Of a stretch of 64,000 bases of DNA, positions 1-64,000 are shown piece after piece. Source of the stretch: Polytrichum commune. Lineage: Eukaryota; Streptophyta; Polytrichopsida; Polytrichales; Polytrichaceae. The position numbers were made by a program, and so were the translations under genes. Positions within the stretch are counted from its first letter, which is position 1, and every line of letters begins with the position of its first letter. Where the stretch lies: NCBI GenBank assembly GCA_950295325.1, contig OX485808.1, positions 27,236,527 to 27,300,526 of the forward strand. The letters run 5' to 3'. The notes beneath the pieces were generated by a model. That model was not told the DNA's origin, ran no database searches, and saw nothing but the letters and a program-made list of their open reading frames with translations.

Positions 1-784
1 ACTTACAATTTTAATGGGAGGCAACTATTTGTGGCTTATAATTTTAATGGAGGCTTAATAAATATGCAACCCAACTTTTTTTTCATCTCATTTTATTTAA
101 TTTGGTCTTCACCCAACTTTTTGATCATTTTAATTTGATATAATTTTTACAAAAGCCATCCTCTAAGCCGTTTTAAGTACGATGCCCCCTGCGTATAATA
201 TGGGAATTGCGTACCCGGGCATGTGATCTTATGGAATAACACGAAGTCGACATTGCAATAATGATAATGATTACAGAGTCTTTCCACGTTTTCTACGTAT
301 AGTTTTTCAAGTATCGTGGTCTTGCAAAGACGTAGTGGATATTCCATGTATTCTAGCAACCGTTTTTATGGGAGCCCCATCATCGACTGCAAGAAGGGTT
401 GCATATAGTTGTTCATCTGTCCAATTTCCATTTTTCGTATCTTGTCTACCCATGTGTTCAAAAAATATACCGTCCATGGTGCTAGGTTTGTCCCTTTATT
501 ATTTGAGTATTTTTATTTTTTTTGTATTTTTGGTATTTTAGACAAGTTTTGTTTGCATATGTGCGTACCCTCAAATGTTGTTATGTTTAGAGATGCAACA
601 TGAATAATGGGATGCACATGACATGAGATGAAATTATGAAGAATATGATCAAACAATATGAGTATTTGGTAAAGGATCAAAATATGTTGAGAGTTTGGAA
701 TCGTATAGAAGAAGTGATGACAAAAAGAAATTGCAGGAAAGAAATTGCCTTAAGGTAGTATTATGTATCTCAATATGTACAACT
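1..784. other. AT-rich intergenic DNA, nothing recognised
   Basis: Short open frames on both strands (for example a 70-codon minus frame at 147-359) resemble no family I know and have no supporting context. I see no repeat structure or RNA gene here. Confidence 0.5.
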
Positions 785-1805
785 TAAGGCCCTCAAATGC
801 ATCCTTAATAATTCCAATAAAGAAATGAGACCCTTTGTAATGCCAATTAGAAAATGAGGCCCTTAATAATGCCAATAAATAGATTAGGCCCTTCAATGAT
901 GCCAATAAATAAAGGGGGTTGCTATTTCCACACCTTTTTTGGCTAGATTCACACCTTTTTGCCGGTTCGGTTGCCGTGTCACTGAGGCGCTATATATGAG
1001 ATTCTTCATGGTGCATCCGGACCATTGATCCACCAAGGCCCATCCAAGGGCCTCAATGATCCTAGGTGGCGGTGGGGTGGGGGGCGGGGGTGGTGCTTGC
1101 CACCAAGGCAGGTGGGGCCGTGCGCCTCATGTCTTTTTTGGGGAGGCCGGATTTAGGGTGGTGTCGGGCCTAGTGGCTAGGCGGGCCCAGTGGCTAGGCC
1201 TACTTATTATATAACTAGTTGGTTACCCTTACTCTACTTATGGTCACTCTTCTTAATTGGGCATGTATATTTGAGTGGTATATGTGCAAGTCTTGAAGTT
1301 AGGTATGGACACCTATATGATCATTATTGACACCATAATAATCTTCACTTTGATAATGACTAAGATATTCATATGAGCTCCTAAATTTTGATTTTGGATT
1401 TGCTAACCATCTCGTACTAACCTACTTGTTTCATATCATGCCACAAGTAGAGTAAGGCTAACCAACTAGTTATATAATAAGTAGGCCTAGCCACTGGGCC
1501 CGCCTAGCCACTAGACCCGACACCACCCTAAATCCGGCCTCCCCAAAAAAGACATGAGGCCCACGGCCCCACCCCGCCTTGGTGGCAAGCACAACCCCCG
1601 CCCCCCACCCACCGCCACCTAGGATCATTGAGGCCCTTGGATGGGCCTTGGTGGATCAACGGTCCGGATGCACCATGAAGAATCTCATATATAGCGCCTC
1701 AGTGATACGGCAACCGAACCGGCAAAAAGGTGTGAATCTAGCCAAAAAAGGTGTGGAAATAGCAATCCCCTAAATAAATTAGGCCTTGAATAATGCCATA
1801 AACAA
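785..1805. repeat. Short tandem repeats split by a fold-back element
   Basis: Four to five diverged units of about 36 bp, each with a core like AGGCCCTTAATAATGCCAA, lie at 785-913. A further unit follows at 1771-1805. The array is interrupted by the fold-back element at 914-1770, so the element inserted into a pre-existing repeat. Confidence 0.6.
914..1770. mobile_element. 857-bp fold-back (long inverted repeat) transposon
   Basis: The two arms, about 914-1235 and 1445-1770, are near-perfect inverted copies, so the single strand would fold into a hairpin of more than 300 bp around a loop of about 200 bp. The ends are GGGGGTTGCTATTTCC and, on the other strand, GGGGATTGCTATTTCC. An exact 8-bp target duplication TAAATAAA flanks it (906-913 and 1771-1778), which suggests hAT-type integration, although the long arms would also suit a Mutator-like element. 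No transposase is encoded; the 64-codon frame at 1579-1773 is arm sequence. The loop resembles the repeat family seen near 32340-32570. Confidence 0.85.
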
Positions 1806-2452
1806 CTTGGGGTCAATTAAATATGAACCATTAGATTTGGGCCAATAACTATAGGTTGTAGGAATTGGGCCATTAAATCTGAGTTGTCACATCTTGATAG
1901 CTAAATGTGAATTGTTGCACTTCGGCCGTTGGAGATGTGCCATTAGGTCTACATTGTGAGACCTATGCCATTAGATTTGGGCTTTTACATCTAGGCCGTT
2001 AAATTTCGAGTCTTAAGATCTGGATCACTAATCAACCTCACTCACCCCCTAATCAACCTATCTCACTCACTCAACCCCCTCGTGAACCTCTCAACTTCAC
2101 TCACCCAACCCCTTGCACCCATGTACTCACCCCCCAACTCTTAACCAACCTCACTCCGTCAACAACAAACCCATCACTCTGCCAATTCTAAATGTGACAT
2201 GTCACTAGCCTCCACCCTGAGCACAAGAATCATGAAAATCAAGAGCAATTGAGCACAAACCCGCCCCCTTAATGTATTGCCGTTGTCCAATAAAGTGCCA
2301 CTCATGTCCACCAGACCTTGACAGACCACTTGGTCCGCCACCTTGAACCGACCCCGTGTTAGCTGCTAACCCATCACTCCGTGGGCCTAGGCATGTCACA
2401 TCTTAAGGCACTGTTCCAAGGTAGGTGTGGGTTTAGGGTGGGGTAACGGGAT
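1779..2452. other. Low-complexity intergenic DNA
   Basis: The stretch contains loosely repeated phrases around GCCATTAGATTTGGGC and a C-rich run of CTCACCCAACC-like words (about 2040-2150). I see no coding or RNA feature. Confidence 0.45.
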
Positions 2453-2588
2453 GAGCACCCTCTACCTTAGCACCTTCCTTCCAATTTCCTTCTCTTGGGT
2501 TGCTTCCTCGCAAGCCTCTTTGTCAAAACTCAATGACGGAGTTCCGAGGGCGAGTTCACATGGGTCCCAAGTCCCACTCATGTTAGCA
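2453..2588 (+). repeat. 136-bp direct repeat, partner at 20872-20996
   Basis: This stretch, from about ACCTTAGCACCTTCC to CATGTTAGCAA, recurs in the same orientation at 20872-20996 with a few differences and a small indel. The two copies bracket the interrupted 2.3-kb repeat and the big retroelement. Confidence 0.7.
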
Positions 2589-2589
2589 A

Positions 2590-3539
2590 ATGATGTTGAT
2601 TGTTGAACCTAGACTAGTTACTCATAGATAGAGTATGTAGTCCAATCTCTCTTATAAACACATATCCTTAAACTGGTATCCATTGTTGGAGCCACACCCA
2701 ACCACATACTACTCAAAAATAGGTGTCCGATCAAGATACGTAACCAAATTAGGCACGTCTACCTTACTTCATGCAGATGTCAACAAAAATTACCTTGCAC
2801 GACAACAAGCTATCGCAATCTACCAGATTATCACATCACAATCTACATTCACATTGCACAATGTCAAAACATCACATGTACTAAGAGGCCTTTCCAAAAC
2901 ATCAAGGGGTCAAGGTGAGCGGCCCTTAAACAAATATTTCTAGCCACGTGTCACTTCTCGTAGGATACGAATATGCAATTAGTGCAAGATGATCAACAAA
3001 CCCAAATCATGCATGTAGTCATTTGTGCATGTTTTTTTTTGTTTTGGAGATCATATGTATTATCTTAATCATATAGATCCTCCCAATTATGTCGACTGCT
3101 ATTGAGCATGTGGAAATGATCATTTTGTTCAATTAGGGTGATTTCAAAGGCCAAAGTTGCTTACCCAACTTAAATGTGGGATACTCAATAACTTACCATC
3201 AAAATGCATAACTTAATATTCTATATTAGAAAGATGTTGTAAACTCTTGCCCGGAGTTTCTTGGGGTGAGCAACGCATGCATTTGTACAAAAAAAGATCT
3301 ATCTTATCAAAAAATAGATCATGTGGTCCAAAGAAATCTCCTCTAAAGTTCTAAATAATGTGCACACTTTATTCCTCACAAAACAACTTACAAATTTCTC
3401 CATTGGGTGGAACCATCTCGCACCCACCCGCCACTACTAGTACGGGTCCACCCAATGGTCGTTATCTAGTATAAACTTTTGCGAACTGAATTTCTTGTTC
3501 AACTGTGAACTTTAAGAATTCCAATCCCACTTTTTATGA
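2590..3539 (+). repeat. Left part of an interrupted 2.3-kb repeat
   Basis: The stretch aligns by eye with 58055-59050 at high identity, apart from small indels (the far copy has about 40 extra bases near 58543). The match stops abruptly after ATGA at 3536-3539 and resumes at 19239, next to a second ATGA. The far copy is continuous across this point. The 86-codon frame at 2683-2943 is repeat sequence and is not kept open in the far copy. Confidence 0.85.
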
Positions 3540-3656
3540 TGTCGTGTAAATAGCGATCGTGTGTCACTGTAGCTCGAGTACCAATCATCACCAACAAACA
3601 ACACTAAAATATAGTAAAGTCATACATAAACAACACACCTCGACATGCCCCCCCTC
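3540..3656 (-). other. Candidate short 3' LTR and polypurine tract
   Basis: On the minus strand a purine run (GAGGGGGGG, about 3647-3656) is followed by a segment that starts TGTCGAGG and ends CACGACA (3645 to 3540). It therefore has the TG...CA ends and short inverted termini of an LTR and sits directly at the insertion boundary. At 106 bp it would be unusually short, and I found no matching 5' copy near 19234. Confidence 0.4.
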
Positions 3657-3932
3657 AGCTGACTATGGAGTCCCGCCAAGCAGCTAGGACTGATACCAAT
3701 CCAAAGGGCATGGATAATGAAAGATTGCTCCGCAACTAACTAATGTGGTAAACGTCATTCCAAGGAATTGGAGGTTGGGTGCAATGTGAGCCCCATCCTT
3801 AATCGCCTCTGATGTTTGGCCATTAGATTCTAAAGATTTAATTCCACCGCCTCATGTTGTTTGCATCTCTAAGCCATAACTCTTTATTTTCTATTTGGGT
3901 AGACACAAGATGATGAAAACCACACAGGATCA

Positions 3933-4106
3933 TTAAGTACGATTGGTGGAAGCACCAAGTACTAAAGATCCTCGACAACGAGGACAATTCCACTGTCCAG
4001 ATGGTGGAGAAGTCAAGGGTGGCCTCAAGCATGTCATGTGCCAACCACGTTGACAATGATCACACAAGAACATAGTAGCCGCTCATTTCTTCTCTCCACA
4101 CACAAA
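3933..4106 (-). pseudogene. PHD-type zinc finger at the end of the retroelement polyprotein
   Basis: In the integrase reading frame, directly after a TGA (4083-4085), the minus strand reads a cysteine/histidine pattern typical of PHD fingers: VCGEK, then LCDHCQRGWHMTC, then WNCPRC, ending at a TAA (3933-3935). The spacing fits Cys4-His-Cys3 except that the first cysteine position reads tyrosine (YFVC). PHD fingers read histone H3 tails, typically K4 state, so in a retroelement this could guide integration or chromatin choice; that role is inference. Many plant gypsy integrases end in a chromodomain instead. The broken first ligand and the stop show that this copy is inactive. Confidence 0.75.
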
Positions 4107-5291
4107 ATATGGAAGACCCTCTAGCACGACGGCCAGTTCAAGATGAAATGTACCCTCAATGGGTAGATGACATGTGACATATTTTTTGGAATGCTCGCGA
4201 CATTCCCTGCCATCTTTGCCTTCCAACAACAACAAACCACTCGGCAACACCTCCTTCACCCAAAGGATAGTGCGCCCCGCCCTGACATCCAATGTCGTAG
4301 ACGCCTCACGTTGGAGATAAACATAATCCCCCTGCCGGAATCTCTGCAACTGAGGTCGGTAAGCACCACTGCGAATGCGTGTATAACGCAATGTGCCACG
4401 GTGTTGAGCAATGGACAAATTCTCCATGGCCATAGGCATAGCCCTTTGGAAGAATTGAGCCCGCTTCTGCAAACACTCTGCTCAAATGTTTGGGTCATCC
4501 AAGTCCACAACATGAGCTAGGTTTTCCCGGATAGAATTTGGGAGTATAGGCTCACGTACATACAACAATTGATACGGGCTGGAGGACGCCAAAGAGACAT
4601 GCCTACTAAATCGATAGCCCATAGTAATCCAAGGCAACATAAGGTCCCAATCCCGAGAGATGGTGCGGTGATCTATAAGTGCCTTCGTGCACAACTCCTC
4701 AAAAGCACCGAGGAACTCCCTCCCTTGATCCGTTAATACCTTAGCCGGTGCTCCAAAACGTGCCAACACACGATCCAAAAAGACGGCCGAGGCCAACTCT
4801 GCAAAGTTTTGGGGTAAAGCAACAAGCTCAATCCACTTGCTAAAATGCTCCACCATCACCAACACATACTTTGCTCCATGTGGCGTGACCACCAACGGCC
4901 CCGCAAAGTCCAACGACCAACGGTAGCCCAATCCCATGATAGGTAAGGGCTGTAATTGAGGTGACAAGGTGTTAAAGCTAGATCTGACCCAGTCACATAC
5001 TTCACACCTCCCGACATAAGCAGCCACCTGCTGATACATGCCAGTCCACCAATATTGGCCACGCAACATTGCACGTGTCTTGTGTATGCCAAAATAGACA
5101 AGTTCCTCGTGTACTTGTCGTACCAAGGAGGCCCTTTGATCCAGTCTAGGGACAATACGCCTTGTCCCATCCGACCACAATTGAAATAACAAACCGTTCT
5201 CCCAACGGAACCTTGTTATTCGATGTCCAATCATGTCATTTTTCATTGCCGAGGTAGACGAAGGAAAGGTCCTCTGCTGAAGTTTATGCAA
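4107..5291 (-). pseudogene. Ty3/gypsy integrase, internally deleted
   Basis: The 269-codon frame 5291-4482 carries the N-terminal zinc-binding motif (His61, His70, Cys96, Cys99 of that frame) and the catalytic core with Asp128 (LDFAGP) and Asp188 (LTDQGREF). The next 129-codon frame (4472-4083) is the C-terminal domain, with a basic beta-rich stretch and GLLLLEGKDGRE. After HRTISR the sequence jumps straight to DWDLMLPW, so the segment that normally carries the third catalytic acidic residue (Glu) is missing in frame. A frame break near 4475 separates the two parts. The enzyme would normally insert the element cDNA; this copy cannot. Confidence 0.85.
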
Positions 5292-5445
5292 TACGGGAAG
5301 ATCCTCCTATATATCCGCAATAACTTGAGGTCAATCAGTCTCATCATCCGAGCCCTGCATCGGAACCTCAATAGCCGCACCAGAAAATAAACTGAGGTAA
5401 GTAGCTGTGCCAACCTAGAACCGCCTCTCGATCACAATTTTCATG

Positions 5446-6969
5446 TCACCTGGCCCCGGTCAAGTCCTCATCCGAAGGACTTGGATTGCGTGAGAGTCCA
5501 TCTGCATCTAGGTTGGTAATCCCAACTCGGTGCATCACCTCAAAATCATACTCTTGGAGCAACAAAGCCCATATGGCGAGCTTGCTAGTAAGCTTATCTG
5601 ACTCCATGAGCCACCATAACGGTTGATGGTCAGTCACCAAAGTAAAGCGTTGACCATAAAGATATGGCCGGAAATGGGCAATAGCCCACACTGCCGCCAA
5701 TGCTTCTCCCTCATAGGACGAATAATTGGCCTCCGCCGTGTTGTTGCTTCGCGACTTGTAAGCAACAACATACTCCCGGCCAACGTCATCATTCTGAGTA
5801 AGAACTGCTTCCAAACCCAATGAGCTCCAGTCCGTATGCAATTGGAAAGATTTGGAGACATCTCGAAGTCGAAGCACTGGAGCCATACCCAATTTTTGCT
5901 TCGATGTCTCAAATGCCTGTTGCTGCTTACAACCCCAAGTCCAAGGTTGGTCCTTGCTCGTGAGAATGGTGAGAGGCTTGGCGATCAAGCTAAAGTTCTT
6001 GACGAATCGACGATAATAATTCGCCAAATCCAAGAAAGCACGAAGTCTCGGCACATCGACCGGTGCCGGAATCTTCTGCAAGGCGTCCACCTTAGCTTGT
6101 TGTACCCCAAGACCTTCTGGAACAATCATATGCCCCAGATATGCTAGCCATTCATGGAAAAACTTGCACTTGCCGTGGTGCAAGCGCAATCCCCACCGCT
6201 GCAACCATTTAAAAACGGCTTGCAGATGCCTCACATGCTCATGTGATGTCCTACTGAAGATGATCACATTGTCTATGCAACACCGAGCAAAAGGCAAGCC
6301 AGAGAGGACCTAGTCCATCACCCTCTGGAACTCAGCAAGTGCATTCTTCAGGCCAAATGAAAGAAACTTCCAATGGTAAAGTTGATCATTCCCATCTTGA
6401 TCAACTCCCCAGAATGCGGTTTTCACCCGATTTCCCACAAGTAATGGAAGCTGGTGATAGCCAGATCTCTAGTCCAAGGTGCTAAAGACCCGAGAAAATC
6501 CAATGGCATCAAACAACTCCTCCAGGATTGGCAAGGGATACCGATCCGACTTGGTCTTCCGATTAATTGGACAGTAATCCCCATACATCCGTTTCTCCGT
6601 TCAATTGCCAAAGATATCCTTCTTCGATGGCATAACCGTAGCACAAACATACTCCCCGTTGGAAAGTTCAATTAGCCTTGCTGCCAAGAGCTCTCGGCAA
6701 CGAGCCTGAACGCCAATCCGCTCGGAAACATTGAGCCTATAAGGTCTTCGAAAAATGGGATGGTCATCCTTCAACTGAATGTGGATGGGGTTTCCTTTAT
6801 AACCTTCAAGATCCTGAAGGCTAAAAACAAAACACCTACGGTACGAGCGAATAAATGCTCGTATTTTCCGTGCCTCAGCACTAGTGAGATGAGGGCCTAC
6901 TTCCAATGGCCAATCATCAAACTCTGTGGTCTCCCTCTTCACCAAAGGGGAACCACATGGTGTTGGCAC
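5446..6969 (-). pseudogene. Ty3/gypsy reverse transcriptase and RNase H
   Basis: The fingers and palm start in the frame 6969-6601 (RPYRLNVSERIGVQARC, then ATVMPSKKD) and continue in the same frame through stops to the frame 6297-5446. The active-site box reads CIDN at 6268-6279, where the family has a YxDD-type box, so one catalytic aspartate is replaced by asparagine. RNase H follows, with HTDWSSLGLEAVLTQ, YEGEALAAVWAI and LVTDHQPLWWL. These would copy the element RNA into DNA. At least three in-frame stops lie between 6300 and 6610. Confidence 0.9.
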
Positions 6970-7300
6970 GAACTCTAACTACTACTCATAGGAGGGGGCA
7001 TTAACCATGCCCCCAATCTCGATGCCAACAGTAGAGCTTGGCCTCCTTTCATCACCACCAATATGTGATGATGAAGCCACAACCGAAGGCGAAGAAGTCA
7101 AAGCAGTATAAACCCGTTGATCTCGAAGCTCTTCCATCACTTGCTACTCGAATCAAGAGATTTGTTCGATTCTCCAACCATGGCCTCAGTTCCTCCTCCA
7201 TGAATGTGGACTACTGTGCCCCCTGACCAGAGTCCTCTGCCCCCAAAGACAACAACTGATCATCATGATGCCGTTGCAATGCAAAGCATAAACCAACAGT
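6970..7300 (-). other. Spacer between methyltransferase and reverse transcriptase
   Basis: The minus strand here reads as polyprotein linker in the reverse transcriptase frame up to about 7010 (TVGIEIGGMVNAPSYE), interrupted by stops. The part nearer 7300 is low-complexity with no recognised domain. Confidence 0.5.
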
Positions 7301-8275
7301 CTACACCATGGTGTTAAGATCCATGGCTTGGCCCAACACGAACCGCCGTTGGCCCTCAGAAAGGCCAGGAACTGTTGTGATTCCGGTCCGGAATCCTATA
7401 GCACGCTTCCGTTTGTCGGCAATAGGTTCGTAATGGGTTTTTGTGTGAGCATCCCACACCATACCAGGCCCCCGATCGCGGAAAGCGAATGACTGTAGAA
7501 ACATCATAAAGGTGGGAAAGGCCCACCGTGGTGCCCCCACTTTGTTGACCAATGCCAACGGGGTAAATCATCTCGAACAATCGGCAAAGAGGTCCGGTTT
7601 GGATCCAAGATGTCATCCACCTTCTGATCAAAAGGTGGAGGTATTGTAGAAAATGCTGCAGCTAAAGTAGATGACGATGCGAGGTTGGTCTAAATCCACC
7701 GAGGCCAGTGGGCATAAGAACCAATGCTCGCGGCATCCACAAAAACGGGATCTCCAAGGTGTTGACGAACATAATGACCGCCTTCCAATACCTTGTCCCA
7801 AGAGTCTCCCAATAGAGGTACATTCTCAAATATGTATCCTAGGGTGAAAGGTTGGTGGGTAAACCACCACTGCATAAGGTGGATGAGGCTAGACATGGGA
7901 TCCTCTAAGCCTTGGCATGCTCCAACACGTGAGTGGCCCTGGCATGGCCATTCCGCAATCACCAGATCAACGATGCTCAACCTTCGCAAGTTTGCTGATA
8001 AGTGTAACATCATGAGGAAGACGTCCAAAGCACCCACGGATGGCAGTCGGATGGAGCTGGTGTGGGTACAACACCATCAACTGGTGTAAATGGTGACGTG
8101 CCACCCGGGTGGAGATAGGATTGTTGTCGACATAGATGTAGTGTCGAACGATGAGGCCAATTTCCAACACAGCCGCCAATCCCATCCCGATGCCCCCAAA
8201 CAATTCGACCAAAGTAAGCTGTGAGGCCAAAACCACCCCCCTTAAGCGTCCTAGTCCGGGTGATGGTGTTGAGAA
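7301..8275 (-). pseudogene. C5 cytosine DNA methyltransferase domain carried by the retroelement
   Basis: Reading the minus strand across frame breaks gives the conserved motif order of DNA (cytosine-5) methyltransferases. Motif I, the AdoMet-binding loop, is VELFGGIG (8186-8209). Motif IV is PCQGHS with the catalytic cysteine (7930-7947). Motif VI is ENV (7819-7827). A motif VIII-like stretch is FVDAASIGSYAHWPRWI. The C-terminal block has KRAIGFRTG and QRRFVLGQAMDLNTMV (7301-7558), like motifs IX-X. The arrangement and wording resemble DRM/DNMT3-like enzymes more than bacterial ones. Breaks are a TGA at 8276-8278, a frameshift near 8000, a TAG at 7690-7692 and a frameshift near 7560. It lies between protease and reverse transcriptase on the same strand, so it was very probably part of the pol polyprotein. 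In an active element it would methylate cytosines using S-adenosylmethionine. Confidence 0.88.
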
Positions 8276-9967
8276 TCACATGTATTGTTCGTATCAAAAG
8301 AATGATCTCTTTACATCCCAAGGCATTCATGTCATTTTGAATCACTTTGTTTATTAGTAGTGACCTCTTGGCTTGTGGCCGAATTGGCCTTCTCAAGAGT
8401 CCAACCGGCAGCCTTGGCAACACAAGCTCTCAAGGATATTCTCCTTGCGCCTTTGATTATCCTCTCCTTCACCTTGCCAATGCTAGAGTCCTCCTCTTTC
8501 TCCATTGTTATATAAGTGATTGATTTTTGACCAAAAATGATGTAAGTGTTGAAAAACACTCCCTCAATGGTTAACCTCAAATACAGTTGCTTGTAAAAAC
8601 CACACACCCTCCTAGCTATTTAACCACACAACTCACACATTGACTAATTTCATTAAGTCATCTCCCTAAGTCTTAATTCTAAAGTCACCCACATCACTCA
8701 TTAGTTGATGGTTTCACTAGCTTAATCTCCAACTAATCCTTAGATCTCCTAATCCCAGCTCGGCTTGGTACACCCTTGATCTGGTGGTACTTTCGGTTGA
8801 ACACATAGCCCCTTAATCTGCTGGCCTAACCGGTAACCTTAGTTTGCTGGTCGAACATGTAGCCTTAGTCTGCTGCCCAACCGGTAACCTTAGTCTGCTG
8901 GTCGAACAGGTAGCCTTAGTCTGCTGGCCTAACCGGTAACCTTAGTCTGCTGCCCAACCAGTAGCCTTAGTCTACTGGTCGAACAGGTAGCCTTAGTCTG
9001 CTGGCCCAACCGGTAACCTTAGTCTGCTGGTCGAACAGGTAGCCTTAGTCTGCTGGCCCAATCGGTAACCTTAGTCTGCTGGTCGAACAAGTAGCCTTAG
9101 TCTGCTGGCCCAACCGGTAACCTTAGTTTGCTGGTCGAACAGGTAGCCTTAGTCTGCTTGCCTAACCGGTAAGCCCTTAGCCTGATGGGCAGAGCTTAGT
9201 ACATTTGCAACTAAGGTTTGGCCAAGCTCATTAATGGCCCTAACTAACACACTAATTAGGGGTCCACCTAAAGGGATTTCAAACTACACACTAATTTGGT
9301 GACCCTAAGCCTCTAATCAAATACTTTGCTACTTGGTTTCTATGATTTGGACTAATTAACTAAACTAACTCCCTAACATCACTAAGGGCTAACTAATCCA
9401 CACACGTGGCTTTCAAGCTATAAGAGCTCACTCCCGTGGGAGAAATTGAGAGAGAGAGCTTAACTAACTAACTTCACTAGAAACTAACAATCCACACACG
9501 TGGCTCAAGCTCTTAAGAGCTTGCTCCCTTGAGAGCGTTTGATGGAGAGAGAGGAAAATGAGAGAGAAAACACCTTAAGTAGCAGAGAGGGAGAGAGGGA
9601 GAGAGAGGTGAGGATAGGGTGAGAGGATTAGCACCTCCAATCACAATCCCTTAACCTTCACCTTCAAAGTAGGGACTAATCCCCTTCCACCAAGCTTCCT
9701 TCTTCCTAAACTACCAAGGTGGATCCAAAAGTGGGCATTTAACCCGCGGAGCTCACCTTGCTTCACCTTACCCCCTACTCACATTATCAAGGCATCCTTC
9801 TATTGAGATCAAACCTTAAAATAACCACACAACACATTCTAATGCCTAAACTTAAATCCACACCACACTTCACTCTTTTTATGTTTTGTGAATAATCATA
9901 ATACATCAAAGTCAAACTAAAATTGGTTTTGAAGAGTTAATCACCACATGTGGGCACCATTTTGGGC
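8276..9967. other. Unassigned segment between protease linker and methyltransferase
   Basis: No gypsy domain is visible over these 1.7 kb. A 91-codon minus frame (8607-8332) is unrecognised. A 26-bp minisatellite occupies 8811-9172, and GAGAGA-rich tracts lie at 9440-9610. I suspect a further nested insertion, because element genes are usually compact, but I could not define ends or a target duplication. Confidence 0.45.
8811..9172 (+). repeat. 26-bp minisatellite with 52-bp dimer order
   Basis: About 14 units share the start CCTTAGTCTGCTGG, followed alternately by CCCAACCGGTAA and TCGAACAGGTAG, giving a 52-bp higher-order period. A few units deviate by one base or one deletion. Confidence 0.9.
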
Positions 9968-10579
9968 TCACATAAGCCGCCACAAAATGAGATGTGCCAA
10001 TGCCGATGGGACATCCGGTATGACCGGTGTCCTAGGAGTGAGAGAGAGGACAATGTCCTCACACCTCCGGAACAGCTCGGCGGAATCGCGCCAGGAAGGA
10101 AAGGGATCCTTGGGATGGCGCACCAATGCACCCTTAGGTGTCATATCCCGTTGATCGTCTGTACTCCCCATGAATGCTAATGATTCCTCCAACAATGCGG
10201 AACCATAAGGCAATGTGTCCACAATAGCACCACATCCAAAAACCATGGATAATGGTGCTATGGTCGCGACCACCGCAAATGCCACAAGAATAAGTTCCCT
10301 GTGGCTGTCTCCAGCCGACCAACCTAGTCGGATCCAAACCACCTCAGTCTAGTTGTCCAAACCAAAACCAAGGGGGTATAGTGCTTGCTGACCAACTAAA
10401 ATGTCATAGTTGGTCGCATCCATCACCGCACACCTAAGAAGAAGAGGTGCGGATGGATCTCCGGGCTTCACGTGGAAGCTAAGTTGTAATGGCTCCCACG
10501 TATAACATGTGGCCCGCTCCACGTAGCCAACCGATGTAACAATGGTAAATGGGCAAGGAGCCAAGTTGTCGGCCGTCAA
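9968..10579 (-). pseudogene. Retroelement aspartic protease, C-terminal half, and linker domain
   Basis: The minus strand reads LAPCPFTIVTSVGYVERA and ends with ATNYDILVGQQALYPLGFGL, the typical second half of a retroviral-type aspartic protease (the YDILVGQ stretch). A TAG then interrupts the same frame, which continues into a 124-codon linker (10342-9968, starting WIRLGWSAGDSHREL) that I do not recognise. The N-terminal half with the catalytic DSGA lies at 11553-11640; a solo LTR at 10580-11552 splits the gene. Confidence 0.8.
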
Positions 10580-11552
10580 TGTCGCGCACCTCTCCATGAG
10601 GAGTGCCCGAAACACCATGGGCACAAGGGGGACCCCGGAGTGACACCCGGGACTTGTGGCGCCGTTGGTGAGAGGGCCCAAGTGATCCTAGTGTGGGTGA
10701 GGGCCCCGGGCGTTGGGAACGCCTCCCACCCACGGAGACTAGGATGCACAAGGGTAAGGCCATAAGCTATGCGTAGCTCATGGCATGGTGATTCTAGAAT
10801 GCTCAAGAACACCTTAATCGGAGGTGTGAGCTAGGAGTTATGGCCATTTGAGTGGGGCGCTGTCCCGGGACAGCGCCCTGGTACAGCAGTGCCTGGGAGT
10901 GATTCCCGGGACTGCAAAGGTTCAAACAGGCATAACTTCCTCACCACTTGCCCGAATGGGGCAAGTGAGGAGTGCATTGGCATCTACGTGAAGCGTAGAT
11001 GAAGATGGAGTGGTCAAGTGTTAGCATCAGACATCATACAAGGAAGTTATGATGGTCTGAAGCTGTGGGGGCTTCTAGGCCCAGCGGCTAAGGGAAAATG
11101 TCCACTTGGCCCCAACTCTTGGTAGAGAGACAAGAGGTTGGTTGACGGTGGGGTAGGGGCCCCGTGTAGAGTCCTAGAGGCTTATATGGGTGAGGTGGTG
11201 TGGCCTCACCCACCCGAGGCCGAACGGCACAGCCTCCATGGGCATTGGCCCATTGTGAGGCCATAGTTGCCTAGTATGGTTCGGGTTGTTGTAGTGTTGC
11301 TCCGGCAACGCGATGATCAACATAGGATTGGACTTCCATGGATGGAAGTCCACATCCAAGAAATGAGTTACCGATTAAGGGGTGAGTCCCGAAAGCAAAG
11401 TAGGAGGGTTGGTTCCCTCCTATGAACTATAAGGTCCGGGGTAGGAAGAGCTAACCATTAGCATGGCGGAATGCGAATGGTTAGCGCTCGTAACCTTTGC
11501 TAGAATTGAAAATTGGCAAGATTGTCAAGGGGGGCTAGCAAGGGTTGCGACA
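10580..11552. mobile_element. 973-bp solo LTR inside the protease gene
   Basis: The segment begins TGTCGCGCACC and ends GGGTTGCGACA, so it has TG...CA ends with a 5-bp inverted TGTCG/CGACA terminus. An exact 5-bp duplication GTCAA flanks it (10575-10579 and 11553-11557). Removing it and one GTCAA joins the two protease halves in frame. It contains no polyprotein domain; the frames at 10479-10812 and 11174-11359 are chance. It is most simply a solo LTR left by recombination of a different retroelement. Confidence 0.9.
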
Positions 11553-11700
11553 GTCAACCGCAATTCTTGTGCAAGTTTTTTGCCGATCATAACAGGTTGT
11601 GCTCCTGAATCCATCATCACACACTAGGGAGCAACGCGAATACGGTTGCCCCCAGCCCGACTAGCCACCAAAATGCCAGAATTATTCACCATACGTACAA
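11553..11700 (-). pseudogene. Retroelement aspartic protease, N-terminal half
   Basis: The minus strand reads VMMDSGAQPVMIGKKLAQEL; the catalytic Asp-Ser-Gly-Ala is at 11600-11611. The frame runs directly into the GTCAA target duplication and the solo LTR. Such proteases cut the gag-pol polyprotein. Confidence 0.85.
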
Positions 11701-11860
11701 CGCCAGGTCAGATGCCTTGACGCTCGCGAGCAGGTAGAGCAACGACATCTGAGAGATAAGCTACGCTCGCGGAGGCTGGTGAATCATAATATGAGCTGGG
11801 CTCTTGGCCATCCAAGGTGTATGCATCAAAATATGCAATGGCCTCTGCTGCAAGTCTTGC

Positions 11861-13454
11861 TCATCGTCTAGCCGCTACCTCCGGATCCTCCATGGTAAAA
11901 AGGTCAGCGGTGGCTTGAGCCACAGTCAGAGAAGACAGGGGTGCATTTCCTTCCAAAATCCTACCTGCTAGGTGAAAAACCTTAGCAGGTTGGATGCCGC
12001 ATGATGACCACTCCATCGTTGTGAACAAAGGGGTGTGCAACACTTTGGATGCCAAAGTGTGTACCACGTCAGTTGCCGGATTCGAAGCCTCCAAGCTTGA
12101 ATGACGACCACTAACAGATTGGGCAGCATCCGCCAAGCCAAAAGATAATGGCAGACGAGCATGGCCAATCTGATCCGCGGGACCATTGTCCCGAGCTCGT
12201 AAGCTATCCACAGACTCCCCTGTGGTCGAGGGCGTGGCTCGTGACACGGATTGAGCTCGTATCACCGTTGCGGAACTCATCACCTCACCCGAGGCTCCAA
12301 ACATATAATAATTTGGAGTGGAAGAACTAGTGTGAGCTCCGGAGGAAGACGGCGAGTCCAAGATTTGGCCTGAGGACGCCAAACTTTTGAAACCTCTCCT
12401 CCAAGGCTCCAATCTTTGCCTCTAACGTTTTTTTCCGTTCCGAAGAAGGACATTTCTATGGATGGAGAGCAAAGCAATTTTCCACCGCGTGATTGTTCCA
12501 CCCACAATGGGAACACTTCAATTGCTTGGGTAACTGATTATCTGTCCCCTTCGTCGAATTCTTAGCGGAAACAACTAGTTTCCGCTTTGGATTACCTACG
12601 GTTTGGGCTTGCCTTTGCTTCAAAGGACAATCCTTCTTAGCGTGGCCTGCGTGTCCACAAGACCAACAATACAAAGTTTTGTCCACCTCTGCCTCCGCCA
12701 ATCCTGCAGCAGCAACCGGAACCTTCCGGGATTTGCTAGAATCCACTGCATGGACACCAAGTTGGTGGCGTTATGCTGACACCAGACACGATCATACTGC
12801 TCAACAATGGTGAAAACCTCTCCAAGTGTCGTCCGGCCACCATAATCTATGATGATCCTGGGCATCGCTAAGTCAATGAGGCGTTTGTCAATCTTTGACA
12901 AAAATACCTTCACCAACTGGTTCTCTGTGTGAAAACACCTCCAGATTCCCTGGAAAATGTCGCCAATCTCGTGTACATGGTACGATGGCAAACGTTGCCA
13001 ACCTCGTGTACATGGTACGAGGTGTATCCTCTTTCTCCCGTCGAAAGTCCTGGATCCGTTGCATTTGATCTCGGCGGAGACCTCCATATTCCTCCTCCAA
13101 ATGGACTTGGAATTCATGCAGAGGATCAAAATCAGGCGGAGCCCCTAAAGAGACGAATGCCGCATGTGTAGCCTGGGCATACCGAGAGAGTGGAAGACTC
13201 AGATTCGATGTACTCGCAGATGCGGGCGCGTGAGCCTTATCTTTAGGCTCACCGGGGAAACTTCCCTCCACATCCATCACAACGACGCCCTTGGCTTACT
13301 CCGACTTCACGACATGAACGACCAATGAACTGGAAGTTGTGCCTTCCTTTAATGTGGAAACCAACTCCACCCGAGTCTCCCAGTGTTGCTCCATCTGGCG
13401 TAGCTCCACCCAATGAGTATTCTTCCATTGCTCATAAGTCTAGAGCACCTTTTG
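11861..13454 (-). pseudogene. Retroelement gag with two CCHC zinc knuckles
   Basis: The frame 13280-12888 has a capsid-like stretch (FVSLGAPPDFDPLHEF, RREKEDTPRTMYTRLATFA). The frame 12746-12456 carries two zinc knuckles: Cys27-Cys30-His35-Cys40 and Cys78-Cys81-His86-Cys91, both C-x2-C-x4-H-x4-C. A serine-rich part with heptad-like sequence follows in 12412-11861. Several frameshifts and stops (for example a TAG right after the second knuckle) separate these pieces. Gag forms the particle that packages element RNA. The N-terminal part lies at 17269-17546 beyond the nested 3.8-kb insertion. Confidence 0.8.
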
Positions 13455-13709
13455 TGTCGCGGCCCGCATTTTTTTGAAATCTTAAGTAACCTTGTTTTAA
13501 GTTTAAAGAATATGTTTGACCAAGGAAAACATAATAAGTAGAGTACTTTATAGGTAGATTGTTAGGTAGGTTATTTAGAATTGAGAAGAAAAATTAAAAT
13601 CCTTAAAATAGTTAAAAATATCAAATTAAGTTAGTGTTAGGAATTCCGTTTCGACTCAGAAACCTTAGAGCGGAGCGGAACGCACAGACGACGGCGGGCC
13701 GCAACCACC

Positions 13710-15173
13710 ATGGCAACCCAAACCCGGAAGAGGATCACGGACAAGCCGGTAGCCTTCCGCAAGGTGCACGTGGTCACCCCCACTGGTCGAGAGGAGAGCA
13801 ATGAGTTGGAGGCAGACTTGAGGCGTATGGGCTGCCTCGGGTTATGGGAAAAATCTTGGAGAGTACGATGTGAGGAGATAGTGAGGGAGTTGGTCACTGG
13901 GGAGGTGGACCAAGTTTACGCTTCCACCATCCGGGGCCGACCGGATAGGTGGAATGCGGAATTGTGGAGTAGGGTTTACGGGTTCAAGCAGGGAGGAGAA
14001 GGTATGGCCACTAAGAGAGAAGATTGTACCAGGGACAAATACTCCCAAAGGTTGGACCCCAAGTATGGCTATTTTGTGAAGGATTGTAAAGACGAGAGGG
14101 AAAGGAGGATGTTAGTTTTTCTAGTGCATATCTTTAGCCCGGAGAAGCCCTATAACATTACTCTTACCCTTGCCACCACCTTACTTCTTGCATACTCCGA
14201 GAAGAAGGTGGTGGATTGGGGGAGCATCATTGGGGAGTTGGTGCACAAGTTGGCAACCAACACTAAGCGCAGCCAACCTTCCTACATTGGGCCTTTCCTC
14301 TTCTACCTTTACGCACACGAAACCTACTCACAGATGAAGAGGAAACCCAATGGACATCGCATCAGTTCATACGGGAGCTTTAGACTACCGATTCGGAGTC
14401 AGAGATGGGTCATGAGGGTTCGAAGGAGGAAGATGTGGGAAGTTGAGCAACGAAGAGCGGCCCGTGACCAAGAAGCGAAAACTAATGTTGGGGAATCGTG
14501 CGACACGGACCAGGTCCGCCACCAAGCCCGTAGGAGGTGGAACCTCCACCTTCCCCTTGGAGGACAATCCGGTGGACTCATTATCCGCGACTTGGAGGGA
14601 GTACGGTCCCGGATTGCGGAATATGAGCTACAAATGCAACAAGTAGGGGAATTGGTGGGCAACCTTCCGCGGGAGAGTTTAGTTGCCGCAATACAGGAGG
14701 CCATCTAAGATCCGTGCCGGTTGCAGGAGCTGGAGCATAAGGTGGACCACCTTGATGCGGAAAAGTGGAAGACCGCGGAACGAGTCCGGAAGTTGGAGGT
14801 GGAGCGAGAGAAGCTCCTTAAGCAGGTAAAGGATACCACCTTCACGGTACAAAAGGTGAGTGATGTGGTGGATATCCCGGGGAATGTGTGGTGGAAAACC
14901 AAGATGTTCAACGCGGAATTGACGAATGCGGGCCACATTTCCGGGTTGAAGATGGTTACCTTCATCATGGATCAAGGGAGTAAGATGGACGCATCTTTGA
15001 AAGCAATGAAGACCCTCATTGCTAGTTGCACGGAGTTGTTTCCCGTCGTAGTTGAGTCATTGGAGGAAGAGGAGTCCTCATCGGGCTACTCCGACTTGAC
15101 CCCTCATAACATGGTGGAAATTCAGGTTGCCGCGGTAGAAGGTGGAAACCAACATGCGGAAGAGGTGGACTAA
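13710..15173 (+). pseudogene. Unrecognised element-borne ORF with coiled coil, one in-frame stop
   Basis: A 332-codon frame (13710-14708, ATG after GCAACCACC) ends at TAA and continues in the same frame from 14709 to 15173 (151 codons), so the ancestral product was probably about 487 residues. The N-terminal two thirds look globular and helical (YFVKDCKDERERRMLVFLVH, then LATTLLLAYSEKKVVDWG, SYIGPFLFYLYAHETY). The part after the stop starts with a clear coiled coil (LEHKVDHLDAEKWKTAERV, VEREKLLKQVKD). Frameshifted acidic and proline-rich remains run on to about 15587. I do not recognise the family; it has the feel of plant transposon-associated proteins. It lies inside the 3.8-kb insertion, on the strand opposite to the host retroelement. 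Confidence 0.65.
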
Positions 15174-15589
15174 ATGGAGGACATCACGGCGATCACGGCC
15201 CATGCCAGTTTCCACCACTAAGGTGTTAGTTCCCAATGCCACCCCAGTTTCCGCCGCGGTTGGAGAAGAAACCCTGGGTGATTGTCACGTGGCCGAGGTG
15301 ACAACACCGAGCCTTGCCACGGACTTCCAAATGGTCGCCCGGGATCCGCCGCCACTTGCAATTCTTGCTCCGGGATTTCCGCCGGACAACCAACTGTCGC
15401 ACCACTGGCACCGGACGTTGCGGATACGGTGGACCGCGTGGGAGTGATTCCCGGACCCGATGGACACGAGGTGTCAGTGCCACCACCACGTGCTTCATCT
15501 TTGGCAACGGACAGAGCGGACCGCCACAAGGGCAGAAGCATAAACAAGAAGGAAGCCAATCTGAAGAAACGGAAGGATAGGGAGTAGTT

Positions 15590-17268
15590 TTTAGTTGGGA
15601 TTCCATTTTGGGTTGTTTTGGGCAAGTAGTTAGGTGGCCCCGAGTTGTGTGCCTCATCATTTTCTTTATTTGGGTTTTGACCTCTCAATGAGGTGGATTG
15701 TCAGAACTGCCACGTGACCCGCGATTTCCAGCATGGGAACCATGGCGCGTAGGTGTTAGTTGATTAAAGGGGGGGAGTACTTCGGTGTTTTCCTCATCAT
15801 TTTGCAATACAAATGTTCTTTTGTTCAATTTGGACCTTATGCTTTACTTCACCTTCGGTTTGAGTTGAGTCTTAAGTCCATGTGTAATGCAAGTGGTCCT
15901 TCCTTTCCGTACTTAAGGTTTCCGAGTTTCCACCATTCCCTATCACTATGTAGGTTAGTTAGGTTAGTATTCCGTGATAGGACAGGGGGTCAGTAATACC
16001 CCGAAGTGCGTATGGTTAAAACGCCCCTATGTGAGCAGGTGATGGGCGGAGGAATCTTAAGCACGGAAAGGCGGAAAGGATTGGACGAGCAAGGGGAAAG
16101 AACCCCACCGTGGGGTTGTTGGGCAAGGGAAGTTCCACATATACGGTAGGTTCTTCCCCACTTACTCCGTCCAATTAGGGACCGACAATGAGCAGCAGTG
16201 AATAAACCTGTCCAATAGTAGGGGAGAATTCTGGTTTACGCCTTTTGCTTGCCGTGACCTGGAGGTGGATCACACCGATTAGCAGTAACGGACTGGTCTA
16301 GAACATTCATGCACCTCTCGCGACTGGCGTTTGGTTCCCACCGCGGATGGTAGGCATGGTAGCCCCATCCCTATGTTAGCCCTGCCGTTACGGAAATCAA
16401 CAGACCTTAGGTCCTATCCTATGTGACTTGTGGAACAGCACAAGCTACCCATTGTGAGGATAGGAGCGAAGATGTTGTGTTTCCACCTTTCTCGAGGGAG
16501 GATTCGGTTTCCGTGTGTGGTATAGTGGAAACTGTGTCATCACGGAAACCGGATCAAGCTGGTTTTGTAGACCCAAAACTTCCTCCACCTTTCCCCCCGT
16601 CAAAAGGGGTGGCACGCGTCGGATACTTGAGTGGGACATCTTCCCGAGGGAGGGCTGCCCCCATCATAACACTAGTCTAAGGGAGTAGTAGTTAGAAGGA
16701 GGAAGTGGAGATAGGGAGACAACCCTAAGAAATCAACCCAAAGGGTGAAATCCTGATGAACAACTACCAAGTCTCTCTGAGCATTCTAGCCTAAAACACT
16801 AGAATTATTGTCCTTGTGACACGGTCAAAAATCTAGCGGATAGTGGAAATACAGGTCAGATCCACTATCTCTATCGCGGAAACCTTATCCCGGAAGTCAT
16901 AACCCGTAATAAAGAATCTTAGAATGGAGTGTATATAGTTGTTCTACTATGGATTTAGGATGCTGAGTCTATTGTTGTTACTACTATAGGGTGGGAACTT
17001 ATCCATACCCTGTGTTGTGTTCCCTACCTCGGTCCACTACCGGAAATGCGGAAATATCCGTGCCATACTTTCCGTAATATCCCGGATTTTTTAATCCGAT
17101 TTGTATTATCTTAGTTTCTGGTGTTTCTTGTGTGTGTTAGTGAAAAATTTCCTCCCTCTGTGTTGTGAACGACCGCAAGTTCTTCGTGGGAACGAATTTG
17201 GCGCGGCTATGATGTTTTACGCGTTTATCATGTTAATTTAATGAATACGTCACCACCGTGCTACGACA
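15590..17268. other. Non-coding right part of the 3.8-kb insertion
   Basis: No recognised coding sequence is present. Near 17190-17215 the words TTCGTGGGAACGA and TTTGGCGCGGC resemble the LTR-end and primer-binding region of some plant Ty3/gypsy elements, but they sit only about 60 bp inside the right end, so the resemblance may be accidental. Confidence 0.4.
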
Positions 17269-17546
17269 TCGTGCTCCAAATGTTGGGTCAGTAATTCAAA
17301 CGCATACCAGTCATTGAAACTGGTATTGCGTTGACGCTTCTTCCTCATCCATGTTCTGAACCAAATTTTCCAATCTTGCAGGAAAATGGTCCCTGCTCGA
17401 CCGAAAAATCGGTCCCGGATGCCGCCTCGTATCTTGTTAAAGGATCCTATGTAAAAGATCTGAGACTGAGTGACAGTCCCCCACGGCGAAGTAGGCTGAA
17501 AAACCTCGTCGGGTGTTACCACTGGTTCAATGTCTAAGAGGTCCAA
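17269..17546 (-). pseudogene. N-terminal part of the retroelement gag
   Basis: A 92-codon stretch from an ATG at 17546 ends with FNDWYAFELLTQHLEHD, where the nested 3.8-kb element interrupts it. Content and frame continue into the minus-strand gag at 13454 and below. The stretch SFNKIRGGIRDRFFGRAGT is basic. Nothing further upstream looks coding, so 17546 is the likely gag start. Confidence 0.65.
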
Positions 17547-19234
17547 TGATTGACCTTCCGATGATGCCGGAAACGAAGAACGATAATGTTGGCTCCGAGT
17601 TGTAACCTTAAACCCGCAATGGGTTCGGTCACTGGAGCCAACAACCTAAACTAATGTGGTATCAAGATAAATAGTCAAAAGATGAAAGACAACCTGCATC
17701 TGCAACACCACCAAACTTATGGTCTGTTGGTCATCAATCCAGCCTCACTATAAGGAAATACAAGCACCGCCCACTTGGTGCACACACAAGGATCCCGTCA
17801 GTCATTACTCCGACCTCATTCCTATCACAAACTAATGCAACAGGAAATGGGGCAATGCCGACAACTGCCAACAATACGGCCCGCCACTGGGGAAGGTACC
17901 AAAACAAAATACAAAAAATAATGCAATTTTCAGCACTGGATCCTCTTTCCCAAAACAACACTTAAGCAAAAATAAAAATTGACCGTATCCGCATGCGGTT
18001 GGTGGTAAAAAATGAGGGCTTCCTGTTGCTTAGGAAAAGAAAATGGCATTTATGCACATATCTCATCTCCCCACTACTACCTAAGAACCATTCCTTACAA
18101 CAATGCCGGGAATATGTGTTGACAAATACAATTCGATCCTAATAATAATTTATTTTAGGCCGAACGGAAATTCCACATGCCACCCAATCTCCAATGGCAC
18201 CCCTTGGAAATTTCGTCCAAAACAATCCCTAAAAGAAATCCCAAGTACCTTAATATTTCATAAGAACTTTGGGTTTTTACCATGTATTCTTGATTAATGA
18301 AAACAAAGTTTCCGCCAAAATCCGTCTTTCTCCATCCCCATGAAATTATCCTCTTAGAGAGAAAAGAAAAATTAGAAGTTGAAAAGAAACATAAAATAAT
18401 TAATTAATTGAATTGAATAAAAAAATACGGTTTGAAATAAAAGTAAAAATTAAAAGTAAAAAAAATTAAAATTAAACAAAAAATGCAGCAGCAGATGCCC
18501 GCCTGCTGGTAGACGCCAGTATGGGCCGGCCAGGGTGGAGCCAGGGAGCTCCGGCTCCCGGAGGCCTCCTCTCCTCTTTTTTTGTGTTTGATTCAAGTTT
18601 CTTCCACTGAGAATCACAACTCCGCTTCCAAAGCTCAATGTCACGAATTCAAGTTTGAATGTGAGCAAAATAACATGAAATTCCGTGGAGATTTCAAAGA
18701 TTTCTCACTACACTTCCTTTTGATGTGACATTCACAAGAACATATTTTTCTTCTTGTTGCTTCAACAATGCGCGGCTTTCTCCGCTCCAAGACTCCAGCA
18801 ATTCGTCACTCTTTGCCCCCATGCACCCCCTTGCGCGTTAAATCTCAAGAATCAAGAAGAAAAGAGAAAAAAATAGAAAAATAAAGCATTCCGGCCAAGT
18901 GGGAAGGAAGAGAATCAAACACTCATAAGAACTTTAATATCTCTTCAAATGCACACAATGAGTCAAGCTATCTCTCACTCCACCACATGAAAATCCAAGA
19001 GTGTAAGAAAGGGGAGAAGAACTCAAGATTTATTGCGAACACATGCAATATTCACCTTATACAAGCTCTCTTCACACACTCACTCATAAGACTTAACTTG
19101 GCAAGAATGTCAAGCCAAGGAGAAGGCTCCTCACTTAGGAGCCTTCCTCTCCACAAATAAGATTCATCCATCCAAATCTAAATGGATGAAACCCAACGGA
19201 TAAGGTGTGGCCGCCGACGCCGCATACCATGACA
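17547..19234 (-). other. 5' leader and upstream end of the retroelement
   Basis: This is non-coding in both directions, with A-rich tracts at 18340-18490. By position it should hold the 5' LTR and primer-binding site of the minus-strand element. I found no clear tRNA-complementary site and no copy of the 3540-3645 segment. The 108-codon minus frame at 19490-19164 crosses the insertion boundary and is not a gene. Confidence 0.45.
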
Positions 19235-19238
19235 ATGA

Positions 19239-20549
19239 GTAAAAATTAGTCATTGTCCAACTTTCAAACAAATAGGTTTCAGGTGCCACAAGGGTCATGC
19301 CAAGAGTCTTTCCTGGATCAAAACCGAGGAAACACACATAATCACCCTTAGAATGGTTAGCATAAATACTACATCCAATAATGGACATGTGGTGTAGACA
19401 CCCAATACGCACCTTGTCGTTGGCGTGGTGCAGTAGGTCAGAGCCTACTAAGATAGAGGGTGCTAAAACCATCACCTGAACCAAAACCAACCCCTAAAAC
19501 CTTACACAAGAAGTACATATCGATCCTAAAAATGTCTTGCACCTTAATATCAATTCTTTGTGTTGATTTTGGGTCATAGCCCAAATGAAAATTTAAATCA
19601 TTATAACTTTTGCACACAAAATTCAAATACAACATGCTTTGGTGCAATGGAGCCTCACGTGATCTATTGCTAACAAGAATCCCTAAATGTTTTTAAACAT
19701 GATAACAATATCTATGCCTAATGCTTAAAGTGATGGTTTTTACCTCCAAAGTAGACTTGTCCAATTTGATTACTTACCTAAATCAAACACCTAGATTCGA
19801 GTGGTGCGTGGTTTGGTGTGGGTCCAAGATCAGATACCACACAAACACACATTTAACAGAGATTACACCGCGTGCTCAAAATATGATAACCAGTCTAAAC
19901 TTCGCAATCAACACAACTATATATGACCTTTCAATGAGCACGAGAATCGCCACTTCGATACAACTATATACAACTATAAACTTCGCGACCTATATACGAC
20001 CTTTTCAATGAGCACGAGAATCTCCACTTTGATAATAAGCTAATACGAATATAATCAACAAGTCAATCATATGAGCTCCAAAAATCACGAGGAAAGTGGC
20101 GATGGCCTTCATGTGGATTTGCTAACTATGATTCTCATACTAATCGCATGTTGTATAATTAAGGAGAAGTCGGCTCATCGGAAACAATATCCATTCAAGA
20201 CTCATCTACATTTCCCTTACCTTACTACAACACTTTGTGTGAGGTCCCTCTCAAGCTCACACCCAATGCCGAGCTCGTTAACTTAGTTACATGAAATGAT
20301 GGGCTCCAAGCCAGCCTTCTTTCGTGCGCCCAACAACGTTGAATTTTTTCGATTATTTTCCGCTCCCTTTTCGTACGCTCTCTGGCAGACCTTGTCATGT
20401 CATCTCACCTGTGAGTTAAGTGGCTCCCTCATCGTCGTACCAAACTGATCATTGCAGATTGTTTCGAGCTCGCCTCAAAAATCGAGCCGTGCTGCTGCGA
20501 CGACCACATCTCCTCGCACCGCGTGCCGCTTCGTTGACTCTCGAGCTCC
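19239..20549 (+). repeat. Right part of the interrupted 2.3-kb repeat
   Basis: The stretch aligns by eye with 59047-60382, including the 96-codon frame at 19721-20011 that recurs at 59541-59831. The match ends at GAGCTCCGCATC. The last 250 bp are more GC-rich and look like captured host gene sequence, with an acceptor-like TTGCAG at about 20452-20457. Minus frames here (19647-19438 and its counterpart 59467-59258) are kept open in both copies, but I recognise no protein. Confidence 0.8.
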
Positions 20550-21299
20550 GCATCTTTTTAGGTGCTTTTACCTTTGTTTACAAAAGCACCTATCAAGGTG
20601 CTTTTACCGTTCACAGCGCTGCCTGCATTTCATTGGCTGCCTACGGTCGGTTTTAGAAATCCACCCTGTGGATATACCACGTACCCTATGTGCGAGTGTT
20701 GGTCACTCTATAAGGTTTCCTTTAAAAATTTGTAGGAAATCATAAACATGCCGGAAATTTTTGATTTTTTCATAGTTGATCTTGCACCAGCTTTGCGGAG
20801 CGCTCAAAATTTATGAAAAAAAATAGTTTCAGCATCCCAACTAGGCACATATGAAATTTGGACGGAAATAGCCACCCCTACCTTAGTTCCTTCCAATTTC
20901 CTTCTCTTGGGTTGCTTCCTCGCGAGCCTCTTTGTCTCAATGACGGAGTTATGAGGACCAGTTCACATGGGTCCCAAGTCCCACTTATGTTAGCAAGTCC
21001 CAACATGGAGGCAAAGTCCCAACTTGTGAGCCCCAAGTAACCATTAAAAGAGTGTTAATTATCATTAAAGTCCAATCTTGATGATTTTATGCAAAAATAT
21101 TCGCAAGACTTGCATTAAGAGTTGGGTCTAGTTTTTGGCTCTACCCAACTCGCAACACAAGTCCCAATCCTCACCTCCAAAATCTGTGGCCATGTGGGTA
21201 TCCAGGTCGTACTTGGGACTTGGGACTTGGGATCCGAAGTGGTAAGTCCCAACTTTCATGCTCTCAACGGTTGAGATTGCACGGATTGACCTCAAGTGA
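20550..21299. other. Intergenic, with a small hairpin and a direct repeat
   Basis: At 20559-20592 an inverted repeat (AGGTGCTTTTAC ... ACAAAAGCACCT) can form a hairpin, followed by a third GGTGCTTTTACC. At 20872-20996 lies the partner of the repeat at 2453-2588. Tandem CTTGGGACTTGGGA words occur near 21215-21235. No gene is seen. Confidence 0.55.
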
Positions 21300-21307
21300 C
21301 TTGGGAC

Positions 21308-22890
21308 CAGGGTCCGCCAAGAGCCTAAGGCTAGTGTAAATGCAGCCTACAAAATTTGCGACTTAGCCTATAAAATTTTGAAAGTGTAGGACAAAGAGCC
21401 TATGGACAATTTAAAAACATAAGATATCAACCTATGTGATAAAAAACATGTAGGAAATTTTTCCTACAATTTTTTTAAAAGAGAGGATTTTAACCATTCA
21501 TCATTCTTCAAATTGGGAAATTAGTTGGCCTAAGTACATATCTTTAGGCTAATACTTGGGGCTCTTGGGTGGCACATAGGCGGATATCAATAATAACCCT
21601 AACTCCCTCCCCGCCGATCTTTACAAATACCATTCATCACAGCTCCTCTCTCTTTCTCTCTATGTGTGAAGAAGGCAGCGTCATCGACCTCTCTCTCTCA
21701 AGCAACGTTGAAGTTCTCCAAGTGTCGCAGATCAAGCAACTCTCTCTCTCTCTCTCTCTCTGTAGCAAGCAGCGTCGAAGTTCTCCAAGTGTCAGGCGTT
21801 TGTCAAGCGAAATTAGAGGGTCTAAATTTCATAGTGTAGACATGATTCGGGATCCTAGTGGGGCTGATTTAGAAGTTGCTTTGTCTTTTCAAAGATTGTA
21901 TGCTCAAGCAGTTTGTGATGCATTAGAAAATAGATTTGTTGACAATGATCTTATTGATTGTTTTAAGATTTTGAGCCCTATTAATTTGCCTCAAAGGCAA
22001 GTTGGCTTGAGTTCTTATGGAGTTGTGCAGTTGGATTTGCTTCTGAAACATTATGGAGAAGAAAAATGTATTGGGGGCACAACATATCCTCCATTGGTGA
22101 ATGTTGTAGCTTGTAAGCAATAATTCTTTGCTTTCAAAGTGCAAGGTAGTTGTGAATGAAATGATCGTACCTTCGAGGATTTGTGGACATCTATAAGTTG
22201 GAGTCCTTCTTTAAAACTGAAATTTCCTAACCTACTAACGCTTGCCGACATTGCAAGATGCCAATGTGTTAGTATTGCTACTTGTGAGAGAGCTTTCTCT
22301 GTGCAAAATAACATCAAGCAGAAGACTAGGAATCGAATGACAACAACACACTTGGATAGTGTGATGCGGGTGGAGATTGAAGGACCAACAAAAAATTTTG
22401 AGTTTATTTTGGAGGAAGCTATATCTTTGTGGAAGGATTCAAGAAAGTTTCGATTCTTGTTTACTAATCCTGAGAAATATCTTGCAGGAAGAGTAGAGGT
22501 TGAATCAGAAGATGGTGAGGACTTTCACCCTTAAACTCATTTGAATTTTAGCAACCTTTCATTATAATCAACTCTTTAAAAAAGAGTTGGTTAATCCTTG
22601 GCCTTCAAACGTGGTGAAGGGCTTAGCCAGGTTCAATTCATGCCAAGGATACCACTTAGTACTCATATTTTGAATTTAAAGCCTACAACATTAAAAGATA
22701 TGAAGGATTTTAAACCTACTAAAAATTAGTTTTGAAGGCAATTGGCAGGTAACTTAAAAACTCAAAAGGTTTTCAACTTACAAAAACTTGATATTGTAGG
22801 ATGCAACCTATGCCATGAGGGAAATAGCCTATGCCCTTTTAAAGAGGTAGGCAATTAACCTCAATAACTTCAAAAACTTTTCGGACCATG
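21308..22890 (+). mobile_element. 1.6-kb hAT transposon remnant
   Basis: The ends are CAGGGTCCGCCAAG (21308) and, on the other strand, CATGGTCCGAAAAG (22890), a CAG/CAT-type hAT terminus. An exact 8-bp target duplication CTTGGGAC lies at 21300-21307 and 22891-22898. It encloses a plus-strand transposase fragment. A CT microsatellite sits near 21740-21760. Confidence 0.85.
21840..22534 (+). pseudogene. hAT transposase C-terminal fragment (ZNF862-like)
   Basis: The first part (21840-22123) reads LAVALSF-like helical sequence with ALENRFVDNDLIDCFKIL. After a frame break and about 55 bp of decayed sequence, 22181-22534 reads LADIARCQCVSIATCERAFS followed by VQNNIKQKTRNRM and LDSVMRVEIEGP. This is the hAT dimerisation region in the form seen in ZNF862-like transposases. 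The N-terminal BED finger and most of the DDE core are absent, so the element is non-autonomous. Confidence 0.8.
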
Positions 22891-22898
22891 CTTGGGAC

Positions 22899-23757
22899 TT
22901 GGGACCCGTGCGAGCTTGCCCTAAGTTAAGCGCATCCCACGCGTTCGCTCACTCTGCTACAAAGCTCTTTCATCCAGGCTGCCAAATTTGTCATCTGAAC
23001 TCCTGCTTGCTTGCTCACTCACTCTCTTACTGCTCGAATGCGTCATTCGAATTGCTGGCCTTCCCTCTTCCACATGTGAATTCCTTGCCCAATTCGTTTT
23101 CATTCTCGAAGGGTATGAGCTAGGGCGACGGAGTTCCTTTGTAGTTGCTGCACCTTTTCAGCGACTTGGGTTTGAAGAAGAGTGCGCAACTTAATTATAT
23201 CATCTTCGAAGCTGTCGGTGCTTCGGGTTCGGAGCTCGCTCGTGGATGTTGATCGCCCTCGTTCGCCTCAAAGAATTCGTGCCACCGCAGACAGCTGCCC
23301 GACGCAACCACTGAGCTAGGTGCGTGTCAAATGATATGATTAGTTTTTGTTCGTCGATGGTCTTTGTAGGAGACAATTCAGGTTGGCCATGACTTTCGGT
23401 AATGGACTACATAAATAACCGGCGAGAGGGTCGTGGATGCCAAATCCACCTAATCTGAAAGCGTTCATGGGACGCTACCGATCTGCTCATAGACAGACAT
23501 AAACTGAAGGTTATGGAATGAAATGTTGCTGGAAGTGTTGTCCAGTTGGATGCGACCGATTATTGAGGTCTGATCGTTCCTTGTAGCTACGTCGATGCAT
23601 ACATGATTGATCTCTGCCCTTTCTCTGATCACTTCATACGCGCTCCATTCCAACAAAAATTGTCTACCAAAAGTGGCTGACTTGGCAATTGTGACAGGAA
23701 TTTTGGACACGGTGCTTCACAAGCCGTAGAGTTACAGAGGAACGTAAGTATAATCCG
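22899..23757 (+). promoter_or_regulatory. Upstream and leader region of kinase gene A
   Basis: The stretch is conserved in copy B (43101-43796). A plausible leader intron runs from GTGCGT at 23320 to TGACAG at 23697, with an acceptor just before GAATTTTGG. The frame is open from that acceptor to the chosen ATG in both copies, so translation could begin in an upstream exon. A donor-like GTAAGT lies about 13 bp before the ATG. Confidence 0.4.
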
Positions 23758-25101
23758 ATGGCACGAGGCCAGCAACATGTTGTCGTCATAGGAGATGATC
23801 ATGCAAATCCGGCTGATGATGTGAAGGTCCTTGACATTTCGGAGTCCGTCACTACTACTGTTGAGACGTCTGCGTTTGTAACAGCGAGTGCAGATTCTTC
23901 AATGTCAGACCACAACATTGAAGTTGGATGTGCATCACCTTCAAATTCTGTGGCCGAGTCTCATTCTGAATATTTTTCCACACGCATTGAGAAAATGATC
24001 CAAGACAAGACGGAATTTGCAACAGCCTTGGAGTTTGAGATAGAAGCTTCCAGAGATCACTGGAGCGAATTAATTCCGTTAAATGTTGAAGTTGGGGATG
24101 AGGTGGGCGAGGCAGGTGGAGCAGGCAAAACGGCAGAAACGAACATGGAAGTCTTTCAGCGTCTTCAAAAGAAATATGGTCGTTTCTTCCAATCGGAGCG
24201 TACACTCGGAATTATTTGGAATGGCAAGATTGCAGAGGGAGCGCAAGCTGATATTTTTTCAATCTCAGCAGGGACTGGTGCTCGTCATCTTCCTACAGCA
24301 CTAGCACTAAAGGTGTTCAAGCAAGGTTCTTCATTGCGAAACTTGGAAAAGCAATGGCCCCTGGGAATGCTCCAAAATGAAGGTTTGAAGAACTACGGGC
24401 TGCACCATCTGTTCTATACTTGTTGCATACTGGGAGCCATCTTATTGAACGATGGAAGGTTTGCATTCCTTATGCTGCAATGTTGGGGAGACTTGCGGAA
24501 GCTTATTGATCTCAAAAAGCAAAAGAACCACAACCAAGGCCCACCGTTCACAAGTGCTGTGACAACACGAATCATGCTCGAGATTGCTGTCGGCATGCGT
24601 AAGTTACACAAGCTTGACATAGTCCACAGTGACCTCAAAGCTTCTAACGTGCTCATAGAGACCGGATTGGCGACAGCAATGGAAGAGGATGATTTTACGT
24701 GTCAAGTAGCAGATTTCGAGTGCTCAGTGGGGGTTGTGGGGTCGAGGTTCTGGAGGGCGCCAGAGATATTGCGCGCTGTGAAGAGTCGGCATATCGAGCC
24801 TGAGTTATTCACCAAAAGCGCAGATGTTTACAGTTATGGGATGACTTGTTATGAAATTGTAACAGGTCGTACTCCATTCGAGGACCTTCGCGCAACCGAT
24901 TTTGATGTTGTCATTCGCGGAGAGAGACCAAAACTACCGAGCGATATTCAACCTTGGATGAGGGATTTGATAACTGGATGTTGGCATCCCAACCCTTTGG
25001 AAAGGCCTACTTTTGACACCATAGCGGACATGCTTCGTGAGCGATGCCCGAGATGGTTTGAGATACCTCAACATCGATGCCTCGAGCATCTAAATGCCTA
25101 G
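23758..25101 (+). CDS. TKL-type protein kinase, copy A (probably inactive variant)
   Basis: This intronless frame of 447 residues has an acidic, serine-rich N-terminal part (1-150) without a recognised domain, then a kinase domain. Visible landmarks are a degenerate glycine loop (AEGAQADIF, 159-167), the ATP lysine Lys185 (ALALKVFK), the catalytic loop His290-Ser-Asp292 (IVHSDLKASN, where copy B has HRD), metal-site Asp319 in DFE rather than DFG, and RAPEIL (333-338). The C-lobe motifs DVYSYGMTCYEIVTGR and GCWHPNPLERPT are typical of plant TKL kinases. It lacks about 22 residues present in copy B after PLNVE. The Arg-to-Ser change in HRD makes normal activity doubtful. ATG 23758 was chosen because it is the shared start in both copies. 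Confidence 0.85.
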   Translation: MARGQQHVVVIGDDHANPADDVKVLDISESVTTTVETSAFVTASADSSMSDHNIEVGCASPSNSVAESHSEYFSTRIEKMIQDKTEFATALEFEIEASRDHWSELIPLNVEVGDEVGEAGGAGKTAETNMEVFQRLQKKYGRFFQSERTLGIIWNGKIAEGAQADIFSISAGTGARHLPTALALKVFKQGSSLRNLEKQWPLGMLQNEGLKNYGLHHLFYTCCILGAILLNDGRFAFLMLQCWGDLRKLIDLKKQKNHNQGPPFTSAVTTRIMLEIAVGMRKLHKLDIVHSDLKASNVLIETGLATAMEEDDFTCQVADFECSVGVVGSRFWRAPEILRAVKSRHIEPELFTKSADVYSYGMTCYEIVTGRTPFEDLRATDFDVVIRGERPKLPSDIQPWMRDLITGCWHPNPLERPTFDTIADMLRERCPRWFEIPQHRCLEHLNA

Positions 25102-28100
25102 TGATCTCGAAAGTGTCGCGTCCACTACTTGCCATTTCGATTATTTTTGTCAACAAAAGGTGCTTTCTAGAGTGAAATTTCATTTCCGTTATGACATCTA
25201 GCGTAGTGTTTTGGGATATTTGAGACGATAGGTTTGCGTTGAAGTATGGGAGGGGAAGATATTATTGAGCACATTAATCACAAGTGTCATTTGTGTACAC
25301 TTTAGGTAACTTGTACTGTATCATTGTTAAACATAGGCATACGTCTTTTAACACAAATAGACATCCCCATGCCAAGATATTAGTTAGCGCACTTGAACGC
25401 TAAGTGTCATGAGGTGACATTAATGGTGAAATTGTTGGTCATTAGTGTCACCTAGCATGTGACGCTACATACCATACACGACGTAGTGGGCATATTATAT
25501 TAACATTTTTCATCTTTATTCTTTATTTTCTTACACTATTGTTTAGATTAATTAGACTTGGGTTTAAATGTGCAAATGTAAATAAGTCTATAGGAACCAC
25601 AAACTGGATTAAAACCATGTCTACACAAAAGGATCTAACTTAGATGTTTGCAAGCTATCATTTTTGTTTTGTTTAGTGCATCATGTTTTGTTGTTAGAAT
25701 TTTGAAATTGGACACGGAGTTGAATTTCAATGTGTACATGTATATTTACATAATATAATACACACAACGATGCTAAGAGTTAATTTCATGTTATACTATG
25801 TTATGTGTGTCGTCACCCCACTCACATGTGGGCATGTTTAAACATGCTTACTGTGACATGATGCATGGTCAAGTATGGTCATCATTGCAAAGGTCATCAT
25901 TGTTTTAATACCAATTGGAGTTTTATTTCTTCAATGGCTTCTCTAGACTACAACAAAAGTATGAAATAATATAAATATTCATTGTATAATGCTATCATTA
26001 GAAAGTTTCAAACAATGTTTTAACTCTATTTCTTGCAACAATGGGGTTTAGAGTTTCTTTAGCCTTTCAGCAAGCTAGATATAATCTCAATTTGTTATGT
26101 AAGGTTTCTCAAGAATGGGCTCGATGAAGCTATCAACTAGGCATATTCCAAAATTTGAACATGTGACCATTTACATAAAATCATACACAAGTTCTTAATC
26201 ATTTGCTGAAGAATCCTCATTTGTAATTCATAAGGTTTATTGTGCCTATTTTACCATAGGGTATAGATATTTTACCCAAAAAAAAAAAACCCATAGAGTT
26301 ATAAATAATTCTTGGGATCAAACTCTCGGCAAGTTTGCTCAAAGGTAAGTTTGAGGGCGTATCCATGAAGTCACCCACGTTTTCTCAAGTCTTAGATTAA
26401 CATGCTCCATGAATGCTATCATGCTATTTTAAACTAGCTTTATAGTTTGTCATATTAGAATGGGTAAACCAAGCTTAGCCTCGCATAAAAATCCAACATT
26501 TAGGATGACATGTCTCATGAACAAATGTTGATTTAGATCTATCTAAAATTGCTTCAAAATGTTTGCGATGAGAAAAGAATGTCCAAGAAGTTTCATCAAA
26601 CTTTCAAAATTACTAAGCCTCCCACACACGACAAGCTAATGAGTTGTTAATAGAAAATACTCTCTCAAACATGGACCAAACATCCATGTTTAGGCCCTCT
26701 TTGCTTGGTACTTTGCGCATAAGTCTAATGAAATTTCCAAGTACTTCATTTTTTTGAGTAGGAACATTGATGCATGGAGCTACAGAAACGAAAATTTGAT
26801 GGACATAGCGGTGATTGGACCGAGTACCTTTTTGTAACACTAGAAGGTTTTGTAAATAAGGCGGGTCTAATTTGGTTTTCTTTATCTCAAATGTCCACAC
26901 CTATATTTTAGTGGTGCATGGTTAGGTTTAAACCTACAAATAGACACCAAAATGACACATGTTTATACGAGATTACACTACATGTTCAAAAATTGTTTAT
27001 CATTCGAGACTCAAGGTCAACATATTTTTTTTAAATTTAAAATTTTTTTTTCGGGGGGGGGGGGTTGTGTGGCTATGTTCCAAGTTAAAGCCTCTTGGTG
27101 ATCACATGTGGAAATTCATATCAATTTCAAGTGGGCTCCAAATGTTTTTGCGATTGAACTCAAGTTCTTCATCTATATTCACAAATCAACCAAGTTTAAA
27201 GTTTGTGAATTAGGGTTGTAATTCAAGGCGAAGAGGAAAAAGTAAGCATTTTAAGACATCTACCTTACCAACAACATACATATCATTATTGAGCTACTAT
27301 TAACCATTGCATTTTAATATCATCAATACACTGCTTCACCCAAGTTTTCCCACCTAAATTTATTAGTGCAGCGCTATGTTGTGAGAATAAACATGATTGT
27401 ATAATTTTGATTATAATCTAGCTTACCTAGGGTTTAAACTCGGCTAAATAATGTTATGTTATGTAGAAATGCCACTAGCTAACATTTTAAGTACATTTGG
27501 ACAAACCAATTGTCCAAAAATAATAAGGGATGTGCACTTGTGGGGACAAAAACATCAAACGCCAATAACAAAAGGAACAACACAACAACTGCAATTCAAA
27601 TGTTTGTATTCCATGTTCACCAACCACCCATACTTGTGTAGTTTTGCGATCTAGTGTACGTCATATTGGTGGTTGGAATTGTCCAAAATACATGCATAAA
27701 TCCAAATCTACTTATATCCTTGTTCTCTACACCCTGGACATCTCAAAACCTTCAATGCGTCTATTTATCTTCTTGCCAAAGATATGAATTGGTGGTGTGG
27801 CATTTATGAGCTAGAAGCATCCAATTCTATTAGTGATCCCAATTCCAACACATACTTTTTCCCCCAAAGTGGACAACTACATACTTTAACATGAACACTC
27901 ATTGTATCATTCTAAAAACTAGAAACAACAACACATTGGTTGAAGACAAGATTTCAATGATCAACATTGTCCACTCTAGAAGGCCTATGTGATCAGGAGG
28001 GATCAAATGAGGTTTGTGATTTTGAACATTTCAATAGAAGTGAGATGTGCTATGATTCATGTAATCTTAATGTCATTGCAAGCTCACAACGTTCTTAGTT

Positions 28101-29140
28101 GATTCAAATAAAAGATTGGATAATTTGTTTGGGTTAGGTGAGGGACTGTAGTGCTGAAAGTGTCCGCAATAGTCACTTCTACCTTAAAGAATACGATCCA
28201 CCTCCTTGTGGACTTTTCCACCACCCATAAGTACTATGTGTTTGTGCACCTACTTGTTCATACCCCTCTTTGAATTAGCACTAGGACCCCTCTCCCATGC
28301 CAAAATGATTTAGTATAGCAGAACTTTGCCACCCTCAAGAGCACATAAATGGCATCAATATATGGCACGTGAAGTTATCAGATGGAACAACTTTGTAAAA
28401 GAATGCCAGAATTAAAATCCCCAAACTCTCCAACAATTCACCACACTACAGAGAATTCAGAAAGTCAGGATTGGGGACCGTTAATCACCTGATGTGGAGC
28501 CTAGGATTGCAGAAAATTCATCCCAGGCTTATATCCTCCAACTTCTTAATCTACCTGGTGCTTCATGGAATTTCTTGAGCAGCAATACAAATCTCTTGAA
28601 TTTGTATCAAAAACGTCCAGCATCCATCAAGCTTCCAAAAACCATTCCAGTTGCTTTGACTGCGTTGATAACCTGCAAATGCAAGGAACACAAATGTGAG
28701 TGTTCACATTTAGACTCACTCTGCTTCAGTAAGTGCACATACAAATTCAATCATCGTCTATTTTATATCTCCGAATTTGGATGTTGCCTGAACACTTTTG
28801 TTGCCTTCTCCACCTCAGCCTCCACAATTTATCCAGAGAGACGGCATCTTCAGCACTCGATCTGTGCACTAACTTAGGTCACAACAACATCTGATATGCA
28901 TTTCAGACAGATTGAGCAGCGAGGGTGCATGAGTGGTGATGCAGTTGTCATTCCAAATTTCCAAATTGGCCAGCTGAACGGATGGTGCGGGATGGCTAGG
29001 GACATGAATACATATCTACTATATATTTTCCAAAACTTTGGAATGGCGAGGGTAAATGGGTGTTGTTGAAGTTCCATAGCACAGGCATTCACATACTCAT
29101 GGACCAATGCACCTAGCATACAAACTGTGGCTCTTCTAAT
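25102..29140. other. Intergenic DNA downstream of kinase A
   Basis: Mostly AT-rich. The block at about 25998-27140 is absent from copy B; its 95-codon minus frame (26900-26613) is unrecognised. A G-run sits at 27053-27064. The 127-codon plus frame at 28494-28877 is kept open in both copies, but every difference I noted between them changes an amino acid, so it is probably not a gene. On the minus strand an acceptor-like CATTTGCAG near 28671-28679 precedes a short open stretch, which could be an exon of an unseen gene. Confidence 0.4.
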
Positions 29141-30230
29141 TTCCATGGAACTATGAACAAGTGCACAGTTTGTACAGCATGAGCTTGAATGTGCATATAG
29201 AATATCATGTTATATAGCAAATAGAATATAAATTATCCCCTAGAGCCGCAAACTTTCAGAAAACTACCCATTTGAATATAACCCAAGATTTTGTAAGGAA
29301 GCAAGCTCATGGAACTACGAACAAGTCCATTTGTACAGCATAAAGCTTGGAAATGCTATTTCTCATATGGATAAACCCACACACTCATTAATAATACCAT
29401 TCTGCGAAAGACCACATGTCTTGACCCACAGAACTGCCACAAACTTTCAGACAACTACACACTTGACCATATCCAAAGATTTTGCGAGAAAGCAAGTCCA
29501 TGGAACTACGAACAAGTCCACTTGCACAGGATGATCTTGCATGTGCACTCTCCTATCTGCAGAAAATCCACACACTCATTATATCATCCAGAAAAAGACC
29601 ACATAGCTTAACCCAGAGAATCGCCCCAAAAATTCACACACATACTCACTTGAACATACCCCAAGAATTTGCAAGAAGACAAGGTCATCATGGGACTACG
29701 AACAAGTCCACTTGCACAGCATAAGCTTCAATGTGCACTTTCTCACATGGAGAAATCCACACACTCATGATATCATCCAGCAAATAGCACATGCTTATCC
29801 CGCAGAGTCACAAATTTTCAAACAACTACCCAGTAGAATATACCACAAAGATTTGCAGGAAAGCAAGTTCATGGAACCACAAACAAGTCCACTTTATGCT
29901 GTGCACTTTTTCACATAAAGAAATCCCATAGACTCAGTATATCCGACAGCAAAAGACTACATGGCTTAAGCCCCAGAGTTGCAAACTTTCAATAACCACC
30001 CACTTGAACATACCCCAAGAATTTGCAAGAAAGCCAGTTCATGGACTGCGAATAAATAGCATATTAAGCTTGAATGTGCACTATTTCACGGAAAGGAATC
30101 CCACATACACATCATATCATACATCAAAATACCACATGGCTTAACCCCCAGATCCCCCACAAACTTTCACACACTTAACCAGCTTGAACATGCCCCAAAA
30201 ACTTGCAAGATGTCTTGAAGTTCCATCACA
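29141..30230 (+). repeat. Six diverged tandem monomers of about 170-193 bp
   Basis: Units begin near 29141, 29308, 29499, 29692, 29871 and 30040. Each opens with a CATGGAACTACGAACAAG-like phrase and carries CACACACTCAT, AGACCACATGGCTTAACCC-like and CCCCAAGAATTTGCAAG-like words. Open frames across it (29331-29918) are shadows of the repeat. Confidence 0.8.
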
Positions 30231-30273
30231 CACCTGCTATTAGCTGCTCAGCAAATCGGTGACAAAATTTATT

Positions 30274-30879
30274 TTATTCAGCAATTCCTCGGTTCTGGAG
30301 CCACGTCCTCATGTGACTCTCCCGAAGTGCACCGTGGACATAGTCATGCACATTCAGCTTCTTCAACCTCCGCCCAGTACTAAGCCCTTCTTCCTTCTGT
30401 TTCACATATAATTCTTCGGAATTTGGAATAGGAGAAATAATGGAACCCCTAAATTGCTCCTCCACAGCATTCCCGGAATCCCATTCCTGCCCCCAATCTG
30501 CCGCCACCACAATTCCCACGTCTTCTTCTTCTTCTTCATCACTGTCCAAATTCAAATCCCTCAAAACCCCATCCACCAACCTCTGAACCTCTGGTACCTC
30601 CAAAGAATCTTGCATTCGTAATTGGGCCACCTCGCTTCGTAGACCTCGAATTTCTGCCCTCAGAGTCCTGTGGTCGCTCCTCCAACAATTCCTCTCCAGA
30701 ATCTCTTCCTCTTTGATTCCTCCGACTATGACCTCCAATTTTGCAGATGATGCAAGAGTGGCTCTCCGTGGAATTTCTGTGTGGGCATTTGTGGATGCGA
30801 TTCTTTGCGGTCTGCGGAGGAGGTGTGGTGAATGGGGTGATGTGGTGGCCATGGGAGCACTCTGCATCATCATGCTCAT
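30274..30879 (-). CDS. Unrecognised acidic coiled-coil protein, copy A
   Basis: A frame of 201 residues, conserved as 202 residues in copy B with few changes. The N-terminus (about 1-50) is rich in Ser, Thr, Arg and Pro and low in acids, compatible with a plastid or mitochondrial targeting peptide. A charged helix follows (WRSDHRTLRAEIRGLRSEV), then an acidic run (DSDEEEEED, about 122-130), and a basic tail with RRLKKLNVHDYVHGALRES. An AATAAAATAAA string overlaps the stop on the coding strand, a likely polyadenylation signal, which supports a single-exon gene ending here. The region just upstream of its start is a 60-bp tandem array. I do not recognise the family. Confidence 0.6.
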   Translation of the reverse strand: MSMMMQSAPMATTSPHSPHLLRRPQRIASTNAHTEIPRRATLASSAKLEVIVGGIKEEEILERNCWRSDHRTLRAEIRGLRSEVAQLRMQDSLEVPEVQRLVDGVLRDLNLDSDEEEEEDVGIVVAADWGQEWDSGNAVEEQFRGSIISPIPNSEELYVKQKEEGLSTGRRLKKLNVHDYVHGALRESHMRTWLQNRGIAE

Positions 30880-31084
30880 TCTTCAAAATTGGCAACTGCC
30901 AAATTGGTGTGGCTAAATCTTTGTGGAAGGAGTTGCTGAGATTCTACACATTTGAGGTGAGTTTAAGAGTTTGCGGAAGAAATTGAGTGATGTTCAGTTG
31001 AGCTTGGCGACCATAATCCTCCTTCCATGTGGAGAGCAGTCCCAGCAACTCAACTCCCCTTGTGTTTTCCCTATCTATGCCAAG

Positions 31085-31560
31085 ACCATTTCATCCAAAA
31101 CCGTAACCAATCTCTCATCCAAGACTAGACAGGGCTCGGTTTCACCCATACCCATAATCACACTCTCATCCAAGAGCAGAAGGGTTATTAGGGCTTGGTT
31201 TAATCCACAACCATAACCCATCTCTCATCATCCAAGAGCACAAGGGTTATCAGGGCTCATTTTAAATCCATAACCATAACCTCATCTCTCATCCAAGAGC
31301 ACAAGGGTTATCAAGGTTTGAATTCATCCATAACCATAACCCATCTCTCATCCAAGAGCACAAGGGTTATCATGGCTCAAATTCATCCATAAGCACAACC
31401 CATCTCTCATCCAAGAGCAAAAGGGTTATCAAGGCTCGGTTTCATCCATAACCATAATTGATCTCCCATCTAAGAACAGATGAGTTATAAGGGCTTGGTT
31501 TCATCCATAACCATAACCAATCTCTCATCCGGCCAAGAGTAGAAGGGTTATCAAGACTCG
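31085..31560 (+). repeat. 60-bp tandem array upstream of the unrecognised gene, copy A
   Basis: About eight units of 59-60 bp share CATCTCTCATCCAAGAGCA and AAGGGTTATCA, followed by TTCATCCATAACCATAACC. They lie about 200-680 bp before the start of the minus-strand gene at 30879. Copy B has more units, some of them identical. Confidence 0.85.
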
Positions 31561-33224
31561 GTGTGCATCTGCATGCTAGTGGCCATGACACACAAACGAG
31601 AAGGAAGGTGAAACACCTACAATAAAATATTGTATTTAGTGTCATCAATTCTATTTTGACTTGTTAAATACCAATTGTAAAACGCCCATGGAGTGTCACT
31701 ACCACTAAATGTAACCTAATATTATTTGGCATTCATTTTCATAAAACATTTGGGCATTACTTGTTTTCGATGTTGCAATTATTGTCACTTACTAAGTGGG
31801 TTTTCATCCAAACTCAATAATCCATGATAATATTTCGTTCCAAAAGTGCTAGGATGTTGAATATACCAACCTTTATTTCAGTGAAGTAAGTTGGGATGTC
31901 AATACTTGTAAATTTATTCATAAAAAGTGTTTGAATCAGAAAAGTGACCACAGTGACATAAAATACCATATGGCACTAAATATAATATGTAGTGTAAACC
32001 TCTTGAACACATGTTCTTTCTATATATATATAATTTTTCTAAGAAGGACGCCCTTTCAAAACATTACTCAACGTTCAGCTCTCAGTCTGTGAGCCCTTAT
32101 CATATAATAATGAGATGCTCAAAAAGTTACACCATGAGACTCAAATTTAGATTGAACTCCCAACATCTCACTATTATATTCTGAAGGTTCACGTCGCTAA
32201 GTAATGTATGATGCCCTTGATATCAGTTCACTGCAAGCCACTTGAAAATTACAATCATGGCAGTACATATATTTCATCAAAGTTGAGAAGGTTTCATTCA
32301 ATTAGTCATCTCAAATGGACACCTATAATCAGGTGGTGTTATGGCAAGTGTAGATATAAGAATGGACACCAAAATCACACATCTTTAGAAGAGACTGGTC
32401 TATATGCTCATATTTTGACATTCTACTTCTATATTGACATAATTAAGTGGACCTACATGATCACTTAATAATAATAATAAATGAATCTTCACTTTGATAA
32501 TGAATAACGATATGAACGTTACGAATGCAATTTGGATTTGCTAATAATCTCTCACATATTGCAAGATCCATATCCTACAAGAAGTGGGTGCATAGCTAAA
32601 AGTGTCCATCTAAAGTCCGCTTGCCCTACAATATTTCACAAGGCATGCTTGGCTAATTGTTCCTAAAAACACACTACTTGTTTGCTTCAAAGGATGGTGT
32701 TTATGCTTCTAACGGTGATGAGTAAAGTTTTAGAGCTCTCCTCCCCCCCCCCCCAACCCCCCCCAAAAAAGATTGTGTTGAATATTGAACACAGTAAAAT
32801 AGTTAATAGAATATTGAGCATGTAGTCCAATCTCTTCTACATACGTGTCTTTTTGATGCATGTTCTTAAATCCACACACCATTTAATGAGATACAAGTGC
32901 TCTATGAAGATAAGTAACCATCTTAAGCCCGCTTCCTTTACGGTAAGTGACACTATTGTAGCACTTCCAACTTTGTTGAAAATTTTGCCCATTGAATTGG
33001 ATCTGGGATAGCAAGTGTCCCGCATTGCCCCTAAATTTTAAAAAGATAATCAAATCACATTTTAGAATTGCAATTGAGATATGAAATTTAGAACTTGAGG
33101 TCAAGTGAACGTTTCTCTTTCTCTTTACGTGATGACATAGGCTTCCCAATAGAGTACCCATGATAGATGCCTAGTGCACCGGAGTTAGCCAACTCCAAAT
33201 GATTTATTAATTCAATCAACCCAA
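31561..33224. other. Intergenic DNA, partly specific to copy A
   Basis: The block at about 31560-32150 is absent from copy B. The rest matches 51720-52785. A C-run lies at 32743-32765. Phrases such as GGACACCAAAATCACACATC (about 32360) recur in the fold-back loop at 1240-1440 and near 19810, so they belong to a dispersed repeat family. No gene is seen. Confidence 0.5.
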
Positions 33225-33780
33225 GATGGATGTCCCTAACATTACCCAACCCAATGGCGTTTAATGTTGTGTTGAAATCGAGGCATGGCAGTGGGTCAGC
33301 CCCTCGGGGGTTGGGTCCTGGCGTACCTGCAGCAGAGCCTCTGCTGGCCCGGGCCGTAACGACACCGTGGCATGCCAGGCTGGCACGTCAAGCTGCCTGT
33401 GCTCAGCTTCACATCACATCACCTTCCATCATGGCATCTCCATGCCATGAGGACCATGTGGGGTTCCTAACCTAATCACCCTAACCTAATCACCCTCGGG
33501 GACAATGTTTTGGGGTTCCTCTTTGAAAGACCTCCATTCAGCCATGGCTGCTGAATCATTGTAACCTGCACACTCTGGATTTCTGCCGCAATGGATTGTC
33601 TTGCATCAAGTAATGCGATTGCAACAATGATGCGTTGAAGGGATCAGAGGCGATCATCGTTTGGAGCTATTCTTCGCAAGCACGTTGGAACCATGCCTCT
33701 CATTGATTGTAACCTAGGCATTTAGCAAAAATTATAGATTTCCACCAGAATGGACTGTCTTCTATGTAGTGAAGTGATTG

Positions 33781-34934
33781 CAACATCCAAGCACTAAAGT
33801 TATATAGGAAAAACATCATGTCGTGCGTTCAGTGCATAGACAGTGGTTACAATCATCCTCACTGACTTTGTTTTAGGGTTTATTTCCAAATCTAGATTCT
33901 AGCATCGCTTCTGATTGATGGCATGTACTCGTTTAGGGTTTAGTTCGCATTTAAGCTGCAGTCCATTGTCTTCCATAGAGCTATAAAGAGCTAAAAACGG
34001 ATTTGAGGACCTTTTGTCGCTTGTATGTGGATGTTGTCACTAGAGATTGAGGTCTTCAATGGGTGACTGTATTACTCACGCCGTTATTAAGTCATGTGTT
34101 GCATTGCATAGCGACGTACACCTTCTTGCAGATGGACATCCTACCTCCAACCAAGCACATCGCACATTGTATGGCCTACAACCCTCCTATGAGTCTACAT
34201 ATCAGGAGGTACACAAGGCAAACTTTGAGCGGCTCCGCGGTTTAGTTCAGACACCCTGAACCAGACATTTTCATGCACATGGATCTGACGTGGGCAACCC
34301 AGATCCGCGCCAAAGGGAGGAAGGACAGTCCAGGATTCATGCTCCAGTTTCAGTATTGTACATACCATGGGCAAGAGTGCATGATTTTGTGAAAGGTGAA
34401 GAAGCTCGTACTAATGGTCCCTGCAAGTTTGTTTGCTGGGGCACTCCATCGAACCAGCAGGGGAAACTCACGTTCCCCCATTGGAATAGCTATTCCGCCA
34501 TCATGAGGTGTGTTTGCAACAAGTAATCTAAATTCCATTGTGCATGTTGTCATGTTACACATTTCAAAAATAAATGTTCCTAGGTATATATGACTTGCAT
34601 ATGTTACCAACAGTAACTTGGCGTACAACCACTGCACGTACCACCATACCAGCGACCCATTAGGGTGTATAGGCCAAGTTGGGCACCTTAGTGATTTCAG
34701 GGACTCTCTAATGTTAGGGTGCAAACAATGCGACAAAAAAATGCTTCATTTTCCCAATTCTGGGTATTTGTTTTGGTATAGTGTGTGTGATGACAAATTA
34801 CCTTGATTCGTTGGTTACATGACATTAATTCTTTTTTTGTTGCGGGAATTGAAATTTGCAATGCACCCAAACCATGTGACAACATCTGCATTGATTCAAA
34901 CAACTCCTACCAAAAATCCATTTCCAAAACAACC
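33781..34934 (+). other. Left interior of the Mutator-like element
   Basis: Two short plus frames (34047-34259, 70 codons; 34290-34526, 78 codons, with GPCKFVCWGTPSNQQGKLTF) may be pieces of a captured host gene. Frame breaks and lack of recognition prevent a call. Confidence 0.35.
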
Positions 34935-35345
34935 CACGGGGAGGTCATTTCATTGTCAAGTTGACACCACGTGCGGACAAAGTTTGCTACCCCTATATTA
35001 CATGCCATATATAATTTTAAAATTTATGATATTTTTTTCTACATATACATAACCATTGATAGTATTTTTTTGAATTTTTTTTGAAAATTTTAGTCATCTT
35101 TATGTTTTTCAGTAATTGTTTTAGTTCAATTCTGTGTCATTCTAGTTAGAAACGGTATGTTTTATGAAAAAAACAAATCATCAAATTTAGTTACCACTTT
35201 TAACTATGTCATAGGTACTGTGTATATCTACTCATGAAAAAAAATTGATAAAATTTTGACCCATTTTGGTGGTGCAACTTACCAAAAGAAGATTTTTTTT
35301 GGTCGCACGTGGTGTTCAACTTGACAATGGAGTGATCTACCCGTG
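34935..35345. mobile_element. 411-bp MITE nested in the Mutator-like element
   Basis: The inverted ends are CACGGGGAGGTCATTTCATT and, on the other strand, CACGGGTAGATCACTCCATT, continuing for about 42 bp. An exact 8-bp duplication AAACAACC flanks it (34927-34934, 35346-35353). The interior is AT-rich and non-coding. Target length suggests a hAT relative. Confidence 0.88.
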
Positions 35346-35353
35346 AAACAACC

Positions 35354-36895
35354 ATTCAGGGCCACAGTACTTCCACAAGCAAATGCACTGAAGTCCCATG
35401 TTACACATATTGCTTATGAAACAACTTGACTCTCATATTGACAAAACACATAACCTGCACTAGTAAAACATGAGAAGAGGAAAGAAAACATTGCTAAGGC
35501 TACAATGGTCTCTAGTAGAGAGCAACACTAGTTGGATTTCTCAAACATGTGCAGAGGAACTCTATACACTTTAAGGAAGGCTTCATGATGTCATAACATT
35601 AGATGTGATCCACCAACATAGAAAGCATAAATCACAAGATTGACTGTCTTTCATAATGTTTAGGAGGATTTCAAGTGCCCAGACAAGATGGATGGCCTGA
35701 TAATATGGCACACTCGGAAAAAAAAGCCACACGTACAACTTTGCAACGGCAAGGAGCCTTTGAATGGGGTCGAAAGCCAAGATGGATGCAATCCTTGGTA
35801 GACCGTGTTGTGCAGTGAGTTGTGCAGTGAGTCGCAGATTAAGCTGCTCCTCCGTCAATGTTCCTGTAGGTAGGGGCTCTTGAAGCTGCAAGAGAAATAC
35901 TAATTAGCCAATACATATATAATCCCTATTCATGTAACTTAATACAATCTCATAATTTAAAATGTCCATTTTCTCTGGAGTTGTAGAGAGAATGACCATA
36001 TGCATGTGCATATGTGTGTGTAAGTTGGATGCTTCACATGCTAGCAACTGAAAGTACGTTTTAAAGTAATCATCACAGGACCGGAGGCAATATTTCAAAT
36101 GGAAGTGCAATTCAAGTAGGCAGACATGCGGTTTGCATCTACTTAATTAGTAGACAACAACTAAGTAGCCAACCTTTCAAAGTATGAGAAACTTGCAAAA
36201 TTCCTCGCATGGAAACTCTTTCAATTGATAAACACTCAAGCAATGGCATTCTTACGTAATGTTTTGATGCAGCTTTGAAGTACAATCAGAGCTGAATTTC
36301 TAGCAGTCTATGGAGGAATTCTTTTCAAGTTAATCATCAGAAGCAACTCTTATAATTAGAAACCTCGAATTTTTGAGACAATTATAAATTGAAGAAAGAA
36401 CAAGGCTGGATATTCTACAATATTCAATCAGCCATTGCCCATGGGAAGATAGAGAACAACCAGACATCGCAAGCCAATGCCAATTGGAAGCAAGAAGCCA
36501 AATCGATTAAACTTACACAAAGGGACACAATAACAATAGTAGTTATAACATTGGACCAAAACAATATATTAACTTAATACTTGGAATTCCATAATCTCAT
36601 AAAGGTGAAGACCGTAACCAGATTGAACAAATCATCCTAAAATTGAAGAGTGCAATCTCATGTCGAGATTTTCTGGTAAGAAATTAAGACTTTCTACAAT
36701 TTAATTTACTCATTGAAGGGGCTGCTTAGGCAACCTCTAAATTATGCTTGCTTTCAAAAATCTACAGATAGCCATACCAAGAACAAAGAAGCCGATCAAA
36801 ATTTGCACCCACTTTAAGGATAGGGTTGATCTGGTCAATGTGACCTGTTAAAACCCTAATACGTCAATGCTTGCACAGCTTGGGCGTGCTTGGCG
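35354..36895. other. Interior of the Mutator-like element, no gene recognised
   Basis: AT-rich sequence with short frames on both strands (for example 35891-35583 minus, 36389-36577 plus), none of which I recognise. Confidence 0.4.
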
Positions 36896-37114
36896 CTATG
36901 ATCGGGGAGAACCGGCAGTTGGTTACAGATGAACCGGTTGAGAAACCCTAAACAACCGGTTGAAGTTCAAGATTGCAGGAAAATTACCGATCATTTTAGA
37001 GGAATTTGTAGGATACAGTAAAGGAGAATCGGAGGACCTTAACCTGTAACCGGTTGGACTTGCAAATGCTCTGATCTCAACCAGTTATGCCCAAAAATCT
37101 CCCCGATCACTGGC
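36896..37114. mobile_element. About 220-bp MITE with GATCGGGGAG ends
   Basis: The ends read TATGATCGGGGAGA and, on the other strand, AGTGATCGGGGAGA; the interior contains several ACCGGTTG-like words. A related copy at 60448-60688 is flanked by a 9-bp near-duplication, and partial relatives lie at about 42890-43100 and 55320-55560. Confidence 0.65.
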
Positions 37115-37182
37115 CTGGCGTACCTGAGGGGAGGAGCTATAACATGCTATTCGGCAGCCGAATGTCTGGCGTCACCGACGTG

Positions 37183-37963
37183 CTCGGGGAGTTCACTGCA
37201 ATAATATTAGGAAACAACGTGCGGGAAAATATAGGGTAATTTATATTCACAAAAGGAAAAACTTAGAATTTTCTTAGAAGTAATATAGATGAGTATGTAT
37301 GATAAAATTTGTATTATAAATAATATAGGTTTGATACAAATAACGCATATTTTAAAAATATTTGTAAAAATATACCGTAGGATTTAAGGATCCTAGGTTT
37401 TTTTTGAAATAGGGTGTCCTTTGTGTTCAGAGGCGGGAAGATTTTGGATGAAAAACTAGGAGTTTTGGTTGGTCTTGTGTTTGTCTGTTTCAAGCAGGAT
37501 GTTGTAGTATTAACTCTATACCCTTCTACATTATTGCATGGACCCTATTTTTGCTTGCTTTGTTGTTGGTGTTTTAATTGTTTTTTTTTGACACTCAGTA
37601 CCATTGTGTTTAATTGTGTGTGTAACTTGATTGAGGAACATGGGCTGATTTTGTTGTTTGAAATTGTTTATGAACACTCTTAATGTAAAACCTTGTTGTG
37701 CCTTGGATTTTGGTGACTTGGTACTTTGAATGCTCTTAAACCCTTTGGAGCAAAATCAAATAATTATAATGAACATACCTAGCTTAAAATTAGAGCTTCA
37801 TCAAATTTAAAAGTAATTATAGGGTCATTTAAAAAACAAGAAATTAGCGAATTATATAATAATATGGTACAAAAAATTAAGGATAGATAATTAAATACCC
37901 CTTGAATAAATACCCTTGTCACGCACATGTATACATATATACATGTCTAGTGAACTCCCCGAG
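37183..37963. mobile_element. 781-bp non-autonomous transposon nested in the Mutator-like element
   Basis: The inverted ends CTCGGGGAGTTCACT are perfect, and an exact 8-bp duplication CCGACGTG flanks it (37175-37182, 37964-37971). The interior is strongly AT-rich against a GC-richer flank. The 89-codon frame at 37414-37683 is T-rich and hydrophobic and probably not a gene. Confidence 0.88.
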
Positions 37964-37971
37964 CCGACGTG

Positions 37972-38899
37972 CCTGGCGTCCCGGACCACCCTGCCCAACA
38001 GTTCCTGCTGCTGAATTTGATCCGGAAGAAGTCTTGCACTGGCAGCTGCGACATGGCAACACAACTTTGTTACATAGAAGACACTCCATTCTGGAAAAAA
38101 TCTACAGTCGAACTACAATACCACTTGCAGAGGTTGCACATCAGATTCGTGAGGAAATTAGACCTCCAGTAGAGATCTCGCACTTGCAATTTTCAAGAGT
38201 TTGATACTTGAATTGAGGTAAAATTCACCCAATGCTACAACTATTGTGATCTCATGACCAACTTCCCTCAGGCTCTCAATAACAAATCTTTCTTCAAGCT
38301 CTCAGCAGTTTGAGCAAGTGTAAAGTGCCAATATCAGTAGTGATACATCAAAAGGGAGTGGTACTAAACAAAGATCTAGCATTATTGACAAGCCGAAGAA
38401 TGCTTAAATCTCCCCAATGGCATGGAACCCACAAGACGAAAGCTCAATCTGTCGAAGTGTGAAGAGAGGTTGCAATTCCGGGAGTTCGATAATTAGATTA
38501 GACAAGCTTTCATCCACATCTCAAACTATTGATAACCTCAGCAGTCCTCAAACTCTCAAAGTTTATGAGGCTCCCTAGTTTGAATGAGTGAAAGTGAGTA
38601 TCCTGAAAATGAGATACAGAGGGCAAAATGGTCATATAAGCAAAGGAGAAACTAGGACAAGCCAAAAAAGCTTGGAAGCCCATCGTCCAGTACCGCTCCA
38701 CAATCGCCACCAACGTTGAAAGCATGATCGCCTTCTCCGACTCCGAAGGAGTCAAAGCCGAAGAGGAGTGTAGCCCTAACCCTGGGCGGCATTTCAGGGA
38801 AGCACCTCGCAGGCTTGCTGTGACTACTTCTTCTCCATGCGAAGTTGGATTTACAATTAGTAACTTTAGTAACATGACAAATGGCAGCACAACTTGTTA
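37972..38899. other. Right interior of the Mutator-like element
   Basis: GC-richer sequence at 37972-38060, possibly captured host DNA, is followed by a partial direct copy of the right arm (GTTACATAGAAGACACTCC, about 38071-38089). No recognised gene. Confidence 0.4.
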
Positions 38900-39495
38900 C
38901 ATAGAAGACAGTCCATTTTGGCGGAAATCTACACTCTTTGCTAAATGTCTAGGTTATGATCAATGAGAGGCATGGTTACGATCCCTTCAGCGCATCATTG
39001 TTGCAATCGCATCACTTCATGCAAGACAATCCATTGTGGCAAAAATCCGGAGTGTGCAGGTTACAATGATTCAGCAGCCATGGCTGGATGGAGGTCTTCC
39101 AAAGAGGCACCCCAAAACATAGTCCCCGAGGGTGATTAGGTTACCTCGGTGGGTGGATGCCGGCCATGGGCCACATGGTCCTCATGGCATGGGGATGCCA
39201 TGATGGAAGGTGATGTGATGTGAAGTTGGGCACGGGCAGCTTGGCGTACCAGCCTGGCGCGCCACGGTGTTGTTACGGCCCGGGCCAGCAGAGGCTCGGT
39301 TGCAGGAAGGCCGTGACCCGACCCCCGAGGGGCTGACCCACTGTCATGCCTCGATTTTAACACAATAATAAACACCATTGGGTTGGGTAATGTTAGGGGA
39401 TGGATGTCATGTGCATTGGAGCTGGACAACTCCAAAATGAGGGCAAAGTGACTTGTGCATGAGAGTTAGACAATCCAAGGTGGATCACGTGCCTA

Positions 39496-39795
39496 GGGGT
39501 GGACTCTTCATATCATGTACGTACTGCTGTGAGTGTAGAAAGGGGGTATTGTTTAGGGTCTTCGCATACATATTATACACAAAGAAGAGGTATTTTTTTT
39601 CTTTAGTATGTATAATTAAAAAAGGAAAAATTTTCAATTTTTTTTAAATTAAAGGTAGATGTATAAAAGGGGGCCTAAAATTTATCTAAACATTTGATAA
39701 TATGTAGATGAACTTGTTTTATCCAATTTACATTTTATTGCTATATATTGTTATTTATACAATCATTGTTATTTATTGCCTTAGCTTCTTTTGTT
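39496..39795. mobile_element. Left half of a GGGGTGGACTCTT-ended element
   Basis: The start GGGGTGGACTCTTCATATCA matches the complete relatives at 52883-53505 and 61395-62020. The match ends near 39790, where a sequence block specific to copy A begins, so the right half has been lost or replaced. Confidence 0.6.
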
Positions 39796-40344
39796 AGGAG
39801 AAGTGGGCTAGTTAGAAAACGTAGCCACTTGAGACACATCTACCTTATTGCCACGCCACCTTGACACAACTACCCCCCCCCCCTGCCCAAAAAAAAAACT
39901 AAAGAGAGAGAGAGAGATCACCTTGATTAGAGCCGCAAGCTCATATGTAAACCTTGGACGAGTTTACGGAGCCAAACAATAGTAATTATATTGTTCTCCC
40001 TCTTTAGTATGACACATTTGGGAAACACAAAAAAGTCTTATTATCAAGGTGTTGTCTTCTCATTAATATGACAAATGGCATAAAGTTGTCGTATCATTGA
40101 GGAAATATGAAAACATAAGTAATATGGGTTTAAAAATATATACAATGAGTTTAAGCAATATAGATGATATGAAATAATAACTTATCACTTCACACAACTA
40201 CAAATATCCTCAAGAACTCTTGAAATAGGAGTCCAAAGATCTCTAGTGTTGCCTACTCAAGTTAGCAACTGTCATCTTATCTAAATTCCATACTAACTTT
40301 TGAAAACTAATAATTCCATTAACACCAAAATATAAAGAGTTCTC

Positions 40345-40900
40345 TTAGAAGAAACTAAACAACAACGATGCATGATGTTTAGCATCACTAAGCTTTACTG
40401 TAGGTGGAGCAACATCATCCACATCTACTACATCTAGATCAACATTAAGATCAAAGTTTTTTGGAGAATTGGTTCCCAAAGCAACATCCACCAACTCATC
40501 GGTACTCAATTCTAGCTCAGTAATCTCTTCCGCTTTCATTTGAATGTAAGTCTTGATTGGCATCTCATCATCACCCAATTGCAACTTTGAAATCAGAACA
40601 CCAAGTTCATCTGATTCTTTTTGCATTCTATTCTTCTCCCTTTCTTCCACCGAGGCGAAATCAACATTCCATGTTGAAGGTAATATACGTGCCATCCTCC
40701 AACAATTCCTAACTATCTCTGCATCTAACCCACTCCATACTTCATAACTCTACATGGTAGCCTGTTTGATGTTGGGCACCACCTTCCTTAAATCATTCAA
40801 TGTAGCATCATCATACTGTGATAAAACCCATTGCAAAAACTTCTTCTTGTACTGAATTTCACATGTCCATTCTACACTAGTAGCCCTAATTCTCATTAAG
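40345..40900 (-). pseudogene. Pogo/Tigger-type transposase C-terminal fragment, copy A
   Basis: The minus strand reads QWVLSQYDDATL, VPNIKQA, then (after a TAG) SYEVWSGLDAEIVRNCWRMA and a 116-codon frame starting ARILPSTWNVDFASVEERE and ending in acidic sequence. The WRMARIL context (an NCWxxxGIL-like motif) after a DDE core is typical of plant pogo-like transposases of the CENP-B/jerky family. The catalytic core is missing. Nearby sequences CTCCCTCTTTAGTATGACA (about 39995) and GTATAAGAGAGGGAG (about 41045) may be the remains of its inverted ends. Confidence 0.7.
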
Positions 40901-41571
40901 TTCCCAATGATAAGTGAAGTTCCCAAGTGAAAGTGGATGCATTTTAGATGTACATAACATAGATGGAAGGAATTTTAGCATGAACCACCTCTTTAATATG
41001 ACAAAACGGAGATTCTAAATGTCACATTATCGAGTGCCGTAGTCGTATAAGAGAGGGAGTTTTGAACTAGGGAGTTTGGTCTCTCAAAAATGTGTCGTAG
41101 TATCGAGGGTGCCGCATAAATGAGTGCCGTATTAACGAGCTAAGACTGTAATACAATCAAATAATAATAATAAAGATAATAATAATAAGATCACTTGGAA
41201 CCACTAAGAGAGTCCTCGACATGAGGGTAAAATTAGGGGTTAAGTTGCGCTCCACACAACATTGGCTCCTATTCTCGCTCGCTCAATCGGCCCCACCGTG
41301 TGAACCTCACTTCCACAAGTTGCAAAACAAACTTGTGCCTCATGTGCACGTATTTGAAGCGGAAAGAAAAGCACAGAAACGTAAGTGTTTTTATAAACAA
41401 CAATAGCCGACCGGCATTTTTGCCAACATTACGGGAGCTATAAATAAATAACCACGACAAAAATGATTGTGCAACTTGGACCCTTGAATGCTTCTCACCC
41501 TTACAAAAAAACTATTAAAGAAATAAAATCCAACAGCCATGCATCCACATCATACGCATGGAGGATATTAA

Positions 41572-42070
41572 GGGCCACTTCACACACGAGTCAAGAGCCA
41601 TGACCATGAAATTGTGAGAGCCCAAAAGAAAGTGTCCAAAGGCCGTCCCAACACACCTCCAATATCATGTAGTGTGGTTACAGACCCTCAAGTGTAGTGT
41701 GAAGTCATATGTGACCGGGCCCTTAACCAAATGCTATTTCAATGAGTTTCTATTCACGCGGGTCTTCGCACATGATAAAATAGAATAAACCAACGGTTGT
41801 GAGCATTCAGAATGCCATGGTCTCCCGGTTTTGTGTTAGGCCTACCTCCAAGAGGCGGTTTTTGAAAATAGTCCAAGTGACCATGAAACATGATCCATTT
41901 GATACCATGTAGGAATCCATGTAGACTTCACATCCATCTTGTATTCACATACTCCGTTGGTCCCTCAAGTGTAATGTGAAGTGAACTTGGACCGGCTCAG
42001 CCTTTTCCACCAATGAGAGTGCTTGAAGTGTAATGGACACGGGCTCTCAGTCTCGTGTGTGAAGTGGCCC
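41572..42070. mobile_element. Tourist-like MITE, copy A
   Basis: About 499 bp with perfect 19-bp inverted ends GGGCCACTTCACACACGAG and a TAA duplication on each side (41569-41571, 42071-42073). The end sequence and 3-bp target fit PIF/Harbinger-derived MITEs. The copy at 54430-54928 arose by segmental duplication, and an independent insertion lies at 56364-56851. Confidence 0.88.
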
Positions 42071-43100
42071 TAAGTTACACTTCTAAACATCGGTTGACCA
42101 CCTCAACGTCTGGGAAGGGGTTTTTTTTTTGAGACAGAAGGCTGATAAGCCAATGCCAAAGCACAAGAGGTAGTTGACCACCTCGCAAGTTTTCTGTCAA
42201 GTAGAAAGGAGATTTCACAGTCGGGAATTGAACCCCCAACCTCTTCCTTGAGATTTGGGTATCTCTCCACCATCACCCAATAGTTTAGGGTCATCTTGGA
42301 CCTCCTGGGAAGGGTTTTGGGCACCAGTGGTCAAAAACCTGGTGTTTCCCAAGTCCCACCGGTTTACTTACATGCATGGTGGGATCTGGATCTTTTGGTT
42401 TTTGTTGGCTCTGTCTATAGGACAGAGTCTATGCATCAACTTCTTCGTTTCAAGAGCAAATTTCCTAACCACTTTGCGTTCACACTTGGACGTTACTTGT
42501 TCTTGTAATTTTTGGTCCACTTTATTTAATGTGGATGTTAACTATAATTATATATGTATATATGTATATATATATACAGTACTATAATTGCTCCCTAAAA
42601 TGCATTGAAAAAATCTAGTTAACTATAGTTATTTCGGCAGTTCTTGATTATTTATTCTAAAAATTTCGGGTGATATCAAAATCCATGACCTGCATTTGAG
42701 AAGAAGGTGCACAAAATCCAAGAAAGGTTTGGTATAGTAAATAACCATGGATTGGCATGAGCAAAGTGGACAATTATAATTGTAGTCTTTCATAGTAAAG
42801 GACAAAGCCTCACGGTTCTACCGTTTTCTTGTTTATTAAATAGTTGAAGGTATATTCCATGCATGATGGGTGATTTTTGTGAAGTCTTGACCTTCAACTG
42901 ACAAAGGGGGAGACCCGGACCTCTACTGTAGGTACAGATGAAGTGGTTGAGTTCGAGAGATAATTGGTTGAAGGTGCAAGACTTTGGGACAATTGCCATT
43001 CATTTAAGCAGAATCTGTGGAATATACCTCAAATATTTATTATTCTAAAATGCGGAAGGATCACAACACGTAGCTGGTTGGACTTGGAAAATACTGGGAT
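42071..43100. other. Intergenic DNA at the end of copy A
   Basis: The block at about 42403-42833 is absent from copy B and is flanked by short TTGTT words, so it may have been deleted from B by microhomology. It contains a TATATGTA microsatellite (about 42550-42575). The last 250 bp resemble the ACCGGTTG-rich MITE family. Confidence 0.5.
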
Positions 43101-43796
43101 CCTCTTCCACATGTGAATTCGTTGCCCAATTCGTTTTAATTCTGGAAGGGTATGAGCTAGGGCAACGCAGCTCCTTTGTAGTTGCTGCACCTTTCCAGCG
43201 ACTCGGGTTTGAAGGAGAGTGCGCAACTTAATTATATCATCGTCGAAGCTGTCTGTGCTTCGGGTTCGGAGCTCGCTCGTGGATGTTGATCGCCCTCGTT
43301 CGCCTCAGAGAATTCGTGCCACCGCAGACAGCTGCCCGACGCAACCACTGAGCTAGGTGCGTGTCAAATGATATGATTAGTTTTTGTTCGTCGATGGTCT
43401 TTGTAGGAGACAGTTCATGTTGGCCATGACTTTCGGTAATGGCCTACATAAATAACCGGCGAGAGGGTGGTGGATGCCAAATCCACCTAATCTGAAAGCG
43501 TTCATGGGACGCTACCGATCTGCTCATAGACAGACATTAACTGAAGGTTATGGAATGAAACGTTGCTGGAAGTGTTGTCCACTTGGATGTGCGACCGATT
43601 ATTGAGGTCTGATTGTTCCTTGTAGCTACGTCGATGCATACATGATTGATCTCTGCCCTTTCTCTGATCACTTCATACGCGCTCCATCCGAACAAAAATT
43701 GTCTACCAAAAGTGGCTGACTTGGTTATTGTGGCAGGAATTTTGGACTCGGTGCTTCACAAGCCGTAGAGTTACAGAGGAACGTAAGTATAATCCC

Positions 43797-45206
43797 ATGG
43801 CACGAGACCAGCAACATGGTGTCGTCATAGGAGATGATCATGCAAATCCGGATGATGATGAGAAGGTCCTTGACATTTCGGAGCCCGTCACTACTACTGT
43901 TGGGACGTCTGCGTTTGTAACAGCGAGTGCAGATTCTTTAATGTCAGACCACAACATTGAAGTTGGATGTGCATCACCTTCAAATTCTGTGGCCGAGTCT
44001 CATTCTGAATATTTTTCCACACGCATTGAGAAAATGATCCAAGCAAAGAAGGAATTTGCAACAGATTTGGAGTTTGAGATAGAAGCTTCCAGAGATCACT
44101 GGAGCGAATTAATTCCGTTAAATGTTGAAGCTGCAAACGAGGGGAAACTGCAAGGATTGAAGTTAGAGAGCAATGATGCGAAGGAATTAGGAGAAGTTGA
44201 TGATGAGGTGGGCGAGGCAGGTGGAGCAGGCAAAACGGCAGAAACTAACATGGAATTCTTTCAGCGTCTTCAAAAGAAACATGGTCGTTTCTTCAAATCG
44301 GAGGGTACACTCGGAATTATTTGGAATGGCAAGATTGCAGAGGGAGCGCAAGCTGAGATTTTTTCAATCTCAGCAGGGACTGGTGCTCTTCATCTTCCTA
44401 CAGCACTAGCACTAAAGGTGTTCAAGCAAGGTTCTTCATTGCGAGACTTGGAAAAGCAATGGCCCCTGGGAATGCTCCAAATTGAAGGTTTGAAGAACTA
44501 CGGGCTGCACCATCTGTTCTATACTTGTTGCATACTGGGAGCCATCTTATTGAACGATGGAAGGTTTGCATTCCTTATGCTGCAATGTTGGGGAGACTTG
44601 CGGAAGCTTATTGATCTCAAAATGCAAAAGAACCACAACCAAGGCCCACCGTTCACAAGTGCTGTGACAACACGAATCATGCTCGAGATTGCTGTCGGCA
44701 TGCGTAAGTTACACAAGCATGACATAGTCCACAGAGACCTCAAAGCTTCTAACGTGCTCCTAGACACCGGATTGGCGACAGCAATGGAAGAGGATAATTT
44801 TACTTGTGAAGTAGCAGATTTCGAGTGCTCAGTGGGGGTTGTGGGGTCGAGGTTCTGGAGGGCGCCAGAGATATTGCGCGCTGTGAAGAGTCGGCATATC
44901 GAGCCCGAGTTATTCACCAAAAGCGCAGATGTTTACAGTTATGGGATGACCTGTTATGAAATTGTAACAGGTCGTATTCCATTCGAGGACCTTCGCGCAA
45001 CCGATTTTGATGTTGTCATTCGCGGAGAGAGACCAAAACTACCGAGCAATATTCAACCTTGGATGAGGGATTTGATAACTGGATGTTGGCATCCCAACCC
45101 TTTGGAAAGGCCTACTTTTGACACCATAGCAGACATGCTTCGTGAGCAATGCCCGAGATGGTTTGAGATACCTCAACATCGATGCCTCGAGCATCTAAAT
45201 GCCTAG
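43797..45206 (+). CDS. TKL-type protein kinase, copy B
   Basis: A frame of 469 residues from the ATG shared with copy A; the same frame stays open 23 codons further upstream to an acceptor-like GGCAG at 43731-43735. The kinase domain keeps the ATP lysine (ALALKVFK) and an intact catalytic loop HRDLKASN, but the metal motif is DFE rather than DFG and the glycine loop is degenerate, as in copy A. RAPEIL and the C-lobe motifs are intact. Compared with copy A it contains about 22 extra residues (NEGKLQGLKLESNDAKELGE region) before the kinase domain. It is probably the more ancestral of the two genes. The substrate is unknown; such kinases act in cytosolic signalling. Confidence 0.87.
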   Translation: MARDQQHGVVIGDDHANPDDDEKVLDISEPVTTTVGTSAFVTASADSLMSDHNIEVGCASPSNSVAESHSEYFSTRIEKMIQAKKEFATDLEFEIEASRDHWSELIPLNVEAANEGKLQGLKLESNDAKELGEVDDEVGEAGGAGKTAETNMEFFQRLQKKHGRFFKSEGTLGIIWNGKIAEGAQAEIFSISAGTGALHLPTALALKVFKQGSSLRDLEKQWPLGMLQIEGLKNYGLHHLFYTCCILGAILLNDGRFAFLMLQCWGDLRKLIDLKMQKNHNQGPPFTSAVTTRIMLEIAVGMRKLHKHDIVHRDLKASNVLLDTGLATAMEEDNFTCEVADFECSVGVVGSRFWRAPEILRAVKSRHIEPELFTKSADVYSYGMTCYEIVTGRIPFEDLRATDFDVVIRGERPKLPSNIQPWMRDLITGCWHPNPLERPTFDTIADMLREQCPRWFEIPQHRCLEHLNA

Positions 45207-48093
45207 TGATCTCGAAAGTGTCGCGTCCACTACTTGCCATTTCGATTATTTTTGTCAACAAAAGGTGCTTTCTAGAGTGAAATTTCATTTCCGTTATGAC
45301 ATCTAGCGTAGTATTTTGGGATATTTGAGACGATAGGTTTGCGTTGAAGTATGGGAGGGGAAGATATTATTGAGCACACTAATCACAAGTGTCATTTGTG
45401 TACACTTTAGGTAACTTGTATTGTATCATTGTTAAACATAGGCATACGTCTTTTAACACAAATAGACATCCTCATGCCAAGAAAGTAGTTAGCGCACTTG
45501 AACACTAAGGGTCATGAGGTGACATTAATGGTGAAGTTGTTGGTCATTAGTATCACCTAGAATGTGATGCTACATACCATACACGACGTAGTGGACATAT
45601 TATATTATCATTTTCCATCTTTATTCTTTAATTGTTTAGATTAATTAGACTTGGGTTTTAATGTGCAAATGTAAATAAGTCTATGGGAACCACAAACTCG
45701 ATTAAAATCATGTCTACACAAAAGGATCTAACTTAGATGTTTGCAAGCTATCATTGTTGTTTTGTTTGGTGCATAACGTTTTGTTAGAATTTTGAAATTG
45801 GACATGGAGTTGAATTCCAATGTGTACATGTATATTTACATAATATAATACACATAACAATGCTAAGAGTTATTTTCATGTTATACTATGTTTTGTGTGT
45901 TGTCACCCCACTCACATGTGGGCATGTTTAAACATGCTTATTGTGACATGATGCATGGTCAAGTATGGTAATCATTGCAAAGGTCATCATTGTTTTAATA
46001 CCAATTGGAGTTTTTTTTCTTCAATGGCTTCTCTACACTACAACAAAAGTATGAATTAATATAAATCATCATTGTATAATGGTATCATTAGAATTTTGTG
46101 GCGATTGAACTCAAGTTCTTCATCTACATTCACAAATCAACCAAGTTAAAAGTTTGTGAATTAGGGTTGTAATTCATAGCGAAGAGGAAAAAGTAACCAT
46201 TTTAAGACATCTACCTTACCAACAACATACATATCATTATTGAGCTACTATCAACCATTGCATTTTAATAACATCAATACACTGCTTCACCCGAGTTTTC
46301 CCACCTGAATTTGTTAGTGCAACAATATGTTGTGAGATTAAACATTGTATAATTTTGATTATAATCTAGCTTACCCAGGGCTTAAACATGGCTAAATAAT
46401 GTTATGTTATGTAGAAATGCCACTAGCTAACATTTTAAGTACATTTGGACAAACCAATCGTCCAAAAATAATAAGGGATGCGCACTTGTGGGGACAAAAA
46501 CATCAAACGCCAATAACAAAATGAACAATACACAACAACCGCAATTCAAATGTTTGTATTCCATGTTCACCAACCACGAAATTTGTGTAGTGTTGTGATC
46601 TAGTGTACGTCATATTGGTGGTTGGAATTGTCCAAAATACATGCATAAATCCAAATGTACTTATATCCTTGTTCTCTACACCCTAGACATCTCAAAACCT
46701 TCAATGCTTCTATTTATCTTCTTGCCAAAGATATGAATTGGTGGTGTGGCATTTATGAGCTAGAAGCATCCAGTTCTATTAGTGATCCCCAATTCCGACA
46801 CATACTTCTCGCCCAAAGTGGACAACTACGTACTTTAACATGAACACTAATTGTATCATTCTAAAAACTAGAAACAACAACACATTGGTTGAAGACAAAA
46901 TTTCAATGATCAACATTGTCCACTCTAGAAGGCCTATGTGATCAGGAGGGGTCAAATGAGGTTTGTGATTTTGAACATTTCAATAGAAGTGGGATATGCT
47001 ATGATTCATGTAATCTTAATGTCATTGCACACTCACAACGTTATATGCTGATCCAAATAAAAGATTGGATAATTTGTTTGGGTTAGGTGAGGGACTGTAG
47101 TGCTGAAAGTGTCCGCAATAGTCACTTCTACCTTAAAGAATACGATCCACCTCCTTGTGGACTTTTCCACCACCCATAAGTACTATGTGCTTGTGCACCT
47201 ACTTGTACATGCCCCTCTTTGAATTAGCACTAGGACCCCTCTCCCATGCCAAAATGATTTAGTATAGCAGAACTTCGCCACCCTCAAGAGCACATAAATG
47301 GCATCAATCTATGGCACGTGAAGTTATCAGATGGAACAACTTTGTAAAAGAATGCCAGAATTAAAATCCCCAAACTCTCCAACAATTCACCACACTACAG
47401 AGAATTCAGAAAGTCAGGATTGGGGACCGTCAATCACCTGATGTGGAGCCTAGGATTGCAGAAAATTCATCCCAGGCTTATATCCTCCAACTTCTTAATC
47501 TACCTGGTTCTTCATGGAATTTCTTGAGCAGCAATACAAGTCTCTTGAATTTGTGTCAAAAACGTCCAGGATCCATCAAGCTTCCAAAAACCATTCCAGT
47601 TGCTTTGACTGCGTTGATAACCTGCAAATGCAAGGAACACAAATGTGAGTGTTCACATTTAGACTCACTCTGCTTCAGTAAGTGCACATACAAATTCAAT
47701 CATCGTCTATTTTATATCTCCGAATTTGGGTGTTGCCTGAACACTTTTGTTGCCTTCTCCACCTCAGCCTCCACAATTTATCCAGAGAGACGGCATCTTC
47801 AGCACTCGATCTGTGCACTAACTTAGGTCACAACAACATCTGATATGCATTTCAGACAGATTGAGCAGCGAGGGTGCATGAGTGGTGATGCAGTTGTCAT
47901 TCCAAATTTCCAAATTGGTCAGCAGAATGGATGGTGCCGGGATGGCTAGGGACATGAATACATATCTACTATACATTTTCCAGAACTTTGGAATGGCGAG
48001 GGTACATGGGTGTTGTTGAAGTTCCATAGCACAGGCATTCACATACTCATGGACCAATGCACCTAGCATACAAACTGTGGCTCTTCTAATTTC
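45207..48093. other. Intergenic DNA downstream of kinase B
   Basis: Matches 25102-29140 apart from the 1.1-kb block missing near 46090. The plus frame 47443-47826 is the counterpart of 28494-28877. No gene is assigned. Confidence 0.45.
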
Positions 48094-49042
48094 CATGGAA
48101 CTATGAACAAGTGCACAGTTTGTACAGCATGAGCTTGAATGTGCATAGTGAATATCATGTTATATAGCAAATAGCATATAAATTATCCCCTAGAGCCACA
48201 AACTTTCATAAAACTACCCATTTGAATATAACCCAAGATTTTGTAAGGAAGCAAGTTCATGGAACTACGAACAAGTCCATTTGTACAGCATAAAGCTTGG
48301 AACTGCTATTTCTCATATGGATAAACCCACACACTCATTAATAATACCATTCTGCGAAAGACCACATGTCTTGACCCACAGAACTGCCACAAACTTTCAG
48401 ACAACTACACACTTGACCATACCCAAAGATTTTGCAAGAAAGCAAGTCCATGGAACTACAAACAAGTCCACTTGCACAGAAAGAGCATGTGCACTTTCCT
48501 ATCTGCAGAAAATCCACTCACTCATTATATCATCCAGAAAAAGACCACATAGCTTAACCCAGAGAATCACCCCAAAATTTCACACACATACTCACTTGAA
48601 CATACCCCAAGAATTTGCAAGAAGGCAAGGTCATCATGGGACTACGAACAAGTCCACTTGCACAGCATAAGCTTGAATGTGCACTTTCTCACATGGACAA
48701 ATCCACACACTCATCATATCATCCAGCAAATAGTTCATGCTCATCCCGCAGAGTCACAAAATTTCAAACAACTACCCAATAGAATATACCACAAAGATTT
48801 GCAGGAAAGCAAGTTCATGGAACCACAAACAAGTCCGCTTTATGCTGTGAACTTTTTCACATAAAGAAATCCCATACACTCAGTATATCCGACAGCAAAA
48901 GACTACATGGCTTAACCCCCAGAGTTGCAAACTTTCAATAACCACCCACTTGAACATACCCCAAGAATTTGCAAGAAAGCCAGTTCATGGACTGCGAATA
49001 AATCCCCTTGAATAGCATATTAAGCTTGAATGTGCACTATTT

Positions 49043-50054
49043 CAGACCTTGGACAACTGCCAAAATAACTAAAGTTAACTAGATTTTTTTCAAGGCATTT
49101 TAGGGAACAACTATAGTTAACTAAAAAAATTTCAAACCCATTTGAAAAACAACTAAAGTTAACTAGAAAAAATCAAGACCAAATTCAAGAACAACTATAG
49201 TTAACTAGAATTTTTTTTAACAACTATAACTATGTATCTAACTATAGTTAACTAAATAAAAACTTCAATAAAAACTTTAGTCAATTGTAGTTATGAAATA
49301 TAAACATCAAGCCTCATATTCTTCATCTACCTCAATGTTGTCCTTATCTTCATCGTTGGTGTCGTATTCCGACATAACTGGTCGCTTAGGAATAAAATTC
49401 TCCCATTGCGAGTCAAGCTTGACTACCTCAAATACGTCAGAACAAAGTAAATGCTTGTTCATCTTTAGGAACATGTTGACTTCAATTAAACCTGCTCGCA
49501 AAGAAGATCGCTTTGGAGCAATGACATCATTCATACCACCAAGATCACATTCCAACCCGCCAGCTGATCTCACTGTGTTGAGTTCCTCCAAGCTTGAGCA
49601 TTCAAGTAAAGATCTATTGCACTTTAACTAGTAACAAAAGATCCTAACAGTGCACATTATGCAAACACAAGAGTTTGAAGCCTAATCCACCACCACATCG
49701 ATGACTTAAGTTAGTTGACACAATGAAGCATAGATACCTTGCTTGCTCTAGATTGTCGAGTGTGCTCTCAAGAGGCTCCAGACCAAAAGGAGGAGAAGCT
49801 TCAAGATATACTAATTATTTTGAAAACCATTAGCCTTTAGCCCCTCATTCCTCGTCATCCTACCATAATTTCAGGCTGCACTTAATGTTAGTTAACTAGA
49901 TATAACTATAGTTAACTAGATTTTTTGGTAGTTTGAATTCAAAACAACTATAGTTAACTGGATTTTTTGACCGGTCAAATCGTGAACAATTGTAGTTACG
50001 AAGGGCAACTAGTTAACTACTAGTTGATTTAGTTGGTTAGTTGTCCAAGGTCTG
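49043..50054. mobile_element. 1.0-kb hAT element present only in copy B
   Basis: Perfect 16-bp inverted ends CAGACCTTGGACAACT and an exact 8-bp duplication CACTATTT (49035-49042, 50055-50062). Copy A has the empty site with a single CACTATTT at 30079-30086, so the element arrived after the duplication. The arms are full of AACTATAGTTAACTAG words, a subterminal repeat. It encodes only a transposase tail fragment. Confidence 0.93.
49307..49591 (-). pseudogene. hAT transposase C-terminal tail fragment
   Basis: The minus frame of 94 codons includes SLRAGLIEVNMFLKMNKHLL and ends in acidic sequence (DTNDEDKDNIEVDEEYEA). This resembles the tail after the hAT dimerisation domain in plant BED-type transposases (a SLxPxxVxxLxFLKxN-like motif). 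It lies inside the element at 49043-50054, on the minus strand. The rest of the transposase is missing. Confidence 0.55.
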
Positions 50055-50249
50055 CACTATTTCACAGAAAGGATTCCCACATACACATCATATCATACAT
50101 CAAAATACAACATGGCTTAACCCCCAGATCACCCACAAACTTTCACACACTTAACCAGCTTGAACATGCCCCAAAAACTTGCAAGATGTCTTGAAGTTCC
50201 ATCACACACCTGCTATTAGCTGCTCAGCAAATCGGTGACAAAATTTATT

Positions 50250-50858
50250 TTATTCAGCAATTCCTCGGTTCTGGAGCCACGTCCTCATGTGACTCTCCCG
50301 AAGTGCACCGTGGACATAGTCATGCACATTCAGCTTCTTCAACCTCCGCCCAGTACTAAGCCCTTCTTCCTTCTGTTTCACATATAATTCTTCGGAATTT
50401 GGAATAGGAGAAATAATGGAACCCCTAAATTGCTCCTCCACAGCATTCCCGGAATCCCATTCCTGCCCCCAATCTGCCGCCACCACAATTCCCACTTCGT
50501 CTTCTTCTTCTTCTTCATCACTGTCCAAATTCAAATCCCTCAAAACCCCATCCACCAACCTCTGAAGCTCTGGTACCTCCAAAGAATCTCGCATTCGTAA
50601 TTGGTCCACCTCGCTTCGTAGACCTCGAATTTCTGCCCTCAGAGTCCTGTGGTCGCTCCTCCAACAATTCCTCTCCGGAATCTCTTCCTCTTTGATTCCT
50701 CCGACTATGACCTCCAATTTTGCAGATGATGCAAAAGTGGCTCTCCGTGGAATTTCTGTGTGGGCATTTATGGATGCGATTCTTTGCGGTCTGCGGAGGA
50801 GGTGTGGTGAATGGGGTGATGTGGTGGCCATGGGAGCACTCTGCATCATCATGCTCAT
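50250..50858 (-). CDS. Unrecognised acidic coiled-coil protein, copy B
   Basis: 202 residues; one more than copy A because the GAA/GAT-rich codon run encoding the acidic stretch differs (DSDEEEEEDEVG). The targeting-like N-terminus, charged helix and basic tail are all kept, and most other differences are single conservative changes, which favours a real gene. The same AATAAAATAAA string overlaps the stop. The 60-bp array upstream is longer than in copy A. Function unknown. Confidence 0.6.
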   Translation of the reverse strand: MSMMMQSAPMATTSPHSPHLLRRPQRIASINAHTEIPRRATFASSAKLEVIVGGIKEEEIPERNCWRSDHRTLRAEIRGLRSEVDQLRMRDSLEVPELQRLVDGVLRDLNLDSDEEEEEDEVGIVVAADWGQEWDSGNAVEEQFRGSIISPIPNSEELYVKQKEEGLSTGRRLKKLNVHDYVHGALRESHMRTWLQNRGIAE

Positions 50859-51069
50859 TCTACAAAATTGGCAACTGCCAAATTGGTGTGGCTAAATCTT
50901 TGTGGAAGAAGTTGCTGAGATTTACACATTTGAGGTGAGTTTAAGACTTTACGGAAGAAATTGAGTGATGTTCAGTTGAGCTTGGCGACCATAATCCTCC
51001 TTCCATGTGGAGAGCAGTTCCAGCAACTCAACTCCCCTTGTGTTTTCCTATCCATGCCAAGGCCATTTC

Positions 51070-51710
51070 ATCCAAAACCGTAACCAATCTCTCATCCAAG
51101 ACTAGACAGGGCTCGGTTTCATCCATACCCATAATCACTCTCTCATCCAAGAGCAGAAGGGTTATTAGGGCTTGGTTTCATCCACAACCATAACCCATCT
51201 CTCATCATCCAAGAGCACAAGGGTTATCAGGGCTCATTTTAAATCCATAACCATAACCTCATCTCTCATCCAAGAGCACAAGGGTTATCAAGGCTTCAAT
51301 TCATCCATAACCACAACCCCATCTCTCATCCAAGAGCACAAGGGTTATCAAGGCTTCAATTCATCCATAACCACAACCCCATCTCTCATCCAAGAGCACA
51401 AGGGTTATCAAGGCTTCAATTCATCCATAACCACAACCCCATCTCTCATCCAAGAGCACAAGGGTTATCAGGGTTTGAATTCATCCATAAGCGCAACCCA
51501 TCTCTCATCCAAGAGCACAAGGGTTATCATGGCTCAAATTCATCCATAACCACAACCGATCTCTCATCCAAGACCGAAAGAGTTATCAGGGCTCAGTTTC
51601 ACCCATTACATAACCGATCTCTCATCCAAGAGCAAAAGGGTTATCAAGGCTCGGTTTCATCCATAACCATAACCAGTCTCTCGTCCAAGAGGAGAAGGGC
51701 TATCAAAACG
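51070..51710 (+). repeat. Expanded 60-bp tandem array, copy B
   Basis: About ten units. Three successive units (about 51290-51470) are identical over nearly their whole length, showing recent expansion. Because the unit is divisible by three, a 125-codon plus frame (51172-51549) stays open; it is not a gene. Confidence 0.88.
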
Positions 51711-52882
51711 TGAACTCCCAACATCTCACTATTATATTCTGAAGGTTTACGTCGCTAAGTAATGTATGATGCCCTTGATATCTGTTCATTGCAAACCACT
51801 TGAAAATTACAATCGTGGCAGTACAAATGTTTCATCGAAGTTGAGAGGGTTTCATTCAATTAGTCATCTCAAATGAACACCTATAATCACGTGGTGTTAT
51901 AGCAAGTGTGGATATAAGAATGGACACCAAAATCACACGTCTTTAGAAGAGACTAGACTACATGCTCATAATTTTGACATTCTACGTTCTATATCGACAT
52001 AATTGGGTGGACCTACATGATCACTTAATAATAATAATAAAATGAATCTTCACTCTGGTAATGAATAACGATATGAACATTACAAATGCAATTTGGATTT
52101 GCTAATAATCTCTCACATATTGCAAGATCCATATCCTACAAGAAGTGGGTGCGTAGCTAAAAGTGTCCATCTAAGGTCCACTTGCACTACAATATTTCAC
52201 AAAGCATTCTTGGCTAATTGTTCCTAAAAACACACTACTTGTTTGCTTCAAAGGATGTTATTTATGCTTCTAACTGTGATGAGTAAAGTTTTAGAGCTCT
52301 CCTACCCCCCCCCCCCAACCCCAAAAAAGAAAGGTTGTGTTGAATAATGAACATAGTAAAATAGTTAACGAAATATTGAGCATGTAGTCCAATCTCTTCT
52401 ACATATGTGTCTTTTTTATGCATGTTCTTAGATCCACACACCATTTAATGAGATACAAGTGCTCTATGAAGATAAGAAACCATCTTAGGCCCGCTAGCTT
52501 CACTTACGGTAAGTGACATTATTGTAGCACTTCCAACTTTGTTTAAAATTTTCTTATTGAATTGTTTTGGTGATATCAAGTGTCCCGCATTGCCCCTAAA
52601 TTTGAAAAAGATTATCAAATCAAATTTTAGAATTGCAATTGAGATATGAAATTTAGAACTTGAGGTCAAGTGTTTCTCTTTCTCTTTACGTGATGACATA
52701 GGCTTCCCAATAGAGTACCCATGATAGATGCCTCATGCACCGGAGTTTGTCAACTCCAAATGATTCATTAATTCAATCAACCCAAGATGGATGTCATGTG
52801 CATTGGAGCTGGACAACTCCAAAATGAGGGCAAAGTGACTTGTGCATGAGAGTTAGACAATCCAAGGTGGATCACATGCCCA
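51711..52882. other. Intergenic DNA, copy B
   Basis: Matches 32150-33233 and 39408-39495 of copy A, with the empty target GATGGATGT of the Mutator-like element at 52786-52794. No gene is seen. Confidence 0.6.
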
Positions 52883-53505
52883 GGGGTGGACTCTTCATAT
52901 CATGTACGTACTGTTGTGATTGTAGAAAGGGGGTTTTGTTTAGGTTCTTCTCATACATATTATACATAAAGAAGAGGTATTATTTTTCTCTAATATGTAT
53001 AATTTAAAAAGGCAATTCAATTTAAAAAAAATTATAGGTAGATGTATAAATGGGGGCTTAAATTTTTTCTAAACATTTGATGATATGTAGATGAACTTGT
53101 TTTATCCAATTTACATTTTATTGTTATGTATTGTTATCTTTACAATCATTCTTATTTATTGCCTTAGCTTCAATGACGCGTGTTCTAGGGTTAGATTATT
53201 ATGAGTTACATCCATTGGATGAAAAAATGTTTAATGACATTCTCATTGGGAAGTGAAAGTAGATCGTGTATGTAACAAGAAGCCTTGTATTTTTAGTGCA
53301 AAAAGTAGATTTATATTTTGTAGATGTAGTGGAGGCAGTTTTCACATTTAAATGACATGCTAGTATAAATACATGAACCCATTTTCAAACCTATCATTAG
53401 CACATATACATTTTTTTTAATCTATAAATCTCTCGTATACAAGGGGGTTTTATTTCACAGTCACTACCCACGCACATCATTTAGGGATTAATGAAGAGTC
53501 CGCCC
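52883..53505. mobile_element. 623-bp non-autonomous transposon with GGGGTGGACTCTT ends
   Basis: The left end is GGGGTGGACTCTTCATATCA and the right end on the other strand is GGGCGGACTCTTCATTAATC. A third family member lies at 61395-62020. I could not define the target duplication. The interior is AT-rich with no coding. Confidence 0.65.
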
Positions 53506-53519
53506 TTAGAATCTCATGT

Positions 53520-53838
53520 GGATTGGAGTTAGACAACTCCAAACTGAACAATTCCTAACTATCTCTGCATCTAACTCACTCCATACTTCATAACTCCACA
53601 TGATAGTATGTTTGATGTTGGGCACCACCTTCCTAAAATCATTCAATGTAGCATCATCATATTGTGATAAAACCCATTGCAAAAACTTCTTCTTGTACTG
53701 AATTTCACATGTCCATTCTACACTAGTAGCCCTAATTCTCATTAAGTTCCCAATGATAAGTGAAGTTCCCAAGTACTTCCCAAGTGAAAGTGGATGCATT
53801 TTAAATGTACATAACATAGATGGAAGGAATTTTAGCAT
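53520..53838 (-). pseudogene. Pogo/Tigger-type transposase fragment, copy B
   Basis: The minus frame reads YKKKFLQWVLSQYDDATL, VPNIKHTIMWSYEVWSELDA and EIVRNC, then diverges where copy B loses the sequence that encodes the tail in copy A. It is a shorter version of the fragment at 40345-40900. Confidence 0.65.
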
Positions 53839-54429
53839 GAACCACCTCTTTAATATGACAAAACGGAGATTCTAAATGTCACATTATTGAGTGTCGTAGT
53901 CGTATAAGAGAGGGAGTTTTGAACTAGGGAGTTTGGTCTCTCAAAAATGTGTCGTAGTATCGAGGGTGTCGCATAAATGAGTGCCGTATTAACGAGCTAA
54001 GACTGTAATACAATCAAATAATAATAATAAAGATAATAATAATAAGATCACTTGGAACCACTAAGAGAGTCCTCGACATGAGGGTAAAATTAGGGGTTAA
54101 GTTGCGCTCCACACAACATTGGCTCCTATTCTCGCTCGCTCAATCGGCCCCACCGTGTGAACCTCACTTCCACAAGTTGCAAAACAAACTTGTGCCTCAT
54201 GTGCACGTATTTGAAGCGGAAAGAAAAGCACAGAAACGTAAGTGTTTTTATAAACAACAATAGCCGACCGGCATTTTTGCCAACATTACGGGAGCTATAA
54301 ATAAATAACCACGACAAAAATGATTGTGCAACTTGGACCCTTGAATGCTTCTCACCCTTACAAAAAAAACTATTAAAGCAATAGAATCCAACAGCCATGC
54401 ATCCACACCATACACATGGAGGATATTAA

Positions 54430-54928
54430 GGGCCACTTCACACACGAGTCAAGAGCCGTGACCATGAAATTGTGAGATCCCAAAAGAAAATGTCCAAAGG
54501 CTGTCCCAACACACCTCCAAAATCATGTAATGTGGTCACGGACTCTCAAGTGTAGTGTGAAGTCATACGTGACCGGGCCCTTAACCAAATGCTATTTCAA
54601 TGAGTTTCTATTCACGCGGGTCTTCGCACATGATAAAATAGAATAAACCAACGGTTGTGAGCGTTCAGAATGCCATGGTCTCCCGATTTTGTGTTAGGCC
54701 TACCTCCAAGAATCGGTTTTTGAAAATAATCCAAGTGACCATGAAACCTGATCCATTCGAAGTTGTGTAGGAATCCATGTAGACTTCACATCCATCTTGT
54801 ATTCACATACTCCGTTGGTCCCTCAAGTGTAGTGTGAAGTGAACTTGGACCGGCTCCGCCTTTTGCACCAATGAGATTGCTTGAAGTGTAATGGACACGG
54901 GCTCTCAGTCTCGTGTGTGAAGTGGCCT
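54430..54928. mobile_element. Tourist-like MITE, copy B
   Basis: Counterpart of 41572-42070, with a TAA duplication on each side (54427-54429, 54929-54931) and one substitution in the last base of the right end. Confidence 0.85.
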
Positions 54929-55579
54929 TAAGTTACACTTCTAAACATCGGTTGATCACCTCAATGTTTGGGAAGGGTTTTCTTTCTTTTTTGAGACAAA
55001 AGGATGATAGGCCAACGCCAAAGCACAAGAGGCAGTTGACCACCTGGCAAGTTTTCTGTCGAGTAGAGAGGAGATTTCACAGTCGAGAATTGAACCACCA
55101 ACCTCTTCCTTGAGATTTGGGTATCTCTCCACCATCACCCAGTAGTTTAGGGTCATCTTGGACCTCCTCGGATGGGTTTTGGGCACCAGTGGTCTAAAAC
55201 CTGGTGTTTACCAAGTCCCACTGGTTTACTTACATGCATGGTGGGATCTGGATCTTTTGGTTTTTGTTTATTAAATAGTTGAAGGTATATTCCATGCATG
55301 ACGGGTGATTTTTGTGAAGTCTTGACCTTCAACTGACAAAGGGGGAGACCCGGACCTCTACTGTAGGTACAGATGAAGTGGTTGAGTTCGAGAGATAACC
55401 GGTTGAAGGTGCAAGACTTTGAGACAATTGCCAATCATTTAAGGAGAATCTGTGGAATATACCTCATTTTATTATTATTCTAAAATGCGGAAAGATCACA
55501 ACATGTAGCTGGTTGGACTTGGAAACACTGGGATCTTGACTGATTATGCTCACGAATCGCCCTGAAGACTCACTTCAAC
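54929..55579. other. Intergenic DNA at the end of copy B
   Basis: Matches 42071-43100 without the 430-bp block. The duplication ends near 55534, and a MITE-like ACCGGTTG-rich sequence runs on into the minisatellite. Confidence 0.5.
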
Positions 55580-56030
55580 TGGTTACTTCTCAAATGCAAC
55601 CACTGCTTTCTCAAACGCAACCTGGTTATTGCTCAACTGCAACCGGTTATTTCTCAAACACAATCAGGTTAATTCTCCAACACAACCCGGTTATTTCTCA
55701 CCCGCAACCCCTGGTTATTTCTCAAATGCAACCACCGGTTAATCCTCAAACGCAACCACCGGTTAATTCTCAGCCGCAACTGCCGGTTATTTCTCAAACG
55801 CAACCACCGGTCATTTCTCAAACGCAACCACCGGTTAATTCTCAAACGCAACCACCGGTTAATTCTCAAACGCAACCACCGGTCATTTCTCAAACGCAAC
55901 CACCAGTCATTTCTCAAACGCAACTGCCGGTTAATTCTCAAACGCAACCGCTGGTTAATTCTCAAACGCAACCACCGGTTATTTCTCAAACGCAACCACC
56001 GGTCATTTCTCAAACGCAACTGGTTCATCT
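55580..56030 (+). repeat. 24-bp minisatellite with open frames on both strands
   Basis: About 18 units of the pattern TTCTCAAACGCAACCACC plus GGTTAT or GGTTAA, more regular towards the right. A plus frame of 162 codons (55546-56034) reads an 8-residue repeat PPVISQTQ/PPVNSQTQ, and the minus strand is also open. I see no flanking gene structure, so the frames most likely reflect the repeat. Confidence 0.9.
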
Positions 56031-56363
56031 GTAACTCGTGGTAGGTGGCTCCGGGCCGTCCATTGGACCACCTTCTCCTTATTAAACTTATTGGCCTCGA
56101 GGTCATGTCAGCGGTGACGCTCCCGTGACGCCCACCTTTATAAGTTCCCTTGTCACACCCACTGCAACTCACATGCCCGAGTCCTGACACTCTTCCTTTC
56201 TCTAACTTACTTTACATCACACTTTATGTTTCCCCTCACCGAATCTCACCACTGCATTGAAGTCCACGGGGAGAGAGGGACACCGGGGACTTGTAGTATA
56301 TTATGAGCGTAAACGTCACTAAACGTTGCATTAAGTGTCACCAATTTCGATTTGTCTTGCTCA

Positions 56364-56851
56364 GGGCCACTTCACACTCGAGCCAAGAGCCGTGACCATG
56401 AAATGGTGAGAGCCCAAAAGAAAGTGTCCCAAAGGCCGTCTCAAGGCACCTCCCAAGTTTTGTAGTGTGGTCACGGACCCTCAAGTGTAGTGTGAAGTCA
56501 TATGTGACCAGGCCCTCAACTGAATGTTATTTCAAGGAATTTCTATTCATGCGGGTCCTCGCACGTGATAAATTAGAATAAATCAACGGTTGTGAGCGTT
56601 CGGGGTGCCATGGTCTCCCGGTTTTGTGTCAGGCCTACCTCCACGAGGTGGTTTTTGAAAGTAGTCCAAGTGGCTATGGAAGATGATCCATTTGATACCA
56701 TATGGACTTTACATCCATCTTGCGTTCACATACTCCAGTGGTACCTCAAGTGTAGTGTGGAGCGAACTTGAACCAGCTCCGCCTTTTCCACCAATGAGAC
56801 TGCTTGGAGTGTAATGGTCACGGGCTCTCAGTCTCGTGTGTGAAGTGGCCC
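56364..56851. mobile_element. Tourist-like MITE, independent copy
   Basis: Same family as 41572-42070 (ends GGGCCACTTCACACTCGAG and, on the other strand, GGGCCACTTCACACACGAG) but flanked by TCA on both sides (56361-56363, 56852-56854), so it is a separate insertion into a TNA-type 3-bp target. Confidence 0.88.
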
Positions 56852-58054
56852 TCAATCCTATAATTTGTAAACTGCCCATGTAGTGTCAACAACAGTAAAT
56901 GCAAACCTAACATTATTTGTAAAAATGTTGGGGTATTATAGATTTACAATGTTGCAATTACTATCACTTACTAAGTGGATTTTCATCCCAACTTCAATCA
57001 TCCATCACAACATTTCATTACAGAAACATTAGGATGCAAAATATATCAAACTTTGTTTCAGGAATTGACATCTGGATGAACTAAAAGTAAGTTGGGATTA
57101 GATTACTTCTAAACTTATTCATAAGAAGTGCCACTAGAAAAATTACCATAGTGACATATAATGCCATATGAGACTAAGTACAATACAATTGTAGTGTACC
57201 CTCATCCATCCATCCATCCATCCAAAATAAAAACTTGACCCCCTTCTAGGTTTGTTGCCAATAGGTTCATCCAAATGACCTCGAGTAAACATAGACTAAC
57301 ATAAGTATCGGAGTCTTCAATACTAATTCCGATGTCATATCACCTTTAAAAAAAAACCTTTGGGTTGTGCATACTATTTTAGGGCTTTTATGTTGGATGA
57401 ATGAGAAGCACTATGCTCATATACGATACTTCCTCATCTCCATTTTCCCCTCACTTCACTTCGATCACATTTGTGATTTTTCTTTTTCTTTTTCCAATTT
57501 TTTTTCTATATAGGAACATTGGCTACAATTATTGGATTGGCAAAGGCGCAATGTATGGATGATATTAAGAAAACAACCAAACTTTGTACATACTCATCCA
57601 AAACTTGACAATTTCATCCAATGACTTTTAGGGATTTTCTCTGCCAATTTTTCCTGTAAAAAAACATGGAGAATTATATAAATATTATAGTTTCTATTTC
57701 TTAATCATCAAATTAGTCGCTAGATTAATATATGATCTGCATAACTTGACTCTGACACGGTGTGCTACACAATGCTTCACCCCTAAATGCTTTTAGCATG
57801 TTCATACTTAGCATGTCTAATTGTGTATCCTCTTTGTATACTGGATGATATGAAATCTTCATCAAACTCTTGTCAAGCTAGGGTAGATGGGTCGTAAATG
57901 GTTATTTCTTTTCCAGTAGCCCATAGGATCTGAAACACGTGATTAGCAAATTTGAATCACATTTCTTCATCATTTTTGCGGCTCAAATATAAATCTTATT
58001 CATTATCAAAGTGAAATTTTCTCGTGCTCACTAAGTGGTCATATAGGTCACCCC
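56852..58054. other. AT-rich intergenic DNA
   Basis: Contains a CATC tetranucleotide run (about 57204-57223) and A/T tracts. No coding or RNA feature is recognised. Confidence 0.5.
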
Positions 58055-60382
58055 CAATTATGTTGATTATTGAACCTAGACTAGTTACTCATAGTTTGAG
58101 TATGTAGTCCAATTTCTCTTAAAACACATATCCTTAAACCGGTATCCATTGTTGGAGCCACACCCAACCACATACCACTCAAAAATAGGTTTCCGATCAA
58201 GATACGTAACCAAATTAGGCACGTCTACCTTACTTCGTGCAGGTGTCAACAAGAATTACCTTGCACGACAACAAGCTATCGCAGTCTACTAAAAAATCAC
58301 ATCACAATCTACATTCACGTTGCACAATGTCAAAACATCACATGTACTAAGAGGCCCAAATCAGCCTTCAAAAGCATCAAGGGGTCAAGGTGAGCGGCCC
58401 TTAAACAAAGATTTCTAGCCACGTGTCACTTCTCATAGGATACGTCTATGCGATTGGTGCAAGATGATCAACAAACCCAAATCATGCATGTAGTCATTTG
58501 TGCATATTTTTTGTTTTGGAATTCATATGTATTATCTTAATTATTGCCAAAGAGGAGATTCTCTTTCTTATGGATTAATCATATAGATCCTCCCAATTAT
58601 GTTGACTGCTATTGAGCATGTGGAAATGATCATTTTGTTCAATTAGGGTGATTTCAAAGGCCAAAGTTGCTTACCCAACTCAAATGTGGGATACTCAATA
58701 ACTTACCATCAAAATGCATAATTTAATATTATATATTAGGAAGTGGTTGTGAACTCTTGCCGAGATTTTTGTTGTTGTGAGCAACACATGCATTTGTACG
58801 GAAAAAGATCTATCTTATCAAAAAATAGATCACGTGGTCCAAAGAAATCTCCTCTAAAGTTCTAAATAATGTGCACAATTTATTCCTCACAAAACAACTT
58901 ACAAATTTCTCCATTGGGTGGAACCGGCTCGCACTCACCCGCCATTGCTAGTACGGGTCTACCCAACGGTCGTTATCTAGTACAAACTTTTGCGAACTGA
59001 ATTTCTTGTTCAAATGTGAACTTTAAGAATTCCAATCCCACTTTTTATGAGTGAAAGTTAGTCACCGTCCAACTTTCCAACAAATAGGTTTCAGGTGGTG
59101 TGGCACCACAAGGGTCATGCCAAGAGTCTTTCTTGGATCAAAGCCGAGGAAACACACATAATCATCCCTAGAATGGTTAGCATGAATACTACATCCAATA
59201 ATGGACATGTGGTGTAGACACCCAATACACACCTTGTCGTTGGCATGGTGCGGTAAGTCAGAGCCTACTAAGATAGAGGGCGCTAAACCCATCACCCGAA
59301 CCAAAACCAACCCCTAAAACCTTGCACAAGAAGTACATACCGATCCTAAAAATGTCTTGCACCTTAATATCGGTTCTTTGTGTTGATTTTGGGTCATATC
59401 CCAAATGAATATTTAAATCATTATAACTTTTGCACACAAAATTCAAATACAACATGCTTTGGTGCAATAGAGCCCCCCGTGCTCAATTGCTAACAAGAAT
59501 CCCTATATGTTTTTAAACATGATAACAATATCTATGCCTAATGCTTAAAGTGATGGTTTTTACCTCCAAAGTAGACTTGTCCAATTTGATTACTTACCTA
59601 AATCAAACACCTAGATTCGAGTGGTGCGTGGTTTGGTGTGGGTCCAAGATCAGATACCACACAAATACACATCTAACAGAGATTAGACCGCGTGTTCAAA
59701 ATATGATAACCAATCTAAACTTCGCAATCAACACAACTATATACGACCTTTCAATGAGCACGAGAATCGCCACTTCGATACAACTATATACAACTATAAA
59801 CTTCGCGACCTATATACGACCTTTTCAATGAGCACGAGAATCTCCACTTCGATAATAAACTAATACGAATATAATCAACAAGTCAATCATACGAGCTCCC
59901 AAAATCACGAGGAAAGTGGCGATGGCCTTCATGTGGATTTGCTAACTATGATTCTCAATTTCTCATACTAATCGCATATTGGTATAATTAAGGAGAAGTC
60001 AGCTCATCGGGAAAAGTATCCATTCAAGACTCATCTACATTTCCTTACCTTACTACAACACTTTGTGTGAGGTCTCTCTCAAGCTCGCATCCAATGCCGA
60101 GCTCGTTAACTTAGTTACATGAAATGATGGGCTCCAAGCCAGCCTTCTTTCGTGCGCCCAACAACGTTGAATTTTTTCGATTATTTTTCGCTCCCTTTTG
60201 CGTACGTACTCTGGCAGACCTTGTCATGTCATCTCACCTGTGAGTTAAGTGGCTCCCTCATTGTCGTACCAAACTGATTATTGCAGATTGTTCGAGCTCG
60301 CCTCAAAAATCGAGCCGTGCTGCTGCGACGACCACATCTCCTCGCACCGCGTGCCGCTTCGTTGACTCTTGAGCTCCGCATC
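58055..60382 (+). repeat. Uninterrupted copy of the 2.3-kb repeat
   Basis: It joins sequence matching 2590-3539 directly to sequence matching 19239-20549 at TTTTTATGAGTG (about 59043-59054). This gives the pre-insertion state of the site occupied by the 15.7-kb retroelement. The minus frames 59467-59258 and 59310-59062 and the plus frame 59541-59831 mirror those in the other copy; no protein is recognised. Confidence 0.88.
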
Positions 60383-61135
60383 GAAGAATTGAAGAATCCG
60401 TATTGACTCGGCATAATTTGGTTACTGAAACATCTTAATTGGATACCTTCCTATGATTGAGGAGAACCGGCAGGTTAGTTGCAGATGAACCAGTTGAGTT
60501 TGAGAAATCACTAACCAGTTGAAGTTGGAGACTGCAGGAGAATTACTGATCGCTTTAGAGGAATCTATGGAAGAATATACACCAATTTAATAAAGGAAAC
60601 TGGAGGATGTCAACACGCAACCGGCTGGATTTAGAATCACTAGGATCTCAACCGATTATGCCCAAAAATCTCCCCGATCACTGGTCCATTGGACACCTAC
60701 ATTTGAGTAGTGTGTGGTTATGTGTGTGTGTATTCATAAGAAGTTAGGAATGGAGACCATGAATCTCAGAATTCATATCGACTCAGCATAATTTGGTTAC
60801 TAAAACATCTTAATCGGACAATTACATTTGAGACGTGTGTGTTTATGTATGTGTGTATTCATAAGAAGTGAGGAACGGACACCATGAATCTCAGAATTCA
60901 TATCGACTCAGCATAATTTGGTTACTAAAACATCTTAATCGGACAATTACATTTGAGAAGTGTGTGTTTATGTATGTGTGTATTCATAAGAAGTGAGGAA
61001 CGGACACCATGAATCTCAGAATTCATATCGGACTCGGTAAAACAGTCGTAATTTGGTTACTGAAGCATCTTCATTGAACACCTACATTTGAGAAGTGTGT
61101 GGTTACGTGTGTATATTCATAAGAAGTTAGGAACG
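60383..61135 (+). repeat. Tandem monomers of about 125 bp interrupted by a MITE
   Basis: Units carry ATAATTTGGTTACT, ACATCTTAAT, ACATTTGAGAAGTGTGTG, TATTCATAAGAAGT and GGAACGGACACCA. About four are visible; the first is split at 60448-60688. Two central units are nearly identical. Confidence 0.8.
60448..60688. mobile_element. 241-bp MITE in the tandem array
   Basis: Related to 36896-37114 (ends about CCTATGATTGAGGAG and, on the other strand, CCAGTGATCGGGGAG). The flanks TTGGATACC (60439-60447) and TTGGACACC (60689-60697) are a 9-bp duplication with one mismatch, the Mutator-type length. Confidence 0.75.
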
Positions 61136-61394
61136 GACACCACAAAGACATCTATTAGAGAGAGAGTAGATTGCGTGCTCAAATCGTTGACTAGTCTAGG
61201 TTTAGTGTTCAGTGTAATTGGGGAGATGCGTATGATCATTTAAGACGAAAGAGAATAAGTTCACTTTGATGTTGTAGAAGGTATTCACGTGAGTTTCATA
61301 ACATCATTCAGTGACGTGTGCCCTTGTAATATAATAGTGGGATGCTCGGAGCTGAGTTTGTATTTGAGTCTCTCTGTGCAGCTTTTTGAGCCCT

Positions 61395-62020
61395 GGGGGT
61401 GGACTCTTCATACCACGTACGAACTAATGTGAGTGTAAGAAGGGGTATGTTTGAGGCATTAGCGTACATAGTATATGTAAGGGAGGAGGTATTCATTTCC
61501 TCTAGTGTGTACATCTAAAATGGCTATTAAGAATTTTGGAGTAGAGGTAGTAGATGTACAAAAAGGGGATTGTGAGGTTTAGAGAAAATTTTGGCTAATA
61601 GATGTGTCATTTTCATTCATTATTGTCATATGGTAATAGTCCTTAATGAGTCCCTTGTCCATTTTTGTTAGGGTTCGCATTTGGGTTATAAGACAAGCTG
61701 GAGTACTCATGAGCTCCCTTGAGTTTTTCTCTCTGGATTGTGGCTAAGTTATTGTGCTCTTGTCTTTGTTTATTTGATGCAATTGTTGATTCATTACATG
61801 CTATGGATTAAAAAAATGTTCAATGACATACTTAATATTTATTCATGATTTATATTTTGTATATGTAGCAGAGGCATTTATCATATTCAATTGGAAAGCT
61901 TGGTACAAATACATCAGTCCATTTACATTTTTTTTTCTTTAAATACTTCTTGTATATAGAGGGCTAAATTTCATAGTGACCCAAGCACGTCATTTAGGTT
62001 TTCAATTAAGAGTCCACCCC
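61395..62020. mobile_element. Third GGGGTGGACTCTT-ended element
   Basis: The left end is GGGGGTGGACTCTTCATACC and the right end on the other strand is GGGGTGGACTCTTAATTG, followed by a long C-run (62017-62028). The interior aligns loosely with 52883-53505. Confidence 0.65.
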
Positions 62021-62763
62021 CCCCCCCCTCCTGTGGGTTTCAATCATTTGACTGTTATATTATGAGGGCCCACAAAATGAGAGTTGACATTGAGTAATGC
62101 TATGTCTAAAAGGTATGACAAAAATTGGTTAGGACTGCGTTGTTTGAAATTTGTCAATCATGTTGTGTACTAATCGTGTGCTCAATCTCCTCGAGAAGTA
62201 AGCCCGGGTAATCAAAAAATGTAGCAATGGTCTCTAGACCCATCTACTTTAAGGTATATATTGCCCTATTGTGTGCACTTCCAACTCCACGTGCAATTTC
62301 CATAGTTGGATCGGATCAAGAATTGTCTCTCATCCAATTAACAATTGCGACAAATCAAGAAGAGTGTCCTTTCGATGTAAGATTAGAATCTCAGTTTCTT
62401 AAGATGCAAAAGTTCAGATTCTAATCTTTCTCTTTAATAAGAATTGGTGACACTCAATATCATATTTTGTGCAGTATTTGGATCATTAGTGTCACATATA
62501 AGTATACTATTGTTATTTTCACCCTTGACATAAACCTTAACTTGAAAATATACCATATAAAATTACAAATTCTTTAATATGAAAAAATATGACTTTAAGA
62601 CTCAGTAAGGCTCTTAGAAATTTTATATAATAATAGAGAGCACATCTCACCGATCATTGGTCCTTCAAAGGGTTAAGTAGTAAGAAGAAGTGGCTACATA
62701 AAGCCCACCTTCAATCTTGTGTCGAAGGAAATATAATCCCTTTGCATCGAGCTGGAGCTCGGT
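62021..62763. other. Intergenic DNA
   Basis: AT-rich sequence with a 65-codon frame (62227-62424) that I do not recognise. No repeat or RNA gene is seen. Confidence 0.45.
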
Positions 62764-63500
62764 CCAAAATCTGCACATCTACCTACCATTTGATGAAATG
62801 ATCCGTGGGAAGTTTGTTCGATTGCGACTTTGCGTCTGCTGCTGAGCTGGGAACAGCAAGAGTAGGAATTTGACCTTCATCAAATTGTCAGATTCCTCAT
62901 CAGTTAAGGAGTCAGTAATTTGTTGATGTTTTGAAGAGGATTCGAAGTAGATTAAGTGAACCCTCTTCCTCAAAGTTGAGGTTTGATCTCTCGTCTGTGG
63001 ATTACTTAGTTGTGTCGAAGGGAATGCTTTTTGTTGAATCCTGTGGGGACTCAGTCCCGAAATCTGCACATGATCTACCATTGAATGTGAGATTCAGTCC
63101 AAAATTATGCGTTGATTTTTCCGGTTGCAACTTTGCCTAAGCTGTGCTGGAGGAAGGAAGAGTAAGAATTTCCTCCTCAGTTTGTGGCACAGATTGGACC
63201 TCTTCATTTACGCATTCAGTACTATGTTGATGATGTTTTGAGGAGGAGGAAGATTGTGTGACCCCTCTTCCTTAAAGTTGGATCTTGATCCTTGGAAGTT
63301 ACTTAGGAAATCCTTTTGCCGAATCCTGTGGGAATTCTGTCCAAGATCTGGATTTACCACTGAATGTGAGATTCAGTCCAAAATTTTGGGTTGATTTGTT
63401 CCATTGCAAATTTTCTTCGATTGAGCTGGAGATGCATTTAGTAGTATGTTGGTGATGTTTTGACGAAATTTGAGATTATGCGAACTGAAGTTGGAACCAC
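62764..63500 (+). repeat. Three diverged direct repeats upstream of the oxidase gene
   Basis: Units of about 280 bp begin near 62764, 63067 and 63347 (the last one shortened). They share TGAATGTGAGATTCAGTCC, GTTGATGATGTTTTGA-like, CCTCTTCC and GAATCCTGTGGG words. Being directly upstream of the start codon, they may hold promoter or leader elements. Confidence 0.65.
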
Positions 63501-63558
63501 TCCAAATCCTCGGGCAGCTTGTGCAGGTTGAGTCCGGCAACTCTAATTACTCGACAGT

Positions 63559-64000
63559 ATGGGCGCCATCGTGCCCACGGATTTCTTCAAAACCTTTCTC
63601 GCGATGGTCATGTTGAACGTCGTCGCAGCGGTCACGCATGAATCGAGTGGCAGCTGCAACTCGGAGAGTTCCAAGAACCGGACTAATTGGTCGGGAAATG
63701 TGATCTTCAGCGCGGAATACTTCTGTTCGGCGAACTCCGTCGACCGGGTGCAGGCCTTAGTGCGTTCGTCGACCGAGGATACTCAGTCGACAACGCTCAC
63801 GGTGCTCGGCACCGGCCACTCCTTCAACACGATCGCCGACAACGTGCACACCCAGTTGTCCGTGCTGCCGTTGCACAAGGCGGTCGCGCTCGAGCTCGAC
63901 AAGAAGACGGAGACGGTCACCGTGGACGCGGGCATCACGTATAGCCAGCTGTGCCCATGGCTCGACAGCCGAGGTTTCGCGCTCGCGAATCTCGCATCGC
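63559..64000 (+). CDS. Alditol oxidase-like FAD flavoprotein, secreted, partial
   Basis: From the ATG at 63559 the frame is open to the window end (147 codons and one base). Residues 1-26 form a signal-peptide-like hydrophobic start (FFKTFLAMVMLNVVAAV). Then RTNWSGNVIFSAEYF (41-55) and GTGHSFNTIADN (84-95) match the start of the VAO/PCMH FAD-binding domain in the alditol/xylitol oxidase and aldonolactone oxidase group. His87 of GHSFN is the position that binds FAD covalently in AldO. VTVDAGITYSQLCPWLDSRG continues the fold. Such enzymes oxidise sugar alcohols or sugar lactones with oxygen, releasing hydrogen peroxide; secretion would place this in the apoplast. The sequence is far more GC-rich than its surroundings. 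The substrate-binding half lies outside the window, so the substrate is open. Confidence 0.85.
   Translation, partial: MGAIVPTDFFKTFLAMVMLNVVAAVTHESSGSCNSESSKNRTNWSGNVIFSAEYFCSANSVDRVQALVRSSTEDTQSTTLTVLGTGHSFNTIADNVHTQLSVLPLHKAVALELDKKTETVTVDAGITYSQLCPWLDSRGFALANLAS

What the first reader, a model, noticed from the sequence alone, without database searches (positions are those of the whole stretch)
7301..8275. A retroelement that carries a C5 cytosine DNA methyltransferase
Seen: VELFGGIG, PCQGHS, ENV, an SIGSYAHWPRWI block and QRRFVLGQAMDLN in the right order on the minus strand, between the protease and reverse transcriptase of a gypsy-type element. Known: these are motifs I, IV, VI, VIII and X of cytosine-5 DNA methyltransferases; from memory, captured methyltransferases have been reported in retrotransposons of dinoflagellates and charophyte algae. 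Inferred: the ancestral polyprotein methylated DNA, perhaps its own copies, to limit damage to the host or to hide from other silencing. A land-plant example would widen a rare phenomenon.
Basis: partly seen in the sequence, partly recalled or inferred. Interest (0 to 1): 0.95.

Follow-up and report, generated by a model that had tools for sequence, protein, structure and literature searches.

The report
Moss retrotransposon carrying a DNA methyltransferase
A jumping gene that is abundant and recently active in a moss genome carries its own DNA-marking enzyme, the kind that plants use to silence jumping genes, and it appears to make that enzyme together with its shell protein.

Summary
The methyltransferase is real. 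The window copy is a dead, insertion-riddled member of a Ty3/gypsy-type family (3540-19234, minus strand) with intact relatives in a 408-Mb genome that looks like a moss (a chalcone synthase of it best matches Physcomitrella's). Intact copies have two open frames. ORF1 is Gag, zinc knuckles, protease and a Dnmt3-like C5-methyltransferase; ORF2 is RT, RNase H, integrase and a C-terminal PHD finger. They lie in one frame, separated by UAG in a tobamovirus-type leaky context (CAATTA, CAGTTA, CAATCA or CAACCA, all CARYYA). It persists in two divergent subfamilies and in another organism's copy while synonymous sites are saturated, so it is under selection. The termini are split repeats (A-int-B-A-B or A-int-B) with 4-bp target duplications and a self-complementary primer site, suggesting self-primed reverse transcription and integration of opened DNA circles. 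Closest known: KnitGypsy-Dnmt3 of the alga Klebsormidium; a 2019 paper held such elements absent from land plants. Enzyme activity and its target (own cDNA or circles, most likely) are inferred. New variant of a known kind.

The parts
3536..3539 (.). 4-bp target-site duplication ATGA, 3' side of the element
   Evidence: Equals 19235-19238; confirmed by a paralogous empty site at 58056-60382
3540..3645 (-). Terminal repeat B (106 bp), ending ACACGACA; a G-run plus CA lies just upstream
   Evidence: 92% to B of an intact copy; junction letters. No second A or B follows in this copy
3936..4140 (-). C-terminal PHD finger (stop codon inside its first part)
   Evidence: PF00628 39 bits on 3960-4082; tblastn to intact ORF2
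4141..5408 (-). Integrase (H2C2 zinc finger, rve core), with a deletion near 4650
   Evidence: PF17921 52 bits and PF00665 46 bits on 4482-5306
5404..6978 (-). Reverse transcriptase and RNase H
   Evidence: PF17917 116 bits, PF00078 37 bits; 88% to intact ORF2
6979..6984 (-). Stop site between ORF1 and ORF2; here TAG TAG (followed by TTA), in intact copies TAG + CARYYA
   Evidence: intact copies
6991..7290 (-). ORF1 tail after the methyltransferase
   Evidence: tblastn to an intact copy
7270..8218 (-). Dnmt3-like C5-methyltransferase domain, broken by frame changes and stops; ends approximate
   Evidence: intact relatives
8218..9976 (.). Later insertion of about 1.76 kb with a 26-bp tandem repeat; TAAGC at both junctions
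9976..10579 (-). ORF1 between protease and methyltransferase
   Evidence: 89% DNA identity to an intact copy
10580..11552 (.). Later insertion of about 0.97 kb; GTCAA at both junctions
11553..12391 (-). Gag-protease part of ORF1, including the DSGA protease motif
   Evidence: tblastn 76%; protease Pfam matches in an intact copy are weak
12381..13451 (-). Gag with two CCHC-type knuckles
13452..17261 (.). Later insertion of about 3.8 kb with plus-strand open frames (13641-15173)
   Evidence: no junction duplication found
17262..17624 (-). N-terminal part of Gag
   Evidence: tblastn 66%
18903..19234 (-). Terminal repeat A (about 333 bp); the element's 5' end
   Evidence: 88% to A of an intact copy; begins TGTCATGG
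19235..19238 (.). 4-bp target-site duplication ATGA, 5' side

Best explanation
This is a decayed copy of a large, recently active Ty3/gypsy-type family of a moss that has made a Dnmt3-like C5-methyltransferase a permanent part of its Gag-side polyprotein. Shown by sequence: ORF1 = Gag-CCHC-protease-methyltransferase; a conserved UAG in a CARYYA context; ORF2 in the same frame = RT-RNase H-integrase-PHD; split repeats with 4-bp target duplications; purifying selection on the methyltransferase across deep divergences. Inferred, in decreasing order of certainty: (1) UAG readthrough makes a minority of Gag-protease-methyltransferase-RT-integrase, so the methyltransferase is made at Gag stoichiometry and packaged in the particles. 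(2) Minus-strand synthesis is self-primed, because the bases just after repeat A pair with positions 124-139 inside A. (3) The DNA product circularises and the integrase opens the circle at the B-GC-A junction: 2-LTR circles give A-int-B-A-B and 1-LTR circles give A-int-B. (4) The packaged enzyme methylates the element's own double-stranded cDNA or circles before integration. (5) The PHD finger reads histone H3 tails and guides integration, perhaps to silent chromatin.
For: Copy lists and open frames; domain scans; leaky-stop context with CARYYA reported as essential for readthrough in plants; ORF2 first Met at residue 117 in the 3 copies checked and in L062; repeats, junctions and target duplications, 11 of 11 copies examined; self-complementary primer site in 8 of 8; saturated synonymous change with Kn 0.21-0.28 for the methyltransferase; catalytic Cys kept in 15 of 17 open copies; closest solved relatives DNMT3A/B/C; same architecture in another organism.
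Against: No activity was tested. The authors' yeast test of the Klebsormidium relative was negative but inconclusive. Recent copies show no CpG depletion (ORF1 0.80, ORF2 0.74 against 0.57 in the window outside the element; L058 0.56), so the elements bear no footprint of long CpG methylation of their own. Of 150 RT copies 21 have no listed methyltransferase within 12 kb. Within subfamily I the methyltransferase dN/dS (median 0.41) is higher than that of RT (0.20). A-int-B copies could also arise by B x B recombination. Initiation at ORF2 Met117, just before the Pfam RT match (residue 128), is not excluded.
Confidence: 0.55

Rival explanations
1. The enzyme acts mainly in trans on chromosomal DNA: it marks resident copies or host DNA and damps the element's own transcription, so that the host tolerates a high copy number.
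For: High copy number and C-to-T singletons at CG, CHG and CHH sites (0.31, 0.23, 0.23 per site) above A/T transitions (0.10) fit methylated resident copies. The authors of the 2018 paper offer this as one possibility.
Against: Host enzymes alone would give the same spectrum. A self-damping activity is hard to keep by selection between copies, unless packaged protein acts on its own cDNA.
Confidence: 0.2
2. The domain acts on RNA, or as a non-catalytic nucleic-acid-binding part of the particle.
For: The domain sits on the Gag side, next to RNA-binding knuckles. The 2018 paper raises RNA as a target for the LINE-borne enzymes.
Against: Catalytic residues are kept in most open copies (15, 16 and 16 of 17 at Cys, Glu and Arg), and the closest solved relatives are DNA enzymes of the DNMT3 group; DNMT2 ranks far lower (E 0.022).
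Confidence: 0.2
3. A chance insertion or passenger that landed in one retroelement copy.
For: The window copy is riddled with stops and insertions.
Against: At least 150 and 125 listed places carry the domain, in frame with Gag-protease in the intact copies. Two subfamilies and another organism keep it at 64-69% protein identity with saturated synonymous sites.
Confidence: 0.02

Closest known systems
KnitGypsy-Dnmt3 of the charophyte Klebsormidium nitens (PMC5890265; parts 1, 2 and 4 of 7, section 10 and passages read)
   Same: Gypsy domains, a Dnmt3-related domain without rearrangement, repeats arranged as in DIRS elements, purifying selection
   Different: Here the methyltransferase is on the Gag-protease side of a stop codon, not in the Pol frame; a PHD finger, which that text does not mention (0 occurrences); a moss host. 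Its sequence could not be compared here.
SymbioDIRS-Dnmt3 and SymbioLINE-Dnmt of dinoflagellates (same paper)
   Same: Retroelements with a C5-methyltransferase; the DIRS type has split repeats
   Different: Tyrosine recombinase or LINE machinery; here a DDE integrase with 4-bp target duplications
DIRS-type elements
   Same: A-coding-B-A-B repeats (as described)
   Different: Integrase core rve instead of a tyrosine recombinase; target duplications in 11 of 11 copies
Self-primed LTR elements such as Tf1 (recalled, not looked up)
   Same: Primer site after the 5' repeat complementary to the element's own RNA
   Different: The complement lies 124-139 bases into repeat A; the transcription start is not known
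Tobamovirus-type (type I) leaky stop (PMC2754532, passages)
   Same: UAG followed by CAR YYA
   Different: Between a methyltransferase and RT in a retroelement; not measured here
Ginger1 transposases with C-terminal PHD (PMC2836005, passages)
   Same: A gypsy-type integrase relative with a C-terminal PHD motif
   Different: DNA transposon, one family listed with PHD, with Ulp1 beside it

Membership tests
C5 cytosine DNA methyltransferase (PF00145) | Pfam match above the curated cut-off | tested here: met
   14 of 14 aligned copies match (best E 3.4e-13, first member 41.9 bits, cut-off 22). The window copy itself stays below. NCBIfam dcm gives 40-41.5 bits, below its cut-off of 100.65
C5 cytosine DNA methyltransferase (PF00145) | Motifs I, IV (Pro-Cys), VI (Glu-Asn-Val), VIII (Arg-x-Arg), X in order | tested here: met
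   17 open copies: Cys 15, Glu 16, second Arg 16. Motif numbers are recalled
Dnmt3 group | Closest to DNMT3 by profile, motifs not rearranged | tested here: met
   29 best of 54 PDB sequences are DNMT3A/B/C; no tree was built
DRM (plant rearranged) | Motif X half before motif I half | tested here: not met
   Order I to X in all aligned copies; a host DRM-like exon differs
Ty3/gypsy | Order PR, RT, RNase H, integrase | tested here: met
   (protease Pfam matches below cut-off)
Ty3/gypsy | Two full direct LTRs at the ends | tested here: not met
   A-int-B-A-B in 8 of 11, A-int-B in 3 of 11 copies examined
DIRS | Tyrosine recombinase, no target duplication | tested here: not met
   rve integrase and no Phage_integrase match in the copy scanned; 4-bp duplications in 11 of 11
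KnitGypsy-Dnmt3 | Gypsy domains plus Dnmt3-like domain plus DIRS-like repeats | tested here: met
KnitGypsy-Dnmt3 | Methyltransferase in the Pol frame | tested here: not met
   UAG between methyltransferase and RT
KnitGypsy-Dnmt3 | Common descent by sequence | not testable with these tools
   No Klebsormidium sequence could be fetched
Type I leaky stop | UAG CARYYA | tested here: met
   10 of 10 fetched copies; 24 of 30 loci, with 3 other hexamers and 3 loci without the site; L055, L056, L058, L062
Type I leaky stop | Measured readthrough | not testable with these tools
   Needs a reporter assay

The most novel reading that the evidence does not exclude
DNA methyltransferases are captured again and again by retroelements whose cDNA passes through a circle (DIRS, KnitGypsy and this moss family all have split repeats), because an exposed double-stranded circle needs marking before integration. 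This moss family delivers the enzyme in its particles by placing it on the Gag side of a leaky stop, and pairs it with a chromatin-reading PHD finger on the integrase: an element that brings its own silencing mark and chooses where to land.
Probability: 0.3. Interest if true: 0.88.

Novelty: new variant of a known kind. Interest (0 to 1): 0.75.

Why it matters
[quoted passage not shown] Here they are abundant, in frame and recently mobile in what looks like a moss. A moss with young intact copies would let one test directly why a transposon carries the very kind of enzyme used to silence it. The Gag-side position, the leaky stop, the PHD finger and the circle-like termini each predict when and where the mark is laid.

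Tried and rejected
Origin from host DRM: rejected; the host DRM-type exon has the rearranged order and PCNN (L059), the element the normal order and PCQ. Bacterial or viral origin: the viral scan with the family alignment confirmed one relative, a methyltransferase-like open frame of 33% identity on an IMG/VR contig without the element (L061); an earlier scan with the window piece found nothing. The prokaryote scan confirmed one, the same element in a contig filed under a cyanobacterium (L062), which I read as a eukaryotic contaminant (one match in a 4.8-Mb bin; inference). Both scans use few peptide patterns, so they show little about absence. CpG depletion as a sign of self-methylation: not seen. 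Mutation spectrum: not discriminating. Paper searches for a land-plant precedent, for PHD fingers in LTR elements and for leaky stops in LTR elements listed none that I recognised; I saw listings only, apart from papers named with their passages (in a review of land-plant transposons I saw passages on host methyltransferases only).

Full report
OBSERVATION. The window copy alone gives only a sub-threshold PF00145 match (15.5 bits; 16.7 bits for a read-through with X; cut-off 22). A PDB sequence search with that read-through listed 9 sequences at E up to 1; 8 were DNMT3A at E 0.37-0.73, in register, and one was a ribosomal protein.

THE FAMILY. The window lies in a 407.8-Mb genome of 64 contigs, on C6. 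A search with the window's central methyltransferase piece scored 150 of 493 candidates, all at E below 1e-39, the window copy included. A search with a divergent copy scored 125 of 573. By my reading of the two lists three places occur in both, so at least about 272 distinct places carry the domain. Open frames through the domain have 1360-1372 codons in ten rows, and exactly 1386 codons without inner stops in fifteen rows. Ten copies were fetched as separate 5' and 3' stretches.

ANATOMY OF INTACT COPIES. In the copy scanned, ORF1 carries a CCHC knuckle and a DSGA protease (Pfam matches below cut-off) and the methyltransferase (PF00145 46.2 bits). ORF2 (1048 codons in 4 of the 10 fetched copies) carries RVT_1 (105 bits), RNase H (127), integrase (H2C2 62, rve 54) and a C-terminal PHD finger (41.5 bits). 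ORF1 and ORF2 are in phase and separated by one stop codon in 8 of 10 copies; the other two have a small shift upstream. In all ten the letters read TAGCAATTA. Of 30 methyltransferase loci, 27 have TAG at this place, followed by CAATTA in 16 and CAGTTA in 8. The other three with TAG are the window copy (TAGTTA), one CGATTA and one CAATTG; three loci have no alignable site (some of the 30 are the same copies as the ten). The second subfamily has TAG CAATCA (L055, L056) and TAG CAACCA (L058). So the hexamer varies, including changes that alter the amino acid, yet mostly stays within CARYYA, which is described as essential for tobamovirus readthrough in plants (PMC2754532, passages). The first Met of ORF2 is residue 117 in the 3 moss copies checked and in L062. 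That is about ten residues before the Pfam RT match but after a conserved N-terminal stretch, so readthrough is the natural way to make RT, though a start at Met117 is not excluded. The consequence, which is inferred, is that the methyltransferase is made with Gag, in excess over RT and integrase.

TERMINI. A repeat A (333-334 bp) opens the element. At the 3' end lie B (106 bp), a GC spacer, A again and B again; this holds in 8 of 8 copies that have a second A, and their flanks are identical 4-mers in 8 of 8. A1 and A2 are 97.9-100% identical, with 100% in two of the eight. In the two other fetched copies (e1, e4) and in the window copy the structure is A-int-B, and the 4-mer duplications are there too (3 of 3). 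The window also holds a paralogous empty site (58056-60382) that proves the insertion and its ATGA duplication. Immediately after A1 (offset 0 in seven copies, 1 in e10), 12-15 bases are complementary to positions 124-139 of A itself in 8 of 8 copies; the longest match in 200 shuffles each was 8-11. In the decayed window copy 7 bases remain. A G-run ending in CA precedes B1 in 8 of 8. Read together: self-primed minus-strand synthesis; plus-strand start before B1; a linear product B-GC-A ... B-GC-A; circle closure that joins A to B (the A2-B2 junction is the same in six copies and variable in e9 and e10, as end joining would give); and opening by the integrase at B-GC-A with GC lost. Two-LTR circles then give A-int-B-A-B and one-LTR circles A-int-B. 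The circle model is inferred; A-int-B could also be B x B recombination.

THE METHYLTRANSFERASE. Its family profile finds 54 PDB sequences at E up to 1; the first 29 are DNMT3A/B/C (1.4e-11 to 6.6e-9). Next come 4onj (named only 'DNA methyltransferase'; a plant DRM by recall) at 2.1e-6, HaeIII and HhaI from 4e-6, DRM2 at 0.0014 and DNMT2 at 0.022; no chain named DNMT1 is listed. Among 17 open copies the catalytic Cys is kept in 15 (Phe in two), the Glu of ENV in 16 and the second Arg of motif VIII in 16. A host exon with motif X before motif I and PCNN (L059) is DRM-like, so the element's enzyme, in normal order, did not come from DRM. No tree was built.

SELECTION AND AGE. Within subfamily I the median dN/dS is 0.41 for the methyltransferase (101 pairs with Ks over 0.05, 17 copies without stops in the domain) and 0.20 for 211 codons of RT (123 pairs, 17 copies, stops allowed). 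Between subfamilies and with the other organism's copy, methyltransferase Kn is 0.21-0.28 with saturated synonymous sites. ORF2 of that copy against the moss gives Kn 0.08, Ks 1.96, ratio 0.04, and the Gag-protease part Kn 0.42. So the enzyme is constrained, less than ORF2 and more than Gag-protease.

IS IT ALWAYS THERE? Of 150 scored RT copies (of 1493 candidates), 94 have a listed methyltransferase hit within 2 kb upstream by the lists and 26 more: 120 of 150. Nine have one at 2-12 kb, and 21 have none listed, which may be deletions or caps of the lists. A further list was read by eye only and not counted in.

METHYLATION FOOTPRINTS. CpG observed/expected is 0.80 (ORF1 part) and 0.74 (ORF2) in an intact copy, 0.67 in the window copy's methyltransferase-to-PHD part, 0.63 and 0.56 in L055 and L058, and 0.57 in the window outside the element: no depletion. 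C-to-T singletons among 24 copies are 0.31 per CG, 0.23 per CHG and 0.23 per CHH site, against 0.10 transitions per A/T site; this fits methylation in all contexts by whatever enzyme.

HOST. The genome has 34 exon-wise matches to PF00195 (this family also occurs in bacteria). The best of them matches PDB 6dx7 best, together with 9jl6 and 9kah (681 bits; next 551). A paper's passages name 6DX7 as Physcomitrella patens (PMC8580882).

ANOTHER ORGANISM. The prokaryote collection holds one contig, filed under an uncultured cyanobacterium, with the same element (L062). ORF1 is open from Gag to the methyltransferase (5' end cut by the contig), then TAG CAATCA, ORF2 in phase and a PHD-containing C-terminus (86% to the moss copy). 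Methyltransferase identity is 66-69% to three moss copies and ORF2 88% over the 901 residues held. A eukaryote contaminating the bin is my reading.

PHD FINGER. Its best PDB matches include CHD4, PHF12, KMT2D, KMT2C (named MLL3 homolog), ATXR5, DPF3, KAT6A, KDM5-type and UHRF1 fingers (82 sequences at E up to 1e-4, best 60 shown). By recall several of these read H3 tails unmodified at K4, hence the proposed guidance of integration.

COMPARISON WITH THE KNOWN. DNMT-bearing retroelements were described in dinoflagellates and Klebsormidium (PMC5890265, read in part). KnitGypsy-Dnmt3 has gypsy domains, a Dnmt3-like domain and DIRS-like repeats, so this element works like it and may be kin. It differs in having the enzyme on the Gag side of a stop, a PHD finger not mentioned there, and a land-plant host. 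A 2019 paper states absence from land plants (PMC6338049, passages). Five paper searches listed no land-plant case that I recognised; subscription papers and preprints are mostly not held.

VERDICT. Real, selected, abundant and recently mobile; a new variant of a known kind with unusual expression and termini. That it methylates its own cDNA or circles is the most likely function, but unproven.

Noticed in passing
window 23064-33234 and 43101-52795; also 40701-42406 and 53547-55268: Segmental duplication about 20 kb apart, 93-96% identical in pieces, each unit with a protein-kinase-like open frame (23695-25101 and 43668-45206, plus strand; name from reading the sequence, not from a family search).
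   Followed up: partly
window 58056-60382: Paralogous empty site for the retroelement insertion: it matches 2589-3539 (89%) and 19235-20554 (95%) on either side of the element.
   Followed up: yes
window 904-1243 and 1441-1780: Long inverted repeat of about 330 bp, 94-97% complementary, with GC-rich inner parts.
   Followed up: no
window 21548-22534: Plus-strand open frames that read like a hAT-type transposase remnant (by eye, no family search).
   Followed up: no
window 8772-9211: Tandem repeat of a 26-bp unit inside the 1.76-kb insertion.
   Followed up: no
L062 (1-6194 of CADCWO010000201.1): A contig filed as a Synechococcales cyanobacterium carries a eukaryotic-type retrotransposon: probable contamination of a public genome bin.
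   Followed up: partly
G000:C4:14425724 and 14518392 (L017, L018): Two methyltransferase-bearing copies about 93 kb apart with the same open-frame lengths, perhaps a segmental duplication that copied the element passively.
   Followed up: no
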